This document shows, in pieces, positions 1 through 64,000 of a DNA stretch of 64,000 nucleotides. How positions within the stretch are numbered: position 1 is the stretch's first letter; every line of letters begins with the position of its first letter. Origin of the DNA: Paraglaciecola sp. L3A3 (GTDB taxonomy: Bacteria; Pseudomonadota; Gammaproteobacteria; Enterobacterales; Alteromonadaceae); the NCBI RefSeq assembly GCF_009796765.1, contig NZ_CP047023.1:5129501-5193500 (forward strand), written 5' to 3'. A program made the translations under genes and the position numbers. Under the pieces are notes generated by a model, which was not told the origin of the DNA, ran no database searches, and was given only the letters and a program-made list of their open reading frames with translations.

Positions 1-136
1 TTTGGAGTATGTTTTTACCGTAAGTTGTAGGGTATTGATACAATAGAAATTCCACAATAATCAAAAGCCCCCTAGCAAAATAAAAACTTTTAACTAGATT
101 TAAAAGTATCCAGTTCAATGCAGATGGAGTTGCAGT

Positions 137-1651
137 TTGTCATTAGCCATTGTTTATTCTCGTGCCAGTGTAGGCATAGATGCTCCACTGATTACAGTCG
201 AAGTCCACTTAGCCAATGGCCTGCCATGTTTTAATTTAGTGGGTTTACCAGAAGCTTCGGTACGGGAAGCCAAAGACAGAGTGCGCAGCGCCTTAATCAA
301 TTCAGGTTTTGAGTTCCCCGCAAAAAGAATCACAGTCAATTTAGCGCCGGCAGATTTGCCCAAAGAAGGGGGACGTTTTGACTTAGCCATAGCGATAGGT
401 ATTATTGCCGCGACTTTACAACTACCAAAAGAACAATTAAATAATATTGAGCTGGCTGGCGAGTTAGCTTTATCCGGTGAAATTCGCCCAGTTAAAGGGG
501 CTTTGCCTTTCACCTATGCCTGTACCCAAGCCAAACGTACAGCCATATTACCTTTTGAAAATGCCGCCGAAGCCTCACTTATTAAGCAAGCACAAATAGT
601 CCCAGCGACCCAATTATTAGAAGTGTTTAACCATATCAGTGGCCAACAAAGTTTACCTTTTTACCAAATTAAAACCTTAGCTACACTTGCCGAGTATGAA
701 AATGACTTACAAGATGTAGTTGGCCAAGTTGCAGGTAAACGTGCTTTAGAAATAGCCGCAGCCGGAGGCCATAATTTACTTTTTACTGGGCCTCCAGGTA
801 CTGGCAAAACCATGTTAGCCAGCCGACTCATTACTATTTTACCTCCCATGACAGACGAAGAAGCCCTTGCCACAGCAGCGGTACATTCTATTGTGGGCAA
901 AGCTGTCGACCCAGCCACATGGAAACACAGAGCATTTCGTCACCCTCACCACACAAGTTCAGCAGTCGCATTAGTAGGTGGAGGCAGTATTCCCAGACCA
1001 GGAGAGATCAGTCTAGCCCACAATGGTGTATTATTCTTGGACGAGCTTCCTGAATTCGATAAAAAAGTATTAGACGTTTTGCGAGAACCTTTAGAGTCAG
1101 GCACTGTGAGTATTTCCAGAGCCGCTCGCCAAGCCCAATTTCCCGCTCAGTTTCAATTAGTTGCCGCCATGAACCCAAGCCCAACGGGTAGTTTAAACGA
1201 TGGCAGATGTTCTTCAGAACAAATATTACGATACTTAAACCGTATTTCAGGTCCTTTTTTAGACCGCATCGATCTACAAGTCGACGTACCTAAATTAGCC
1301 AACAATGAATTTTCAGAACAAGTAAAAAACCGTGGCGAAACCAGCCAAGTAGTGCGAAAAAGAGTAATCAAAGCATACCAATTACAATTAACTCGATGTG
1401 GTAAAACCAACGCCCAATTAGGCAGTAAAGAAGTACAAAAATATTGTGAATTAACTCAACAAGATCAACAGTTTTTACAACAGGCAGTAGAAAGCCTAGG
1501 TTTATCCTTACGCACTTATCACAGAGTACTCAAAGTCGCTCGCACCATAGCAGATTTAGCAAACCAAAGTAATATACAAAGACAACACTTAGGCGAAGCC
1601 CTTAACTATCGAGCGTTCGACAGAATGTTAGCGCAGTTAACCAATAATTGA
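137..1651 (+). CDS. comM: YifB/ComM family AAA+ ATPase (Mg-chelatase-like)
   Basis: This 504-residue protein has the usual length and sequence of ComM (YifB), a hexameric AAA+ helicase that promotes branch migration during natural transformation. Visible landmarks are the N-terminal Lon-like domain with NLAPADLPKEGGRFDL near residues 68-83, Walker A GPPGTGKT at 218-225, Walker B VLFLDELPEF at 298-307, and a C-terminal Mg-chelatase-type domain ending RAFDRMLAQL. The start is a TTG with GGAG about eight bases upstream, chosen because the product then begins MSLAIVYSRA, as in other ComM proteins. Its last 81 bases have a diverged second copy at 9270-9350, which matters because comM is a known integration target of genomic islands. 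The family call is secure; competence in this organism is not shown. Confidence 0.95.
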   Translation: MSLAIVYSRASVGIDAPLITVEVHLANGLPCFNLVGLPEASVREAKDRVRSALINSGFEFPAKRITVNLAPADLPKEGGRFDLAIAIGIIAATLQLPKEQLNNIELAGELALSGEIRPVKGALPFTYACTQAKRTAILPFENAAEASLIKQAQIVPATQLLEVFNHISGQQSLPFYQIKTLATLAEYENDLQDVVGQVAGKRALEIAAAGGHNLLFTGPPGTGKTMLASRLITILPPMTDEEALATAAVHSIVGKAVDPATWKHRAFRHPHHTSSAVALVGGGSIPRPGEISLAHNGVLFLDELPEFDKKVLDVLREPLESGTVSISRAARQAQFPAQFQLVAAMNPSPTGSLNDGRCSSEQILRYLNRISGPFLDRIDLQVDVPKLANNEFSEQVKNRGETSQVVRKRVIKAYQLQLTRCGKTNAQLGSKEVQKYCELTQQDQQFLQQAVESLGLSLRTYHRVLKVARTIADLANQSNIQRQHLGEALNYRAFDRMLAQLTNN

Positions 1652-1728
1652 CGTTAACTATGTGCTGCGTGCACAAGGCATGGCTGCGCTACCGAGAAGA
1701 ATACGAATAAAGCAGGGACAATTTAAAT

Positions 1729-1944
1729 ATGTTAATCGAAATTAATAGCCCCATTTTTAAATGTATAGAAGACAAAAACATATTTTTGTCTCGTTTAAGG
1801 GAATTGCCCAACTTTAGTAAATTACATGTCAACGAGGTTAAATACTATTTAACCTTAACTGGTTCCAAAGCAAAAATGCCCATCACCGAACTTCAAGAAA
1901 TATGTAATATCTGGGGAACAAGCTTTATCACAACTTCTGAATAG
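1729..1944 (+). CDS. Small hypothetical protein, 71 aa
   Basis: This short reading frame starts MLIEINSPIFKCIEDKN and ends in a hydrophilic tail. I recognise no family. It has no signal peptide or membrane segment, and it contains two cysteines (C12 and C58). It lies 77 bases downstream of comM on the same strand, with a weak AGGGAC ribosome site about a dozen bases before the ATG. Codon use is ordinary for the window, so it is probably a real gene, but only its openness and position support this. Confidence 0.5.
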   Translation: MLIEINSPIFKCIEDKNIFLSRLRELPNFSKLHVNEVKYYLTLTGSKAKMPITELQEICNIWGTSFITTSE

Positions 1945-2136
1945 CTTGGTGGTAATTTGTTAGGCTCTAATCAAGACAACCTCACTTGGCCCAGATTAAC
2001 CTGGAATAAAGTAAGAAAAACAGTATCTAGGGAATAGAATAATTACGAGAACATCAAGGTAAGTTGAGAAGAAAACAAGAACACATAATAAGGTAAAGTG
2101 TATTTGAATGGGCTGTTGATTACGATAATAAATAAT

Positions 2137-2160
2137 GATACTCCATATAAATGGAGTATC
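2137..2160 (-). terminator. Hairpin terminator after the TonB receptor gene
   Basis: A perfect 10-bp stem (GATACTCCAT / ATGGAGTATC) with a 4-base loop lies 20 bases beyond the stop codon of the minus-strand receptor gene. On the minus strand it is followed by an A/T run (ATTATTTATTATC) rather than a pure U tract, so it is probably a moderate intrinsic terminator. Confidence 0.65.
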
Positions 2161-2179
2161 ACTTAGTTAACTTTTTGAA

Positions 2180-4984
2180 TTAAAACTTATAAGCAGCTGT
2201 AACTGCAAAGCTACGTCCTGCGGCAAATGCGTCAAGATAGGTAGTTTCAAAACCTATATAATCACGACGAATACTGTCAGTAAGGTTTGAACCATTGAGA
2301 CTCAAGGTTAAGTCTTTGGTTGCATGCCATGCTACATTGATATTCAGACTTTCAGTTTCGCCAGTAAATCTAGCAGTTGTGGTTTGTGAACCTGTACCCG
2401 CTAAGCTTCTGAAAAAAGCATCTCGCCAGATATATGAAACTCGTGTAGTGATTACATCGTTTTCATAATAAGCCATTAGGTTAAGATTATTTTTAGAGGT
2501 ACCAGGGAAACCAAATCCAGCGTTACCCACGTCTTTTTCAAACTTACTATCAACGTAGGTGTAATTAGCCGAAAAGCCAAAACCTTCTAGCTCTGGAATT
2601 AACTTATCCATAGGTTGGAAAATACCAATTTCGAAGCCTTCAACCGAACCGTCTGAAAAATTGATAGGTCGGGTAACATTAAACAAAATCAAAGGATCTT
2701 GCCCTTGTAAAGGTACTTCAGACTCCAGCGATCGGATAATAAAGTCTGACACATCCTTATAAAAAATACTGGCAACTAAAGCTCCATCATTTTCCATATA
2801 TTTTTCTAGGGTGATATCAAAATTAAGCGATGTCATAGGATTTAAATCAGGATTACCATAGGTGGCGGTACCAATATCAGATGCGTCAGGATTAGTGTCA
2901 TCAGGTAGGGTAATATTACCTATAGGAGACATATCTTGAAAGTCTGGACGTGATAAAGTTTTTGAAGCTGCAAGTCTCAGTTTTAATCCTTCATCTAACT
3001 CAAAATTCACATTAACACTGGGTAGGAATGTCCAGTAATCATTACCAACTTCAGTAAAGACACTGGTAGCACCAGCTACTTGAGTTAAAGCATTAGACGT
3101 ATTCTCTGTATTAATGTACCGAGCGCCAATATTACCGGTTACAGGTAAGCCAGCAATTTCAGTATCTATATTAGCCTGAGCGTAAAAAGCTAAGACAGTT
3201 TCTTCTGAATCATAACTGTCTTGATCTCTAACCGCTTCTACACGGCCAGCAAGGTCAGGAATAATTGCAGTAACTTCATCAAAATCAGCCATTAACCAAG
3301 TTGAAGGATAGACACCTTCACCAGCGAAAAATACCTCTGGTGTTTGAGTACCATTAATTGTGGCATTAATAGCTGCGGTGGTTTCTGTGCCAAGATTAGC
3401 AGCAATAAACTGTGCTGCCGTCTGGCGACGCTCTACATCTAATGAGGTTTGATTGTAGCTAGCACCGAATTCAATCGTAGTAATGAACTCACCATCCAAA
3501 TCATACTTGAAGTCTAATTTTAAGCCGGCATTATCGCCCGAAACATCAATATCACGAGAAGTAGCGGTAACATAACTAACATTTGTAGGATCACTGAAAG
3601 AGGAAACATTACTAACTGTAGGGTACTCTCCGCGCAGGTCAATTGAGTAAGTTGTTTCATCTAGATCATTTAGGTCAAAAATTGGAAATTGTAATAGCTG
3701 ATTATATTCTAAGGTAGATAGAGAGCCATCTAACGATATTGTCCAATCATCTTTTTGCCACTTTAAATTTAAGCCAGTGATGAGATTGTCTGTGGTGTTG
3801 TCAAACTCCATTGTTTGAATGCGATTTCCAATAGAGCCAACTATATCTGCATCTGAAAAATCCGCATATTGCAGTATATTGTTTTCATCGATTTCTACAG
3901 AATCGGCAGCAAAAACAGTACCCGCCCAAATACCACCTTGGTTTATTTGCAAATTATTACGGTGCGAATGGTTAGCAAATTTAGAATAAGTAAAATCCCA
4001 AATTGCTGAAAATTCGTCGTTTATATACCACTGTGCCCCAGCTGAAAGGGAAGTTCGTTCTGCAGTGCTGCGAATAGGTCTATAGTTAGTGGAATTAGGT
4101 ACCGTAACCCCCGTTACTTTAGTATCAGCTGATTCTCCATCGACAGAGCCATCTTGGTAACCTGGAATACCATTATTTTCTATTAAAACATCTCTTGTTG
4201 TATAATTTTGGAATACTTGATCTCTCGACGTTACGTCTTCAGACACCACGGCAGCAATGTAAAACCCAAAGTCTTCACTTTTATTTTTATGGGCATATAA
4301 ACCGTTTACTGTGAAACCATTATCATCAAAACGATCATGGCTTGTGCCTTTAACAGAAACCATGCCTAAGTTATTTTTACCTCTGAGTTGCGGCATGTCT
4401 AATGGACGTAATGTTAATAAATCAACTTGTCCAGCTAATCCACTTTCAGGGCTAGCAGCCGTTTGGCCTTTAGCTACCCTCACACCACTTAAAATATTAG
4501 GTGGAAACACATTAAAGTTCATTTTACGTAGGGCTTTACCCTCGTTACCTGCAGAAAGAACAGTACGGCCATTAACTGTAGAATTTACAAACTCAGGTCC
4601 TAAACCTCGAATTGAGACTCTATCACCATCGGTTCCTGCATCGTCGCGTTCAATTTGAATGCCAGGTACCCGCTGTAACGCCCCCGCTATACTGTCGTCG
4701 GAAAATTGCCCAATATCTTCTGAAGTGATTGCTTCGATAACGGTTCCAGCATCACGCTTAAGTAATTTTGCTCTGTCTAAACTCGATCGTAGACCACGCA
4801 CCTGAATGACTTCCGTACCATCCGCTTCTTCAGCGTCGACACTAGAGTCGCCTCCTTGCTGAGCCAATGCAGAGAAATGAGAAGAACCGATCAATAAAGA
4901 CAATGCCGCCCCTTTCATGCTTCTCGCCACTAAAAGAGAAAGTTTTGTTTTAGAAAAGTTATTATTGTTTATGTGTTTAGTCAT
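2180..4984 (-). CDS. TonB-dependent outer-membrane receptor (Xanthomonas/Caulobacter-type)
   Basis: This 934-residue protein has an N-terminal export signal ending near ALAQQ (residue 42) and a short linker with the TonB-box-like EVIQVRGLRSSL. A plug domain follows (DSIAGALQRVPGIQIERD, VSIRGLGPEF), then a 22-strand-type barrel ending in the aromatic AAYKF. The size and the VRGLRSSLDRAK motif fit the subfamily often linked to uptake of oligosaccharides in marine and plant-associated bacteria. The neighbouring genes give no clue to its substrate: it stands alone, with a 630-bp A+T-rich upstream region and its own terminator. Import of a glycan fragment is likely, but a siderophore or other ligand cannot be excluded. 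Confidence 0.92.
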   Translation of the reverse strand: MTKHINNNNFSKTKLSLLVARSMKGAALSLLIGSSHFSALAQQGGDSSVDAEEADGTEVIQVRGLRSSLDRAKLLKRDAGTVIEAITSEDIGQFSDDSIAGALQRVPGIQIERDDAGTDGDRVSIRGLGPEFVNSTVNGRTVLSAGNEGKALRKMNFNVFPPNILSGVRVAKGQTAASPESGLAGQVDLLTLRPLDMPQLRGKNNLGMVSVKGTSHDRFDDNGFTVNGLYAHKNKSEDFGFYIAAVVSEDVTSRDQVFQNYTTRDVLIENNGIPGYQDGSVDGESADTKVTGVTVPNSTNYRPIRSTAERTSLSAGAQWYINDEFSAIWDFTYSKFANHSHRNNLQINQGGIWAGTVFAADSVEIDENNILQYADFSDADIVGSIGNRIQTMEFDNTTDNLITGLNLKWQKDDWTISLDGSLSTLEYNQLLQFPIFDLNDLDETTYSIDLRGEYPTVSNVSSFSDPTNVSYVTATSRDIDVSGDNAGLKLDFKYDLDGEFITTIEFGASYNQTSLDVERRQTAAQFIAANLGTETTAAINATINGTQTPEVFFAGEGVYPSTWLMADFDEVTAIIPDLAGRVEAVRDQDSYDSEETVLAFYAQANIDTEIAGLPVTGNIGARYINTENTSNALTQVAGATSVFTEVGNDYWTFLPSVNVNFELDEGLKLRLAASKTLSRPDFQDMSPIGNITLPDDTNPDASDIGTATYGNPDLNPMTSLNFDITLEKYMENDGALVASIFYKDVSDFIIRSLESEVPLQGQDPLILFNVTRPINFSDGSVEGFEIGIFQPMDKLIPELEGFGFSANYTYVDSKFEKDVGNAGFGFPGTSKNNLNLMAYYENDVITTRVSYIWRDAFFRSLAGTGSQTTTARFTGETESLNINVAWHATKDLTLSLNGSNLTDSIRRDYIGFETTYLDAFAAGRSFAVTAAYKF

Positions 4985-5617
4985 GTTGTGTGCCTCGTGG
5001 AAGTGCTTATTTAGCCAGAATTATTATTAACAATTCACAAACATAGTCACACAAACGTTTAACACCTACAATTTTATTTTATATATAATAAAACACCTAT
5101 TCAACAAACTTAGGCTTATTCTATATATAGAACACACTTCATATACAAAACAAAATCATAAATTAAACAACCTAGAATACACGCAAGACATTGAATTTAA
5201 TAATGTTTGTAAAACACACCTCAAATAACAACTCGGTAACTTATATCCACCTAATAAATTAATCAAATCAAAATAAATTTTCTAGGTGTTATACTAAAGT
5301 ATAATAAGGCGACGACACCGAAAGACTAAAAAGTGTTCACTACAGAGTGAAAATCAAGCAAAACAGTGACTAGTAAATAGTTGAGAGATGTTAAAAAAAG
5401 ATAAGTACAGTGGGAAACACACTGAGTAGAATGAAAAAAAGGGGCCACGCTCACGCTACACAGAGGGAAAATAAGTAGTATTTAATGTAATTTCTGAGCA
5501 TTGTAATTTATCAGAAGCCTAATTAGTTACAATCGGCGTCATGAAGTTTATGATCGGCAACGGTTAAGCACGAATACCCCTTGTAATGTATGATTAAGTT
5601 CGTGGTTGAATTCGTGA
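4985..5617. other. Intergenic region, 633 bp, A+T rich
   Basis: No gene is evident. The part next to the receptor start (about 4990-5280) is very A+T rich and must carry that gene's promoter; I cannot assign -35/-10 boxes with confidence. A short palindrome, TTATACT-AA-AGTATAA at 5289-5304, could be an operator or chance in A+T-rich DNA. The rest, up to the 3' end of the FtsX-type permease gene, shows no structure I can support. Confidence 0.5.
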
Positions 5618-8152
5618 TCAGGACGCCCCCTCCTTTAACAACTGAGCAGGCTGTATCTTCAACTTTTGAAACAAATATAATGCCCCCAATCCAAAAACAA
5701 TGACCGACGAAATTATTGCTACCGCAGCGCCTAGCCAATACACATCAAACATAAACACTTTTAGCCTAAACTGCAGCACAAGCGCCGCTATTGTGAGTCC
5801 TAAGGCAATCGAAAATGCACTCACCACCAGCGCTAAAAGGGTGTATTCAATAGTAATAGCTTTGCGGATATAGGATATTCGAGCGCCAATGCAGTATAAA
5901 ATAATCGCATGGTAGCTTTGTTTGCTTCTACCTGCCGCCATGACGCTAGCAAGCACCATTAAGCTGATCAGTAAGCTAATTGCCGATATCATGCTAAGCA
6001 CGCTTGTGCCCTTGTTGAGCAGGTCACTGGCCGATGCTATCAAGTCTTTGGTGCGTACAGTGATAATATTCGGATAATTACGAGCAAGGGCTGTTTGCAA
6101 GGCTAGTGCCTCTTGATCATTCATGTACACGGTGCCCACGTGTGCGCTAATAAAGTCGTCTAAAGCGCCATCTGAAAAAATCGCCTCAAACCAAAAGCGG
6201 GTTTGTATTCCTTGTTGGCTATAAATGCCTGTGAGCAGGCCGCTACGCTCTACACCCACTAGGGTGAACTTTACGCGGTCGCCGGGTTTAAGCTGCATCT
6301 GCTCAGCTTCACGGTCTTCCATGATGAAGGCAAAGTCGACACCCTCATCGCTAGGCACAAAATTTTCGCCCCAAATGGCGCCGTCGATTATTTTTATACT
6401 GTCGATATTGCCTGACAGGTAACTTAGTTTATGTTCATCCCGAGCCATGTCTTGCCAGTTCACATCAAGGTTGACGAGATCGCGAATAGGAGTGTTGTTA
6501 ATCGCTGAAACTCTGCCACGTACTATTGGCGACAGTGAGAGTTTGCTGACTGAGTCAAAGTTTTGTGTCGCTTGCGAGACGGCTTCTTTTTGATTTGACA
6601 GTACGTCGTAAAGCACCAGTGCAGGTGATTCTTCTGGAATGGTGGTTTGCACTAATCTAAGCAGTGACACCACAATTACCGTGCATGCTACCAACAAGGT
6701 AAGCGCTGTACCTAAAGAAAGCAGAGTAATACGCAGGGGCGTACCTGGGCGATGCATGTTGGCTAAGGCTAGGCGAGTGGCAGCATGTTTAGCTAACCAT
6801 ACGCGCTGTTCCATGTTGCGAGACAGCCAACGTAGCCCATGCACTACACCTTCGAAAAACATCAAACATACTATTACCGTGACAAGAAAAGCCAAACCAA
6901 ATAAAACGTTTGGAATAGCAAGCAGTACAAGTGTCCCAAGCAAGCCTACAAATAGGTAACTCGCAACGCGCCAGCTTGGCGAAATAACATCACCACGTAA
7001 GTTACTTGCTCTAAATAAATGCGCGACATCTACCTGCAAGGCTCTACCTAAGGCGGGAAGCGCGAAAGTGAATGCAGTGACAATACCAAAGCTCCATGCG
7101 ACTAAGCCAGCTAGCAATATGTCACTTATTTGCAAAACCAGTGGTAAGTCTTGCGCTAATATTTGACTACCTACTAACGCAAGTACGGCGCCTAATATGA
7201 GCCCAACAAAACCAGATACCGCCGCCAAAATCGCTATTTGCACTACAAATACTTGGCCAATACGGCCGTCTCGTAAGCCACAGGCTTTTAACGTGGCGAT
7301 GGTTTCACGTTTACTCTGTAGATAAACCGAAATGCTGTTAAATACTCCTAAGCCTCCAATAAATAAGGTGCTAAAGGCAACAATAAGTAAACCAGATGCG
7401 ATTTGTGATAAACGCTCAGCTATTTGTTGGCTGCGGTCTTCAAAGGTTTGTATTTCCCAATCGGTATTAGGAAATTGGGCGATGAAATTAGTTTCCCATG
7501 TTTGTACGTCTTGTGGGGTACGTATTCGATATTCGTACTCAACGCGACTGCCAGTGCTAATTAAATCTGTCGCATCCATGGCCTCTTCTGACATCAAAAC
7601 TGGCGCACCTCGCCAATTGGCGCTGAGCCTTCGGTCAGGCTGTTCTATTACAATTGCACGAACGGTAAGTGCTAGCTCACCAATGTACACTGTATCGCCA
7701 ATGCTAAGCTGTGAGCGCTCGGCCAAAATTGGATCGATTGCCACTCCCCATTGGCCATTAGTGTTTTGTAAGGCTGTTGCGAGTGTTTGTTCAGGGGATA
7801 ACTTAAGTTCACCATAAAGCGGGTAAGCACTGTCAATACTCAGCAATTGCACTAGGGCAAAATCGTCGTTCTCGGTACTCATCATAGTGTCAAGTTCGCG
7901 GGTAAGTGAAATGTCTCCAGTGTCTGCAATCCACTTAAGTACGTCTGTATCAAGGGCCTCAGTTAATTCAACTTCAACATCCCCTCCCATAAGAGCGCGA
8001 GTATCAGATAACAATACCCGATCGAGCATTTGATAAAGGCTTGCTGCCGCCATGACCAAACACACACCAAACATCAGGCAAGCACAAAAGAGCCAAAGGC
8101 GTTTTAAGCTTTGTACCAAGTCTCTCCAGGCAAATTTAAGCTGAAAGTTCAC
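5618..8152 (-). CDS. FtsX-family ABC transporter permease (YbbP-like)
   Basis: This 844-residue protein starts with a membrane anchor ([22 protein letters not shown]) followed by a large periplasmic domain. It then has two FtsX-type membrane blocks: one near residues 250-380 with several helices, and a second C-terminal block ([22 protein letters not shown] onward). This duplicated MacB/LolC-like layout matches YbbP, the partner of YbbA. The start overlaps the 3' end of the adjacent ATPase gene by 17 bases, so the two are translationally coupled. Such pairs drive mechanotransmission or lipoprotein/hydrophobic-substrate handling in the periplasm; the substrate here is unknown. Confidence 0.88.
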
Positions 8153-8819
8153 GATTTTCCTCTATCCTAAGTTTACCTGATTCTAGCCAAAATAGTCTTT
8201 TACAGCGCTGCGCTAGCCGCATGTCGTGGGTGACTAACACTAGGGTTGAGTTTGATTGTGCGTGCAGGCCAAATAATAGGTCGGCAACTGTTTTTCCGGT
8301 TTTTTCGTCTAGGTTGCCGGTGGGTTCGTCGGCTAAAATCAACCTAGGTTCATGCACTAGCGCACGGGCAATTGCCACACGCTGCTGCTCGCCGCCCGAC
8401 AATTGTTGAGGATAGTGTTTAATTCTATGCCCAAGGCCAACGCGCTCGAGCATGCAATGTGCCTGTTTGGTGGCGTCTGATTTACCAGCGATATCGAGAG
8501 GAAGCGCGGCATTGGCAAGTGCGGTTAAACTATCAATCAAATGAAAAGACTGAAACACAATGCCCATGTTGTCCCGCCTAAAGTCGGCAAGTTTGTCGGG
8601 CGTGAGCTGTGACAATGCTTGATTGTCGATACTAATTTGGCCTTGTGATGGGTGTTCTAATGCTGCTAGGAGCTGCAGTAAGGTAGTTTTACCCGAGCCA
8701 GATGGCCCCACAATGGCAACTGTGTCGCCGGACTCCATACTAAAGTTCAAATTATCAAGCACACGAAGCGGTGCATCTTCTTGCACGTACTCCATAGTTA
8801 AATTAGAAACCTGAATCAA
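8136..8819 (-). CDS. LolD/YbbA-type ABC transporter ATP-binding protein
   Basis: This 227-residue ATPase carries Walker [10 protein letters not shown] (about residues 39-47), the Q-loop in VFQSFHLID, the signature [15 protein letters not shown], Walker [13 protein letters not shown] and the switch histidine in LVTHDM. This is the layout of the LolD/MacB/YbbA subgroup. It is the first gene of a two-gene minus-strand operon and its end overlaps the FtsX-type permease start. It should energise that permease. In E. coli ybbA is divergent from tesA; no tesA is seen here, and the upstream 900 bp is degenerate DNA instead. Confidence 0.92.
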
Positions 8820-9269
8820 CTGACTCTCCTGCTGGCGTTATGTTTTAGTTTATATATTCACTCACACGGATCTAAAGACTCACTTTTACCGGTGTGCTTT
8901 ATTTAACAAGAGCTTAGTTTATGCCTAAACTAAAAAATCGCATAAGTAGTATTAACACAGGCATTACTTGGGAAACATTGTCTTTTTCCTTATGTATTTT
9001 ATGTAAATCTGCAACATTCTCATGTGCCTCTAAACTTACCTTTATTGTACTTGAACTCATTTTTAGGAGTATGCGCAAAAACCTGCCTGCTGTTTGAACA
9101 GCCTATTTTGATGATTTGTCCGATGTTAAAATATCTGCGAGGTCACCCATAAGTCAGCAATTGTTAATAGTACGATAAAAGCCGGATTGCTTTTTAAAGC
9201 AAAACATAAAGACCAAAACGATTTACTGCAAATGGAAACTTTAATTTTGACAGCCTGGCTTATATGACA

Positions 9270-9350
9270 AAAATTCAAAATCAACACTTAGCCGAAGCGT
9301 TACATTATCGAGCTTTTGATCGAATATTAGCGCAGTTAACACATAACTGA
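9270..9350 (+). pseudogene. Remnant of a second comM 3' end
   Basis: Read in frame, these 81 bases give KIQNQHLAEALHYRAFDRIL and then AQLTHN and a stop. The intact ComM ends NIQRQHLGEALNYRAFDRML and then AQLTNN. By my count about 62 of 81 bases agree, with 14 identical bases (TTAGCGCAGTTAAC) near the end. Upstream of it the similarity fades. A displaced 3' end is the typical scar of an element that integrated into comM and restored the gene with its own copy; a tandem duplication with loss is the alternative. Confidence 0.75.
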
Positions 9351-9456
9351 TTTTTCCTTTATAAAGATAAAAGGATGTGCCGTGCCACCGATAAGCTTCG
9401 CTTCTTTGCTTTTTTCAAGCTGCCGCCAGATTTACTTCGTTTATGAAATGCACTCA

Positions 9457-9478
9457 GGCTTGCTATCCATAGCAAGCC
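9457..9478. repeat. Perfect hairpin in the degenerate region
   Basis: GGCTTGCTA and TAGCAAGCC form a 9-bp stem around a TCCA loop. There is no adjacent T run, so it is not an obvious terminator; it may be part of a mobile repeat. Confidence 0.45.
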
Positions 9479-9571
9479 GCTCAACTGGGCGAAACTTTGT
9501 TTCTAAATAAACCAGTTTCACCCTGCCAATATTTTGATAGGGAATTTGTAGTCGCAGCAAAATAGAAACAA

Positions 9572-9640
9572 ATGCTTTTGATTTTCTCCGACTCAAAGCT
9601 CAGTTTCTATTTTTATGAATAATTCAATAGAACAATTGAC
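9572..9640 (+). repeat. Dispersed repeat, copy A
   Basis: This segment runs from ATGCTTTTGATTTT through GACTCAAAGCTC to ACAATTG. It matches 23843-23908 with small gaps and in the same orientation. The two copies sit in non-coding DNA 14 kb apart. Confidence 0.65.
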
Positions 9641-9696
9641 GAACAAACATCAAAAATAGCATAGCGTTGTAAAAATTAATATTTGATAACAGGCTT

Positions 9697-9738
9697 CGTT
9701 ATATTATAACATAACCAACATGGTGTTATAACATAACA
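9697..9738 (+). promoter_or_regulatory. Two predicted Zur (zinc uptake regulator) operators
   Basis: Two sequences precede the ABC transporter start at 9751. CGTTATATTATAACA (9697-9711) contains GTTATA-T-TATAAC, which matches the core of the enterobacterial Zur consensus TGTTATAWTATAACA except for the first base. TGTTATAACATAACA (9724-9738) matches the core at all but one or two central positions. The sites start 27 bases apart and end 12 bases before the GTG start, so binding would block the promoter or ribosome site. The motif is known for Zur; its use here is inferred. Confidence 0.72.
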
Positions 9739-9750
9739 AAAGAGTGCGGT

Positions 9751-10488
9751 GTGACTAAAAGTAAGGACAGAAATATTTTAATAGAGGCCAAGTCTTTGTG
9801 TGTCGAGATTAACCACTCGACCATTTTAAAAGACTTAAACTTTAGAGTCGCTAAGGGCGAAATATATGCTTTACTTGGCGGTAATGGTGCCGGTAAATCA
9901 ACGACTCTTAAAACGTTTCTTGGCTTTAATATTCCTACCAGTGGCCAAGCTATTATTGATGGTGAAAATGTCAACTCCACACTTGATACCACTAGAAGAA
10001 AAACAGCTTATCTTCCTGAAAATGCAACACTTTATCCACACTTGACTGCAAGAGAGAACGTTGAATACTTTTTATCTCTTGCAGATATCAATAAATCAAA
10101 TAGCGATATTGATCATGCTTTTGAAAAAGTGGCTTTGCAAAATGATGCTTGGGATAGGCAGATGCACACTTATTCGAAGGGCATGCGCCAAAAAACGGCT
10201 ATTGCCTTAGCTATTTTACGCGAAGCTCCAATATTCTTACTCGATGAACCTACCTCTGGGCTGGATCCTGTTGCTATTGACGAATTCAATCGATTGGTAA
10301 CAGAGCTAGCCGCAGCTGGCTCAACTATTTTAATGGTTACCCATGATGTATACGGAGCATGTCAAGTCGCCAATCGTATTGGCTTACTTCGCAAAGGCGA
10401 ACTAGTGGGTGAATTTGAAGCCGCTGATAATCAACGAATTGATACAGAACAGGTGCACGCAGCTTTTGCCCAAAGGCAGACACAATGA
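9751..10488 (+). CDS. ABC transporter ATP-binding protein (ABC-2/NosF type)
   Basis: This 245-residue ATPase has Walker A GGNGAGKST (about 43-51), the variant signature YSKGMRQKTAIALAIL, Walker B IFLLDEPTSGLDP and the switch histidine in MVTHDV. The subgroup is the one that partners ABC-2 permeases such as NosFY and DrrAB. The start is GTG at 9751. The stop overlaps the first permease start by four bases (ATGA), and the whole unit continues to a TonB receptor, so it is the first gene of a four-gene operon. The two Zur-like sites just upstream predict expression under zinc shortage. Confidence 0.93.
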   Translation: MTKSKDRNILIEAKSLCVEINHSTILKDLNFRVAKGEIYALLGGNGAGKSTTLKTFLGFNIPTSGQAIIDGENVNSTLDTTRRKTAYLPENATLYPHLTARENVEYFLSLADINKSNSDIDHAFEKVALQNDAWDRQMHTYSKGMRQKTAIALAILREAPIFLLDEPTSGLDPVAIDEFNRLVTELAAAGSTILMVTHDVYGACQVANRIGLLRKGELVGEFEAADNQRIDTEQVHAAFAQRQTQ

Positions 10489-11933
10489 GCCGTATCCCAA
10501 AAGCCCAGATTTGGTGTGTAGCGAAAGATGAGTGGCGTTATTGGTTTCGCTCTAAGCTGGCGATTTCGGTCCTTATTATTGGAGTGCTACTGACCTTTTC
10601 GTCGGTGGTTGTGACAGCTTTCAAAATGCATGAACTAAGCCACGACAGGCAAGCCATGCAACATAGTTCAGAAGAAACCTTCATGCAGCAGCCCGACAAA
10701 CATCCACATCGTATGGTGCATTATGGACACTATGCGTTTAGAACTCCGTCCCCCTTAAGTATGCTTGACCCTGGGGTAGATGCGTATACTGGTAATTCAA
10801 TATTTTTAGAAGGACATCGCCAAAACAGTGCGATGTTTGCTGAACAAAAACAGGGCACTGGCCTGACTAAATTGGGTAACTTATCTCCTGCCTTTGTTGT
10901 GCAGATACTTGCTCCCTTACTATTAATTTTAATTGGTTACAGTGCAATAAGTCGCGAACGAGAATCGCAAACCCTTTCGTTTTTATTGGCTCAAGGTACA
11001 TCGATTTCTACCATTATTATGGGGAAAGGTTTGGCGTTACTTTCTGTTGTGTTTCTTATCATTTTTCCTTTGGGCTTGTCTGGAGGATTTGCTGTTTTTC
11101 AAGGCGAAAGTCTATTAGTTGTTGTTAGTTTTTTAGGTGCTTACACCCTCTATTTATCGGCCTGGGCACTCCTTGTTTTGTTGTTTTCAACAGCCTTATC
11201 GAAAAACAGCGCAAGTTTTACTGCTTTGACCTTTGTTTGGATATTACTATGTATCGCCATGCCACGCATAGCCAGCACCACTGCGGCCATTTCTTTACCT
11301 TCAGCTGGTAAGCTTGAGACTGATTTTGCGGTGATAGCAGAACTACGTAAATTGGGTGATGGTCACAATAGTAATGACCCAGCATTTGCCAAGCTTAAAC
11401 AGTCTTTGTTGCAGCAATATAATGTCGACTCTGTTGAAGCCCTTCCTATCAACTTTAGAGGTTTGGTTGCCACTATTTCTGAAGCAAAACTAACTGAGGT
11501 GCTTAAACAATTTTCTGAAGTGCGTATGCAGCAAGAATTGCAACAAACTCAAATATCTCGAAACTTTGGATGGTTATCGCCCAAAGTGGCCATTCAGGCG
11601 CTATCGATGATAACTGCTGGCACGAGTATAGAAACTCATCATCGTTTTATTAGAGAAACCGAAGAGCTCAGATTTAGCTTTGTGCAATCCCTCAATCAAA
11701 TCCAAACGGAGCAACTAAGCTACCTTGATGATCTCAATAGAAATAATGGCGAAGAAGCTTGGAAAAAGGCCCGTGTTAGCGCCACAAATTGGCAGATGAT
11801 AAAAGGTTTTAATTTTATCATAGACGATGCCAGCACACGTTTATCCCGAAGTACTCACTCGTTTTTCCAATTATTCCTATGGATAGCCATTTTATTAGTA
11901 TTGATTAAGTTTGCAGGGAGGCGCGCAATATGA
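10485..11933 (+). CDS. ABC-2 type permease (DUF3526-like), first of two
   Basis: This 482-residue membrane protein has an N-terminal helix (LAISVLIIGVLLTFSSVVVTA) and a large outside loop. It then has a bundle of helices (FVVQILAPLLLILIGY, LALLSVVFLIIFPLGL, SFLGAYTLYLSAWALLVLLF, FTALTFVWILLCIAM), a second long loop and a last helix near the C terminus. This is the pattern of ABC-2 permeases annotated with DUF3526. The first loop is rich in histidine (HPHRMVHYGHYAF), which could contact metal. It overlaps both neighbours by four bases. The transport direction and substrate are not known. Confidence 0.85.
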   Translation: MSRIPKAQIWCVAKDEWRYWFRSKLAISVLIIGVLLTFSSVVVTAFKMHELSHDRQAMQHSSEETFMQQPDKHPHRMVHYGHYAFRTPSPLSMLDPGVDAYTGNSIFLEGHRQNSAMFAEQKQGTGLTKLGNLSPAFVVQILAPLLLILIGYSAISRERESQTLSFLLAQGTSISTIIMGKGLALLSVVFLIIFPLGLSGGFAVFQGESLLVVVSFLGAYTLYLSAWALLVLLFSTALSKNSASFTALTFVWILLCIAMPRIASTTAAISLPSAGKLETDFAVIAELRKLGDGHNSNDPAFAKLKQSLLQQYNVDSVEALPINFRGLVATISEAKLTEVLKQFSEVRMQQELQQTQISRNFGWLSPKVAIQALSMITAGTSIETHHRFIRETEELRFSFVQSLNQIQTEQLSYLDDLNRNNGEEAWKKARVSATNWQMIKGFNFIIDDASTRLSRSTHSFFQLFLWIAILLVLIKFAGRRAI

Positions 11934-13222
11934 ACGGTAAAAAAACCAACCTAACAATTAGTCCAATACGCCGGGAGTGGCGTTTTATGCTGCGACAACG
12001 CTATGTTGTGGTGCTTTTATTGTGCAGTTTTTTGATATCAGCTTTTGCAGTAATTACAGGTTTAAGCGAAGTGAGCGCGCAACGACAAACCATTGAACGC
12101 TTGAAGCAAGCAGATAACGTTGACCGCATAGAGGCACAAGCTAAGTATGATGATCCAGGTTACCTTGCATACTATAGCTTTCATCTAACTTATTCAGAGC
12201 CGTCAAACCTCGCCTTTGCAGCACTGGGGGAGCGGGATATTTATCCGTGGAAACACCGTATTAAAATGCTTGCCTTAGAAGGGCAAATTTATGAAAGCGA
12301 CGCACAAAACCCTGAGCTGGCGCAAACAGGTAAAATGGATTTTGCCTTTGTCATCAGTGCGCTTTCTCCGCTATTTTTGATTCTATTGTTCCATGACCTA
12401 ATCGCTAATGAACGGACTAATGGCAGGCATGATTTCCTTGTCACCACGGCTAAATCTTCATATGCGCTATGGGGAGCCAGAGCAGCAGTGCGCTTTATGG
12501 CAATTTTTTCCTGCTTGTTGTTGCCTTTTTATATAGGCGCGTTAGTCAGCGGCACCACAATAACGAATGTACTGTTAGTTTCACTCTGGTGCGCAATATA
12601 TTTTGCTTTTTGGACCGCATTGAGTCTTTATCTCGGCAAAAAAGCCAGCAGTGCACCGCGCATTGCGTCTGGTTTGATTGGCCTATGGGCATTGTTTGCA
12701 TTTGTGATACCTATTCTAGGTAACCTAGCTATCAATCAAAACGTTCACTCACCCAAAGGCAGTGATATTTTACTGACTCAACGAGAAGCGGTAAACGACG
12801 CATGGGACTTGCCAGTTAAAACCACTATGGATGCCTTCAGCGTGACACACCCTGACTACAGTGATTATCAAAAAAATGAAGAAGGATTCGATTGGGCCTG
12901 GTATTACGCCTTTCAGCAAGTGGGGGATCAAGTTGCAGCGCCACTATCCATTGAGTACAGAGACGCAACGTTCAAAAAACATCAATTAGCGGGTTACATT
13001 GCCATGCTTTCGCCGCCCATGCTCATATTAAAATTGATCACAAGCCTTGCCGAAACTGACGCTTTGGCTGCGTATAAGTACGAGCAGAAAATTCGAGATT
13101 TTCACCACTCTCTTCGCGTTTTTTATTATCCCTGGCTATTTAACCCTGACGCATTCGATAAAACCTACTTGAATCGTTTGCCGCGTTTTGAACACACGCA
13201 ACAGAACAACCCAAAGCTATAA
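11930..13222 (+). CDS. ABC-2 type permease (DUF3526-like), second of two
   Basis: This 430-residue protein has the same plan as its upstream neighbour: one N-terminal helix (VVVLLLCSFLISAFAVITGL), a periplasmic-type loop, a cluster of helices (FVISALSPLFLILLFH, FMAIFSCLLLPFYIGALVSG, VLLVSLWCAIYFAFWTALSLYL, LIGLWALFAFVIPILG) and a C-terminal helix. The pair probably forms the heterodimeric channel for the ATPase encoded at 9751. Its start overlaps the previous stop by four bases, and the TonB receptor begins 27 bases after its own stop. Function beyond ABC-2 transport is inferred from the operon. Confidence 0.84.
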   Translation: MNGKKTNLTISPIRREWRFMLRQRYVVVLLLCSFLISAFAVITGLSEVSAQRQTIERLKQADNVDRIEAQAKYDDPGYLAYYSFHLTYSEPSNLAFAALGERDIYPWKHRIKMLALEGQIYESDAQNPELAQTGKMDFAFVISALSPLFLILLFHDLIANERTNGRHDFLVTTAKSSYALWGARAAVRFMAIFSCLLLPFYIGALVSGTTITNVLLVSLWCAIYFAFWTALSLYLGKKASSAPRIASGLIGLWALFAFVIPILGNLAINQNVHSPKGSDILLTQREAVNDAWDLPVKTTMDAFSVTHPDYSDYQKNEEGFDWAWYYAFQQVGDQVAAPLSIEYRDATFKKHQLAGYIAMLSPPMLILKLITSLAETDALAAYKYEQKIRDFHHSLRVFYYPWLFNPDAFDKTYLNRLPRFEHTQQNNPKL

Positions 13223-13249
13223 ATTTATATCTATTACAAGGTCCACCAA

Positions 13250-15370
13250 ATGAAAAATATAAAAGAACTTAAGCTAGCGCATTTGGCGATGTGTGTTGCA
13301 GGTGCGCTTGTGCTACCTGTACATGCTAATGTCAGCGAGCAAGTTCAAGACGTTGATTCAGAAGCGTCAGGTAAATTAGAACGTGTTGAAGTCATTGGCT
13401 CTCGCCAAGCATACCAAGGAAACTTTAGTCCTTTAGAAACCCCACAATCAGAGTTAAATATAGACAGTGAAGCCCTTCAAAATGCAGGGGCTGTCGACCT
13501 GACCCAAGCGCTAGACCTTTCAGCTTCCGTTGCTCGTCAGAATAACTTTGGAGGCTTATGGAATAGCTTTGCGGTACGTGGCTTTGTAGGGGACGAAAAT
13601 CTACCTAGCAACTACCTCGTTAACGGTTTTAATGCTGGCCGTGGTTTTGGCGGTACTCGTGACTTGTCTGGCATAGAGTCAGTTGAGGTATTAAAAGGCC
13701 CGCGTGCTGCATTGTTTGGCCGTGGAGAGCCAGGTGGTACGATCAATCTAGTGACCAAACGGGCCAACTTTAATGAGAAAGCCGAAGTCAGTTTGTCAGT
13801 CGGTAGTTTCAACACAGCGCGAGCCGATTTAGATATCAATACCGCCATTTCCGATGACGTCGCTATCAGATTGGTTGGTTTTTATGAAGATGCAGAAAGT
13901 TTTCGCGACACAGTTGAAACAACGAAACAAGGCTTGAGTCCATCTATTTTATGGAATATTAGTGATGAAAGTCAGTTAACTTACGAACTCGAATACAGTC
14001 ATCAGGAGATCCCATTTGATCGTGGTGTTATTGCGATTGATAAAGAGCTCGGGGTAATACCAGAAAGTCGTTTTCTCGGTGAGCCAGGTTATGGGCCGAT
14101 AGAAACCGATGTACTTGGCCACCAAATTGAATTTCAACAAGATATAAACGACAACTGGAGTGCACTTGTTGGTTTTAACTACCGTGATACCTCACTAGAA
14201 GGGCTTGCGTCCGAAAATGGTTTTTCAGCACCTGACGAAGACGGGAACTTTGGACGTTTTAGCCGTTATCGCGACTATAATGCTATCTATCAAGTATTTC
14301 GTGCAGAATTAAGCGGAAATTTTGAAACCGGTGCATTAAGTCACAAACTCATTGTAGGGATCGACGCAGATAAATTCGAGAATGATCAATTTGCGCTTAG
14401 AGATAGGTCAACTGACCAGAGTATTAACATTTTTGCTCCGGTATACGGACAGTATCCAGAGTCTTCTTTAGATTTGGCGAGTAATATTGACCGAATAGAA
14501 ACACAAAAGAGTGCGGGCTTGTATATTCAAGATCAGATTAGCTTAACCGAAAAGCTGGATATTCGTATCGGCGCGCGTTTTGATGATTATCAGCAAAAGC
14601 TAGTTAACCGAGGCTCAGAAAGTGTTTCTGAATACGCTAAATCAAAAATCAGCCCACAATTAGGTGTTGTCTATAAAGCCTCAGACGCGTTATCTTTTTA
14701 TGTTGCATACGGCGAAAACTTCCGCCCTCTTTCTGGCGCCACAGATGAGAACGACTTAGCGCCTAATCAATCAGAATCAGCAGAAATAGGCGTAAAGTTT
14801 GCCCTAAATGACGGAGCACTATCGGGAACAATTGCAATCTTTGATGTTAAACAGTCTAACATCGCGACCTTCGATGCCGACTTTAACGCTACGGCCATAG
14901 GCGAAGCTGCAAGTAAAGGCGTCGAGCTTGATTTAACCGGAGAGCTTACAGATACATTCAGTCTACGGATTTCATATTCTTATGTTGATGCTGAAACCAA
15001 AAATGACTATACCGATGCTATTTCTTATAACTTTATTCCAGCTGGCTCAGACCTACTTAATGTTGCTAAAAATCAATTGAGTCTACAAATGGTTCAGCAA
15101 GCTGAGTTTGCTGGTAGAGAGCTAGATTTAATAGCTGGGTTAGTTTATGTAGGAGAAAGAAGTGGCGGCTTTGGTGACCCAAGTTTCAAATTGCCTGAGT
15201 ATACGACGGTACGGATCGCATCTAGCTACGAAATAACAAATTCTCTTACTTTGCGAGCAGAAGTTAATAACCTGTTTGACGAAGAGCATTACACTAACTC
15301 TTACTCAGACACTTGGGTACAACCGGGTACGCCTCGTAGTTTCCGTATATCAGCAACTTATAGTTTTTAA
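13250..15370 (+). CDS. TonB-dependent siderophore-type receptor
   Basis: This 706-residue outer-membrane receptor has a signal peptide ending near VHA (residue 26) and a plug with FAVRGFVGDE, SVEVLKGPRAALFGRGEPGG and INLVTKRANF. The barrel ends AEVNNLFDEEHYTNSY and RISATYSF. It resembles the ferric-siderophore receptor family in size and motifs. It is the last gene of the operon that starts at 9751, follows AAGG-type ribosome sequence, and is closed by a strong hairpin at 15452. Because the operon carries Zur-like operators, a zinc complex or zincophore is as likely a ligand as a ferric siderophore. Confidence 0.92.
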   Translation: MKNIKELKLAHLAMCVAGALVLPVHANVSEQVQDVDSEASGKLERVEVIGSRQAYQGNFSPLETPQSELNIDSEALQNAGAVDLTQALDLSASVARQNNFGGLWNSFAVRGFVGDENLPSNYLVNGFNAGRGFGGTRDLSGIESVEVLKGPRAALFGRGEPGGTINLVTKRANFNEKAEVSLSVGSFNTARADLDINTAISDDVAIRLVGFYEDAESFRDTVETTKQGLSPSILWNISDESQLTYELEYSHQEIPFDRGVIAIDKELGVIPESRFLGEPGYGPIETDVLGHQIEFQQDINDNWSALVGFNYRDTSLEGLASENGFSAPDEDGNFGRFSRYRDYNAIYQVFRAELSGNFETGALSHKLIVGIDADKFENDQFALRDRSTDQSINIFAPVYGQYPESSLDLASNIDRIETQKSAGLYIQDQISLTEKLDIRIGARFDDYQQKLVNRGSESVSEYAKSKISPQLGVVYKASDALSFYVAYGENFRPLSGATDENDLAPNQSESAEIGVKFALNDGALSGTIAIFDVKQSNIATFDADFNATAIGEAASKGVELDLTGELTDTFSLRISYSYVDAETKNDYTDAISYNFIPAGSDLLNVAKNQLSLQMVQQAEFAGRELDLIAGLVYVGERSGGFGDPSFKLPEYTTVRIASSYEITNSLTLRAEVNNLFDEEHYTNSYSDTWVQPGTPRSFRISATYSF

Positions 15371-15451
15371 AAATGCATAATAGTTTAGGTATATGAAACT
15401 ACAAACTTTGTGTATCTGTGCTTTTCGTTAATTGAAACACACAAACGTCAG

Positions 15452-15485
15452 AATGGAGTCAATAATTGACTCCATTACTTTCTTG
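15452..15485 (+). terminator. Terminator of the zinc-predicted operon
   Basis: A perfect 11-bp stem (AATGGAGTCAA / TTGACTCCATT) with a TAA loop, followed by ACTTTCTTGG. It lies about 80 bases beyond the receptor stop. Confidence 0.75.
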
Positions 15486-15636
15486 GTCATGAAAAAATAA
15501 TTTAATTTTTATGTGATTAAAGGATGTTTTATTTATGGCGATAATGTGCCAGTTAAAAGAGTACAACGCACCTTGCATGGTTAGCCGATTTTTGGCTGAC
15601 GTAAATGTGAAATAACTTAGGTCTTAGGGAACAACC

Positions 15637-15816
15637 ATGAACGAATTGAGTAATACCCCATCCAGTGAAAAATCAGAAGGTAGCTGTTGCAGCAAATCAA
15701 ATTGCTTTGCACCTCAAACGCCCGTAAGGCGTAAATTGGCCAAGGTTGGGCGTAATGATCTGTGTCCTTGCAATAGTGGTCTAAAATTTAAAAAATGTTG
15801 CGGGATAAATGTATAG
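15637..15816 (+). CDS. Small SEC-C motif protein, 59 aa
   Basis: This short gene begins [15 protein letters not shown] and ends with a complete SEC-C zinc-binding motif, [19 protein letters not shown]. The same CXCX8CC signature ends SecA and several small stress proteins. A second cysteine cluster (CCSKSNC) lies at residues 17-23. TAGGGA at 15625-15630 gives a good ribosome site six bases from the ATG. The protein should bind Zn2+ and has no signal peptide, so it is cytoplasmic. Its place just downstream of the Zur-associated operon is suggestive, but a terminator lies between them. It resembles small SEC-C proteins annotated in other marine gammaproteobacteria. Confidence 0.85.
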
Positions 15817-16092
15817 TAAAACCTGTGGTAAACGAAATGAATGTCGCAGTGCTCCCAGCACAATTAACACCTAGTATTTGAGCAAAAAATAACAGCATGC
15901 AGGAATGATTATATAAACATGGTTCTAACGCGTATTTGGGGTGTATAAATACAAATAACTCGGCAACTTGCTTCTATCTATTCACTATTGCTCTCTATAA
16001 ACTCATGGTTTTTAATAACGGATTCGAGACTTCAAAGTGACAGTATTTATCTTGGCGACATGCTTTGAAGCATCTCGATAGTGGGATATACA

Positions 16093-16986
16093 ATGAATAA
16101 GTGCACCTTGTTCGTCTTGCTTTTACTGATGACGATTATCACCAGCATTGTTTACTCAAGGAAGTTTGATATGTTTTCATTTTTCGATAAACACCCCAAA
16201 CCTGTGCCCACTACGGTGCATCCATTGGTTGGTGCAGAGCTAGTAGCCATATCAAATTACCCAAATTCACCATCCCCTCAGAGCAGTCAAACATTATGTC
16301 GGAAGGTAAAAGTTGAAGGCGGTTCTACGGGACGTTTAGTAACTGCAAACTCTATCATTGACACCAAGCAAACAGGTTTTATCTTCGACACCACCGAAGG
16401 TACGCAAGCATTCATTAATCACCCATCTGAATTTCGCTTTGACCTTTGGCCAGTCAACAAAGGCAAGCTAATAACCGCTAAAACACCATTAACCACCCAC
16501 GGCCTTAACGCCAGTGCTGAAAACTGGCTAAATTATAGTGTTGTTGATCTTGCTTGTTTGACATCAGAGCAACTGCTAGTTGCGGTGAGTTACTTAGCCC
16601 CAAGGCCCAAACTCGGGCTATATGTTTATAGCATTAGCACGGGGGAATTTAAATTATTGACTGAAGCCGAAGCAAATTCTCACGATTTAGACAAATACTT
16701 TGAGCAACGGATGTTACAGCCAGGTCAGTCTTTAGTGCTCTATTACAGCACAACCCAAAGACAGTCAGCCGAGATATACCACAACAATTATAACCATATA
16801 TTATTGTTTAATGAGCAATACCCAGATGGCCTAGAATTACTCAAGCTGGGTATCGACAATGGAAATATTACCAAGTGGCGCGTATTGGATAACACACTGT
16901 TTTTACATACCCTTGATAATAGAAATCCTAAAAACCCAGTTGTTAAAAACTGGTCTTTAGATATTTCTCAGCTATTAGTAGATTAA
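16093..16986 (+). CDS. Hypothetical membrane-anchored or exported protein, 297 aa
   Basis: I do not recognise this family. The protein starts with a strong hydrophobic segment (CTLFVLLLLMTIITSIVYS), an uncleaved anchor or signal. A proline-rich stretch follows (KHPKPVPTTVHPL), then a mainly beta-type domain with one pair of cysteines (CRKVKV and VDLACLTS). The ATG at 16093 is preferred over the in-frame GTG at 16081, because GTGGGA then forms a ribosome site. The gene stands alone in the accessory region, followed 91 bases later by another exported protein on the same strand. Confidence 0.65.
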   Translation: MNKCTLFVLLLLMTIITSIVYSRKFDMFSFFDKHPKPVPTTVHPLVGAELVAISNYPNSPSPQSSQTLCRKVKVEGGSTGRLVTANSIIDTKQTGFIFDTTEGTQAFINHPSEFRFDLWPVNKGKLITAKTPLTTHGLNASAENWLNYSVVDLACLTSEQLLVAVSYLAPRPKLGLYVYSISTGEFKLLTEAEANSHDLDKYFEQRMLQPGQSLVLYYSTTQRQSAEIYHNNYNHILLFNEQYPDGLELLKLGIDNGNITKWRVLDNTLFLHTLDNRNPKNPVVKNWSLDISQLLVD

Positions 16987-17077
16987 CCTTGAGCATGTGT
17001 TGCTCTAACATTCTGCAAAGGTATAACCGTCAATTTTCAGCTCCATTGGTCTGCTCGCAAAAGGATACGTTTGATTG

Positions 17078-17743
17078 ATGTATTGGGTATTAATGAGTTA
17101 CCTGCAACGATACCAAACTGGGGTCAATCCAAATGCGGCATGTACGGTAAGTGCGATAATAATTTTAGTCTTGAGTCTGCTGTCATGCCAAACAAGTGAT
17201 TTACAAAAGAGGGAACAAATGATGATCAATAATGCTGATTTTAATCACATTGAATTGTATTCGGATGTGCAAAACAAATGCTCCCCCCATATCAGTGTCT
17301 TTGCAGATTTCGCAGGTATTGCCATCAACTTACCCAGTGAAATCGTATTTGAAACCGGGCAGCATATAGAAGATGGGACGTTTGTGCGTTTTCCAATCTG
17401 CGGATTTTATCAGATAGAAATGACCGACTTGATTGCAGACGCCAGCATTATCATATCGGTGCTGAATATAGATACGGGGCAAAGCTATAAAGGTGAAATA
17501 GTGGATAAAGATCCTGGCCTTGAAGCAGAACCTGCTTTTTCACAGCCTGAGTTATCTCAAGTAGCACTACAAGGGCAAGTATTAGCGGCTTATTTTACTC
17601 GCAATTTAGTTAAATATGTTGACCTGCCCGCAAGTGAAGCACGCTACCAAGTCCAAGTTAATATTGGAAAATATCAATCTGAAATAGTAAATGTAGAAGT
17701 CATTGAGAGCAAAATGGGAGGCACTGATGCAGTTCAAAAGTAG
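17078..17743 (+). CDS. Hypothetical lipoprotein-like exported protein
   Basis: This protein of about 221 residues has an unusually long N-terminal stretch, then a hydrophobic core ending VLSLLSCQ, which fits a lipobox (L-S-C) and lipid attachment at the cysteine near residue 38. A shorter true start inside the frame is therefore possible. The mature part is soluble, acidic and beta-rich, with a cysteine pair (NKCSPH and FPICGF) that may form a disulfide. The ATG at 17078 is chosen over the TTG directly before it; AAGGATA lies ten bases upstream. I recognise no family. Confidence 0.6.
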   Translation: MYWVLMSYLQRYQTGVNPNAACTVSAIIILVLSLLSCQTSDLQKREQMMINNADFNHIELYSDVQNKCSPHISVFADFAGIAINLPSEIVFETGQHIEDGTFVRFPICGFYQIEMTDLIADASIIISVLNIDTGQSYKGEIVDKDPGLEAEPAFSQPELSQVALQGQVLAAYFTRNLVKYVDLPASEARYQVQVNIGKYQSEIVNVEVIESKMGGTDAVQK

Positions 17744-17773
17744 GCTCTAGATAAATGTCTGACTGTAAACTTC

Positions 17774-17803
17774 GTCATTCCTACATTTTGTTAGCAGGAA
17801 TCC
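17774..17803 (+). repeat. REP-like palindrome, copy 1
   Basis: This 30-base unit begins GTCATTCCTAC and ends TTAGCAGGAATCC, forming an imperfect ATTCCT-GC stem. The copy at 20064-20093 differs at two positions. A related but distinct palindrome lies at 23755-23783. Confidence 0.7.
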
Positions 17804-17842
17804 ATTCTTTAAAGGCAGTGAATAGTAAATAACCTGAATACT

Positions 17843-17967
17843 GAATAAGCCGAACCGCTCGGTAACGCTCTTTTTGTGCCTAGCGGCGATGGATTGTCTA
17901 GCAATAACACGTTATTACGTACGACAATCCTCCTTGCTATTTACGAAAAATTTCGTCACAGAGTGAC
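17843..17967 (+). repeat. 125-bp dispersed element, copy 1
   Basis: This segment contains GGTAACGCTCTTTTTG, GATTGTCTAGCAATA, TTATTACGTACGA, CCTTGCTAT and AATTTCGTCAC in that order. All recur, in the same order on the opposite strand, at 31513-31637. It ends with a small palindrome (GTCAC-AGA-GTGAC). Both copies are intergenic. It has no reading frame worth calling. Confidence 0.8.
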
Positions 17968-18215
17968 ACATAGAGCAGCAAATAAACCTTAAAATCAAAA
18001 TACCATCGGTACTCCCCATCCGGCATTCCATTAGTTCTTACTTACCCCTACGGGAAATGAGGACATGAGCCGATTAAACAGTGAGATTCGACTCATTCTG
18101 GGCAAAAAATTAGTTATCCATATCTATCATGGTAATACCAACCCCAATAAATAAATGTACACTCAGCGAGAATTTAATGGAATTGGTATAAGTCTGCCCA
18201 TATACCGAAATTAGA

Positions 18216-18626
18216 CTACAGACCCAAAGAATCCATAATTTCTGCCTTACTTAACTCTTTAGTTTTATTCGAAAAACAATAATAATCAGGACGTTGGTCG
18301 CTATAATATTGCAGATCCATTTCCAAATCTGATAAGTTTTTAAATATACCTACAGACATATTGTAATCGCCACTTTCACTAAATTTAAAAAATAAGTGGG
18401 TGCCACAGTCACTGCAAAATCCGCGGGTAGCCCAAGACGAAGAAGCATACATTTTTACTTTATCTTCTCCCTCTATCTCGATACTTGTGCCGCATTCAAC
18501 AGCAAAAAATGCCGAGCCACCCCATTCTCGACAAGTAACACAGTGGCATACAGTAAATTTAGGGTTAACATCTTTAGCTGTAATTTTAACTGCACCACAT
18601 AGGCAGCTAGCTTTAGCACTTATCAT
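18216..18626 (-). CDS. GFA family (glutathione-dependent formaldehyde-activating-like) zinc protein
   Basis: This 136-residue protein carries the GFA cysteine pattern: CLCGAV near residue 8, VCHCVTCREWGG near 26-36, and FCSDCGTHLFF near residue 70. These cysteines bind two zinc ions in the Gfa fold. The family is annotated after S-(hydroxymethyl)glutathione formation, but most members have unknown substrates. It is the second gene of a minus-strand pair (a VOC protein gene lies 65 bases upstream), divergent from a YafY-type regulator. The pairing suggests small-molecule or glutathione-adduct chemistry, but that is inference. Confidence 0.9.
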   Translation of the reverse strand: MISAKASCLCGAVKITAKDVNPKFTVCHCVTCREWGGSAFFAVECGTSIEIEGEDKVKMYASSSWATRGFCSDCGTHLFFKFSESGDYNMSVGIFKNLSDLEMDLQYYSDQRPDYYCFSNKTKELSKAEIMDSLGL

Positions 18627-18691
18627 TTAATTTCGTCCTCGAATAAATAAATTGAGCACGGAAACAAACTCGTTCCCGCTAATTCAGGCTG

Positions 18692-19090
18692 CTACTTATT
18701 AGCACCTTGTACCATACAAAACCCATTAAGCTTATTGCCGTCTAAGTCTCTAAAATATGCGCCATAAAAACCAAACTCTGCTCCTTCAGGTCTAAATCCA
18801 GGTTTACCTTCACAGGTACCGCCTAGCTCTAAGGCCTTATTATAAAAATCTTTGACTTGCTCAGGGGTTTCTAAATAAACAGCGACCATAGTGCCATTGC
18901 CTACAGTGGCTGGCTCTTTATTAAAAGGAATAGACACAGCAATAGAAGGTTCCTCAGGTGATTTTGCCCAAGCAATAAAATAACCCGCCTCTTCCATAAA
19001 CCGTTTCGCACCTATAGTGCCAAGTAATGCATCATAAAATGCGCTCGATTTTTCTAAGTCTGCGGTACCTAAGGTTACATAACCAATCAT
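18692..19090 (-). CDS. VOC family protein (glyoxalase/bleomycin-resistance fold)
   Basis: This 132-residue protein starts MIGYVTLGTADLEKSSAFYDALLG and ends AYFRDLDGNKLNGFCM, the paired beta-alpha-beta-beta-beta motifs of the vicinal oxygen chelate fold. An early metal ligand is not obvious (the position often His or Gln reads Y/T), whereas the late acidic DLDGN loop is present, so catalysis is uncertain. It is the gene nearest the divergent regulator at 19214 and probably heads a two-gene unit with the GFA gene. Regulation through the palindrome at 19140-19164 is likely. Confidence 0.9.
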   Translation of the reverse strand: MIGYVTLGTADLEKSSAFYDALLGTIGAKRFMEEAGYFIAWAKSPEEPSIAVSIPFNKEPATVGNGTMVAVYLETPEQVKDFYNKALELGGTCEGKPGFRPEGAEFGFYGAYFRDLDGNKLNGFCMVQGANK

Positions 19091-19139
19091 AATATTCTCC
19101 AGTGAGTTGTTGTTTAACGCAGCTAAATCTTAGTGGTTA

Positions 19140-19164
19140 ACTACTGACAGCTTCTGTCAGTAGT
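19140..19164. promoter_or_regulatory. Palindromic operator in the VOC/YafY divergent promoter
   Basis: ACTACTGACAG and CTGTCAGTAGT form perfect 11-base arms around CTT, in the 123-bp gap between the divergent genes. The position and symmetry fit an operator for the adjacent HTH-WYL regulator. No T run follows on either side, so a terminator is less likely. Confidence 0.7.
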
Positions 19165-19213
19165 GTTTCAATAGACTTAAATTTAATAAAAACGTCACTT
19201 TAGGGTTTATGCC

Positions 19214-19897
19214 ATGCATAGAGCTGAGCGGTTAAACGACATAGTACATTATTTACGCAGAATGCACCGAGCAGTAACGGCAGACACCTTAGCCGAAGCT
19301 TTTGAAGTATCTACGCGCACCATTTATCGTGATATCCAAAATCTACTAGACTCAGGTGTACCCATTAATGGCGAGGCTGGGGTAGGGTATGTGATAGATA
19401 AAAGTTACCACTTACCGCCTATCATGTTTGATGCAGATGAATTAGAAGCCATAGCCTTAGGTATTGGCATGGTAAGCAACTGGACAGACGAACTCTTCGC
19501 AGTCAAAGCACAAAATGCCTATAAAAAAATTCAAGCGACCTTGCCGGCACCATTACTTCACGAATTACATCAAATCAGTACCTTTTCGGCTCCGAGCCAT
19601 TATAAAATACCTTGGGAAGTCAGCTTTACCCAAGTCAGAGAATGTATTCGCAGAAAACAAAAAATTCAGTTCAATTACCTAGACTTACAAGACCAAACCA
19701 GCCAACGCACTATTTGGCCCCTAGCCCTGATTTCATTTAGCCCTGTATGGTTATTAGCCGGCTGGTGCGAATTACGCCAATCATTCCGCAACTTCCGCCT
19801 AGACCGGATAACCGAATTCACCGTCTCAGATAACCGCTACCCCAATGAAAAAGACAAAAACCTGCAAGCCTATTTGGCACAGATTAAACATGAATAA
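19214..19897 (+). CDS. YafY-type transcriptional regulator (HTH_11 + WYL)
   Basis: This 227-residue protein has an N-terminal winged helix (LNDIVHYLRRMHRAVTADTL to FEVSTRTIYRDIQNLLDSG) and a C-terminal WYL-type sensor domain (KIQFNYLDLQ, WPLALISFSPVWLLAGWCEL, FRNFRLDRI). Proteins of this plan usually repress or activate an adjacent divergent gene in response to a small ligand or nucleotide signal. It is divergent from the VOC-GFA pair, with a strong palindrome between them. The effector is unknown. Confidence 0.93.
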   Translation: MHRAERLNDIVHYLRRMHRAVTADTLAEAFEVSTRTIYRDIQNLLDSGVPINGEAGVGYVIDKSYHLPPIMFDADELEAIALGIGMVSNWTDELFAVKAQNAYKKIQATLPAPLLHELHQISTFSAPSHYKIPWEVSFTQVRECIRRKQKIQFNYLDLQDQTSQRTIWPLALISFSPVWLLAGWCELRQSFRNFRLDRITEFTVSDNRYPNEKDKNLQAYLAQIKHE

Positions 19898-20063
19898 AGC
19901 AGCGTGATACAGAATAAACAGAATGGGACAGAAAAAGCAGTAGATAGGAGATAGCGGCTAGGGGATAGAAAAAACGATATTCGGCAGATTGAAACAGAGT
20001 GGAACAGCATGAAGCAGCTTAAAAGCAGGTTCTAATTACGAGATTCGAACAACCTTAAAGTTT

Positions 20064-20093
20064 GTCATTCCTGCATGTTGTTAGCAGGAATCC
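20064..20093 (+). repeat. REP-like palindrome, copy 2
   Basis: GTCATTCCTGC, a nine-base loop and GCAGGAAT form an 8-bp stem. It differs from the copy at 17774 in only two bases. Confidence 0.7.
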
Positions 20094-20140
20094 ATTTTAA
20101 AACAAAAGACCAAAAGCGTGTCAAAGAGTAGCGCAGAGGA

Positions 20141-20346
20141 AAAAGCAGCGTGATGCAGACTAAGCAGAATGGGGCTGAGTGAAGCAGTTTAAAAGCAGGT
20201 TCTAGTTACAAGATTCGAGCAAAAAGTAAAAGCCGACAACAGCAGAAGCCCCCATCTATAAACATATAACATTGATTTTATTAAATTTTATATTATCCCT
20301 TCCGATGGGTGTCATGGTAAGTTTGCGATGGGTGTCATGGTAAGTT
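20141..20346 (+). repeat. Left direct repeat flanking the Fic gene
   Basis: It shares AAAAGCAGCG, AGCAGTTTAAAAGCAGGTTC, TAAAAG-CGACAAC, ACATAT-GCATTGATTTT-like blocks and a GCGATGGGTGTCATGG unit with 21632-21815, in the same orientation and order. The identity is imperfect, with small insertions. Confidence 0.7.
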
Positions 20347-20377
20347 AAAGTGAACAATAAAAGTATTGATTAGTAAT

Positions 20378-20442
20378 TGAGCCGATTAAGCTATACTATT
20401 CGGCTCATAATATGAGCCGAATAAGGACCGGTATTCGGCTCA
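20378..20442 (+). promoter_or_regulatory. Four-half-site operator array upstream of the Fic gene
   Basis: Exact half-sites alternate: TGAGCCGA (20378), TCGGCTCA (20400), TGAGCCGA (20413) and TCGGCTCA (20435). This makes two 30-bp inverted repeats in tandem with a 35-bp period. The middle two half-sites also form a 12-bp-arm palindrome. The array ends 33 bases before the Fic start. The Fic protein itself has a C-terminal winged-helix-like region and may be the autoregulator. Confidence 0.8.
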
Positions 20443-20475
20443 CTGCAATTAAACTTAATACTTTAAGGCGCTTTT

Positions 20476-21654
20476 ATGTACATCTGGCAATATCCAAATT
20501 GGACAGACTTTACTTATGAAGATCACCTAGTTAAACCTCTACTACAAGAGGTATTAACCAATCACCAGCGTTTGCTCGTTAAATCGACTGACTTACCTAA
20601 AGACCTTGATGTACAGGCCCAAATGGACGCTTTGATCCAAAACGCCATCAACACTTCCGAGATAGAAGGCGAACACCTTAACCTAGGGTCTGTGCGTTCT
20701 TCCGTAGCTCGCCACTTAGGGCTAGAACAGGCAGGCTTTACTACTGGTCAAATATCCCAGCCTACTGAGCAAACCGATAGTTTGGTCAAACTATTAACAC
20801 AGGTTACAGCAAACTTAGATGAATCATTGACGATAGACCAACTATGTCAATGGCAGAGTGCCTTATTTCCTCAGGCGCCACTTTTACGCAAAATTAAAAT
20901 AGGCGAATTGCGTGATGACGCACCTATGCAAGTCGTATCCCAAAGTAGAGGCCAAGAAACAGTACATTTTGAAGCCCCTCCCAAAGCAGATTTAGAAAAA
21001 CAGCTCACCCATTTTACGGCTTGGTTTAATACACCCCAACAACCCAATAAGGCTACTGATGGTGCAGGAATAATTCGCGCGGCTTTTGCCCATTTATGGT
21101 TTATCACTCTACACCCTTTTGAAGATGGTAATGGCCGCACCGCAAGAGCTTTAACCGATCGGGCTTTGGCACAATGGGAAAACACCAGTATCCGTTTTTA
21201 TTCACTGAGTAGCGCTATCGAGCAAAACCGTAAACGCTACTACCAAATACTTGAAGCCACCCAAAGAGTTAAAACAAACAGTCAGCAAGCAAACAATCAA
21301 ATCAATGATGTGACCGATTGGTTGGTGTGGTTTTTAACTATATTTAATCAGGCTATTGAACAAGGCCTGCAGCGTATTGAACGAGTGGTGGATAAAAGCA
21401 GATTTTGGCAGCAACATAGCCAAACCGTACTATCGGAACGTCAGGTTAAAGTGCTCAATCGTTTATTAGACTCTCAAGGCGAAGAGTTTGAGCTAGGCAT
21501 CAATGCCCGTAAATACCAAAGCATAGCCGCAGTCAGTAAAGCCACCGCCACCCGTGATCTGGCTGACTTAGTAAATAAACAATGCCTTAAACCACTAGCT
21601 GGTGGCGGCAGATCAACACGCTACGTAGTGAAAAAGCAGCGAGAAGCAGACTAA
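20476..21654 (+). CDS. Fic family protein (DUF4172-type N terminus), putative AMPylase
   Basis: This 392-residue protein has an N-terminal inhibitory-type motif TSEIEG (residues 60-65) and the catalytic Fic motif HPFEDGNGR at 213-221. Its C-terminal region (about 310-390) resembles a winged helix (SERQVKVLNRLLDSQ, AVSKATATRDLADLV). Fic proteins transfer AMP or other phosphate groups to target proteins; the N-terminal glutamate (E64) would keep this class II enzyme inactive until displaced. All core residues look intact. The last codons lie in the right-hand direct repeat, so the 3' end may be a fusion product. The tandem operator upstream suggests autoregulation. Confidence 0.93.
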   Translation: MYIWQYPNWTDFTYEDHLVKPLLQEVLTNHQRLLVKSTDLPKDLDVQAQMDALIQNAINTSEIEGEHLNLGSVRSSVARHLGLEQAGFTTGQISQPTEQTDSLVKLLTQVTANLDESLTIDQLCQWQSALFPQAPLLRKIKIGELRDDAPMQVVSQSRGQETVHFEAPPKADLEKQLTHFTAWFNTPQQPNKATDGAGIIRAAFAHLWFITLHPFEDGNGRTARALTDRALAQWENTSIRFYSLSSAIEQNRKRYYQILEATQRVKTNSQQANNQINDVTDWLVWFLTIFNQAIEQGLQRIERVVDKSRFWQQHSQTVLSERQVKVLNRLLDSQGEEFELGINARKYQSIAAVSKATATRDLADLVNKQCLKPLAGGGRSTRYVVKKQREAD

Positions 21655-21815
21655 AGCAGTTTAAAAGCAGGTTCTAGTTACGAGATACGAGATACGAGAT
21701 ACGAGCCAAAAGTAAAAGGCGACAACCGCAAAAAATCAACCAATTAAAACATATGGCATTGATTTTTATTATATTTTCTATATTTTTATGGCGATAGATT
21801 TCATGATAAATTTTA
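21632..21815 (+). repeat. Right direct repeat flanking the Fic gene
   Basis: Partner of 20141-20346. It begins within the last codons of the Fic gene and contains a small tandem (ACGAGAT repeated three times, near 21678-21700) that the left copy lacks. Confidence 0.7.
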
Positions 21816-22080
21816 TTGTGTAAATTTGTCTGGGCTCATTTTGTTTTACTTAAAAATACTATGTGACTAATTTAACGATGGAAAATATTTTGCTCATAGT
21901 ATTTAATAGGAAACATAAAAAGTCGCATTAAAGTCAGGTCTCCTTTTGCTTTTGCAACTCCTTGCTGTTTTGATGGCATGACGGTATAAATACGAATAAA
22001 ATCAAAGGGTAAGAGCTATAATTGATAAAAATGAAAATTAAATCTAGAAATTATAAATACGACATACTCGATAATAAGCG
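21816..22080. other. Non-coding stretch before the cassettes
   Basis: With the right-hand repeat, this makes 446 bp without a gene after the Fic stop. It is A+T rich and I see no integrase, attI feature or reading frame in it. It ends in TAAGCG, the left side of the first cassette junction. Confidence 0.5.
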
Positions 22081-22086
22081 TTAGGC
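22075..22086 (+). repeat. Cassette junction 1 (attC/attI-like crossover core)
   Basis: TAAGCGTTAGGC. The GTTAGGC inside it fits the integron crossover core GTTRRRY. The identical 12-mer recurs at 22534-22545, on the other side of the DUF2513 gene. Confidence 0.65.
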
Positions 22087-22100
22087 ATACAAGGACATTT

Positions 22101-22463
22101 ATGCAGAGAAATTGGGATACAGTTCGTGAAATTATGCTTAAAGTTGAGGCTTTAGAGCCAACTCAAATGTTAAGTCTTAGTGAATTTGAAAAGGATAGAG
22201 ATTATGAAATTTCTTACCATGTTCAAATGCTTGAAGAAATTGGGTTAATTCGAGCTTCTATTTCTCGAACAATAAGTAAAGGTGCAAACGGTTTCAATGT
22301 TAAGGAATTAACATGGCACGGTCATGAATTCCTTGATTCTGTTCGAGAGCAATCGACTTGGTCAAAAACTAAGACACTAATTAGCAGTAAAGGTGGTGTA
22401 ATGACATTTGAGGTAATCAAAACTGTTGCTGCGAGTTTAGTAAAATCAGCTATTGGTGAGTAA
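22101..22463 (+). CDS. DUF2513 domain protein (gene cassette)
   Basis: This 120-residue protein starts MQRNWDTVREIMLKVEALEP and contains ISYHVQMLEEIGLI and ELTWHGHEFLDSVREQSTW, the pattern of DUF2513, a winged-helix-like family found in phages, islands and integron cassettes. AAGGAC lies five bases upstream of the ATG. The gene begins 20 bases after one GTTAGGC core and ends just before an attC-like hairpin, so the unit 22081-22539 has the layout of an integron gene cassette. A DNA-binding or regulatory role is plausible but unproven. Confidence 0.85.
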   Translation: MQRNWDTVREIMLKVEALEPTQMLSLSEFEKDRDYEISYHVQMLEEIGLIRASISRTISKGANGFNVKELTWHGHEFLDSVREQSTWSKTKTLISSKGGVMTFEVIKTVAASLVKSAIGE

Positions 22464-22467
22464 GTAT

Positions 22468-22545
22468 GCTTAACAAAAACATCATGGTGAGAATTTTTTT
22501 CGCTGAAAAAACGCCTCTAGAATCCTCATGTGTTAAGCGTTAGGC
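22468..22545 (+). other. attC-like recombination site
   Basis: This 78-base segment starts GCTTAAC, which fits the R'' box (RYYYAAC), and ends GTTAGGC, which fits the R' box (GTTRRRY). The arms pair imperfectly: GCTTAACA...CATCATGG against CCTCATGTGTTAAGC, and an inner TTTTTTTCGC against GAAAAAACG. There are unpaired bases on one side. The size, boxes and position directly behind a cassette-like gene all fit an integron attC. Confidence 0.68.
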
Positions 22546-22554
22546 CTTTCGAGA

Positions 22555-23685
22555 ATGCCTGAAAACAAGAAGCACCACTTTGTTCCGAAATTTTACCTGA
22601 GGCGGTTCTCCCGCAACGGTAAAAGCATTAATTTGTGGAATATACCGCGTCAGCGAAAAATTTTGTCTGCGAACCTCAAGAGCCAATGCTATCGCGATTA
22701 TTTCTACGGCAAAGATCAAACGGTGGAGCATGCCCTTGGTGAAAGTGAGGGCCAAGCCGCTGAAATATTCCGATTAATCGACAACAATTCTCCGCCACCA
22801 CCAGGGTCGCCAATCCATTTGATGTTGATGATCTACGTTTTAGCCCAGTACGGTAGGAGTGCCTATTCGATCGATGCGCTCCAAGACATGAACGATCAGA
22901 TGATGAAGCGTTTACTGGGCCACATGCCTGAGGCCAAGGATTACGATCTCAGCAAGTTCAAGATAGAGCTTAAGGAAGCCGGCCGCTATTCAGTTGGCTT
23001 GGTTGTCCAAAATTATCCACTAATGCTAGATCTTGATTACAAGATCCTGCTCAACAAGACGGACTGCGAATTGGTTGCGTCTGATAACCCCGTTGTCCTT
23101 TACAACCAGTTCCTGAAGTTTATGAAGTTCGGAAGCAATACCGGGCTCGCTTGCAAGGGATTGCAGATTTTTCTCCCGGTAGGCCCTGACAAAGCGATTT
23201 TTTTCTTTGACCCGGAAGTTTATAGCGTAGGTGGCGGAGCAAAGCTTACGGTGGACCTCACAAAGCCCCGGGATATATATGAATTGAATACACTGCAAAT
23301 TTGTAATGCTTCTAAGAACGTCTACTTCAAGAACGACGAATTCAACATTGAAGCTTTGGCGAAGCGTGGCGAACCATTCCGGCGTAAGAAGAAATCCACG
23401 GTCTCTGGTTTTCCTACTATCGAAGATCCTTGCCGAAAAAGTGAATTAATCGCCGCTTCTCGGGAGGACGTCAACACCAATCTTCACCTTACATTTGTCC
23501 GTGTGAGAGGGGCCGCTAGGAAATGGGCAACAACTTTCAAGAAGCAGAAACATTGGCCTTCTGCTGTTGTGCGCAACCAAGAGCTTTGCGAGGATCACAA
23601 GGAATTTCTGAATTTGGTGCGCGAAGGGAAGTTTGAGCCAAGCGAGTTCTTCGAGTTTATGGATTCAAGACATGACCGGAGCTAG
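22555..23685 (+). CDS. DUF4238 domain protein (gene cassette)
   Basis: This 376-residue protein begins MPENKKHHFVPKFYLRRFS, the diagnostic HHFVPxFYL motif of DUF4238, followed by long alpha-helical and mixed regions without a signal peptide. The family is common in integron cassettes and defence or accessory islands; its biochemical role is unknown. The ATG lies ten bases after the GTTAGGC core at 22539. Its G+C content and codon choice (GGC, CTC, AAG) are clearly richer than in its neighbours, which indicates recent transfer from another genome. I see no convincing attC behind it, so its cassette may be truncated on the right. Confidence 0.87.
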   Translation: MPENKKHHFVPKFYLRRFSRNGKSINLWNIPRQRKILSANLKSQCYRDYFYGKDQTVEHALGESEGQAAEIFRLIDNNSPPPPGSPIHLMLMIYVLAQYGRSAYSIDALQDMNDQMMKRLLGHMPEAKDYDLSKFKIELKEAGRYSVGLVVQNYPLMLDLDYKILLNKTDCELVASDNPVVLYNQFLKFMKFGSNTGLACKGLQIFLPVGPDKAIFFFDPEVYSVGGGAKLTVDLTKPRDIYELNTLQICNASKNVYFKNDEFNIEALAKRGEPFRRKKKSTVSGFPTIEDPCRKSELIAASREDVNTNLHLTFVRVRGAARKWATTFKKQKHWPSAVVRNQELCEDHKEFLNLVREGKFEPSEFFEFMDSRHDRS

Positions 23686-23754
23686 TCGGTAGCCGAACGA
23701 ATCTTATTTGGACAGCCATCGTAGGATATACAATTTAGTGCTTTTTAAAAAATA

Positions 23755-23783
23755 GATTCCGGCTTAAAAACCGCCGGAATGAC
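23755..23783 (+). repeat. REP-like palindrome, variant
   Basis: ATTCCGGC and GCCGGAAT form a perfect 8-bp stem around a nine-base loop, followed by GAC. The shape resembles the copies at 17774 and 20064, but the stem sequence differs. Confidence 0.6.
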
Positions 23784-23842
23784 GAGAAAAAGCAAAAAAT
23801 GCATACCTAAGGCCTTACCTAGTTTTTTAGTGTGCGAAGCAC

Positions 23843-23908
23843 ATGCTTTTGATTTTGTCGCGACTCAAAGCTCGCTATTTTTTATTACAAACTCAATAGG
23901 ACAATTGG
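23843..23908 (+). repeat. Dispersed repeat, copy B
   Basis: Matches 9572-9640 (ATGCTTTTGATTTT, GACTCAAAGCTC, ACTCAATAG-ACAATTG blocks) in the same orientation, with a few small gaps. Confidence 0.65.
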
Positions 23909-24308
23909 CAAGGATAGCCAATTGAGTGGTGTTTTGTCGGGGACCTCTTGTTTTAATAAAGAGTGCACGGCCTTTTGAGTTTATAAAAAATAGGGTAAGC
24001 GCTTTGTTGGAGAGCGGCTTCTTTTGCCTACTTTTCTTAGCTGTTGACCACATTGACTGGATAAATTTGGAACGTACTTTAGTGCGGCCCGTAGGTGAAA
24101 TATAGGGATATATTTCATAACAAAAGTAGGTCAGACGAAATGGATTTCGTTTGAAAAAAGCCATAGATGGCAGTAAGCAACGCGAATGCTTTGTGAACGA
24201 AGTGAATTAATCACATGGACAGTCATTGTAAAAGTCAGTTATTCAAATAATTTGCCTAGTACTAGGTGCTGGTTATGATTAGGGCATATACTAGCGGTAG
24301 TCATTTTA

Positions 24309-25313
24309 ATGGGGATGAAGTTGAAAATAATGGTTAGTAAATTTAGTCTAGTGTTATTGCTGTCGAGCTTGCTGCTGGTGGGGTGTGGTGGTTCAAGTGA
24401 TACACCTGCTGAGTCAGTTCGTCATGCTGATGATGTGGCTGATGCTGCTAATATTTCTGCTGATGCGGGCTTGAGTGTAGTGTCGAATATTAGTTCTGGC
24501 ATTGTGGTTTGGGATCTCAACACGAATAAACAAAAATATGCTTGGGGTTTGCAAGGCGATGGCATTAATTTAGTCACTAATATTCATATTGCTTTTGATA
24601 ATAGTTATGTTGTTACATCGGATCGCGAAACCTTTACTTTATGGAATCTAACAGACGGCGAACCAGAAGGGTTTTGGCGCATAGATGAAGCGAGTATTCG
24701 CGATGTGGCTGTGTCGAATTCGGGGCGTGGAATTTTGGTCGCTAGAAGTAACGGCAAAGTCATGTTTTTTGAGCCTAAAACTGGTCGACGTTTAGAGTTT
24801 CTAGGGCATCAAGAAAAAGTAAATAGTGTTGATATATCACCTAATGGATTTTACGCATTAACGGGCGGTAATGATTATTTAGCTTACCTTTGGGACACCC
24901 GCACGGGGCAGGTCATACACAAATTCAACCACTCTAGCCGAGTGACTAAAGTGGTATTAGATGATCAAGGTCGTTATGCCTTTACTGCTGACAGTAAACG
25001 AGATGCTAAAATTTGGGATTTAGTCACCGGCAAAGAAGTCAGTAACTTACAATATTTATCTCGCCAGCGAATCTTTACCACAGCTGCTTTTTCAGAAGAT
25101 GGTCAATACCTACTAACAGGATCACCTGCAAAAAGAGTAAACTTGTGGAATGTTGGTTCAGGAGAAGAGCTTAATGAATGGCGTGTTTCTCCTCGAGTTG
25201 CCAGTCAACCTCCAACCGCTGTGGTTTATTCTGTTGCTTTTGCCAACGAAAATGAAATATTGACAGAAAGTAGCAGTGGTTTATTAGAAAAATGGAAAAT
25301 AGATAAAAAATGA
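24309..25313 (+). CDS. WD40-repeat lipoprotein
   Basis: This 334-residue protein has a lipoprotein signal ending LLLVGCGGSS (lipid cysteine near residue 26). At least five WD40-type blades follow, each with a GH...(W)D-like unit (GIVVWDLNTNK, FTLWNLTDGE, YLAYLWDTRTG, AKIWDLVTGKE, VNLWNVGSGEE). It should fold as a beta-propeller at the inner face of the outer membrane and serve as a protein-interaction platform. The first ATG is used; ATGs six or eighteen bases later are possible starts. Its stop overlaps the slyX start by four bases, so the two are coupled. Partners are unknown. Confidence 0.88.
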   Translation: MGMKLKIMVSKFSLVLLLSSLLLVGCGGSSDTPAESVRHADDVADAANISADAGLSVVSNISSGIVVWDLNTNKQKYAWGLQGDGINLVTNIHIAFDNSYVVTSDRETFTLWNLTDGEPEGFWRIDEASIRDVAVSNSGRGILVARSNGKVMFFEPKTGRRLEFLGHQEKVNSVDISPNGFYALTGGNDYLAYLWDTRTGQVIHKFNHSSRVTKVVLDDQGRYAFTADSKRDAKIWDLVTGKEVSNLQYLSRQRIFTTAAFSEDGQYLLTGSPAKRVNLWNVGSGEELNEWRVSPRVASQPPTAVVYSVAFANENEILTESSSGLLEKWKIDKK

Positions 25314-25522
25314 ATTCAATAGACAATAGTATTGAACAATTAGAAATGAAAGTTGCTTTTCAAGAAGACACCATTGAGAGCCTTAACCAAGCGCTAATTG
25401 GACAGCAAAAACAAATAGATGATCTGCAGTTTAAAATCAAACAATTGATTACAAAAATAAGTGCCATTGAGCCTAGTAATATGGCTTCTGAAAAAGAAGA
25501 AATGCCCCCCCCACACTACTAA
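25310..25522 (+). CDS. slyX: SlyX family protein
   Basis: This 70-residue protein is almost entirely coiled coil (IEQLEMKVAFQEDTIESLNQ and onward) and ends in the typical PPPHY tail of SlyX. The family is widespread in Proteobacteria but has no settled function. In E. coli slyX lies close to slyD, yheV and yheS, and the same gene block recurs in this window, which supports the call. It overlaps the preceding WD40 gene by four bases. Confidence 0.93.
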   Translation: MNSIDNSIEQLEMKVAFQEDTIESLNQALIGQQKQIDDLQFKIKQLITKISAIEPSNMASEKEEMPPPHY

Positions 25523-25816
25523 TCAGAACAATTTGCAATAACAACGACGGCAGAATCATAAAAAGTATTATATGAAAATTTCGCGAGGCTTTAATTGTTG
25601 TTCAATAAACATTCTATTGTAAAGAAGTGTAAAGATATTTAAAAAAGTGAACTCTGTTTTGTCCTTTAAGTCTGAACTTCACCAACAATAAAGCAAGTCC
25701 TGTTAGTATTTACACATAAAAACTAACACTTTCAGCTTTTATCACAGTAATATAGCAGCAATGCTTTTATAATAGTAATATAGCAGTAACATAATTTGAA
25801 AATTAATGGAGAAAAA

Positions 25817-27322
25817 ATGAAGTGTAATAAAGCTGGTTTGCGAGGAATTCAGTTTTCCTTGCTTGGTATAATTGCTGTTGCTATTTCAGCCTGTGGGTCG
25901 AGTAGTGATGATGATGAGAATGGTTATATCAGGTTATATAATGCATCGTTAAATGCTCCTCAAATATATCTGACAGTAGATGAAAATTTAGATGAAGATG
26001 ATGATGATGAAATAGAAATTACCTATAGCCCAGTTGCCTATTCTAAAGTGAGTGCCAGCAATGCCTTATCAACAGGTACTTATTACACCGAGTTAGCGTG
26101 GCAAGATGAAGAAAGTAGCGAAAGAAGTGATTTAGAATTGATTTTTGAAGATAGTGTCGATATTAAATCGGATAATATTAGTTTTTATGCACTGACAGGA
26201 GATGTTCAAAATCCTGATGTACTTTATTTTGATATTCCAGTGGTCGATGACGATGACGATGACGATGACGATTTGTTTAATGTGAGATTACTAAACCTTC
26301 ATCCTGATTATCAAGATGTTGATCTTTATATGTCTGAAAATGATGAAACTTTTAATGAAGCAGTGTTAATAGAAACGGCTAGTTATAAAGCATTAACCGA
26401 CAATATAAAAGTTGAGCAAGACCAATACATTTTTTATATTACCGAAGCTGGCAGTACAGACGTACTTTACACTTCTGTAGCCCAATCATATTCGGTTGTT
26501 AGCCAATACGTTATCGCTATACGTGAAAACATAGGTGTAGGGAGTTCACCATTCTCTATAGATAACATAGGTATTAATGGTACAACCGCACTAAATGATG
26601 TGGACTCAGAAGCTGAATTTAGTTTTTATAATGCCCTAACTGAGTCTGAGTATTTACCTGATTACCAAAGTGAAGTTGATATTGATGTTGGTTTATTAAA
26701 CGATATCACTAGTATTAAAAATTTACAGTTAGGTCAATTTAGTGAACTGATTACAGGGGAAAATGGTGATTATGACTTTAGTGTCTCTAATTCAAACACT
26801 GGTGAAGTCTATATTAAAAACGCCTTGTTAAGTTTACAAGAGAATGCATCTAGTGCGATCTTTATTTACGGTACAAAAGAGCCAATTGATGACGATAATG
26901 ATGGTAATTATGACGAAGATGATGACGGTATCATTGACGGTTATGAAACTAAAATCAAATCGTTATCAATCACTAAAAGTGACAGTACTAGTATCTATAG
27001 CCATAATGTGCGTATTATTAATTTCACTGATTCAGATGATTTTAGCCGTGTGACTTTCTATTTTGTATTGAATGACGAGATCATTTCAACAGCAGATAAT
27101 AAACTATCAGTATTACAAGAAAGTAGCGGCAATATTTCATTACTGAACAATACTTATCAGCTGCATGCTATCGCAACTATTGATGGTATTGAAAGAAAGC
27201 TGAATAGTATGGAATTGATATTAAACACTGAAAGCCAAGATCAATTTTTATTATTTGAAGAAGATGAGTCAACCTCTTCAGGCTTTAAAATAACGCTAGT
27301 TAATCAAAAAGCTTCTGATTAA
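25817..27322 (+). CDS. DUF4397-like exported lipoprotein, acidic
   Basis: This protein of about 501 residues begins MKCNKAGLRGIQFSLLG and has a lipobox VAISACGSS (cysteine near 26). The mature part opens with IRLYNASLNAPQIYLTVDE, which resembles DUF4397, and repeats of that fold seem to follow. It is strongly acidic: long Asp runs near residues 145-155 and a DDDNDGNYDEDDDGIIDG stretch near 360-380 that looks like a thrombospondin-type-3 calcium site. The ATG at 25817 is chosen because GGAG lies seven bases upstream. It interrupts the slyX-yheV synteny and is followed by a strong hairpin. Function is unknown; a calcium-dependent surface protein is plausible. Confidence 0.75.
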   Translation: MKCNKAGLRGIQFSLLGIIAVAISACGSSSDDDENGYIRLYNASLNAPQIYLTVDENLDEDDDDEIEITYSPVAYSKVSASNALSTGTYYTELAWQDEESSERSDLELIFEDSVDIKSDNISFYALTGDVQNPDVLYFDIPVVDDDDDDDDDLFNVRLLNLHPDYQDVDLYMSENDETFNEAVLIETASYKALTDNIKVEQDQYIFYITEAGSTDVLYTSVAQSYSVVSQYVIAIRENIGVGSSPFSIDNIGINGTTALNDVDSEAEFSFYNALTESEYLPDYQSEVDIDVGLLNDITSIKNLQLGQFSELITGENGDYDFSVSNSNTGEVYIKNALLSLQENASSAIFIYGTKEPIDDDNDGNYDEDDDGIIDGYETKIKSLSITKSDSTSIYSHNVRIINFTDSDDFSRVTFYFVLNDEIISTADNKLSVLQESSGNISLLNNTYQLHAIATIDGIERKLNSMELILNTESQDQFLLFEEDESTSSGFKITLVNQKASD

Positions 27323-27333
27323 CGTCTAAAAAC

Positions 27334-27379
27334 ATAAGTACTGAAGCCGTAAATAATATTAAACGGCATCAGTACTTAT
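27334..27379 (+). terminator. Hairpin after the DUF4397-like gene
   Basis: ATAAGTACTGA-A-GCCGT pairs with ACGGC-A-TCAGTACTTAT across a 12-base loop: 16 bp with one mismatch. A strong intrinsic-type stem, but only a weak T run follows. Confidence 0.65.
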
Positions 27380-27463
27380 TCTCTAGTTTCGTTATTCAGT
27401 AAACGAGCCTCAAGAAACATCTTTAATATTGCCATTAAAGGCAAGTCTTAAGCAGGATCTTAA

Positions 27464-29110
27464 ATGAAACAAACAAGATTGGCCCTTTGGTCGTTATTTA
27501 CTTTTCTAATTAGTCCACAAGCATATAGCGCCCAGTACAGAATAGTAGAACTTCCCGTTGCTGAATTAGGAAATAGTACCTTTCCAACTGCAATTAATAA
27601 TACGGGTGACATAGCAGTAAACCTGCAACTCCAATATAACCCTTATATTGATACTAGCTTAATTGACTTTAATTCAGCTATTGTGATGAGTAACTTAATT
27701 AATATTGATGGTGTCAGAGGTGGCGATTTAGAAGGCACAGACTACCTTTGGCTGTATAGTTATATTACCGGAAATGCCGAGAGCCTGCTGTTTCAGCAAA
27801 TAGCTAACATAAATAGTTATATCGATAATGGCTCAAGTAGTGAACCTGTACATGGTTTTGATACATTTGATAATTTCACTAAAGAATACAATAACAGTGC
27901 TGCAGTTACGGTTAGAAGTATTAACAATTCAGGTAGTTTAGCTGGAGTCAGCCAAGATGGTTTTTATGACCTGACATATTTTTCTGATGATGGTTTAAGT
28001 ACAACTTATATAGTGAATGATTTTTATTCGAGAGCTTTTGCTGAAGTTGATGGTAAAACTACAGAATTAGCTCCCCCAGAAACGACGGCCGGAGGCTTGA
28101 GTGAAGCTTTTGATATTAATATCAATAATCAAGTAGTGGGGTTTGGCACTACAGAACTGATGACAGATGCATTTAAAACCAGTGTTGATAATTGTTTAGG
28201 TGAAAAAACATGTTTGCGTTCATATAGTCAGCAACTTAATGCAAATGTTGGTTCTATCGCCCAAAAGAGGGGTATTATTTGGCAACTAGATGATAACGGT
28301 AACCTAACAGACACCTTCCCTTTAGGCATGTTAATTACGCCCAGCTCTACAGACACTAATATATATAACAGTAAAGCTGTGGCCATTAATGACAATGGTA
28401 TAGCAGTGGGAGAGTCACCTGCCTTTTATCTTAATACTACATCGTTAACTACGGCTGCAGCTATTTATATCGATGATCAGGTTACTACCATCAATCAAGA
28501 TGAAGAAGTGTTTGCCAGTACTGCAACAGATATCAACAACAATAACTTAATGGTGGGAACCATCACCAAAAGAGTCGCTGGCATAACTCGACAAAAGTTT
28601 TTTGTACACGACGTTGATGCAAACATCACTTTATATCCTGATGATTTTTTCCCTGGTTCATCCAGTACAGCATTATCAATCAACAACGAAAATATGGTTG
28701 TGGGTTATGCAGAGTATGAAGCATCGGTCTCTACTACAAGGCGCACAGAAGGTTTTATTTATGATTACAGGAACGACTTATTTTTAGGTTTAAACAGTTT
28801 AATTGAATGTAATTCTTCTTATTCAATCGTGCAGGCAAATGCCATCAATGATAGTAATGAAATTGCCGCTACAGCACTGGTAAATGCCCCTGTAAAAAAT
28901 ATTCAGGGTGAAATTATTTATGATGAATTAGGGGCCACTACAGAAGTAAATCAAGTTGTTGCGGTTAAATTAATCCCTATAGAAGGTGGCTCAGTAGATA
29001 ATTGTAATGTTTCTAGTGGAGTGCAAGAAAGGCAAGGAGCCAGTATAAGTTGGTTGTTAATATTGGGTTTCTTCGGTTTAGGATTTAAAGGTTTTATTCG
29101 TTTACGTTAA
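27464..29110 (+). CDS. DUF3466 family exported protein with C-terminal sorting tail
   Basis: This 548-residue protein has a cleavable signal (ending PQAYSAQY) and repeated short units of the form AINNxGxI(A/V)...G (AINNTGDIAVN, INNSGSLAGVS, AINDNGIAVGES, INNENMVVGYA). That pattern fits DUF3466 proteins of marine gammaproteobacteria and suggests a beta-propeller-like repeat fold. The end, SWLLILGFFGLGFKGFIRLR, is a hydrophobic helix followed by basic residues, like the GlyGly/PEP-CTERM sorting tails. It lies between the DUF4397-like gene and yheV. A surface or periplasmic role is inferred. Confidence 0.83.
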   Translation: MKQTRLALWSLFTFLISPQAYSAQYRIVELPVAELGNSTFPTAINNTGDIAVNLQLQYNPYIDTSLIDFNSAIVMSNLINIDGVRGGDLEGTDYLWLYSYITGNAESLLFQQIANINSYIDNGSSSEPVHGFDTFDNFTKEYNNSAAVTVRSINNSGSLAGVSQDGFYDLTYFSDDGLSTTYIVNDFYSRAFAEVDGKTTELAPPETTAGGLSEAFDININNQVVGFGTTELMTDAFKTSVDNCLGEKTCLRSYSQQLNANVGSIAQKRGIIWQLDDNGNLTDTFPLGMLITPSSTDTNIYNSKAVAINDNGIAVGESPAFYLNTTSLTTAAAIYIDDQVTTINQDEEVFASTATDINNNNLMVGTITKRVAGITRQKFFVHDVDANITLYPDDFFPGSSSTALSINNENMVVGYAEYEASVSTTRRTEGFIYDYRNDLFLGLNSLIECNSSYSIVQANAINDSNEIAATALVNAPVKNIQGEIIYDELGATTEVNQVVAVKLIPIEGGSVDNCNVSSGVQERQGASISWLLILGFFGLGFKGFIRLR

Positions 29111-29141
29111 CACATTAGAAATAGCCATTTATTAATTGTCA

Positions 29142-29176
29142 GTATTTAAGCCTGTGATTTATTCAGGCTTAAATAC
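29142..29176. terminator. Bidirectional terminator between DUF3466 gene and yheV
   Basis: A perfect 13-bp stem (GTATTTAAGCCTG / CAGGCTTAAATAC) with a nine-base loop. It overlaps the last codons of yheV and lies 32 bases after the DUF3466 gene, so it can serve both converging genes. Confidence 0.75.
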
Positions 29177-29365
29177 ACCAATTACACTTTCGCTGGAACG
29201 AGTGGCTTTAGTCACTTGTTTATCAGCTTGTGATTCGTGGTAATCACATTGCACACACTGTAATTTTTCGACGTTATTTTCAAAATACAGCATTATAGTG
29301 TCCATTGATTTGCATTGAGGACAGGTTGCGCCAGCGACAAAACGTTTTTTAATTTTATTAACCAT
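29159..29365 (-). CDS. yheV: YheV family zinc-ribbon protein
   Basis: This 68-residue protein starts MVNKIKKRFVAGATCPQCKS and has a second knuckle (LQCVQCDYH). The two CXXC pairs form a zinc ribbon. The tail SSESVIGVFKPE matches the conserved YheV ending. In E. coli yheV is next to kefGB and yheS; here it is divergent from yheS with 149 bp between them, so synteny supports the call. Its function is not established. Confidence 0.93.
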   Translation of the reverse strand: MVNKIKKRFVAGATCPQCKSMDTIMLYFENNVEKLQCVQCDYHESQADKQVTKATRSSESVIGVFKPE

Positions 29366-29514
29366 TATTTTATTAACTATCGATTAGTGATTTTTTCGGC
29401 TGTTCATCTTGGTATGATACCCCCAATAGATTTTTAGTGTTATCTCTTCTTCTGTAAATTGTCTTTTTAGGCGTTTAAGTAAGTGATGCAAATTTAGTTT
29501 TTAAACAGGTTTTC

Positions 29515-31419
29515 ATGATCCAATTTTCTGATGTTACTTTAATGCGTGGTAGTAAAATATTGCTACAAGATGCCAATGCTGTTGTTTACCCTGGGCATAA
29601 AGCTGGGTTAATTGGAGCAAATGGTTGTGGTAAATCCACATTGTTTGCCTTAATTAAGGGAGAATTACAAACTGAAGCAGGTGACTTCAAAATTCCTAAA
29701 AATTGGCAAATCGTGTCGGTGGCCCAAGAAACACCGGCAGTGGATCGTTCTGCCATAGATTATGTGATTGATGGTGATAAAAACTTTCGTCAATTACAAG
29801 CTGAGTTAGTACTTGCTGAAGAGTCTCATAATGGCGAAAAGATTGCCCATCTGCACAGTTTGTTAGAACAGGCTGGTGCATATGATATTGAATCGCGAGC
29901 AGCCTCTATTTTAGCCGGTTTAGGTTTTGCGAATGATGTAGTGCGTAATCCTGTGACCGCTTTTTCGGGTGGTTGGCGTATGCGCTTAAACTTAGCACAA
30001 GCCTTATTATGCCATTCAGACTTATTGTTATTAGATGAACCCACAAATCACTTAGATTTAGACGCCGTGATTTGGTTAGAAAAATGGCTGCAAAGGTACA
30101 CTGGTACTTTGTTGTTAATTTCTCACGACAAGTCTTTTCTCGATAGCACTGTGAATGAAATTATCAGCGTAGAACAACAAGAGTTGATTTGTTATACGGG
30201 TAATTACGACTCATATGAAAAACAACGAGCAGAACGTTTACGTCTGCAAAGCCTGCAATATTCCAAACAACAAGATCAAATTGCTCACTTAGAATCTTTT
30301 ATTCGACGTTTTGGTGCCAAAGCGAGTAAGGCGAAACAAGCACAAAGTCGAGTTAAACAATTAGAAAGAATGGAAACCTTATTGCCAGTCATGGCCGCAT
30401 CTGAATTTTCTTTTGAGTTTTTTACTCCACCCAAGTTGCCTAACCCTTTGGTAAAAATCGAACAAGTTAAAGTAGGTTACGACAGCACCATCATTTTAGA
30501 AAAACTTCATCTTAATTTAGTACCCGGTAGCCGGATTGGTTTATTAGGTAAAAACGGGGCGGGTAAGTCGACACTGATTAAGTTGTTAGCTGGCGAAAAG
30601 ACACCTATGGAAGGGATTTACGAAACCTCAGCAGGCTTGCGCATTGGTTATTTTGCTCAGCATCAACTGGAGTTTTTACGGGGAGACGATTCGGCCTTAG
30701 CTCACATGCAAAGGTTAGATCAAAAAGCCACAGAACAAAGCTTACGAGATTATCTTGGAGGTTTTGGTTTTAGAGGCGATAACGCCCTCAGTAAAGTGGC
30801 GCCTATGTCCGGTGGTGAAAAAGCGCGATTGGTTTTAGCCATAACTGTATATCAAAAGCCTAATCTATTATTACTGGATGAACCGACCAACCACTTAGAT
30901 TTGGATATGCGTCATGCCTTGAATATGGCCTTGCAAGGTTTTGAAGGGGCAATGGTGCTGGTATCCCATGATAGGTTTTTATTAACCTCTGTGTGTGACG
31001 ATTTTTATCTAGTGGATAGTGGCCAAGTTCAAGCATTTGATGGAGATCTAGATGATTATAAAAACTGGATCCTTAAAGGTGACAAAACTGAAAATGTAGA
31101 AGGCGATAAAACGGAAATTAAACCCGATCGTAAAAATACTAAACGACTGGCGGCTGAGTTTAGACAAGCGACCCAACCACTAAGAAAAGCCATTACTAAA
31201 TTCGAAAAAGTTATGGAAAGTGCACAACAGAAGTTAACTAAGTTAGAAAGCCAGCTTAGCGACACTGAGTTATACAACCCAGAAAACAAAATAAAACTGA
31301 AACAAGTATTAGCAGAACAGGCTGAACAAAAGTCGTTATTAGAAGATGCTGAAATGGAATGGTTAGATACGCAAGAGCAGCTAGAAGTAAAACAGCAAGA
31401 GTTTGAGCAAAATAGTTAA
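29515..31419 (+). CDS. yheS: ABC-F family ATPase YheS
   Basis: This 634-residue protein has two ABC domains and no membrane segment. The first has Walker A GANGCGKST, signature FSGGWRMRLNLAQAL and LLLDEPTNHLDLD. The second has GKNGAGKST, SGGEKARLVLAITV and LLLDEPTNHLDLD. Between them is the PtIM-type linker, and a C-terminal coiled coil (FEKVMESAQQKLTKLESQLS) follows. This is the layout and length of YheS, one of the four E. coli ABC-F proteins that bind the ribosome E site and relieve stalled translation. It leads to yheT and yheU, as in E. coli. Confidence 0.95.
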   Translation: MIQFSDVTLMRGSKILLQDANAVVYPGHKAGLIGANGCGKSTLFALIKGELQTEAGDFKIPKNWQIVSVAQETPAVDRSAIDYVIDGDKNFRQLQAELVLAEESHNGEKIAHLHSLLEQAGAYDIESRAASILAGLGFANDVVRNPVTAFSGGWRMRLNLAQALLCHSDLLLLDEPTNHLDLDAVIWLEKWLQRYTGTLLLISHDKSFLDSTVNEIISVEQQELICYTGNYDSYEKQRAERLRLQSLQYSKQQDQIAHLESFIRRFGAKASKAKQAQSRVKQLERMETLLPVMAASEFSFEFFTPPKLPNPLVKIEQVKVGYDSTIILEKLHLNLVPGSRIGLLGKNGAGKSTLIKLLAGEKTPMEGIYETSAGLRIGYFAQHQLEFLRGDDSALAHMQRLDQKATEQSLRDYLGGFGFRGDNALSKVAPMSGGEKARLVLAITVYQKPNLLLLDEPTNHLDLDMRHALNMALQGFEGAMVLVSHDRFLLTSVCDDFYLVDSGQVQAFDGDLDDYKNWILKGDKTENVEGDKTEIKPDRKNTKRLAAEFRQATQPLRKAITKFEKVMESAQQKLTKLESQLSDTELYNPENKIKLKQVLAEQAEQKSLLEDAEMEWLDTQEQLEVKQQEFEQNS

Positions 31420-31656
31420 CCTGAGTTCTGGATAAGAAGTGTCATTTTTATAGAAATTTTGTCTATAATTCAGATTCTTACCAAAATTAACTCGGTTAAT
31501 TTAACGTTAATACTTACTCGGTGACGAAATTTTTGTGTATAGCAAGGCGGTTTTTCGTACGTAATAGCGGGCTATTGCTAGAAAATCCAACGCAGCTAGG
31601 CTGCAAAAAGAGCGTTATCGAGTAGCTCAGCTTATCCAGCAATTTAGGTTGAAAAC
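31420..31656. other. Spacer with a dispersed element
   Basis: The 237-bp gap after yheS is mostly filled by copy 2 of the 125-bp dispersed element. There is no gene in it. Confidence 0.6.
31513..31637 (-). repeat. 125-bp dispersed element, copy 2
   Basis: Reverse-complement partner of 17843-17967. Read on the minus strand, it gives TAACGCTCTTTTTG, GCGTTGGATTTTCTAGCAATA, TATTACGTACGA, CCTTGCTAT and AAATTTCGTCACCGAG. Conservation is strong along the whole length, although both copies are intergenic. Confidence 0.8.
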
Positions 31657-31860
31657 ATGCTCAATGCAATTGTGGGTTATCACAAGGACGAATTAGACGA
31701 CTGGGTGGCTGAGTTGGTTTGTGGTCATAATCAACATGTCAGGCATAATCCGCCTTGGACGAGTCGCCCCTGGGTTATCAGTGCACAAGGGCGAGAATCT
31801 ATGTTAGGTCATAAACTTTACTGTAAGAAGTGTGAAACGGGTGAGCCCAAAGACTGGTGA
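31657..31860 (+). CDS. DUF3565 domain protein
   Basis: This 67-residue protein begins MLNAIVGYHKDELDDWVAEL and contains VCGHNQHVRHNPPWTSRPWV and LGHKLYCKKCETG. The conserved CGHxQHxRHxPP and CxxC positions are typical of DUF3565 and probably bind a metal. The family is sometimes annotated as a pressure-regulated protein, without biochemical proof. It is a single gene between yheS and yheT; GGTTGA and a 125-bp repeat lie upstream. Confidence 0.92.
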   Translation: MLNAIVGYHKDELDDWVAELVCGHNQHVRHNPPWTSRPWVISAQGRESMLGHKLYCKKCETGEPKDW

Positions 31861-31937
31861 GTTTGCGGTTTGTCTATTCATAAAATTGTCAATTTACTGT
31901 AATATACCTGAACGTATTCATTGCCGTTATCCTTTCA

Positions 31938-32993
31938 ATGCAGTCTGAAAAACAAGCCCTTCAAAATGTACGTTATGGTGAAATTGTAACAAGCAAATTT
32001 GTACCACCTTGGTGGGCAAAAAACAGACATGTACAAACTATTTTCCCCCGCTTTTTGCAAAAACGCGCCAGCCTTAATTACCGCAAAGAAAAACTCACAT
32101 TACCCGATGGTGATTTTGTTAATTTGGTCTGGGCTGGGGATGTACAAAAATCATTGGGGTTAATTGCTTTGTTTCATGGTTTGGAAGGTTCGATTCGATC
32201 ACATTACACCAATGATATGGCGGCTAACTTAGTTAGTCAGGGCTATGCCGTTGTTTTGATGCATTTTAGAGGCTGTGGCGGAGAGATGAACCTTAGACCA
32301 AGGGCTTATCATTCAGGAGAAACCGAAGATGCGTGGTTTTTTCTTAATTGGTTAGAACAAAAATTTCCAGAAACCCGAAAAGCGGCCATGGGCTTTTCTC
32401 TTGGCGCTAACATGTTACTTAAATTATTAAGTGAGCAACCTAAACAAAAGATACTAAAAGCGGCCATGGCGATTTCAGTACCATTCAATTTAGACTTATG
32501 TTCCGACAGTATCAATCAAGGTTTTTCACGCTTATACCAAGCTTATTTATTGAAAAGTATGATTAACAACCTGCTGATGAAAATGCGAAAAATTGATTAC
32601 AAAAACCTACTTAAAGTGTCACCGGAACAGATTAAACAGTTTAAAAGTTTCCGCGAATTTGACCAAAACGTCACGGCTCCGTTACACGGTTTTTTAGGGG
32701 CAAAAGACTATTATCAACAATCTAGCTCGATAAATTTTTTAGCTCACATAGCCACCCCGACTTTAATTTTGCACGCTCTAGATGACCCTTTTATGCACGA
32801 ATCTATTCTGCCTAATAAACAGGACATATCTGCTAATGTTGGTTTAGAGGTGAGCGAAAGAGGTGGTCATGTGGGTTTTTTACAAGGCTCTCCTTGGCGT
32901 CCCAAAATATGGATGCACCAAAGAACTAATGACTTTATGACTCCATTCTTTCAGCTAAAGACAAATTATAGTAAAGCGGATACAGCAATATGA
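31938..32993 (+). CDS. yheT: YheT family alpha/beta hydrolase
   Basis: This 351-residue protein has the YheT start ([19 protein letters not shown]), an oxyanion region [13 protein letters not shown], a nucleophile elbow GFSLGAN, an acid region LHALDDPFM and a histidine in ERGGHVGFL. These give a Ser-Asp-His triad of a putative hydrolase or esterase; the natural substrate is unknown. Its stop overlaps yheU by four bases, the same order as in E. coli yheSTU. Confidence 0.94.
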
Positions 32994-33223
32994 TTATTCC
33001 CATTAACGAATTAGAGCAAAGCACCCTGCTAAATCTTGTAGAAGGTTTTGTATTACGAGAAGGAACTGAATACGGTGAATTTGACTGTTCGTTAGAGGAT
33101 AAAGTCAAACAAGTGGTACAGCAGTTGAAAAACGGTGAAGTTCTGTTGGTATATTCAGAACTTCACGAGTCAGTCAATATTGTGCCTAAAGAGCAATTTA
33201 ATCCTACAGAAAACGAATATTAA
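32990..33223 (+). CDS. yheU: YheU family protein
   Basis: This 77-residue protein starts [20 protein letters not shown] and contains [11 protein letters not shown] and [16 protein letters not shown], the YheU/UPF0270 pattern. It is translationally coupled to yheT. It is thought to be a soluble small protein of unknown role. Its stop overlaps the stop of the convergent yceI-like gene by four bases. Confidence 0.94.
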
Positions 33224-33807
33224 TCTGCGTTTAATAATAAATTAAACGACACAGGTACTGTTAAGCCAATACTGGGTAAGCCAGCTAGTTTTTGTAAGGT
33301 TTCTACCCCTTGCTGTAAACCTACTTTTGTTGCAGAAATTAATACAGGTTGAATGCTGGTCGCCACATAACTGTTGTTATTCGTTCTGCTAACTTGAATA
33401 TGTAAAATAAGTGGGGTTGATGTCTGCATTAGACTCAGATCAGCGGCAACTTCTACTTGTATTGATTGTCCAGCTTTTAGTTGCATTACTTCTTGAGGTA
33501 ACTGGGCGGTTAAATTCGCAGCGGGAAAAGTCCCTACTTTAAATAAATCATCACGCATACGGCTATTACGAATATCTATGCCCGTTTCTACCGACGCTAA
33601 ATCAATAGCTAGGGCAAATTTACCGCTATCACTAAGCTTACCTGATACCTTTTTAAAATGGTGTATCTCAGCTATATGCTGCTTTTTGGTAGAAATAAAA
33701 TGCACACTGGATTGTTCATTTTGTACTGACCAATCAGCCATACTTGAAGTCGAGATTAAAGATGTGGTTAGGGCGGCTACATATAACCAAGGAGACATTT
33801 TTTTCAT
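33220..33807 (-). CDS. YceI family periplasmic protein
   Basis: This protein of 195 residues has a signal peptide ([20 protein letters not shown], then SMA) and the YceI fold ([20 protein letters not shown] and [17 protein letters not shown]). YceI proteins form a lipocalin-like barrel that binds polyisoprenoid chains in the periplasm. The start at 33807 is chosen: AGGAAATAG then gives a ribosome site, and a more upstream ATG at 33837 would overlap cysQ needlessly. The stop of cysQ is two bases before this start, so the genes are probably cotranscribed. Confidence 0.9.
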
Positions 33808-33808
33808 G

Positions 33809-34642
33809 TTAACTATTTCCTGTGCGATATTTGACAATTGAGGTCCAGTCTACGTGTTGGTCACCCATTACAATAAAATCGGGGTTAGTTAATTCTTCGC
33901 GCTTATTGTAACTTAATGGTGAAAAGTCATGGGCCAATATAGAACCTCCTGCTTCGGTGACAATACATTGGCTGGCGCCAGTATCCCATTCTCCTGTGAC
34001 ACCAAAACGTAAAAACACATCTGCTTTACCTTCGGCAATAAAACAGGCTTTAAGTGAGCAACTGCCCAGAGGCACAGATTGGTAGGTTCTTTCTGCACTC
34101 ATACAATTCATTACTTTTTCTCGGGCTTGCCTACGACTAATGGCAATCATGATTACGTCTTTTTCAGCGTCATCAAATGCTCTAACATTGATTTGTTTAC
34201 TCTCAGCAGGACTCTCTTTAAATGCGCCATAGTCTTTCTGCGCATAGTAGAGAGTGTCGCCTGCCGGCCAATAAATAATGCCCAACACAGGGACATTATT
34301 TTCAATTAATGCAATGTTGACAGCAAAATCGCCACTGCGAGCAATAAACTCTTGGGTGCCATCGATTGGATCTAATAACCAGTAACGTTGCCAATGTTTA
34401 CGTTCAGATAAAGGACCTGATTCGGTTTCTTCTGACATAATTGGGATATGCGGAGTCTCTTTTAATAAGATATCCATGATGATTTCATTAGCTTTATAGT
34501 CTGCTGTAGTAACAGGCGAATCATCATCTTTTTGGTAACTGGTAAAATCACCGCTATTATAAATATCTAATACAACCTTACCTGCTTTAATGGCAGCTCG
34601 TTTGGCTATTTCAAGTAATGCTTGTAAATCTTCAGTTGGCAT
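33809..34642 (-). CDS. cysQ: 3'(2'),5'-bisphosphate nucleotidase CysQ
   Basis: This 277-residue protein has the inositol-phosphatase-type metal sites: PVTTADYKANEI near residue 43, EET near 70, LLDPIDGTQEFI near 90-101 and the late TGEWDTGAS. This set defines CysQ, which hydrolyses PAP to AMP and keeps sulfur assimilation running. It overlaps the 3' end of nudE by 11 bases, and the yceI-like gene follows, so it is part of a minus-strand operon. The nudE-cysQ pairing is widely conserved. Confidence 0.94.
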   Translation of the reverse strand: MPTEDLQALLEIAKRAAIKAGKVVLDIYNSGDFTSYQKDDDSPVTTADYKANEIIMDILLKETPHIPIMSEETESGPLSERKHWQRYWLLDPIDGTQEFIARSGDFAVNIALIENNVPVLGIIYWPAGDTLYYAQKDYGAFKESPAESKQINVRAFDDAEKDVIMIAISRRQAREKVMNCMSAERTYQSVPLGSCSLKACFIAEGKADVFLRFGVTGEWDTGASQCIVTEAGGSILAHDFSPLSYNKREELTNPDFIVMGDQHVDWTSIVKYRTGNS

Positions 34643-35204
34643 TTTTGCCCCTTTTCCACTTTTCGGCTAAGAGTAATGCGGCGATACATCTGGCTTCGTT
34701 AAAGTCTTCCCTAGCTAATAACTCATCTAAATTATCCATTGACCAGCGGATCACCTCTAATGGTTCTGGCTCATCCCCAGGCAATACTTCTGGGTAAAGA
34801 TTTTCAGCGATAAATACCGCCATGGGTGAATTAAAAAAAGCAGGAGCCATACTCATCTTGTGTAACGGGTGCAATGTTGTTGCGCCATAACCCACTTCTT
34901 CTTTTAACTCTCGATTTGCTGCTATTTCAGCTGACTCTCCTGGGTCAATTAAACCTTTAGGGAAGCCAATTTCATAAGTGTGGGTACCAGCAGAATATTC
35001 TCTAATCAGTAAAAACTCATGCTCGTTAATAAAAGGCACAATCATAACAGCCCCTCTGCCACTGCCGACCATACGTTCGAATACTCTTTGTTCTCCATTA
35101 GAGAACTCTAAGTCTAATTGTTCAATTTTAAATAAACCGCTTTTTGCCACAATGCTACGTTTATGTATTTGAGGCAGCGTTTTATTTTTGTTTCTATTGC
35201 TCAT
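34632..35204 (-). CDS. nudE: ADP compounds hydrolase NudE
   Basis: This 190-residue protein carries a full Nudix box, GLIDPGESAEIAANRELKEE followed by VGYG. Its upstream part (RSIVAKSGLFKIEQLDLEFSN) fits NudE, which splits ADP-ribose, Ap3A and NADH into nucleotide parts in the cytoplasm. It is the first gene of the nudE-cysQ-yceI unit and lies divergent from yrfG across 169 bp, the same neighbourhood as in E. coli. Confidence 0.94.
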   Translation of the reverse strand: MSNRNKNKTLPQIHKRSIVAKSGLFKIEQLDLEFSNGEQRVFERMVGSGRGAVMIVPFINEHEFLLIREYSAGTHTYEIGFPKGLIDPGESAEIAANRELKEEVGYGATTLHPLHKMSMAPAFFNSPMAVFIAENLYPEVLPGDEPEPLEVIRWSMDNLDELLAREDFNEARCIAALLLAEKWKRGKNAN

Positions 35205-35373
35205 TTGTAATTCACGTTACTATAAGGTCTGGCTTGGTTATTTACTATTGTCAGACAAAAATTAGACTCAAGCTGGGAATGATATTGAAAAATAAATATG
35301 TCTCAGCAGCCAACAATAAATTGCTTTAAAATCAATGTATTTAAATATACCTGTTAAATAGAGGACACGCCAC

Positions 35374-36057
35374 TTGTCAAAGCTTTCTTGGAATAAAATA
35401 GATACAGTTTTATTAGATATGGACGGTACTTTATTAGATCTACATTTTGATAATCACTTTTGGTTGCAACATGTACCTATAAAATTAGCACAACAAAAAA
35501 ACATTTCTGTTGCAGCGGCCAAAGATCATATGCTCAAAGAATACGAAAAAGTGATGGGGACTATAGATTGGTATTGTTTGGATTTTTGGGCAGACAAACT
35601 CAAGATGGATATTATGCAAGCGAAAAGAGAGGTGGAACATTTAATTAGCATGCGTGAAGATACTTTGCCTTTTTTAGACGCATTAAGAGAGTCTGGACGT
35701 GAAGTGATTTTAGTGACCAATGCGCATCCTGACAGTTTGTCTTTAAAAGTGGAGCATACTCAGTTAGACCAACATATAGATTTGCTGATTTCTACCCATG
35801 AATTTGGGGTGACCAAAGAATCTCAATTGTTGTGGCAAAAATTACAACAAAAAGTAGGGTTTAATTCAGCCCACACACTATTTGTGGATGACAGTTTAGG
35901 TATTTTAAAAGCGGCTGAAGATTATGGCATAAAACATTTGTTGGCTGTGAGTAATCCTGATAGCAAACAGCCAAGCAGGGAAATTAACGATTTCCCATCG
36001 ATTCAAGATTATCGGTATTTAATTGACGATATTCTGGCCCAGCCATTTCAGGCGTGA
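35374..36057 (+). CDS. yrfG: GMP/IMP nucleotidase YrfG (HAD superfamily)
   Basis: This 227-residue HAD protein has motif I DMDGTLLDLHFD, motif II VLVTNAHPD (read ILVTNAHPDS), and motif IV FVDDSLGIL. The first Asp would be the nucleophile. Its length and neighbours match YrfG, a purine 5'-nucleotidase. The start is TTG at 35374, preferred because GAGGA lies nine bases upstream and the product begins MSKLSWNKID. In E. coli it precedes hslR-hslO; here the gsp operon is placed between them. Confidence 0.92.
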   Translation: MSKLSWNKIDTVLLDMDGTLLDLHFDNHFWLQHVPIKLAQQKNISVAAAKDHMLKEYEKVMGTIDWYCLDFWADKLKMDIMQAKREVEHLISMREDTLPFLDALRESGREVILVTNAHPDSLSLKVEHTQLDQHIDLLISTHEFGVTKESQLLWQKLQQKVGFNSAHTLFVDDSLGILKAAEDYGIKHLLAVSNPDSKQPSREINDFPSIQDYRYLIDDILAQPFQA

Positions 36058-36065
36058 GCTATAAT

Positions 36066-36098
36066 GTATTACCCAATTAAAATTTAATTGGGTAATAC
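36066..36098. terminator. Bidirectional terminator between yrfG and gspN
   Basis: A 33-base palindrome: 16-base arms (GTATTACCCAATTAAA / TTTAATTGGGTAATAC) around a single central A. It lies within the last codons of gspN and nine bases after yrfG, so it can end both converging transcripts. Confidence 0.85.
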
Positions 36099-36826
36099 CC
36101 GTCTTTACCCGGTTGTCCAAAAAACGCAGCTCCTTGGTGTACTTCTTTAGGTAAATCGGCACTCGGTTTAAAGCGGCCATCTACTTTGTATTTCATATCT
36201 GCAGCTATATTAACTTGTGCATTTAAACCAAAACTATTGGGTTCTTTCACATTCAATAATACTTGCTGGTTTTCACATCCTAAAGTAGCGTTAAAGTTAC
36301 CTAAATCTATGGTTTTACCTACTCCTGCAACTTTGGCATTTAACCACTGACCTTTACCGGTAAGCGCCTGACAACCTGTTTGAAAATCATAATCTAAGGT
36401 ATCTAACTCAACTTTAAATCGCCCTTCAGCCATCAAAGGAATGGGTAAAGGCAGCGACATCATGACCAAGTCTGCTGGCACATAAGTTTGCAATGTATCA
36501 GCCTGTATATGATTACCCGAAAATTGAATTTGACCGCTAATGGCAATCTGTTCAGGTTGGCGAACACTGCCAGCTTTGACCTCTAGATTTATATCCTTGA
36601 TTAACAAAGACATAAAAGACAGGGACCACTCGACATCTTCCACAGGAAAACCCAGGTAACTAATGCGCTGAGCTTTACCATTCCATATTGTACCTGATAC
36701 ACCACTTACCTGTACCTCAGGAGGAAGCTGAAGTTTAGGTAATACCTGTACTGCTGGAAGTTTTACGACTAAAAAAACAAAATATATAACGAGGCAAGCT
36801 GCGCCCCATTTTAAAGTGGACTTCAT
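36077..36826 (-). CDS. gspN: Type II secretion system protein N
   Basis: This 249-residue protein has one N-terminal helix (KWGAACLVIYFVFLVVKLPA) and a periplasmic beta-rich domain with VQVSGVSGTIWNGKAQ, the usual start of GspN. It is the last gene of the gspC-N operon and overlaps gspM by four bases. GspN is an inner-membrane-anchored accessory factor. The last codons form half of a strong terminator. Confidence 0.93.
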   Translation of the reverse strand: MKSTLKWGAACLVIYFVFLVVKLPAVQVLPKLQLPPEVQVSGVSGTIWNGKAQRISYLGFPVEDVEWSLSFMSLLIKDINLEVKAGSVRQPEQIAISGQIQFSGNHIQADTLQTYVPADLVMMSLPLPIPLMAEGRFKVELDTLDYDFQTGCQALTGKGQWLNAKVAGVGKTIDLGNFNATLGCENQQVLLNVKEPNSFGLNAQVNIAADMKYKVDGRFKPSADLPKEVHQGAAFFGQPGKDGYYPIKF

Positions 36827-37302
36827 GACTTTCCTAATTTTAGGCGACGGATCTTAACTAGACCAGGCGCGTCTGCTTCGGCGACGTCAATATCCAAAAT
36901 ATTGATCCCGAGTTTTTCTAATGATTGTAACCAGCTAAGCACATCGTTAAAAGGGGCTTGGTCAACCCATACTTGTAACTCATCACCCTGAGGCTGCATG
37001 CGGGATATTTGAATTTTCATTCTACTGGCTGCTTGATTGACAGCTTGGGGTAATGAACCAGAAAACTGGCTCGATGTGCCTGCGGAGTTCCGCAATTGAA
37101 TGGCTCTCGCGCTATTCTTTTTTACCCAAGCTAAGAGTGATTGCTGGCTTGTAAGGTTGTTTTTACCTCTTTCGATAGAGGTATTTAATGGAGACCAAAC
37201 TAACCAATAAAAAAGTGCAATAATTAACAACACAGCTGAAACAGAAACGAGTAAGCGTTCTCGTGCGTTTAATTGTTTATATAGGGTTTTTAACTTGTCC
37301 AT
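36823..37302 (-). CDS. gspM: Type II secretion system protein M
   Basis: This 159-residue protein has the GspM plan: a short cytoplasmic start (LNARERLLVSVSAVLLIIA), one membrane helix, and a periplasmic ferredoxin-like domain (QISRMQPQGDELQVWVDQAP, FNDVLSWLQSLE). It partners GspL in the inner-membrane platform that links the GspE ATPase to the pseudopilus. It begins one base after the gspL stop. Confidence 0.94.
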   Translation of the reverse strand: MDKLKTLYKQLNARERLLVSVSAVLLIIALFYWLVWSPLNTSIERGKNNLTSQQSLLAWVKKNSARAIQLRNSAGTSSQFSGSLPQAVNQAASRMKIQISRMQPQGDELQVWVDQAPFNDVLSWLQSLEKLGINILDIDVAEADAPGLVKIRRLKLGKS

Positions 37303-37303
37303 A

Positions 37304-38509
37304 TTAACTCCTAATCGACAAAGTGCCGATTACTTGATTATCTTTTTGGTTAATAGAACCTTGCTCTACAACAAAGCCTTGAGCTTCGGCTTGGCGTTTG
37401 AACTTGTCTAAGGATTCAAAATTATTAGCGACTGCTTGTAAGCGTAATTCTGCCCGTTTACTGTCAAAGCGCATGGTTTGTGGTTTCACGTTTGAAGCCG
37501 CAAAAGCAGGACGTAACTCACTGAGCATAACCAAAATAGAACTACCGCCACCACCTTGTTCTAAAGCTTTCATTTTCTGTTGCATGGTGGTTTTTAGATT
37601 TCGATAAGCACCAGCATTAGGAAATGCACGTTTATATTCGCTGTCTATTTGTGTTTTTAAGCTAGCAACCTGGCTTTCAATTTTGTTTAACTCAAGAGTT
37701 TTATCAATCAAACTGGTGAAAAGAGCGATGACGGCTAACGCTGCGGCTAAACGCCATTTTTTCCAATTGCCATTGCTTTGGTTTTTAACTTTGAACTCAC
37801 CCTGTAACAAGTTAAATTGCGAATGACTGGCGCCTTCTGCTAATACTTTCATGGGCATTTCAAGAGGAGCGCTGATATTGGTTATGTTTTCAAATTCAGT
37901 TAAATCTAAGCCTGAGTAATTTTTAATATTCAGTGTTTCGGCTGATTTTTTTGCCAGTTGACGGGCTTGGTGTTGAATCGCTTGAGTAAGCCACTCTGCT
38001 TCACCTTGTAAGCCAGACCAGCTATCTTGGCGCACTAATAATTGTTCACCTAATTCTAGTATACTCCAAGCTTCTTGATCATAAGGTAAAGCCAGAACAT
38101 CAGGTAACATTTGATGGCAAGCTAGGCCGGCTCCATTAATGATATCAAGCCAAGTTTTAAGCTTTTCTTTGTTAACGATAGCCACAGCTTGTTGCAGGCC
38201 CACTTTGGGACCTAAGGCAAAAAATTGTTGTGAGATATCACCACTGATTTCTTCTTCCAACATAAATGGAATCGCAGCAATGGCTTTACGCCCAGCTTTA
38301 GCCGGCAAACTCACCCATTTAAGTAATATGTCGCTGGTGGGCACTAAGGTGGATATAGGCCGACCGCCTGCTCTGTCACTTAAGGTGTCTAAATGACTAG
38401 CATCTGGCAGCTCGCCCGAGGCGATAATTTCGTCTTGTTGGCTAGACCATACAATCCAATGAATGGCGTCATTTGGATTGGCCCCCAAGCGCACTACTAA
38501 CTGTTCCAT
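37304..38509 (-). CDS. gspL: Type II secretion system protein L
   Basis: This 401-residue protein has a cytoplasmic actin-like domain (LVVRLGANPNDAIHWIVWS, LLKWVSLPAK, AIPFMLEEEIS), one membrane helix (WRLAAALAVIALFTSLID, about residues 255-272) and a periplasmic domain. GspL binds the GspE ATPase inside the cell and GspM in the membrane. It lies 49 bases downstream of gspK in the same operon. Confidence 0.94.
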   Translation of the reverse strand: MEQLVVRLGANPNDAIHWIVWSSQQDEIIASGELPDASHLDTLSDRAGGRPISTLVPTSDILLKWVSLPAKAGRKAIAAIPFMLEEEISGDISQQFFALGPKVGLQQAVAIVNKEKLKTWLDIINGAGLACHQMLPDVLALPYDQEAWSILELGEQLLVRQDSWSGLQGEAEWLTQAIQHQARQLAKKSAETLNIKNYSGLDLTEFENITNISAPLEMPMKVLAEGASHSQFNLLQGEFKVKNQSNGNWKKWRLAAALAVIALFTSLIDKTLELNKIESQVASLKTQIDSEYKRAFPNAGAYRNLKTTMQQKMKALEQGGGGSSILVMLSELRPAFAASNVKPQTMRFDSKRAELRLQAVANNFESLDKFKRQAEAQGFVVEQGSINQKDNQVIGTLSIRS

Positions 38510-38558
38510 AACGTTTATTTGCCCTGCAATTGGTTGTGGGTTAATAAGTAAAACTTCA

Positions 38559-39599
38559 TTAGAAGCCGCTAAATTCTCGTCTAATTACTTTGACATTCTT
38601 GCCACTATCAATCTCAAATACAGTCTGCATAGCAAAGGTGGCATTATTAAATTTAGCCTTAGTATGCAGAATAAAATGGGATGTGGTTACATCAAACCAA
38701 GCCTTTTGTTCATCAGTTAATGTTAAGGCTTTAATTTCTGTGGTATTTAAAAAATCAGCTACTTTTTCAAATCCATCCTTACCTTTGCTGGAAATAACTG
38801 ACTGGGCCTGGTCTAAGCTTAAACCTGTCATAGCGGCGATTATACTAGCATTTTCTTCAGAAACGGTATTTACATTGATTTTAAATAATGGATTATTGGG
38901 TATAACACAGACTAGATCTAATAATTTGTCTAACCACTTTACCTCAATACCATTCACTAAGCGTATTTCTGATTTGTGCACCATAAAATTATTCGCAGCC
39001 ATATACGGAAACTGGCGACTTTCATATTCATTGTCTTCGGCGCCTAATGCTCTTGCTTGGCTATCTTTGTCTAACCAGTCGGCTAAGGAGTCTTTCAGTA
39101 TTTCAATGTTATAACTGGGGATATCAGCATCGATTATGGTCAAAAGATTCTCAAATGCAGCTATACGCTGAGTTAACTCATCCTTAACGACTACTCCACT
39201 TGGTGAAGCGGGCGCTGGACTTGCTGGTGGTGTTGGGGAGCCAGTACTCTTAGTGGTGACCCCTCCTAACGCATTAAGATTAAAACATGATTGTAAATCA
39301 ATCAGTTGTGCTTGAATTCCTCCCCCTTCTATAGGAAAGGTAAACTCTTGATTCCAAGGTTGTTCTGAATGGATGACATCGCTATTCGTTTTATATAATT
39401 CCAGCAGAGACTTTTGCGCAAACTGTTCTGCGCCCATGGCATACCAATAAGCTTGATTGTTTTCTTTTATGTTAGATGCCCGTTTTATTTGTAATTGTAA
39501 GCGAGTGCCCATTTCGGTCGCGAGCACACTAACAATGGCAACTATTAAGAGTACTATGATCAGCGCAACACCTGTTTGCTTTTTTTGCGGTCGGTTCAT
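38559..39599 (-). CDS. gspK: Type II secretion system minor pseudopilin K
   Basis: This 346-residue protein has the GspK-type start KKQTGVALIIVLLIVAIV, without the glutamate at position five that other pseudopilins have, and a large alpha-helical head (LLTIIDADIPSYNIEILKDS, ADWLDKDSQARALGAEDNEY). GspK caps the pseudopilus tip. An odd feature is a Pro/Ala/Ser run (SPTPPASPAPASPSG, near residues 122-136) between strands of the head. The start overlaps the gspJ stop by four bases. Confidence 0.94.
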   Translation of the reverse strand: MNRPQKKQTGVALIIVLLIVAIVSVLATEMGTRLQLQIKRASNIKENNQAYWYAMGAEQFAQKSLLELYKTNSDVIHSEQPWNQEFTFPIEGGGIQAQLIDLQSCFNLNALGGVTTKSTGSPTPPASPAPASPSGVVVKDELTQRIAAFENLLTIIDADIPSYNIEILKDSLADWLDKDSQARALGAEDNEYESRQFPYMAANNFMVHKSEIRLVNGIEVKWLDKLLDLVCVIPNNPLFKINVNTVSEENASIIAAMTGLSLDQAQSVISSKGKDGFEKVADFLNTTEIKALTLTDEQKAWFDVTTSHFILHTKAKFNNATFAMQTVFEIDSGKNVKVIRREFSGF

Positions 39600-40225
39600 G
39601 AACCTGCGGCCAATAAAAAGTCCCGATGAATCTCGCCAAAGGTTTTGCTAACGATTATGATTGATATTGCTATGGGTAAGGTTTCGGCTGAATATTCTTC
39701 TTGCCAAAGGTTGGCTTCATCGACATTTTTACTGTCGGTTAAATAGCTGATTTGAAAGTCTTCAATATCTGACAATAACACTTTTACTTTAGGTTCATAG
39801 CCAATGACATTATCTACATAATTACCATAAACTCTTTGTAATTGATTATCTTGCATACGATAACCCACTGCCTGTAATGTACTACGAGGTAATATTAGTT
39901 GCGGGTTATGCCAACCACCACGAACAAAACCAATACCATCTGCGTCGCTGTCGAATACACCTTCTCCGCCAATCAATACTGTTTTAGCTAATTCACCATC
40001 TATCCGAGTGCTGCGAGGCATAGCTTGCATTATGTCTCGTTCGATAGTTAGCATGCTGCGTTGCAATATTTCTAACTGTTCAAATCTTTGGCTAGATAGT
40101 TTGTCACTTTCAATCACCGAGGTAATTACGCCGGCACTGGCTAATCCAATTAGGGTGAAAATTGACATAGCCACTAGAATTTCTAATAGTGTAAAGCCGC
40201 GAGAAGTACGAATTGAGTTTTTCAT
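39596..40225 (-). CDS. gspJ: Type II secretion system minor pseudopilin J
   Basis: This 209-residue protein has a prepilin leader cut before FTLLEILVAMSIF and a globular head typical of GspJ (TLQAVGYRMQDNQLQRVYGN). It forms part of the pseudopilus tip complex with GspI and GspK. It starts two bases after the gspI stop and overlaps gspK. The prepilin peptidase is not in this window and is presumably the shared PilD encoded elsewhere. Confidence 0.95.
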   Translation of the reverse strand: MKNSIRTSRGFTLLEILVAMSIFTLIGLASAGVITSVIESDKLSSQRFEQLEILQRSMLTIERDIMQAMPRSTRIDGELAKTVLIGGEGVFDSDADGIGFVRGGWHNPQLILPRSTLQAVGYRMQDNQLQRVYGNYVDNVIGYEPKVKVLLSDIEDFQISYLTDSKNVDEANLWQEEYSAETLPIAISIIIVSKTFGEIHRDFLLAAGS

Positions 40226-40227
40226 CT

Positions 40228-40626
40228 TTAAGTACGCTTTGTTATAAAAGCGGTAATTGATGTGACGGCATTTTCAAATTTTTTGTCTGTGGCTACAGAG
40301 ACTTCAACTTTCACCATGTCTTTGTCACTGGTTTTTTCGACTTTTTGTTGCCAGTACCAAGTGTTGCCTGCCATTTCTTCATCACCAGATTTATTATTTT
40401 CAACTGGCCATGTTGATGAAATATGTAAGTGGGTTAAACGATTATTGGCGACCCAAGTGGCAAAGGTTATTTGTTCTATTTGCCCGACGCTACTTAAGTG
40501 ATCGCCTGAGGCCTTTACTATTGCCGAAGCTGTTAATGCAAAAATAGCCAAAGCAACCATTACCTCAATTAAGGTTAGGCCAAATTGTTTTTTGATTGCT
40601 TGACGTGAATTAAGTTTATGGCGCAT
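40228..40626 (-). CDS. gspI: Type II secretion system minor pseudopilin I
   Basis: This 132-residue protein has the prepilin leader and cut site (KKQFG / LTLIEVMVALAIF) and the GspI head (WVANNRLTHLHISSTWP). It overlaps gspH by 11 bases. Its length is normal for the family. Confidence 0.94.
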   Translation of the reverse strand: MRHKLNSRQAIKKQFGLTLIEVMVALAIFALTASAIVKASGDHLSSVGQIEQITFATWVANNRLTHLHISSTWPVENNKSGDEEMAGNTWYWQQKVEKTSDKDMVKVEVSVATDKKFENAVTSITAFITKRT

Positions 40627-41242
40627 CTAATGGGCCTTCTCTTTGTAGCGGTATGCTGTCTTGGCCATTTAGCCGAAAATATACAGGCAATTCGTTACTA
40701 AATTCAGGTTCAAAAGCTAGAGACAGAGAAAACGGAGTAATTTCGCCGCTAGAAAAGATAAATATTTGCGGTGGCAAAAGCGGTTTTTCTTCCTCTTCAC
40801 CAATTTGCACTATGTCTTGATCAAAAGAGGATTCTTCATCAAACACTTCAGTACTAAACAAATTTTGCTCGGTTTCCCAAGGTAAATCGGTGAGAGTAAG
40901 TTCAAGATTAAATAGTTCTGGTAATTCATGTTCTTCAAAGGTTGGATCGCCAGCAAATTTGGTCCATTTTTGATTTTCATCTAACAACATAAAATAATAG
41001 CTGTTAGTTTTTTGTTCTACTCGTAAACCTAATTGTCTTTGATTTAATACGGCATAGTCAGATGCCATATTAAAGATCACTTCTAACCTTTGTACTTGTT
41101 GTTTTAATAGCTCGTCATTACTCTGGCCATTAAAATTAAACACAACTGCACTGGCTGCTAATCCCATGATTACCAGCACTAACATTACCTCAATAAGGGT
41201 AAAACCCTTCTGTACAGCTGTATTGGTACGAAAGTGAGACAC
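40616..41242 (-). CDS. gspH: Type II secretion system minor pseudopilin H
   Basis: This 208-residue protein has the leader and cut site (AVQKG / FTLIEVMLVLVIMGLAAS) and a GspH-type head (QLGLRVEQKTNSYYFMLLDE). It is somewhat longer than many GspH proteins because of an acidic insertion (EVFDEESSFDQDIVQIGEEE, near 140-160). GspH links the major pseudopilin stalk to the tip. It starts 21 bases after the gspG stop. Confidence 0.93.
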   Translation of the reverse strand: MSHFRTNTAVQKGFTLIEVMLVLVIMGLAASAVVFNFNGQSNDELLKQQVQRLEVIFNMASDYAVLNQRQLGLRVEQKTNSYYFMLLDENQKWTKFAGDPTFEEHELPELFNLELTLTDLPWETEQNLFSTEVFDEESSFDQDIVQIGEEEEKPLLPPQIFIFSSGEITPFSLSLAFEPEFSNELPVYFRLNGQDSIPLQREGPLDAP

Positions 41243-41263
41243 AATAACTCAATATATTAATGG

Positions 41264-41719
41264 TTAATTTAAGTATTCGTTTAGGTTCCAATTACCAATG
41301 TCATCTTCTGTACCAGGTTCTAAATCTGGGCCATTAGAGAAGATATCAATTACCCCTAATTCGCCTGGATTTAATAATTGGTAGTCATTGCCCCAAGGAT
41401 CTTGAGGTAAACGTTTGATAAAACCGCCATCTGGAAAGTTACGTGGTACAGGATCTATGGTAGGTGCATTGACTAAGGCATCTAATGTTTGTTCAGTTGT
41501 TGGGAAAACATTGTTTCTTAACTTGTACATTTCTAAGGCACTTTCTAGCTGCTGAATATCTACCGCAGCTTTTTTCAGTTGTGCACCTTCTTGGCTACCT
41601 AAAATTTGCGGCGCAATAATACCCGCCATTATGCCTATGATAAGTAATACCACCATTACTTCGATTAGGGTAAAACCCTTAAGATTGGCGCGATTTGATT
41701 TGATAAATTGTAGTTTCAT
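41264..41719 (-). CDS. gspG: Type II secretion system major pseudopilin G
   Basis: This 151-residue protein has the classic leader (NLKG / FTLIEVMVVLLIIGIMAG) and the GspG calcium-site tail (LGVIDIFSNGPDLEPGTEDD, then IGNWN). It builds the pseudopilus shaft. The start touches the gspF stop, as in most gsp operons. Confidence 0.97.
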   Translation of the reverse strand: MKLQFIKSNRANLKGFTLIEVMVVLLIIGIMAGIIAPQILGSQEGAQLKKAAVDIQQLESALEMYKLRNNVFPTTEQTLDALVNAPTIDPVPRNFPDGGFIKRLPQDPWGNDYQLLNPGELGVIDIFSNGPDLEPGTEDDIGNWNLNEYLN

Positions 41720-42939
41720 TAGAGGTTCACCATAGAGTTTAAAGCCATAATTGGTTGTAAAATAGCCAGTACAATAAATAATACGACTGTAGCCATAGTT
41801 ACGATTAAGATAGGTTCGAATATTTTTAGGGATACACCCACTAAAGATTCAAACTGTCTGTCTTGATTGTCTGCTGCCCTGCCGAGCATTTGTTGTAATT
41901 CGCCGCTGCGTTCGCCTGAGGCAATCATATGCATCATCATAGGTGGGAACATTTTGGTTTGTTCTAGAGATGCCCGTAAACTAGAGCCTTCTTTAACAAA
42001 AACTGCAGCGTCTTTGATGGCAGCTTTAATATGCAAGTTTTCTAGGACATTGCCGGCAATGTTCATGCTTTCTAACAAGGGCACGGCACTTGAGGTCAAA
42101 ATACTCAAAGTACGAGCAAAACGAGCGGTATTTAAGCCTTTAGATACCTTGCCAATAAGTGGCAGGGTCAATATGAATTTGTGATAACGTTTTTTCATTA
42201 CCGGTTGTTTTAACACTCTGGCAATAACGACCAAAACCAGCACGATGAAAGCGCCTAAAAACAAACCGTAATTACGTAAAAATTCACTTACATCAATTAA
42301 TATTTGGGTGATAGTGGGTAAGTCTTGGCCCATATGTTCAAACTGGCCAACAATTTTAGGCACCACAACTGTTAATAATAAGATGACAATAGCGCAGGCA
42401 AAAAACATCATAATCATTGGATAAACCAAGGCTTGAGTAATTTGGCTACGAGTTTTTTGGCGGTTTTCAGTGTAGTCAGCTAAACGATTTAATACTGTAT
42501 CTAAATGCCCCGATTTTTCACCTGCCGCTACCATTGCACAAAATAAGTTATCAAACACATGAGGGAATTCGCCCAAGGCATCGGCTAATGTATGACCTTC
42601 TACCACTTTACTACGCACCGCCATCATCATATTTTTCTGACGAGGTTTTTCACACTGTTCCGCTACCGCCAGTAATGCTTCTTCAATAGGTAGCGATGAT
42701 TCAACTAAGGTAGCCAACTGCCGAGTTAACAAAGACAGATCGGAAGCAGAAATAGTGGCTTTAAATAAGGTGAAACTTTGTTGTGACTTGCGTTCTTTGT
42801 CGGCCACTTGATCCACTTGCATGGGGATCAAACCTAATTCACGAAGTTGCTGGCGTATTTGTCTAGGATTATCGCCTTCTAATACGCCATTTTTAGTCTT
42901 GCCATTTTTCTCCATGGCTTGGTATGCATAAGCAGCCAT
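41719..42939 (-). CDS. gspF: Type II secretion system inner-membrane protein F
   Basis: This 406-residue protein has two repeated T2SSF domains (LLTRQLATLVESSLPIEEAL and FARTLSILTSSAVPLLESMN) with three membrane segments (MIMMFFACAIVILLLTVVV, GLFLGAFIVLVLVVIARVL, ILIVTMATVVLFIVLAILQP). GspF is the central platform protein. It touches gspE and gspG on each side. Confidence 0.97.
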   Translation of the reverse strand: MAAYAYQAMEKNGKTKNGVLEGDNPRQIRQQLRELGLIPMQVDQVADKERKSQQSFTLFKATISASDLSLLTRQLATLVESSLPIEEALLAVAEQCEKPRQKNMMMAVRSKVVEGHTLADALGEFPHVFDNLFCAMVAAGEKSGHLDTVLNRLADYTENRQKTRSQITQALVYPMIMMFFACAIVILLLTVVVPKIVGQFEHMGQDLPTITQILIDVSEFLRNYGLFLGAFIVLVLVVIARVLKQPVMKKRYHKFILTLPLIGKVSKGLNTARFARTLSILTSSAVPLLESMNIAGNVLENLHIKAAIKDAAVFVKEGSSLRASLEQTKMFPPMMMHMIASGERSGELQQMLGRAADNQDRQFESLVGVSLKIFEPILIVTMATVVLFIVLAILQPIMALNSMVNL

Positions 42940-44501
42940 TAGTCTTCCCTAGTAACACGCAACACTTCTTCAAGTGAGGTATAACCTAACAAAACTTTGC
43001 TGCAGCCATCGTCACGAATGCTAGGTGTTGTTTGACGAATATGTCTTTCAATTGCTTGTTCGCCATGACCATTGTGGATCAATTCACGTATGCCTTCATC
43101 TACCACTAATAATTCATGAATACCGGTTCTGCCTCGGTAACCTGTTTGATTACATGCCGCACAACCTTTAGGTGAACAAATTAGATTATTTGCCGCATCA
43201 CTAGGATTAATCGCTAAAACCTTGCATTCTTGTTCGGTCGGTTGATGTGAGGTTTTACAATCAGGGCATAAGGTTCTGACTAAGCGTTGCGATAAAACAG
43301 CCAATAAACTTGAAGATAATAAGAAGGGTTCGATGCCCATGTCTTCTAATCGGGTAATGGCGCCTGCCGCGGTATTAGTATGCAAGGTCGACATCACCAA
43401 GTGACCGGTCAAACTAGCTTGTACACTAATTTGTGCCGTTTCTAGATCTCGAATTTCACCTACCATCACCACATCAGGATCTTGACGCAAAATGGCCCGT
43501 AAACCACGGGCAAAAGTCATATCAACTTTAGCATTAACTTGAGTTTGGCCAATACCTTGTAAATCAAATTCAATAGGATCTTCTACTGTTAGAATGTTTC
43601 TGTCTTTTGAATTGATTTCACTTAAACCAGCGTACAAGGTGGTTGATTTACCAGACCCCGTAGGACCTGTTACCAAAATGATACCGTGTGGTTTGCGTAC
43701 CAAACTTGAGAAATAACCTCTGTTCGTTTGGGTCATGCCTAAATCTTCTAGATTAAGACGCACGTTATTTTTATCTAATAAACGTAACACTACCCGTTCA
43801 CCATGACTTGAAGGCATAGTTGAGACCCGCACATCCACTGCACGCCCTGCAATACGTAAAGTGATACGACCGTCTTGCGGTACACGTTTTTCAGCTATGT
43901 CCATTTTAGACATAACCTTAATACGGGAAACCAACATTGAAGCCATTTTTCTATTCGGTTTGAGAATTTCTCGCAATACGCCATCGACTCGAAAGCGTAC
44001 CAAAAGTTGGGTCTCGAAGGTTTCAATATGAATGTCTGAAGCGCCTTCTTTAATGGCCTCACCTAACATGGCGTTGATGAGTTTGATGATAGGCGCATCA
44101 TCTTCACTTTCTAATAAGTCTTCGGTATCAGGTAAATCTTCGGCCAAACTAAATAGGTCACTTTCGTTACCTATGTCTTCCATTAATTGTTTGGCTGCTG
44201 ATGAGTCACGTTGGAAAGCATTGGTTAATAGTGATTCAAATTTTTCTAATTCGATTTCACGTAAACGAAATTCCGCACCTAAGAAACGTCTGACTTCGGC
44301 AAAAATTTGAAATTCAGTATCTTGTGTGTGATACAAAATTGCAGGAGATTCGCCCGTGTCTAATAAAACCTGATGACGTTTGGCAAAACTAAAAGCTAAT
44401 TGTTTATGTTCTGCTTCATCAATAGGTGTATCTAAGTCTGCACCAGACTCTACTAGAGCCTGTTCTTCTGCATCAGCTATATTAATCTGCGCGGCAGACA
44501 T
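42939..44501 (-). CDS. gspE: Type II secretion ATPase E
   Basis: This 520-residue protein has the N-terminal GspL-binding region, Walker [10 protein letters not shown] at residues 279-287, an Asp box ([20 protein letters not shown]), Walker B region [14 protein letters not shown], a His box ([13 protein letters not shown]) and a zinc-binding CPDC...CAAC pair near 413-450. It powers pseudopilus assembly. It overlaps gspF by one base and gspD lies three bases upstream. Confidence 0.97.
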
Positions 44502-44504
44502 AAC

Positions 44505-46568
44505 TTAGTCCTCGGCCTTATCTTTGTTTTCTAAATATTCATTAAATGACGGCGGTAAACTAAGTTGTTCATCCCACTCCGGTAACGCTGGACCTTCGGT
44601 TAATGGCATTAACGGAATACCTTGAGATTGACGTTTTAGTTGTTCACCACGAATATATTGATATTTACGTTGACTAATTTTATTCATCGTCACCCCATCA
44701 CGTATAATTGTGGGGCGAATAAATACCATTAAGTTACGTTTACGTTTACTAGTAGTGGTGGATTTGAACAAGTTGCCAATAAAGGGAATATCACCTAGTA
44801 ATGGCACTTTAGATACACTCTCTTGTACATCTTCGTCAATTAATCCGCCCAGCACTATAGTGCCACCATCATCAACAATCACTGAGGTTTTAATTTCACG
44901 TTTACTGATAGCTATATCAACCGAGGTAGCGCCGTTCACACTGGATACTTCTTGTTCGATTGATAATTGAATGGCATCACCTTCGTTAATTTGTGGGGTG
45001 ACTTTAAGTTTAATCCCGACTTCTTTACGCTCTACTTGCTGGAAAGGATTAGAGTTAGTTGAACTCGCGGTAGAGCCAGTAATAATCGGCACTTCTTGAC
45101 CCACAATAAAATAGGCTTCTTCGTTATCCATGGTGGTTAAATGAGGTGTGGCCAAAATGTTTGAGTTAGTATCTGTACTCACAGCCTGTACTACGGCTCC
45201 CCAGCCATTTTTCACAAAGCCAGCTATCATACCGTTGACGCCACCTAATACTGATGCCAAAGTAGCAAAATCACCTTCTACAGTAGAGTCATATGAGTAA
45301 GGATTTCCATCGTCGTCAAATCCTGTGGTAGTGGTAGTTTTGTCTCGCGCTTGCTCGGCGGCTACAGCTAATGAACCTATGCCGGTTACCCCATTAGTAA
45401 ATTGAGTACCACCACCTTCTTCGCTGCCTAGTTGTACCCCTAAGGTCACACCGTCACCTTCAAATACTTCCACAATAATGGCTTCTACTTGTACTTGGGC
45501 GCGGCGGATGTCTAATTGTCTGATCACTTCTTCTAAAGAACGCATCATATCGGGCTCGGCAGTGATCACTAATGCGTTAGAGTCTTCGTGAGAATCGATA
45601 CTGACTGAGCGGTTATTGCTGCTTGCAGCACGAGAGTTAGTTTTAGAGCTACCATTACCACTTGTTTCAGCTTGAATACTGGCACTGACGCCTTGTAATA
45701 CTTTTACTAATTCATCGGCTTTCGCGTAATTTAGGAAGATAACACGGGTATTGCCGTTGGTTTCTAATTCTTGATCCATACGTTCAATTAGATTAACTAA
45801 ACGCTGGCGTGCTTTTATGTCACCACTAACAATAATGCTGTTAGTTCTATCATCGGCCACTACTCTCGGCTCTGACTTACTATTGGCCGTAGGGGCTTTG
45901 CCTTGAGATTTATTAATACTGTCTATAATACGCACCATTTCTGAGGCCGAAGCATATTTTAGTTTGACTATTTCAACTTCTTCGTCCCCGGCTTGGTCTA
46001 CACGCTCAATAATTTCAACTAAGCGATTCACTACAGCAGCACGACCTGTCAGCATCATTACATTGGAAGCATCATGACTGACAACGTTGCCACCGCCAGT
46101 CGTGTCATTCAATTGACGTAGTAATGGAGCTAATTCACGAACTGGTACGTTATACACAGGCATAACGCGGGTAATCATTTCGTCACCATCAAATGGACTG
46201 CCTTCCACTACGGGTAAATTAGAAGATTTCGCATCTTTAGAACGAATGACTTTAATCACACCGCTAGACATTTCTACAACCGAATAACCATAGACTTGTA
46301 AAACGTTAAGGAAAAACTGGTAATACTGTTCTTCGCTTAATAAATCATAACTACGAACAGTGATTTTCCCCCTTACATTGGGATCAACTATTATGGTTCT
46401 TTTTAAGTTTTTACCCACAATATTAATGAATTCACTGATTTCAGTATTTTTGAAATTAGGCGAATAATCAGCTGCAGCAACTAAACTAGAAACCGCAAAA
46501 AAGGCACTTCCTAAGGCGATGATTAATCCTTTAAAAATATTTCGGCGTTTGCCGCTACAACACGTCAT
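44505..46568 (-). CDS. gspD: Type II secretion outer-membrane secretin D
   Basis: This 687-residue protein has a signal (ending VSSLVAAADYSPN), N0-N3 domains (FKNTEISEFINIVGKNLKRT, VMMLTGRAAVVNRLVEIIER, NSIIVSGDIKARQRLVNLIE, DSNALVITAEPDMMRSLEEV) and the C-terminal secretin core (VPLLGDIPFIGNLFKSTTTS). It forms the outer-membrane channel. The order C-D-E and the tight spacing place it in the same operon. Confidence 0.97.
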   Translation of the reverse strand: MTCCSGKRRNIFKGLIIALGSAFFAVSSLVAAADYSPNFKNTEISEFINIVGKNLKRTIIVDPNVRGKITVRSYDLLSEEQYYQFFLNVLQVYGYSVVEMSSGVIKVIRSKDAKSSNLPVVEGSPFDGDEMITRVMPVYNVPVRELAPLLRQLNDTTGGGNVVSHDASNVMMLTGRAAVVNRLVEIIERVDQAGDEEVEIVKLKYASASEMVRIIDSINKSQGKAPTANSKSEPRVVADDRTNSIIVSGDIKARQRLVNLIERMDQELETNGNTRVIFLNYAKADELVKVLQGVSASIQAETSGNGSSKTNSRAASSNNRSVSIDSHEDSNALVITAEPDMMRSLEEVIRQLDIRRAQVQVEAIIVEVFEGDGVTLGVQLGSEEGGGTQFTNGVTGIGSLAVAAEQARDKTTTTTGFDDDGNPYSYDSTVEGDFATLASVLGGVNGMIAGFVKNGWGAVVQAVSTDTNSNILATPHLTTMDNEEAYFIVGQEVPIITGSTASSTNSNPFQQVERKEVGIKLKVTPQINEGDAIQLSIEQEVSSVNGATSVDIAISKREIKTSVIVDDGGTIVLGGLIDEDVQESVSKVPLLGDIPFIGNLFKSTTTSKRKRNLMVFIRPTIIRDGVTMNKISQRKYQYIRGEQLKRQSQGIPLMPLTEGPALPEWDEQLSLPPSFNEYLENKDKAED

Positions 46569-46570
46569 GC

Positions 46571-47503
46571 TTAAAATTCCTCTTCCCCTTCGGGTAGATC
46601 AAGATAAATGGTAATAAGTTCTTCTTCACGTAATACTGTCATTTGCAAAGACTGTAATTCTTTTAACATATTCATAGCTTCTAAAGATTGCTGTATATCA
46701 GTCAAATCTAAGCCGTTTAATTCTGTAATGATATCGCCGCCAACCAGCCCCGCAGCTTTAAATAATGATGGTTTTTTGCCAGGCATAACACGATAGCCTA
46801 CAAGCTCTCCGTCAATACGATGGGGTGAAACAGCAATATAGTCGGTAAAATTGGCAGGTTGTTGTTGTAACTGTCGAGTGGCTTCGATGGCCTCATCAGA
46901 TAGAGTGCGTCTGCGGTCAACATTTTGAGGGCCGCTAATAGTAATAGGCTGAGGCTTTGAGTTTATCTCATTTTGTTCATTGGCTTTGGTGTAATCAACC
47001 CCATCTAACATTAAAGTTTCGTGTTGTGGGCCATTTTTAATGATCACTCGGTCTGCATAGACTTCTTTTAATGATGCATTGGTGCCGTCAATTTTATCAC
47101 CTATACCATAGGTTTGTTGCTGGCCTCGATTTTCTATTATCGCTGCGCCATCATCTTCAACTGAGCTTGCGACAACACCTGTTAGGGTTAAATTTAAACG
47201 AGTAACGGGGGCATCGGTTACCACTTGTTGCGTTACAGGTTTGGCCGCTAGGTCACCAAAAAGGTTGAGTTTTTTTATATCAGCTAAATTTGTTGAATTA
47301 TTACGAGTAACATTAGATGTTTGTTGCTTGCCAGTTTGAGTTTGACCGCTGATCGTAGGTTGAGGTAAAAGTCGCCATGTGAGCTCCGCTGCGTAAGCTA
47401 GCAAAAAAATCACCAATAGAGCGACCACCAAAGCATTCAGTTTTTGTTGGTTCTTAACTAGTTGGAGCCATAATTGATTAGCGTTATAATTTGCGAAAGT
47501 CAT
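46571..47503 (-). CDS. gspC: Type II secretion protein C
   Basis: This 310-residue protein has an N-terminal helix (LNALVVALLVIFLLAYAAEL), the HR domain (KLNLFGDLAAKPVT, LNLTLTGVVASS) and a C-terminal PDZ region (GELVGYRVMPGKKPSLFKAA, LVGGDIITELNGLDL). GspC connects the inner-membrane platform to the secretin and selects substrates. It is the first gene of the operon, and its promoter must lie in the 131-bp gap shared with hslR. Confidence 0.95.
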   Translation of the reverse strand: MTFANYNANQLWLQLVKNQQKLNALVVALLVIFLLAYAAELTWRLLPQPTISGQTQTGKQQTSNVTRNNSTNLADIKKLNLFGDLAAKPVTQQVVTDAPVTRLNLTLTGVVASSVEDDGAAIIENRGQQQTYGIGDKIDGTNASLKEVYADRVIIKNGPQHETLMLDGVDYTKANEQNEINSKPQPITISGPQNVDRRRTLSDEAIEATRQLQQQPANFTDYIAVSPHRIDGELVGYRVMPGKKPSLFKAAGLVGGDIITELNGLDLTDIQQSLEAMNMLKELQSLQMTVLREEELITIYLDLPEGEEEF

Positions 47504-47634
47504 TGTTTCTCGGTGGGATAATAAAAAAGCGTAACATGCTAATGATAGCGAGTCGTAAGTATACCTACAACTCTAATCGTTTAAGGTTACAAAATAATAA
47601 CAAAATCCTAAAAATATGAAAGGTTATTCAGATC
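47504..47634. promoter_or_regulatory. Divergent promoter region of gspC and hslR
   Basis: This 131-bp gap must contain both promoters. I see no clear symmetric operator. A+T-rich stretches near 47520-47600 could supply -10 elements, but I cannot assign them. Confidence 0.4.
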
Positions 47635-48033
47635 ATGCGCAAAAACTTAATCCCAGAAGTTAAAGTCCGGCTAGACAAGTGGTTATGGGCTGCACGATTT
47701 TTCAAAACTCGTTCATTAGCCAGGGATGCAATACAGTCTGGCAAAGTCCATTACAATGGCCAACGTAGTAAACCCGGTAAAATAGTAGAGTTAGGAGCTG
47801 CCATTAAAGTTCCCCAAGGGTTTGATATAAAGGATATTATAGTTTTACAGGTAAAGGAACAAAGACAAGGAGCCCCCTTAGCCCAATTGATGTATCAAGA
47901 AACTGAATCTAGTGAAAAGCTGCGTGCAAGTAATGCAGAAGCGCGTAAACTTAGCATTTTTCATAGTCCTAAACCCGAACACAGGCCAGACAAAAAGCAA
48001 CGTCGGCAAATAATTCAATTCAAACAACAGTAA
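47635..48033 (+). CDS. hslR: Ribosome-associated heat shock protein Hsp15
   Basis: This 132-residue protein has an S4 RNA-binding domain (VRLDKWLWAARFFKTRSLAR, then DAIQSGKVHYNGQRSKPGK) and the basic tail typical of Hsp15. It binds 50S subunits that carry a nascent chain and helps recycle them. It precedes hslO by 17 bases, as in E. coli. Confidence 0.95.
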   Translation: MRKNLIPEVKVRLDKWLWAARFFKTRSLARDAIQSGKVHYNGQRSKPGKIVELGAAIKVPQGFDIKDIIVLQVKEQRQGAPLAQLMYQETESSEKLRASNAEARKLSIFHSPKPEHRPDKKQRRQIIQFKQQ

Positions 48034-48050
48034 TTCCCAAGGTAATCAAT

Positions 48051-48941
48051 ATGGCATTTGACCAGCTTCATCGCTTTTTATTTAACAAAGGTAACGTCAG
48101 GGGCGAGTTAGTTCGCTTAGAATCTAGTTATCAACAAATTTTAAATTCTTATAAGTATCCACCTATTATTCAAAAAATATTGGGTGAATTAATGGCCGCC
48201 ACGAGTTTATTAACCGCCACGTTAAAATTTGAAGGTGATATTGCAATTCAATTGCAAAGTGAAGGCGCTTTGAATTATGCGGTGATTAATGGGACCCATA
48301 AACAAGAGTTACGTGGTGTAGCCAGATGGGACGAAGAATTAACTGAATTACCTGATACTTTTCAGCAATTAATTCAAAAGGGGGTGTTAGTGATTACTAT
48401 TACACCCAAAGATGGTGAACGTTATCAAGGCATGGTGGCATTAGACAAACCAACCTTAGCAGAATGTATTGAAAGTTATTTTTTGCAATCAGAGCAACTA
48501 GCCACTAAAGTCATTTTGCGTACTCAGTTGAATCCAAATGATGAAAAAGTGTGTGGTCTATTTTTACAAATCATGCCCACTAGTAGCCAAACCACAGAAA
48601 AACACGAGACTGATTTCGATCATCTAAGTCAGTTGACAGATACCATCAAAAACCAAGAGTTATTTGAACTACCTGCTGAAGAAATTTTATATCGTCTATA
48701 TCACCAAGAAGAAGTGGAACTATACCCAGCCAATGATGTGGTATTTAAATGTAGTTGCAGCAAAGAGCGCAGTGCAGGGGCTCTCGCCAGTGTATCTAAA
48801 GAAGAGTTGTTAGAAATAGTTGAGCAAGAAGGTGATATTAAAATGAATTGCCAATACTGCCATACTGAATATACTTTTGATGCTATAGATGTAGAAAGTA
48901 TCCATGCTGGCACGTATGGTCTATCGAGCGGTACAAGTTAG
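48051..48941 (+). CDS. hslO: Redox-regulated chaperone Hsp33
   Basis: This 296-residue protein has the Hsp33 substrate domain (FLFNKGNVRGELVRLESSYQ) and the redox switch of four cysteines: C234 and C236 (FKCSCSKER) and C267 and C270 (NCQYCHTE). Zinc release and disulfide formation at these cysteines activate the chaperone in oxidative stress. It is in one unit with hslR and ends before a clear terminator at 48983. Confidence 0.96.
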   Translation: MAFDQLHRFLFNKGNVRGELVRLESSYQQILNSYKYPPIIQKILGELMAATSLLTATLKFEGDIAIQLQSEGALNYAVINGTHKQELRGVARWDEELTELPDTFQQLIQKGVLVITITPKDGERYQGMVALDKPTLAECIESYFLQSEQLATKVILRTQLNPNDEKVCGLFLQIMPTSSQTTEKHETDFDHLSQLTDTIKNQELFELPAEEILYRLYHQEEVELYPANDVVFKCSCSKERSAGALASVSKEELLEIVEQEGDIKMNCQYCHTEYTFDAIDVESIHAGTYGLSSGTS

Positions 48942-49392
48942 TGTTGATATAGTTCACTATATCGTTATAAATATCAATTTTGGGGCTAAAATCAAGCCCT
49001 TTTTGCCATTTACATTACATATTCATCAGCAACACTGAAAAGTAAATTGCAGTGTTTTTCTTCATTATTATCTCCTAAATATAATCGAAAGCTTAGTTGT
49101 TTTTTGTTTTAACAAACGACCAGATAGAGAGCTATGATAATGGGTTTAAACAAGGTGTTTTAGCAATGCATAAGTAAATAACCTGAAGGCCTATTGGTAT
49201 AAATTCATTTAAGGTTGTTTTTGAGATGAAATTTTCCCAATTGTAGGGGATATTTTTTTAGAATTATCTTTTTGCCGCTATTAAATACGTGTATTCTAAC
49301 TATAAGAAATGTGTGAAAATATGACTTACTTTATTGGAGCTCCATTATTTCTCTTTCTCATTTAGTGCAACTTTTGTTTAAGACAGATTAAC
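48942..49392. other. Intergenic region, 451 bp
   Basis: Besides the hslO terminator near its start, I see nothing coding here. The middle is A+T rich and probably contains the promoter of the downstream signalling pair. Confidence 0.5.
48983..49004 (+). terminator. Intrinsic terminator of hslR-hslO
   Basis: GGGCT and AGCCC form a 5-bp stem around a seven-base loop, followed directly by five T residues. The layout is that of a Rho-independent terminator. Confidence 0.75.
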
Positions 49393-50322
49393 TTGAATCA
49401 GTTTTTGTCTATATCACCAGAATCATTAGCCTCTTCGGTTATTTTAATTGTTGATGATGATCCAATTAATTCTATGGTGGTCGATAATATTTTATCTGAC
49501 CAATACCAGACACACATCACACATTCTGGAGAAGAAGCGTTAGAGTTTTGTAATAAAACGCCGCCGGATTTAATTTTACTCGACGTAGTCATGGATGGTA
49601 TTTCAGGATTAGAAACTTGCCGGCAATTAAAAGCCAATGCAGGTACCCAGCACATTCCAGTTGTCTTTATCACCTCTATTTTAGACATAGAAGGAGAAAT
49701 CAGCTGTTGGAATGCTGGTTGTGTGGATTTTGTCTCCAAGCCAGTTAATGGTGTCACCTTATTAAATCGAGTAAAAGCTCATTTAACAAGCAAACTACAA
49801 GCCGATTTATTGCGCAATATGTCGTACATCGATGGATTAACAGGTCTAAATAATCGAAATATATTAGATGATGTCATGGAAAAAGGCATCTTATACTCTA
49901 ATCGAACAGGTAACCCTTTGAGTGTATTAATGATCGATGTTGATTGGTTCAAGCGGTTTAATGATACTTATGGGCACTTGCAAGGCGACGATTGTTTAAA
50001 ATTAGTGGCAAAAACAATTAAGCAGATAGTGAAACGCCCAACAGATATCGCTATAAGATTCGGCGGAGAAGAGTTTTTGTGCTTCTTACCTGAAACCGAT
50101 CTAACTGGCGCAAAATATCTGGCCAAAGTTTTGTTAGAATCCATAGCCAAGTTAGGGATTCCCCATCAAGAATCTTCGTTTAATAAAGTCACAATTAGTG
50201 TAGGAATATATACATTACTGCCTAACTCAAATTTGACTCAAAGAGATATTTTAGATTATGCCGATCAAGCTTTATACAAAGCTAAACAATTTGGTAGAAA
50301 TCGATATTATTATGAATCTTAG
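49393..50322 (+). CDS. Response regulator with GGDEF domain (diguanylate cyclase)
   Basis: This 309-residue protein has an N-terminal receiver (ILIVDDDPIN, phospho-acceptor Asp64 in LILLDVVMDG, lysine in VSKPVNG) and a C-terminal diguanylate cyclase domain with the active GGEEF motif at 224-228. The inhibitory-site motif RPTD lies at 215-218, the right distance before it. It should make cyclic di-GMP when phosphorylated and be shut off by its product. The start is TTG at 49393. A large hybrid histidine kinase gene follows 63 bases later and may phosphorylate it. Confidence 0.93.
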   Translation: MNQFLSISPESLASSVILIVDDDPINSMVVDNILSDQYQTHITHSGEEALEFCNKTPPDLILLDVVMDGISGLETCRQLKANAGTQHIPVVFITSILDIEGEISCWNAGCVDFVSKPVNGVTLLNRVKAHLTSKLQADLLRNMSYIDGLTGLNNRNILDDVMEKGILYSNRTGNPLSVLMIDVDWFKRFNDTYGHLQGDDCLKLVAKTIKQIVKRPTDIAIRFGGEEFLCFLPETDLTGAKYLAKVLLESIAKLGIPHQESSFNKVTISVGIYTLLPNSNLTQRDILDYADQALYKAKQFGRNRYYYES

Positions 50323-50397
50323 GATATACAAATAACATAAGAAGCATTTTAATAGTTTGTTTTAGTTCTTTTACTAAACTTATGCTTGGGTAGGTTA

Positions 50398-53300
50398 ATG
50401 TTTACAACGTTATTAAATTCATCCTTTTCAACATCAAAGTTAAAGCGGTATATGCTTGCGTATGCGGTTATACCGATAATAATTGTAGTTTTACTAATTA
50501 TAATAATTTTTGAAGCAAACCTAAATATATCTATCAGAGAACAAGTTAAAAAACAGTTAAGTGATCAAGCTGAACAAATTAATGCTCAAATGCAAGAGCG
50601 TTTAACTGAATACCGTCAGGATATTCATTTTTTACATTCAACCCCCCCTGTCTCAGGTTTAGTGCGTGCAGCGCAGAATAATGGACTTGATGCAAAAGAT
50701 AGTACAACTTATCAACAATGGGCCCATCGCTTAGAAACCATTTTTATTGCTTTTATTAAGAATAATCAAGAATATGATCAAGCTCGAATAATTAGCGCGG
50801 GTAATCAAGGTGATGAGCTGATTAGAGTGGACCGTATTAGTGGACAAATTAGTGCAGTTGACTTAGTAAACTTACAAAGTAAAAAAGATAGAGATTACTT
50901 TACTCAAAGTACCAAACTTGCTGATGGAGAGCTGTATATGTCGCAGTTTTCCCTGAATCGAGAATTTGGCAAAATTCAGTTTCCTTATCGCCCGACTTTG
51001 CGTATTTCACTACCCGTTTTTTCAGAAACAGCCGAACGTTTTGGTTTTTTAATATTAAATATTAATGCTCAGCTAGTTCTACAATCTTTGACCACAATGA
51101 TAGATAAACAATTCCAATTAGTACTGACTGATAACCAAGGATACTATTTGGTGACTCCCAATGAAAAAGAGAAATTTAGCCGAGATCTTGCTCCAGAATT
51201 AAAATGGCAAACCACATACCAGACTAAAGAAATTATCAGTGAAGATTTTACAAAAATGGTTAGGAGTGACAATCAAAATATATCGTTTTATGCCTATCAA
51301 AAAACAGTCAGAGTGGCTGGAAATACTGAAGAAGGATTTGTTCGTATTCGAATCCTAGCTCCTAGCCAAGTGATATCCGATTTGGCAATGGAACGCCGAA
51401 AAATTGTTTATGCATTCTTACTAGCGATCACTATTATTTTGCTAGTTGTACTGGTTATCTTGTCTCGTAGTATGCGTCGTAATAATCAATTAGCTGAAGC
51501 TAGAGCATTGTCAGCCGCCATTATTCAGGGCTCAAAAAATGCTATTATTAGTGTCACTTCCGATTGCATCATTACCAGTTGGAATAAAGGTGCAGAGGCT
51601 ATTTTCAAATATCAAGAGCATTATGCCTTAGATAAATCACTTATGACCCTATCCTTATTTGAAGACATTAATATTCAAGAATATATACAAAATTTGTCGG
51701 AAAATAATACTCGTCAGGAAGTCAGTTCGGTAAAGTTTGATGGGAATAAGCACAACACATATTTAAGTTTATCATTATCGGCAATTGTAGGAGATAACCA
51801 AGGTTTTACTGGTGTGGCTATTATCGTCAGAGATCAAACTATTGAACGCCAAGCAGAAGAGAAAGTTAAACTCGCGAACTCTGAATTAGAGAAAAAAGTA
51901 GCTCAGCGCACGGCAGAATTACAAAAAGCAAGTACAGTAAAAAATGCTTTCATTTCAAATATCAGTCATGAAATGCGAACCCCACTAAATGGTATTATGG
52001 GGACGCTTAGTTTGATTCAAAAAGATCCTCTGACTGAAGATCAAAAGCGTTATTTAGAAATGACAGGAGTAAGTGTTAACTCATTAGCCGTGTTAATTAA
52101 CGATATACTGGATTTATCTAAAATTGAAGCTGGTAAATTAGATTTAGATTTTAAGGCCTTCAACCCAATTAAGTTAATTGAAAGCTTAAGCTGTAGCTTA
52201 GCGGTCAAGGCTCAAGAAAAAGGTCTGGAATTTATTGTAGATATCACAGATCTTCGCTGTCATTCTATAGTTAGTGATCCCCATAGGTTTTCACAAGTTT
52301 TAACTAACCTTATCAATAATGCAATTAAGTTTACTGATACGGGCTATATTAAAGTTAAAGCTTACAGCGAATTAACGGATGATAATAATCTGCGTTTATG
52401 TTGTTCTGTGTGTGATACAGGTGTTGGTATTGCTGAATCGAATAAGAACAAACTTTTTCAAGCATTCTCCCAAGAAGATACTGAAGTGGCCGCAAAATAT
52501 GGGGGCACAGGTTTAGGCTTATCAATTTGTCGGCAGTTAACCAATTTATTAAATGGTGATATTACTTTTGATTCAATAAAAGATCAGGGCAGTAGCTTTA
52601 ATTTTTATATAGAAATTCCAAGTATTGATAGTAAATTATCGTCACCAGAAAAATTACTCGAGGATAAATTTTGCGAAGTAATAACACCTTCTACAGAGTT
52701 GAGTCCTTGTCTTTATAGAATGCTCGAAAGTTTTGCCGCTAACTGTATAAAAACTAGAGGGATTGAAGCTTGGCTTTTAGATAAAAAAAGTACGCCAAGT
52801 GAGCAAATAGATTTACTGCTAATTGATTTACACTCTCCTTACTTGACTATTTTGGACACTAACTGGCATAAGATGGTTGAGGTTAATAAAAAAGCACCTT
52901 TAGTTGCTGTTTTACTCAATAGTGGCGAACCTATTCCCTTGATGCAACATTTCAAAGTAGTCCCTTTAAATAAACCAATTTTAGTCTCTGAATTTGTTAA
53001 AAAATGTGTAGTCCACAAAGAGCAAACGAGTGCCACTCTTCCCTTAGTAAATAGCAAAGTAGAATCTGCGCTTATTTACACTGCTGGCGACAAAAATAAA
53101 ATTACAGGTGCCAACATATTAATAGTCGACGACAACGAAATTAATATAGAAGTAGCAAGTGGTATATTATCAGAGTTACCTGTCAATATATTTAGGGCAA
53201 GAAATGGTAAACAAGCTTTAGAAGTTTTGTTTAATAAAAGCAATGAGGGGATAGAATTTCATTGTATTTTGATGGACTGCCAAATGCCAATTTTAGATGG

Positions 53301-53913
53301 TTATCAAACTAGCGAAAAAATTAGGGCTGGTTTGGCAGGAACGAGATATAAAAAGATACCCATAATTGCGATGACGGCAAACGCTATGTTAGGTGAAAGA
53401 AAAAAATGTATGAATGCAGGTATGAGCGATTATATAACTAAACCTATTCATATGGAGACATTAATTACCATAGTTATTAAATGGACCTTATCCATTTATC
53501 AAGCAGCTGCTGTCTCCCAAAACAGCGAAGACAAGATTGTGGAAGTTGAGCAAATAAACAAAGATAGTGCGTATGATCCTAAGGTATGGGACATAAAAAG
53601 CGCATTAGTTCGTCTAATGAATAATGTAGATTTATTTAAACAAATTTGTCTTATATTTCATGAGAAATCTTCAGCTCAAATGGAATCACTTAGTAAGTAT
53701 GTTACAAATATGGATTTCGATAAAATAGGCAAAAAAAGCCATGCATTGAAGGGCTCTGCTGGAGATATTGGCGCTACAGAGTTACATAAACTTCTGACTG
53801 AAGTAGAAAAACAGGCTAAACAAGAAAACGCAGTGGAAATCAGCTCATTGATGGAAAAAACCCAAAAGAGTTATGAAAATTTTATTGCCAAAGTTGATGA
53901 ATACTTAAGATAG
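50398..53913 (+). CDS. Hybrid sensor histidine kinase with PAS, REC and HPt domains
   Basis: This protein of 1171 residues has two membrane helices (near 18-38 and 335-355) around a large Cache-type periplasmic sensor. Then come a PAS domain (ALSAAIIQGSKNAIISVTSD), a HisKA box (FISNISHEMRTPLNGI, phospho-His524) and an HATPase domain (YGGTGLGLSICRQL). A degenerate receiver follows (LLLIDLHSPYL, near 805-880), then an intact receiver with Asp960 (MDCQMP) and an HPt domain with His1115 (KKSHALKGSAGDIG). The ATG at 50398 is chosen over a TTG twelve bases earlier. The architecture fits a BarA/TorS-like multistep phosphorelay. It probably signals to the neighbouring GGDEF regulator. Confidence 0.93.
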   Translation: MFTTLLNSSFSTSKLKRYMLAYAVIPIIIVVLLIIIIFEANLNISIREQVKKQLSDQAEQINAQMQERLTEYRQDIHFLHSTPPVSGLVRAAQNNGLDAKDSTTYQQWAHRLETIFIAFIKNNQEYDQARIISAGNQGDELIRVDRISGQISAVDLVNLQSKKDRDYFTQSTKLADGELYMSQFSLNREFGKIQFPYRPTLRISLPVFSETAERFGFLILNINAQLVLQSLTTMIDKQFQLVLTDNQGYYLVTPNEKEKFSRDLAPELKWQTTYQTKEIISEDFTKMVRSDNQNISFYAYQKTVRVAGNTEEGFVRIRILAPSQVISDLAMERRKIVYAFLLAITIILLVVLVILSRSMRRNNQLAEARALSAAIIQGSKNAIISVTSDCIITSWNKGAEAIFKYQEHYALDKSLMTLSLFEDINIQEYIQNLSENNTRQEVSSVKFDGNKHNTYLSLSLSAIVGDNQGFTGVAIIVRDQTIERQAEEKVKLANSELEKKVAQRTAELQKASTVKNAFISNISHEMRTPLNGIMGTLSLIQKDPLTEDQKRYLEMTGVSVNSLAVLINDILDLSKIEAGKLDLDFKAFNPIKLIESLSCSLAVKAQEKGLEFIVDITDLRCHSIVSDPHRFSQVLTNLINNAIKFTDTGYIKVKAYSELTDDNNLRLCCSVCDTGVGIAESNKNKLFQAFSQEDTEVAAKYGGTGLGLSICRQLTNLLNGDITFDSIKDQGSSFNFYIEIPSIDSKLSSPEKLLEDKFCEVITPSTELSPCLYRMLESFAANCIKTRGIEAWLLDKKSTPSEQIDLLLIDLHSPYLTILDTNWHKMVEVNKKAPLVAVLLNSGEPIPLMQHFKVVPLNKPILVSEFVKKCVVHKEQTSATLPLVNSKVESALIYTAGDKNKITGANILIVDDNEINIEVASGILSELPVNIFRARNGKQALEVLFNKSNEGIEFHCILMDCQMPILDGYQTSEKIRAGLAGTRYKKIPIIAMTANAMLGERKKCMNAGMSDYITKPIHMETLITIVIKWTLSIYQAAAVSQNSEDKIVEVEQINKDSAYDPKVWDIKSALVRLMNNVDLFKQICLIFHEKSSAQMESLSKYVTNMDFDKIGKKSHALKGSAGDIGATELHKLLTEVEKQAKQENAVEISSLMEKTQKSYENFIAKVDEYLR

Positions 53914-54000
53914 TAGAATTAGCTGGGAAAACGAAACGCAACCGTCAATGAAAGAGGCGACGTTTCGTTATTAATAAGAATTAGCAAACCTGTTGAAGCA

Positions 54001-55716
54001 TTACGGCGTTGCTCCAATAGCAACTAGCTCTTTTAAACTGCGATGATAAATTTTGCCATCAGCGTAACTAATAGAATTTAAACTCCATGTTTCACCTGAA
54101 GGTCCTAGATCATTCACACTTAATAAGGCTGATGTATCTAATACAGGCGCATCGGCGTCAATTGCATAGGTAATACCAAGCATGGTATGAAAATACAACA
54201 CGCCGTTAATGTTGGTAGGACTCCCCCAAAAAACCGGAAAGTTTGCACCATCAGATTTAGACCTAGCATTACCAGCCACATCTCGTCCATGGCTGTTAAG
54301 CGTACTGGTTTTAACTTCAACTCCATAAACAAACTCATCTGCTTGATCTGGCTTGCGGATCACAGTGACAGGCAACTCTAAATATTCTGTTTTACCAGAT
54401 TCGATATGTACACGAGCCATGGAGTGGGATGGTCCCGCTTTGCCATTTGGCTGTGCACGGCGATTACGCATATGTGCCGTGGTGGTAAGAAAATAATGAT
54501 AACCAGCTGCTACTATGTTGCTGTGCCAAGCAGGATAAACATTAATAAAATTGTCTGGCCCTGCATTCACCCGAGGTGACCAATCTTTTATATCGCGGAT
54601 ATTAACGTTTTTGTAGAGCTTATGGGACTTGGTAATTGGGTCCCAAGGGCGATAGTCGACATTGTTAATCATAGATGTTTTCGCCAACATCTCTCCGTTT
54701 GTAGCGTCGATAACTACATGTGACTCAGTGGGGTTTAGGTTGAACATATAGGCATGTTGTTTGTTCCAATGTAACACCCAAAGTACTTGCCAAGCATGGG
54801 TATTAGCTAACTCTTTGCCCTCGGGTAATTGTTTACCATCCTCGCCTGTTCTGGGTTCAAAGCGCCAAATGGTTTTGCCTTCTTCCCCTGCTGCAAGACT
54901 AACTAAACTTAAGCCAATTGGCCTTTCTGGTACGCCATGATGCCCACCCCGTCCAGTTAAAATAGCGGGGCGCCCGTCTGGTGCAAAACCGAATACTGAC
55001 GTGGTATAGGTGGTCGTGCCGTCTTCGGCTTGCCATAAAGTTTTACCTGTTTTTATATCAATGCCACGGAGATAGTTCCAGCCAAATACTTCTTCAGGGT
55101 TGCCATCTCTAGGCTCAACATTTACCACTACACCATTATACAAAATAGGCTCATGCTGTTTATTGAATGGATAAGCGGGGCGATCCCATGGAGTCCATTG
55201 ACGACTCCAAATTTCTTTGCCTTCAAAATCAAAAGCGGCCATGGCACCACTGGCATTAGTGAAAACAACTAGGTTACCATCGGTGACAGGCGTAGGGGTA
55301 GTTGAGTCAGAATAAGCATAAAGCATCGGGCTTTTAACTGAGCCCGGAAGAGGTACCGACCAGAGGATTTTACCTGTTTTAGCATCCACGCAGTGGCCTT
55401 CTATTTCAGCACTCATTAGTTTTTCATCACCAGCATCCTTGGTAAATGTGGTCAAAAACAGTCGATCTTTCCATACTGTAATACCACTTTGTCCGCCGTT
55501 TGGCAGTGAAGTACGCCATAAAATATTTTGATCACGGCTAACACTCCACTTGGTAGCGGCAGGCGGTCCTTCTGCTGTCCATGAATGATTGGGCCCTGCT
55601 GCCTGAGGCCAAGTATCTATATTATCAATTGCTATATTAGCGGTTGTGGCACAACCACAAATCAAAGCGCCCATAGTTAGCACGAATAAGGATCTTGCGT
55701 AAAATTTTTTCATCAT
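54001..55716 (-). CDS. PQQ-binding-like beta-propeller lipoprotein
   Basis: This 571-residue protein has a lipobox (MGALICGCATT, cysteine near 22) and repeated propeller units (WRTSLPNGGQSGITVWKDRL, VDAKTGKILWSVPLPG, DIKTGKTLWQAEDGTTTYTT, YADGKIYHRS). Such proteins resemble quinoprotein dehydrogenases, but I see no firm metal-binding or catalytic set, so binding of PQQ is unproved. It lies divergent from the sulfatase gene at 56089 and is the first gene of the glycan locus. It may take part in processing the same substrate. Confidence 0.87.
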   Translation of the reverse strand: MMKKFYARSLFVLTMGALICGCATTANIAIDNIDTWPQAAGPNHSWTAEGPPAATKWSVSRDQNILWRTSLPNGGQSGITVWKDRLFLTTFTKDAGDEKLMSAEIEGHCVDAKTGKILWSVPLPGSVKSPMLYAYSDSTTPTPVTDGNLVVFTNASGAMAAFDFEGKEIWSRQWTPWDRPAYPFNKQHEPILYNGVVVNVEPRDGNPEEVFGWNYLRGIDIKTGKTLWQAEDGTTTYTTSVFGFAPDGRPAILTGRGGHHGVPERPIGLSLVSLAAGEEGKTIWRFEPRTGEDGKQLPEGKELANTHAWQVLWVLHWNKQHAYMFNLNPTESHVVIDATNGEMLAKTSMINNVDYRPWDPITKSHKLYKNVNIRDIKDWSPRVNAGPDNFINVYPAWHSNIVAAGYHYFLTTTAHMRNRRAQPNGKAGPSHSMARVHIESGKTEYLELPVTVIRKPDQADEFVYGVEVKTSTLNSHGRDVAGNARSKSDGANFPVFWGSPTNINGVLYFHTMLGITYAIDADAPVLDTSALLSVNDLGPSGETWSLNSISYADGKIYHRSLKELVAIGATP

Positions 55717-56088
55717 TGACTTCGACGTCCCCTAGGCTTTAATTGTTTTATATATGATTGAAAGTGTAATATATAAAATTTCGACATGTAATGAAATTAA
55801 AAATTATTTAAACCTGTTCAACCGCTTATTACAGTCGTCAATAAGTCCTTTGTTAAATAATATTTAAATTATCGCTTTTTATGTCATCTTTTTTGTTTTC
55901 AATATAGAATGATGTTTTAAATATAAATTATTATTTATTTTACATGTGACTTAAATCATTCTTATAACCTCGTTGATTTAATTTTAAATGGTGACGTTGG
56001 TATTTAGTCTGAAGATAGAAATAACAGTAGCTGGCTGGATTAAGGGTGACCCTTATTTTATATGTAGCTCTACAATAATATTAGGTAA
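55717..56088. promoter_or_regulatory. Divergent promoter region of the PQQ-propeller and sulfatase genes
   Basis: A 372-bp, A+T-rich gap without genes. It contains a 15-base palindrome, TAAGGGTGACCCTTA, at 56041-56055, about 33 bases before the sulfatase start. Its symmetry and position suggest an operator. Confidence 0.55.
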
Positions 56089-57468
56089 ATGAATATGAAA
56101 AAAATGACTCTAGCAGGTATTGTGTTGTGCGCATGCCACTTCATTAGTTCGGCTGCGCAACCCGCCACATCACAGCCAAATATCATAGTGGTGATGGCAG
56201 ATGACATGGGCTGGGGAGATTCAGCGACTTATGGGCATAAAACCATTAAAAGCCCCAACTTAGATAAACTTGCCTCTCAAGGAGTGAAGTTTACCCAAGG
56301 ATACTCAGCAGCTGGGGTTTGTTCACCCTCTCGCTCAGCCATTCTCACAGGTAGAACACCCTATCGTAACGGAGTTTGGCGTCATCTTTCGGGTAATCAT
56401 TCAGCCCATTTACGCAGCAGTGAAATAGCCTATCCAAAATTATTCAAAGCAGCAGGTTATACAACCGGTCATTTTGGGAAATGGCATTTATTATCTAGAC
56501 AGCAATTTCATAATGCGGAATACCCTCAGCCAAATGATCATGGTTTTGATTACTGGTTTGCCACGCAAAATAATGCCAGTCCAAGTCACAAAAATCCTGA
56601 TAATTTTATACGTAATAATAAAGCCGTGGGCGAACTTAAAGGATACTCGGCACCATTAGTTGCTGATGAGGCAATTAAATGGATAGAACAAGGCCGAGAT
56701 AAATCTAAGCGATTTATTATGTCGGTTTGGTTTCATGAACCACATAAGCCAATTGCGACTGATATTAAATTTTCAGAACTTTATCCAAATGAAAGTGCTA
56801 AAAATAAGAAATATTTTGGCAACATAAGTCAAATGGATTTTGCCTTAGGCGAGTTGATGAAAACACTCGATAAAGAAGGGCTTAGGGATAATACCTTGAT
56901 TATATTTACTTCTGATAATGGCCCAGTAAAAAGTGAAGGCGGCACCACAGGGGGATTGAGAGGTGGTAAACGCGCAGACTTTGAAGGCGGTATCAGAGTG
57001 CCATTTATTGTTCGCTGGCCTGGTCATATTAAAGCGGGTACAGAAAGTGATACACCTATTATAGGCTCTGACATTTTTACAACGGTATTGGCTGCAGCAA
57101 GTATTAACACACCCAAAGATCGCACCATTGATGGTGTTAACTTTTTACCTGCATTGGAGGGTAAAGAGCTTAAGCGTACCACTCCATTATTTTGGCGAAC
57201 ACATGTATCTTCTGCCGAAGATCGAGTTGCGGTGCGAGTTGGAGATTGGAAAATTGTGGCTAACGATACCTTGACAAAATTTATGTTGTTTGATGTTCAA
57301 AAAGATTGGCAAGAAAAGAATGACCTTGCTAAGGCTATGCCTGAAAAATTCGAAGTCATGAAAGCCAAACTAATTGCCACTTGGGAAAACATCAAAAAAG
57401 AAGGACCAAATGAATGGTGGGAAAACGAAAAAAATCCCCCCATGAAAGGTGCGACACTTAATTATTAA
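56089..57468 (+). CDS. Type I (formylglycine) sulfatase, S1 family
   Basis: This 459-residue exported protein has a signal ending SSAAQ, metal ligands in VVMADDMGWGD and the formylglycine signature CSPSRSAILTGR, with Cys78 as the residue to be oxidised. A later SDNGP motif and the basic substrate-side RVGDWKIVAN are also present. It should cleave sulfate esters from a polysaccharide in the periplasm or outside. A formylglycine-generating enzyme is needed and is not in this window. It is the first of three sulfatase genes in the locus. Confidence 0.95.
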   Translation: MNMKKMTLAGIVLCACHFISSAAQPATSQPNIIVVMADDMGWGDSATYGHKTIKSPNLDKLASQGVKFTQGYSAAGVCSPSRSAILTGRTPYRNGVWRHLSGNHSAHLRSSEIAYPKLFKAAGYTTGHFGKWHLLSRQQFHNAEYPQPNDHGFDYWFATQNNASPSHKNPDNFIRNNKAVGELKGYSAPLVADEAIKWIEQGRDKSKRFIMSVWFHEPHKPIATDIKFSELYPNESAKNKKYFGNISQMDFALGELMKTLDKEGLRDNTLIIFTSDNGPVKSEGGTTGGLRGGKRADFEGGIRVPFIVRWPGHIKAGTESDTPIIGSDIFTTVLAAASINTPKDRTIDGVNFLPALEGKELKRTTPLFWRTHVSSAEDRVAVRVGDWKIVANDTLTKFMLFDVQKDWQEKNDLAKAMPEKFEVMKAKLIATWENIKKEGPNEWWENEKNPPMKGATLNY

Positions 57469-57481
57469 TATCCCTTAAACC

Positions 57482-57519
57482 TGCCCTATAACTTTCTACT
57501 ACTGACCGTTTATAGGGCA
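57482..57519 (+). terminator. Hairpin after the first sulfatase gene
   Basis: TGCCCTATAA and TTATAGGGCA form a 10-bp stem around an 18-base loop. There is no strong T run, so it may be a terminator or an RNA-stabilising hairpin. Confidence 0.55.
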
Positions 57520-57560
57520 ATTATCATTACTTTAAAATACGAAATTAATGGAATCGAATA

Positions 57561-59063
57561 ATGTTTTTAAAAAGTATTTCCAATTTCATACTCTTATCTA
57601 GTTTTATATTATCTCCTACTGCAGTTCATGCAGATGAAAACAAGCCAAATATTATATTCATAATGAGTGACGATCAGGGATATGGTGACGTATCTGCATT
57701 TAATCCGAACAGTAAAATTAATACACCGGCCATTGATCGTTTGGCACAAGAAGGCATGATGTTTACCGACGCTCATAGTGCTTCGGCTGTATGCACCCCA
57801 ACACGATATGGGGTAATGACTGGGCGTTATCCGTGGCGAACTCGTTTACAAAAGGGGGTTTTGGGTTCTAAATCTAGCAAATTACCAGATGGCAGCATAA
57901 GTGTCGGAGATGAGCCTTTAATCGACGCAGCAACCTTAACAGTGGCACAATTTCTAAAGTCTCAAGGTTACGACACTGCCATGACAGGGAAATGGCATCT
58001 TGGCTTTAAATATATATTACCTAAAGGCACTGAAATAGATAAAAGTCGCGGTAAGCATAACGATGCAGTGCCTGTTGGCACCCAAATAATAGGTGGTCCC
58101 ATTGAACGTGGCTTTGATAAGTACTGAGGGTTTCATCACGCAAGGCAAATGGGCACTTGGATCGAACAAGACCGCGTGACTTATAACTTAGAAAATACCG
58201 ATGAAATGTTAAACCGTATTACCGAAAAAGCGGTTAATTATGTGTCTGATCCGGCACGAAAAACCACTCCGTTTTTCTTATACGTGCCATTAAGCGCGCC
58301 CCATAGTCCAGTAGTACCCAGTAAAAATTGGATTGGTAAAAGTGGTATCAATTTACATGGCGACTTTGTGATGGAAACGGACAATTCTGTTCAGCGAATT
58401 TTAAATGCTTTAGATAAAGCCAAACTGACAGACAATACGCTGGTTATATTTACCACAGACAATGGTACATCGCCTGGAGCGAGAATAGAGCAGTTACTGG
58501 CTGTTGGTCATAATCCCAGTGCCGACTTACGAGGGCATAAAGCCGATATATGGGAAGGAGGGCATAGAGTACCTTATATTGTGCGTTGGCCTGGTCAGGT
58601 TAAAGCTGGAACCACTTATGATAAGACGGTAGTGCATAATAGTTTACTGGCCACTAGTGCAGATATATTAAATGTCACCTTGCCAAAAAATGCTGCAGTC
58701 GACAGCTTTTCAATTTTGCCTGCGCTACAAGGTTCTAACGAAGAAACTCAGCCCGTTGCTATTTTTTCCTCAATATCAGGTCACTTAGCTGTCCGAGTGG
58801 GAGATTGGAAATTAGCAACTTGTAAAGGTTCATGTGGCTGGAGTGTTGGAGGTGACAACAAGCCTGAAATGCAGTTGTACAACATGAAAACAGACCGCGC
58901 TGAAACTACTAATTTGTACAATCAAAAACCACAAATAGTGGCGCAACTTAAAAAGCAATTAGAACAAGCTGTGAATAATGGTTACACAGCCCCCGGTAAA
59001 ACTGGCAAAAATGATGTGGCTGTCACTATCTATAAACCCAGTAAAGTGGTGGTGAAAAAGTAG
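57561..59063 (+). pseudogene. S1 family sulfatase interrupted by an in-frame TGA
   Basis: Two reading frames, 57561-58127 and 58149-59063, are in the same frame, separated only by one TGA (58125-58127). Joined, they make one sulfatase of about 500 residues. The first part has a signal (ending AVHA), the metal ligands MSDDQGYGD and the formylglycine motif CTPTRYGVMTGR (Cys78). The second has GFHHARQMGTWIEQDRV, PHSP, TDNGTSPGA and VRVGDWKLATC. The stop falls in the sequence FDKY-stop-GFHHAR, where relatives have an aromatic residue; TGG (Trp) to TGA is the simplest change. It may be a recent pseudogene, a sequencing error, or a gene relying on readthrough. Confidence 0.85.
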
Positions 59064-59447
59064 GCTTATTCAGGCAATGATAGAGATTGATTAACGCAAC
59101 CTCTTAGTCGTTAAATAGGCATTAATTTTCTGTTGTAAAATTTTGCCGCCACTTGGCTATGGATCGTATGTTTACAAAAACTTTACATTAATCACGATGT
59201 TTTATATATAATCTATTAGTTAGTATATGCGATTTGCACCAAATAATTTAACTCTAAATATTGCAACTAATGAAGCGTAAATATATGTATATATTCGTTA
59301 AGTTAGTTACTTGAGTTCGATATCGTTTAAATCGTTATGTAATGACGGAGTGTTAAATCTTTTAATTATTTAGGGTAAACGTTTACCTTACGTTGCTTTA
59401 GCTAGCTAACACACACAATAAATGGAAATTTAAGTAGAGATGATACT
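59064..59447. promoter_or_regulatory. Intergenic region upstream of the GH97 gene
   Basis: A 384-bp, A+T-rich gap that must contain the GH97 promoter. Apart from the palindrome at 59374-59387 I see no feature I can support. Confidence 0.5.
59374..59387. promoter_or_regulatory. LacI-family-type operator
   Basis: GGTAAACGTTTACC is a perfect 14-base palindrome with the central CG that is typical of LacI/GalR-family sites. It lies 60 bases before the GH97 start. No LacI-type regulator gene is in the window, so it would act in trans. Confidence 0.68.
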
Positions 59448-61460
59448 TTGAATATTATAAAAAAATGTATTTCAGTTAGCGTATTTACTTGTTTCATTGC
59501 ACAAGTAGCGTATAGCCAAGTAAATGTTGTTCATGCCATTTCTGCAGATGATTCAGGGTTCAGTAAACAATCAAGATCAAGCACGCAATCAAGGGAAGAA
59601 AGCTACTTTGCTACATCTCCAGACAAGAGGATTAACCTTGTCGTTTCTTGGGATACAGGTGCATCTCCGCAATATACGGTTAGTTTTTATGGTCAAGCGA
59701 TACTTTTACCATCCAATGTCAATATGCTGCCACAAAAAATACAGCAAGGAGAACAGCAAGCAGAGCATGATTTGGTTTTAATATCAGAACAAAAAATTGA
59801 CGAAACTTGGTCTTTACCTTGGGGGCAATTTAAGGAGTCTCGTAACCAGTATAATGCCGCAAGTTTTAAGCTTATTAATAAAGAAACTCAGGAGGTTATT
59901 AGTACTCTAGAGTTTCGTATCTTTAATGATGCTGTTGCCCTAAGGCATGTTTTTGACAGCCCTAAAAAGTCTACTAATAGAGTTTTACTAGAAGATACCC
60001 AATTTAAGCTTGCAGAAGATGCCTCTTCGTGGAGCTATAACGGCATGAAGCCAACAAAAAAAATAAAAAGTATTTTAAAAAGTAACACTGAAATACTAGC
60101 AATACCCACGACTTTAACCAGTGGAAACTTACCGGCATTAGCCATTCAAGAAGCGAGTCGCTTTGAAACGGCTATGATGCAACTTGAAACTGTAGCGGGA
60201 AGCGCACAATTGGCGGTAGTCAGTGAACCTATTGTAATGAGTAACCCTCCTTCATCTACTGCGTGGCGTGTGATTCAAATTGCAGATACTGCTGGCGAAC
60301 TCATCACATCTCAAGTTTTGCTCAATTTGTCACCTGAATCTCAAATCAAAGATACTTCTTGGATTAATACCGGAAAATCGTTCTGGGATTGGCGCGTACG
60401 AGGTGAACAGTACGGTGAGCATACTTATGGGTTAGATAATGAATCCCTTAGTCGTATGATAAATTTTGCCGCTGAACATAATATGCAATATGTAATGATA
60501 GATGCAAACTGGTACGGTCCTGAGCATGACGTTGAATCTGATCCATTTACTGAAATTGATGGTTTAAATATCAAAGCCTTAATCAAACAAGCAAATGAAA
60601 AAGGTATCGGTTTTATTTTATACCTCAATGATAAAGCCAGTAAAAATAATGATTTAGATAAGCTTTTTGAAACCTGGGCGAGTTGGGGAGCTGCCGGTGT
60701 TAAATATGGTTTTATGAAATTAAACGGTAAAGAAAAAGTTTTAAAAACCCTGAATATTGTTGAGTTAGCTGCTAAGCACCAACTACTAATTAATTTTCAT
60801 GATAAACCCATTGTGCCTAGCGGCATGCGAAGAACCTGGCCAAATTGGGTAACCCGTGAAGCGGTTCATGCCCAAGCCGATGGAAAAGAAACCTATACAC
60901 CAAGTGGTTTTGTGGAAATGGCACATGTGAATGCATTAGCAGGACCTTTAGATATGTCTAACGGTTTCTTTAAATTGAATGGTTTAAAACAAAGCCGAAA
61001 TTATGTCAGAGCTGATGTTAATTCAACTGTAGCCAGTGAAGTTGCACGTTCGTTGATTATTTTCTCAGGTTTAATTATTTTTCCAGACGCGCCAGAAGAG
61101 TATTTACGTAAAAAAGATTTGTTCGAGTTCTTGAATAAAATGCCGGCTACTTGGGATGAATCTAAAGTCATTTCTAGTGATATTAGCCAACATATAATCA
61201 CAGCAAGAAGAAGTGGTGAAGATTGGTTTATTGGCGCTGCAATTAATGAAGCCGGTGGCACGTTACCACTTGAGTTGGACTTTCTTACTCCAGATAAAAC
61301 TTACCAAGCCAAAATATACGCAGACGCAACAGATAGTCATTATATAACGAATCGTGAAGCCTATGACGTTGCTACTATTCAGGTAAAAAAAGGGGATTCT
61401 CTTAAGATGAAGCTTGCCCCTGGTGGCGGCCAAGCGATCTGGCTTACCCCAATCATGTAG
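59448..61460 (+). CDS. Glycoside hydrolase family 97 protein
   Basis: This 670-residue exported protein has a signal (ending VAYSQ), an N-terminal GH97 beta-sandwich (YFATSPDKRINLVVSWDTG) and a catalytic barrel with SFWDWRVRGEQYGEHTYGLD, YVMIDANWYGPE and the conserved RRTWPNWVTREAV. GH97 enzymes act on alpha-glucosides or alpha-galactosides. The position that is Asp in the retaining branch reads Gly421 (VKYGF), which argues for the inverting branch, but the expected Glu at HE appears as Asp452 (NFHDK), so the active site is unusual. The start is TTG at 59448. It lies among sulfatases and downstream of a LacI-type palindrome. Confidence 0.88.
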   Translation: MNIIKKCISVSVFTCFIAQVAYSQVNVVHAISADDSGFSKQSRSSTQSREESYFATSPDKRINLVVSWDTGASPQYTVSFYGQAILLPSNVNMLPQKIQQGEQQAEHDLVLISEQKIDETWSLPWGQFKESRNQYNAASFKLINKETQEVISTLEFRIFNDAVALRHVFDSPKKSTNRVLLEDTQFKLAEDASSWSYNGMKPTKKIKSILKSNTEILAIPTTLTSGNLPALAIQEASRFETAMMQLETVAGSAQLAVVSEPIVMSNPPSSTAWRVIQIADTAGELITSQVLLNLSPESQIKDTSWINTGKSFWDWRVRGEQYGEHTYGLDNESLSRMINFAAEHNMQYVMIDANWYGPEHDVESDPFTEIDGLNIKALIKQANEKGIGFILYLNDKASKNNDLDKLFETWASWGAAGVKYGFMKLNGKEKVLKTLNIVELAAKHQLLINFHDKPIVPSGMRRTWPNWVTREAVHAQADGKETYTPSGFVEMAHVNALAGPLDMSNGFFKLNGLKQSRNYVRADVNSTVASEVARSLIIFSGLIIFPDAPEEYLRKKDLFEFLNKMPATWDESKVISSDISQHIITARRSGEDWFIGAAINEAGGTLPLELDFLTPDKTYQAKIYADATDSHYITNREAYDVATIQVKKGDSLKMKLAPGGGQAIWLTPIM

Positions 61461-61461
61461 T

Positions 61462-61500
61462 AAAAAAAAAAAAGACAATAATAAGTTTTTTTGTCTTTTT
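61462..61500 (+). terminator. Terminator after the GH97 gene
   Basis: AAAAAGACAA and TTGTCTTTTT form a 10-bp stem around a 12-base loop, with A runs before and T runs within the 3' arm. It works as an intrinsic terminator on the plus strand. Confidence 0.75.
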
Positions 61501-61651
61501 AGTTTCGCTAGGGACGTATGTTTCCTATATGAAAATCTTCGTTAACTTATGAAAACTCAGCCTGTTGCAGCCGAGATATTCATAAACTGTGATAAAGACA
61601 GTTGAAAATATTCTTATACATTTTATTCAGAACTAAATTAAGAGAATTCTT

Positions 61652-63043
61652 ATGAAAAAACTATTTTGCTATTGCCTGTTATTAGCTGCATTTACCTTGA
61701 ACACAAGTTTAATGGCGGCGCAACAAACGCCTCCTAATGTGCTTATCTTCTTTATTGATGATTTAGGGTGGACTGATATTGGTATCAACGGTTCTTCTTT
61801 TCATGAAACACCAAATATTGATGCGTTGGCAGTAAGTGGGGTTAATTTCAAACATTCCTATTCTGCTAATCCGGTGTGTTCACCTACCCGCGCAGCATTG
61901 ATGACAGGTAAAGCCCCACAACGCGTGGGTATCACTCAATGGATTTCACCAAAAGAAACTACCCACTTACCTTTATCAGAAGAAACTATTGGTGAGGCTT
62001 TTCAAAATGCGGGTTATTACACTGGTTACATAGGGAAGTGGCACTTAGGAAAAACAGATAATGTGCAACCACAATATCAAGGTTTTGAATACACCAAAGC
62101 TGTTAACCGTGCAGGACAACCGGCATCGTTTTTCTATCCATTTGGCAAAGATAATCGCCCTTCCAATGTGCCTGATTTGGAAAATTATAAAAATGGAGAT
62201 TACCTCACTGATGCGCTTACCGACAAAGCGATAGAATTTATTGATAATCAAAGTGAGCGTCCTTTCTTTCTTACGCTTGCGCACTACGCTGTTCATACGC
62301 CTATACAAGCGCCTCAATCTTTAATCGAAAAATACACCGCCAAAAAACGGGCAATCTATGGCGACAAAAAACCTGCTTTAATAGAAGAAAAATACCATAC
62401 ATTGGCACAAACCCAACAGTCAGATCCTGCCTATGCTGGCATGATGGAAAACTTAGATACTAATGTCGGGCGAGTTATTACACATCTGAAAAATAAAGGG
62501 CTATATAAAAATACTATTATTGTGTTTACCTCAGACAATGGTGGGCTTGCCCATCGTAAACGTATGGACACACCCACTAGTAATGCGCCATTGCGCTCTG
62601 GCAAAGCTTGGACTTATGAAGGTGGCATCCGCATTCCTACAATTATCGCTTGGCAAGACAAGATCCAACCTTTTACCAGTAACAACCCAATAATCACTAT
62701 GGACATGTATCCAACATTGTTAGACCTGGCTGGATTACCACTAAAACCTAAGCAGCATCTTGACGGAAAGTCATTAAAACCCCTTCTAGAGGGAAAAATT
62801 CACTCTGACGAGGATCGTGTTTTAGCTTGGACTTATCCACATGTACATGGCAGTGGTCATCAACCTTCAGATGCCATTTTGAGTAAAGAATGGAAACTAA
62901 TCCGTTTCCAAAGTGATGAGCCCACTGAGCTGTATAATCTTTTATCCGATATTGGTGAACAAACTAATGTCGCCAAGCTGTACCCCAATAAAGTTAAAGA
63001 GTTGGAAGCACAATTGGATCAATGGCTCAATAAAACGCACTAG
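61652..63043 (+). CDS. Type I (formylglycine) sulfatase, S1 family
   Basis: This 463-residue exported protein has a signal (ending SLMAAQ), metal ligands in FFIDDLGWTDIG and the formylglycine signature CSPTRAALMTGK with Cys76. Later come HYAVHTPIQAP and FTSDNGGL. It is intact, unlike the sulfatase at 57561. The next gene starts 47 bases after its stop, so the two probably share a transcript. Confidence 0.95.
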   Translation: MKKLFCYCLLLAAFTLNTSLMAAQQTPPNVLIFFIDDLGWTDIGINGSSFHETPNIDALAVSGVNFKHSYSANPVCSPTRAALMTGKAPQRVGITQWISPKETTHLPLSEETIGEAFQNAGYYTGYIGKWHLGKTDNVQPQYQGFEYTKAVNRAGQPASFFYPFGKDNRPSNVPDLENYKNGDYLTDALTDKAIEFIDNQSERPFFLTLAHYAVHTPIQAPQSLIEKYTAKKRAIYGDKKPALIEEKYHTLAQTQQSDPAYAGMMENLDTNVGRVITHLKNKGLYKNTIIVFTSDNGGLAHRKRMDTPTSNAPLRSGKAWTYEGGIRIPTIIAWQDKIQPFTSNNPIITMDMYPTLLDLAGLPLKPKQHLDGKSLKPLLEGKIHSDEDRVLAWTYPHVHGSGHQPSDAILSKEWKLIRFQSDEPTELYNLLSDIGEQTNVAKLYPNKVKELEAQLDQWLNKTH

Positions 63044-63090
63044 TTAGGTGTTTTCACAGACAATTCACATAGAAGTTGGAAAGTAAACAC

Positions 63091-64000
63091 ATGAAATTAA
63101 TTACAATATTTATCTTTATCGCGGCCTTTTATAGTGCTGTTTTAATGGCTAAGCCAATTGTTATAACTGATCAAAGTAAAGGTTTTATCGTCGAAAATCT
63201 AGAAATGGTCAAACCCGATAAGTCCGGAATGTTACTTGTGCGTGAGGTGCAACTGCCTGCGTTTAAACAGGGGGCTTATTATCGCCCTTTTTCGGAAATT
63301 GGGGCCAGAGGTAGTATTGCCCGAGGTAATAGAGTTGAAGCCGTTGCCTTTACATCCATTGCTGAATTACAAGCCTATCAACCACCCGTAACACGAAAAG
63401 ACCATAACAATGTACAACAAGGGCAATTCATACTGTTTGAATTACAGAATGGCCGTTATCTTGCCTTATTGCCTATGGCATCAGAAAAAGTCTATGGCCA
63501 GTTTTTTGTTGAGAATGAAAAATTATGGTTGAAAACAGGTAATTTTGGGACCAATCCTGTTTCAGGAAAAATACCGCTAGTGATTTGGGCGGTTGCTAAC
63601 TCGCCATACGAGGCAACTGAAACAGTTTGGCAACAAGTGTTTGATTCTGGCTTTGTGGCTGCTCAGCCCCGTGCCAACAAAAGGTTTCCGGAAGAACCAT
63701 ATGGTTATCTGGGTTGGTGCTCTTGGGAACATTATAAGAAAAACATTTCTGAAAAAGTCATCTCTGATGCATTTCATACTTTGGAAAAAAGTGATGCTCC
63801 AATACGCTGGGTGATGGTCGACGACGGCTACTTGGACGCCAAAGGTGGCAAACTGTTGAGTTTCGATGTGGATAAAAAGAAATTCCCCCATGGTTGGCAA
63901 CCCATTATGGATTTGAAGAAGGATAAGAAAATAAAATGGGTGGGTATTTGGAGAAATTTTGGCGGCTATATGACTGGCGTTTCTGAGGAACATACCATGA
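63091..64000 (+). CDS. GH36/Sip1-like glycoside hydrolase, 5' part (runs off the window)
   Basis: The frame is open for 303 codons to the window edge, so only the N-terminal part is seen. It has a signal (MKLITIFIFIAAFYSAVLMA), a beta-sandwich region and the start of a barrel with YLGWCSWEHYKKNIS and RWVMVDDGYLDAKGG, which match the raffinose-synthase/Sip1-related GH36 group. Such enzymes act on alpha-galactosides. The ATG at 63091 follows GGAAAGTAAACAC. It sits directly after a sulfatase gene, which fits a sulfated alpha-galactan or related target. Confidence 0.85.
   Translation, partial: MKLITIFIFIAAFYSAVLMAKPIVITDQSKGFIVENLEMVKPDKSGMLLVREVQLPAFKQGAYYRPFSEIGARGSIARGNRVEAVAFTSIAELQAYQPPVTRKDHNNVQQGQFILFELQNGRYLALLPMASEKVYGQFFVENEKLWLKTGNFGTNPVSGKIPLVIWAVANSPYEATETVWQQVFDSGFVAAQPRANKRFPEEPYGYLGWCSWEHYKKNISEKVISDAFHTLEKSDAPIRWVMVDDGYLDAKGGKLLSFDVDKKKFPHGWQPIMDLKKDKKIKWVGIWRNFGGYMTGVSEEHTM

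Follow-up and report, generated by a model that had tools for sequence, protein, structure and literature searches.

A probable integrase-less attI locus with gene cassettes in Paraglaciecola sp. L3A3 and its relatives in the genus

How do gene cassettes come to lie in a chromosome at a place with no integron integrase beside them? The question is raised by a locus of Paraglaciecola sp. L3A3, analysed here within a 64,000-nucleotide stretch of contig NZ_CP047023.1 (the 64-kb window, to whose positions all plain coordinates refer). Two identical 12-mers, TAAGCGTTAGGC, occupy positions 22075-22086 and 22534-22545 at a spacing of 459 bases. The pair had been pointed out in an earlier note based on the letters of the window, and it is confirmed as the only exact occurrence in the 5.31-Mb host genome, where a reversed control pattern has 0 matches. 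The two plus-strand genes named in the same note are likewise recovered by Pfam: a DUF2513 gene at 22101..22463 (120 aa; PF10711, E 8.5e-26) and a DUF4238 gene at 22555..23685 (376 aa; PF14022, E 1.6e-35). Their base composition does differ as sharply as claimed, with 35.3% and 46.9% GC, respectively, in a window averaging 39.6%. Rfam matches in the window stayed at chance level. We conclude that the two 12-mers are the marks of two cassette boundaries.

The strongest single element of the locus is the segment 22468-22545 (plus strand), which ends with the second 12-mer. The earlier note had proposed covariance scoring for its candidate attC-type site; a model derived from 11 other attC sites of Paraglaciecola gives the segment 77 bits (E 9.2e-19), with a predicted crossover at 22539/22540. 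Two further models were kept out of the searches: a first one, the automatic structure of which did not follow the attC fold, and a broad 31-site model, for which no base pairs were obtained. The hairpin also described in the note holds up less well, the bare single-stranded fold being modest (bottom strand z -1.83, with 9 of 200 shuffles folding equally well), and covariation support for the structure is next to nil because the aligned sites are too alike. The attC assignment therefore rests on homology, and on homology to sites beside intI in other species (L077, L078, L089, L093 and L098) we take 22468-22545 to be a true attC. Near two of the broken intI loci in the host lie relatives of this site, with 86% and 84% identity. 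The 11-site model matches in at least 21 of the 22 genus genomes and at no fewer than 11 sites in the host; among the 10 host matches listed, two lie far from intI loci, the one in the window and one at genome positions 4481580-4481657 (L136), a second isolated attC with no attI core of the window type. The same model yields no second attC anywhere else in the 64 kb, even at E up to 10, so the suggested cluster of attC sites lacking an integrase comes down to a single site.

Immediately before the first crossover lies a 267-bp attI region (21814..22080, plus strand), comprising a leader and the left half of an attI site. Its core, ATACGACATACTCGATAATAAGCG^TTA (22057..22083, plus strand), has one mismatch to the genus pattern and a predicted crossover at 22080/22081. 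A search of the genus with 19900-22074 found 21814-22074 many times, the counts being lower bounds, and the 41 copies considered below are the window and 40 others, mainly the longest matches, fetched with up to 4 kb per side; contig ends cut five of these loci (L187, L191, L192, L195 and L205). The aligned copies share a conserved right end, TCGAGAAGTTACATATACGACATGCTCGATAATAAGCG^TTA. Homology to the window stops at 22082-22086 in 28 of the 40 other copies, extends to 22088-22095 (the query end) in nine and breaks off earlier in three, two of them at contig ends. An intact or broken intI adjoins seven of the 41 copies (L168, L170, L181, L185, L195, L174 and L166), L185 being counted once for two overlapping matches; L174 retains an N-terminal intI fragment only, and L166 contains the broken host gene. 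The remaining 34 have no intI in the fetched flanks, and include three loci (L167, L187 and L202) with tyrosine recombinase matches of only 24-30%. Searched as a pattern with up to 3 mismatches, the core occurs at 41 places in 15 of the 22 genus genomes, three of them in the host, and at 13 more places in 10 of 371 further genomes; a control pattern gave 0 matches in the 393 genomes. In 10 attI-core loci outside the genus set, intI lies within 1.5 kb in two, and one (L227) is uninformative, with almost no left flank. The attI leader gave no support for a conserved RNA, since none of 22 predicted pairs (0 of 22) shows changes in both partners. By the homology of the 267 bases to intI-linked attI regions, the first 12-mer can be identified as the right end of the attI region.

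Cassette 1 (22081..22539, plus strand, 459 bp) is bounded by the two cores, and its left border is supported also by the same gene in another Paraglaciecola species (G013), which encodes a protein 95% identical and lies at a different genomic place. The nucleotide alignment opens with TAGGCATACAAGG, a single base into the predicted cassette, and falls apart within the attC. The outcome that the earlier note had named as refuting was checked in part and not observed: the attC scores strongly, and homology in G013 sets in at the predicted 22081 boundary. The G013 locus yielded no attI core. The attC of the DUF2513 cassette has different inner parts in two species (L053 1869-1943 versus window 22468-22545).

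The DUF4238 gene would occupy a probable second cassette (22540..23685, plus strand, counted to the end of the gene), starting at the second core, with no detectable attC. Its start codon is 15 nt past the second crossover, the median distance to the first ORF over the 41 attI copies being 22 nt, and a first ORF of at least 60 aa begins within 150 nt of the crossover in 34 of these. The 11-site model detects no attC after the gene, a result that could miss an attC of quite another type; the unit was probably a cassette with an attC that has since been lost. Close relatives of the DUF4238 protein were found neither among 394 genomes of the order (three others, at 28-32%) nor on plasmids (best 33.8% identical) nor in viral contigs. 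Gene order upstream differs in the nine relatives compared. A WD40 gene downstream of the locus is present in 31 of 40 genomes searched; in the nine relatives, its neighbourhood contains none of the other upstream window ORFs with a length of 120 aa or more.

Which integrase could have acted here? The window contains no TIGR02249 or PF00589 match, all 15 TIGR02249 matches of the genome lying elsewhere; the absence of an integrase from the window, as initially noticed, is thus verified, and together with the 77-bit attC it supports the interpretation as integron cassettes without an integrase. The genome-wide search that had been recommended found three host intI-like loci, all interrupted: one by an in-frame TAA (4392967-4393986), one spread over several frames (494666-495467) and one reduced to fragments (156089-156582). 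Across 29 intI loci, the attI core lies upstream of four (L082, L092, L093 and L095), all belonging to one clade, which we named IntI-B. The host IntI-B is broken into three pieces, which align to the G012 protein with 90-100% identity, and the window attI site is therefore probably inert, or frozen, at present. Between genomes G006 and G012, intI-B and its attI are 95.8% identical over 1.4 kb, with no other match above 60 bp between the two loci. Since the module is alike and its flanks unlike, it seems to travel. In surveys of intI loci, an intact IntI-B was not found in most genomes with lone sites, which thus offer no view of service in trans.

The main cassette array of the host (L025) has further features of its own. 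Two identical reverse-transcriptase-like ORFs (1047-2336 and 3018-4307), which presumably resemble group II intron proteins, lie beside attC sites. At 5691-7630, in the interval separating the array from the broken integrase gene, are a transposase-like ORF, which we take to be IS91-like, and a tyrosine recombinase ORF with a near copy at 1.63 Mb in the host.

Lone attI sites tend to be followed by cassettes. Under a simple attC rule, which scores the window itself as a miss and has no downstream sequence to examine in L191, an attC lies within 1.5 kb downstream in 23 of the 34 lone loci, whereas the upstream control gives 4 of 34 on the same strand and 2 of 34 on the opposite one; the covariance model finds 24 attC sites in the 40 other attI loci. 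L178 (G006) and L196 (G007) are 91% identical over 3.2 kb of left flank and 84% over the unit, and their cassettes differ past the crossover; the right flank common to both contains a transposase-like gene, so their orthology rests on the left flank. L192 and L179 match until 3 bases past the crossover, and the cassette stretch common to L202 and L204 (88%) starts 2 bases before the L204 crossover. These comparisons fit cassette exchange at lone attI sites, short of proof. The idea that intI itself moves between orthologous attI loci was dropped, as the right flanks shared with intI-linked loci proved to be transposase-like genes. Three kinds of such genes occur to the right of attI arrays (in L168, L171 and L197; in L171 and L177; and in L170, L178 and L196), judged by eye to be of IS110, IS4 and REP-associated types.

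The lone units also share putative ends. With up to 4 mismatches allowed, 16 of the 34 lone copies carry a motif, GWGCSAAWWGCNGWCMTTSGC, between -394 and -439 relative to the crossover; in four of the seven intI-linked copies the motif lies between -1410 and -1510. Its fit to left ends is partly by construction, as it was derived from these same loci. Inverted copies lie within 4 kb downstream in nine of 40 loci, and in eight of these nine fall -25 to +60 bases around the end of an attC-like site, that of L188 being weak (22 bits). None of 60 column-permuted motifs exceeded 1 left end, 5 loci downstream or 1 attC-adjacent placement, for observed values of 16, 9 and 8. Inverted copies occur upstream too (10 hits in seven loci, some next to the left end), and the downstream excess that had been expected was abandoned at raw counts of nine versus seven loci; only the attC-adjacent placement stands out. 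In 552 kb of other fetched loci, GWGCSAAWWGCNGWCMTTSGC has 8 hits at up to 3 mismatches: four in L137 and L147 (both overlapping lone units), three in L141 and L145 (both fetched for isolated attC sites) and one in L066. L141 3962-7319 may be another unit, in which the two end motifs flank an isolated attC and no attI core of the window type was detected. No target-site duplication was recognised in the eight units with both ends, the outer ends of which are uncertain. The shared end motifs suggest that the units may spread by transposition, with a transposase supplied in trans.

A LexA-like box, CTGTN8ACAG (at most 1 mismatch), is found at -54/-55 from the position equivalent to 21814 in 26 of the 41 copies, followed in 20 of those 26 by GTATAAT; the background is 88 in 332,017 positions. 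SOS-controlled expression of units carrying the box and TATAAT is plausible on this arrangement. The window copy has no left end, LexA-like box or right end (the end motifs having been sought in window positions 15000-33000), which speaks against taking its birth as a lone unit for granted; judged against its relatives, it appears to be a decayed copy with the left part gone.

A Fic-domain gene (DUF4172 and Fic; 20476-21654), matching the PADLOC model for the anti-phage protein SoFic at E 5.9e-43, lies just left of the attI region. The gene is flanked by an imperfect direct repeat (20185-20324 and 21656-21813; 72% over 159 columns), the second copy of which abuts the attI region on its left. 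At about 20050-20104 there is a short sequence with many near copies in the host and other genus genomes, perhaps a REP-like repeat.

Taken together, the observed attI homology, attC, left cassette border, absence of intI and end motifs in relatives lead us to interpret the locus, with a probability of about 0.65, as a decayed attI platform that was once served in trans, one of a family of such integrase-less sites scattered through Paraglaciecola. Its content is best read as an attI, one complete cassette (DUF2513 with its attC) and a second one, holding DUF4238, that has seemingly lost its attC. An IntI-B encoded elsewhere in the genome would have been supplied in trans and would have recombined the folded attC sites of circular cassettes with the window attI at G^TT, thus placing the cassettes behind attI. 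Lone attI units would themselves spread by transposition, the transposase again acting in trans, and the LexA-like box and TATAAT at the left of the unit, lost in the window copy, would put expression under SOS control. Extended to the genus, the proposal would be that Paraglaciecola has a distributed integron, made of mobile, transposon-like attI units with end repeats and a LexA-boxed promoter region and filled in trans by an integrase gene that comes and goes. We offer this wider picture tentatively, at somewhat less than even odds.

The locus might instead be the remnant of a complete integron in which intI, left of 21814, was deleted or replaced, and no service in trans would then be needed. 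Left of 21814 the window is unlike the other copies and carries the repeat that is also found before the Fic gene, which suits loss of intI from the window unit as well as birth as a lone site; in addition, the 495-kb copy of the host has a broken intI, and L174 retains only an N-terminal piece. However, 34 of 41 copies are without intI, and 16 lone copies share a left segment, unrelated to intI, that starts from a common motif, which separate deletions would not give. On balance we consider this origin rather unlikely.

Much less probable is an off-target insertion of cassettes by a distant integrase at a chance attG-like site, akin to the single cassettes captured at a secondary site that the earlier note had envisaged. 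Loot et al. reportedly described insertion at attG in 2024, and isolated attC sites do exist in the host (4481580) and the genus; 12 of the 15 isolated attC loci fetched have no attI core of the window type, and other routes to isolated cassettes therefore exist. At this locus, however, such an insertion is contradicted by the 267 bases preceding the crossover, which copy the region directly upstream of intI in some other Paraglaciecola genomes. Finally, the weak bare-DNA fold would suit a chance resemblance to cassettes, the two genes being ordinary ones, a view hardly credible given the attC E-value of 9.2e-19, an attI core with 0 control matches and the sharp border in G013.

As a decayed attI platform, the locus resembles CALIN and SALIN elements in having an attC-bearing cassette far from any integrase. 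Such elements are common in marine genera, Shewanella having 115 single sites in 41 genomes (PMC9229058). The locus differs from these elements in having its own attI, which the available text on them does not mention; it has one attC site, for the two or more by which IntegronFinder 2 defines a CALIN by default, and a single attC site may, according to a published account, still be true (PMC9024848). With sedentary chromosomal integrons it shares an attI, here recognised by homology, attC sites and variable cassettes; it differs in the absence of an integrase from the window, and hence of an adjacent intI, and in having one attC only. MITE-like and Tn402-like-mobilised integrons also have an integron part between inverted end repeats with no transposase inside; these carry intI, whereas the lone units hold attI alone and occur at many places per genus. 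The nearest taxonomic parallel is in a related genus, Alteromonas, where cassette regions with attC sites, located at two chromosomal positions away from the integrase, were reported in 2014 to be expressed (PMC4119200); unlike the lone attI units, they come with no attI unit or end repeats in the available text of that report. For cassette arrays that lack an integrase, the account at hand gives three proposed origins: off-target insertion, intI loss and rearrangement (PMC8618304). A search by titles and abstract openings, weighted to open-access literature, returned no description of dispersed integrase-less attI units.

As to the cargo, both families had been set down as of unknown function, which is wrong for DUF4238: one protein with the same Pfam domain as the window protein, PF14022, is described as a single-gene anti-phage system giving strong resistance to phage T7 (PMC9122126). 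PADLOC models do not match the window DUF4238 protein at E up to 0.1, and a literature search weighted to open-access papers found nothing on DUF2513. With a reported defence gene family in the second cassette and a SoFic-like gene just upstream, the cargo may be relevant to phage defence. If the lone attI units are what they appear to be, they would add a further origin of integrase-less cassette arrays, and one integrase could feed several landing sites per genome.
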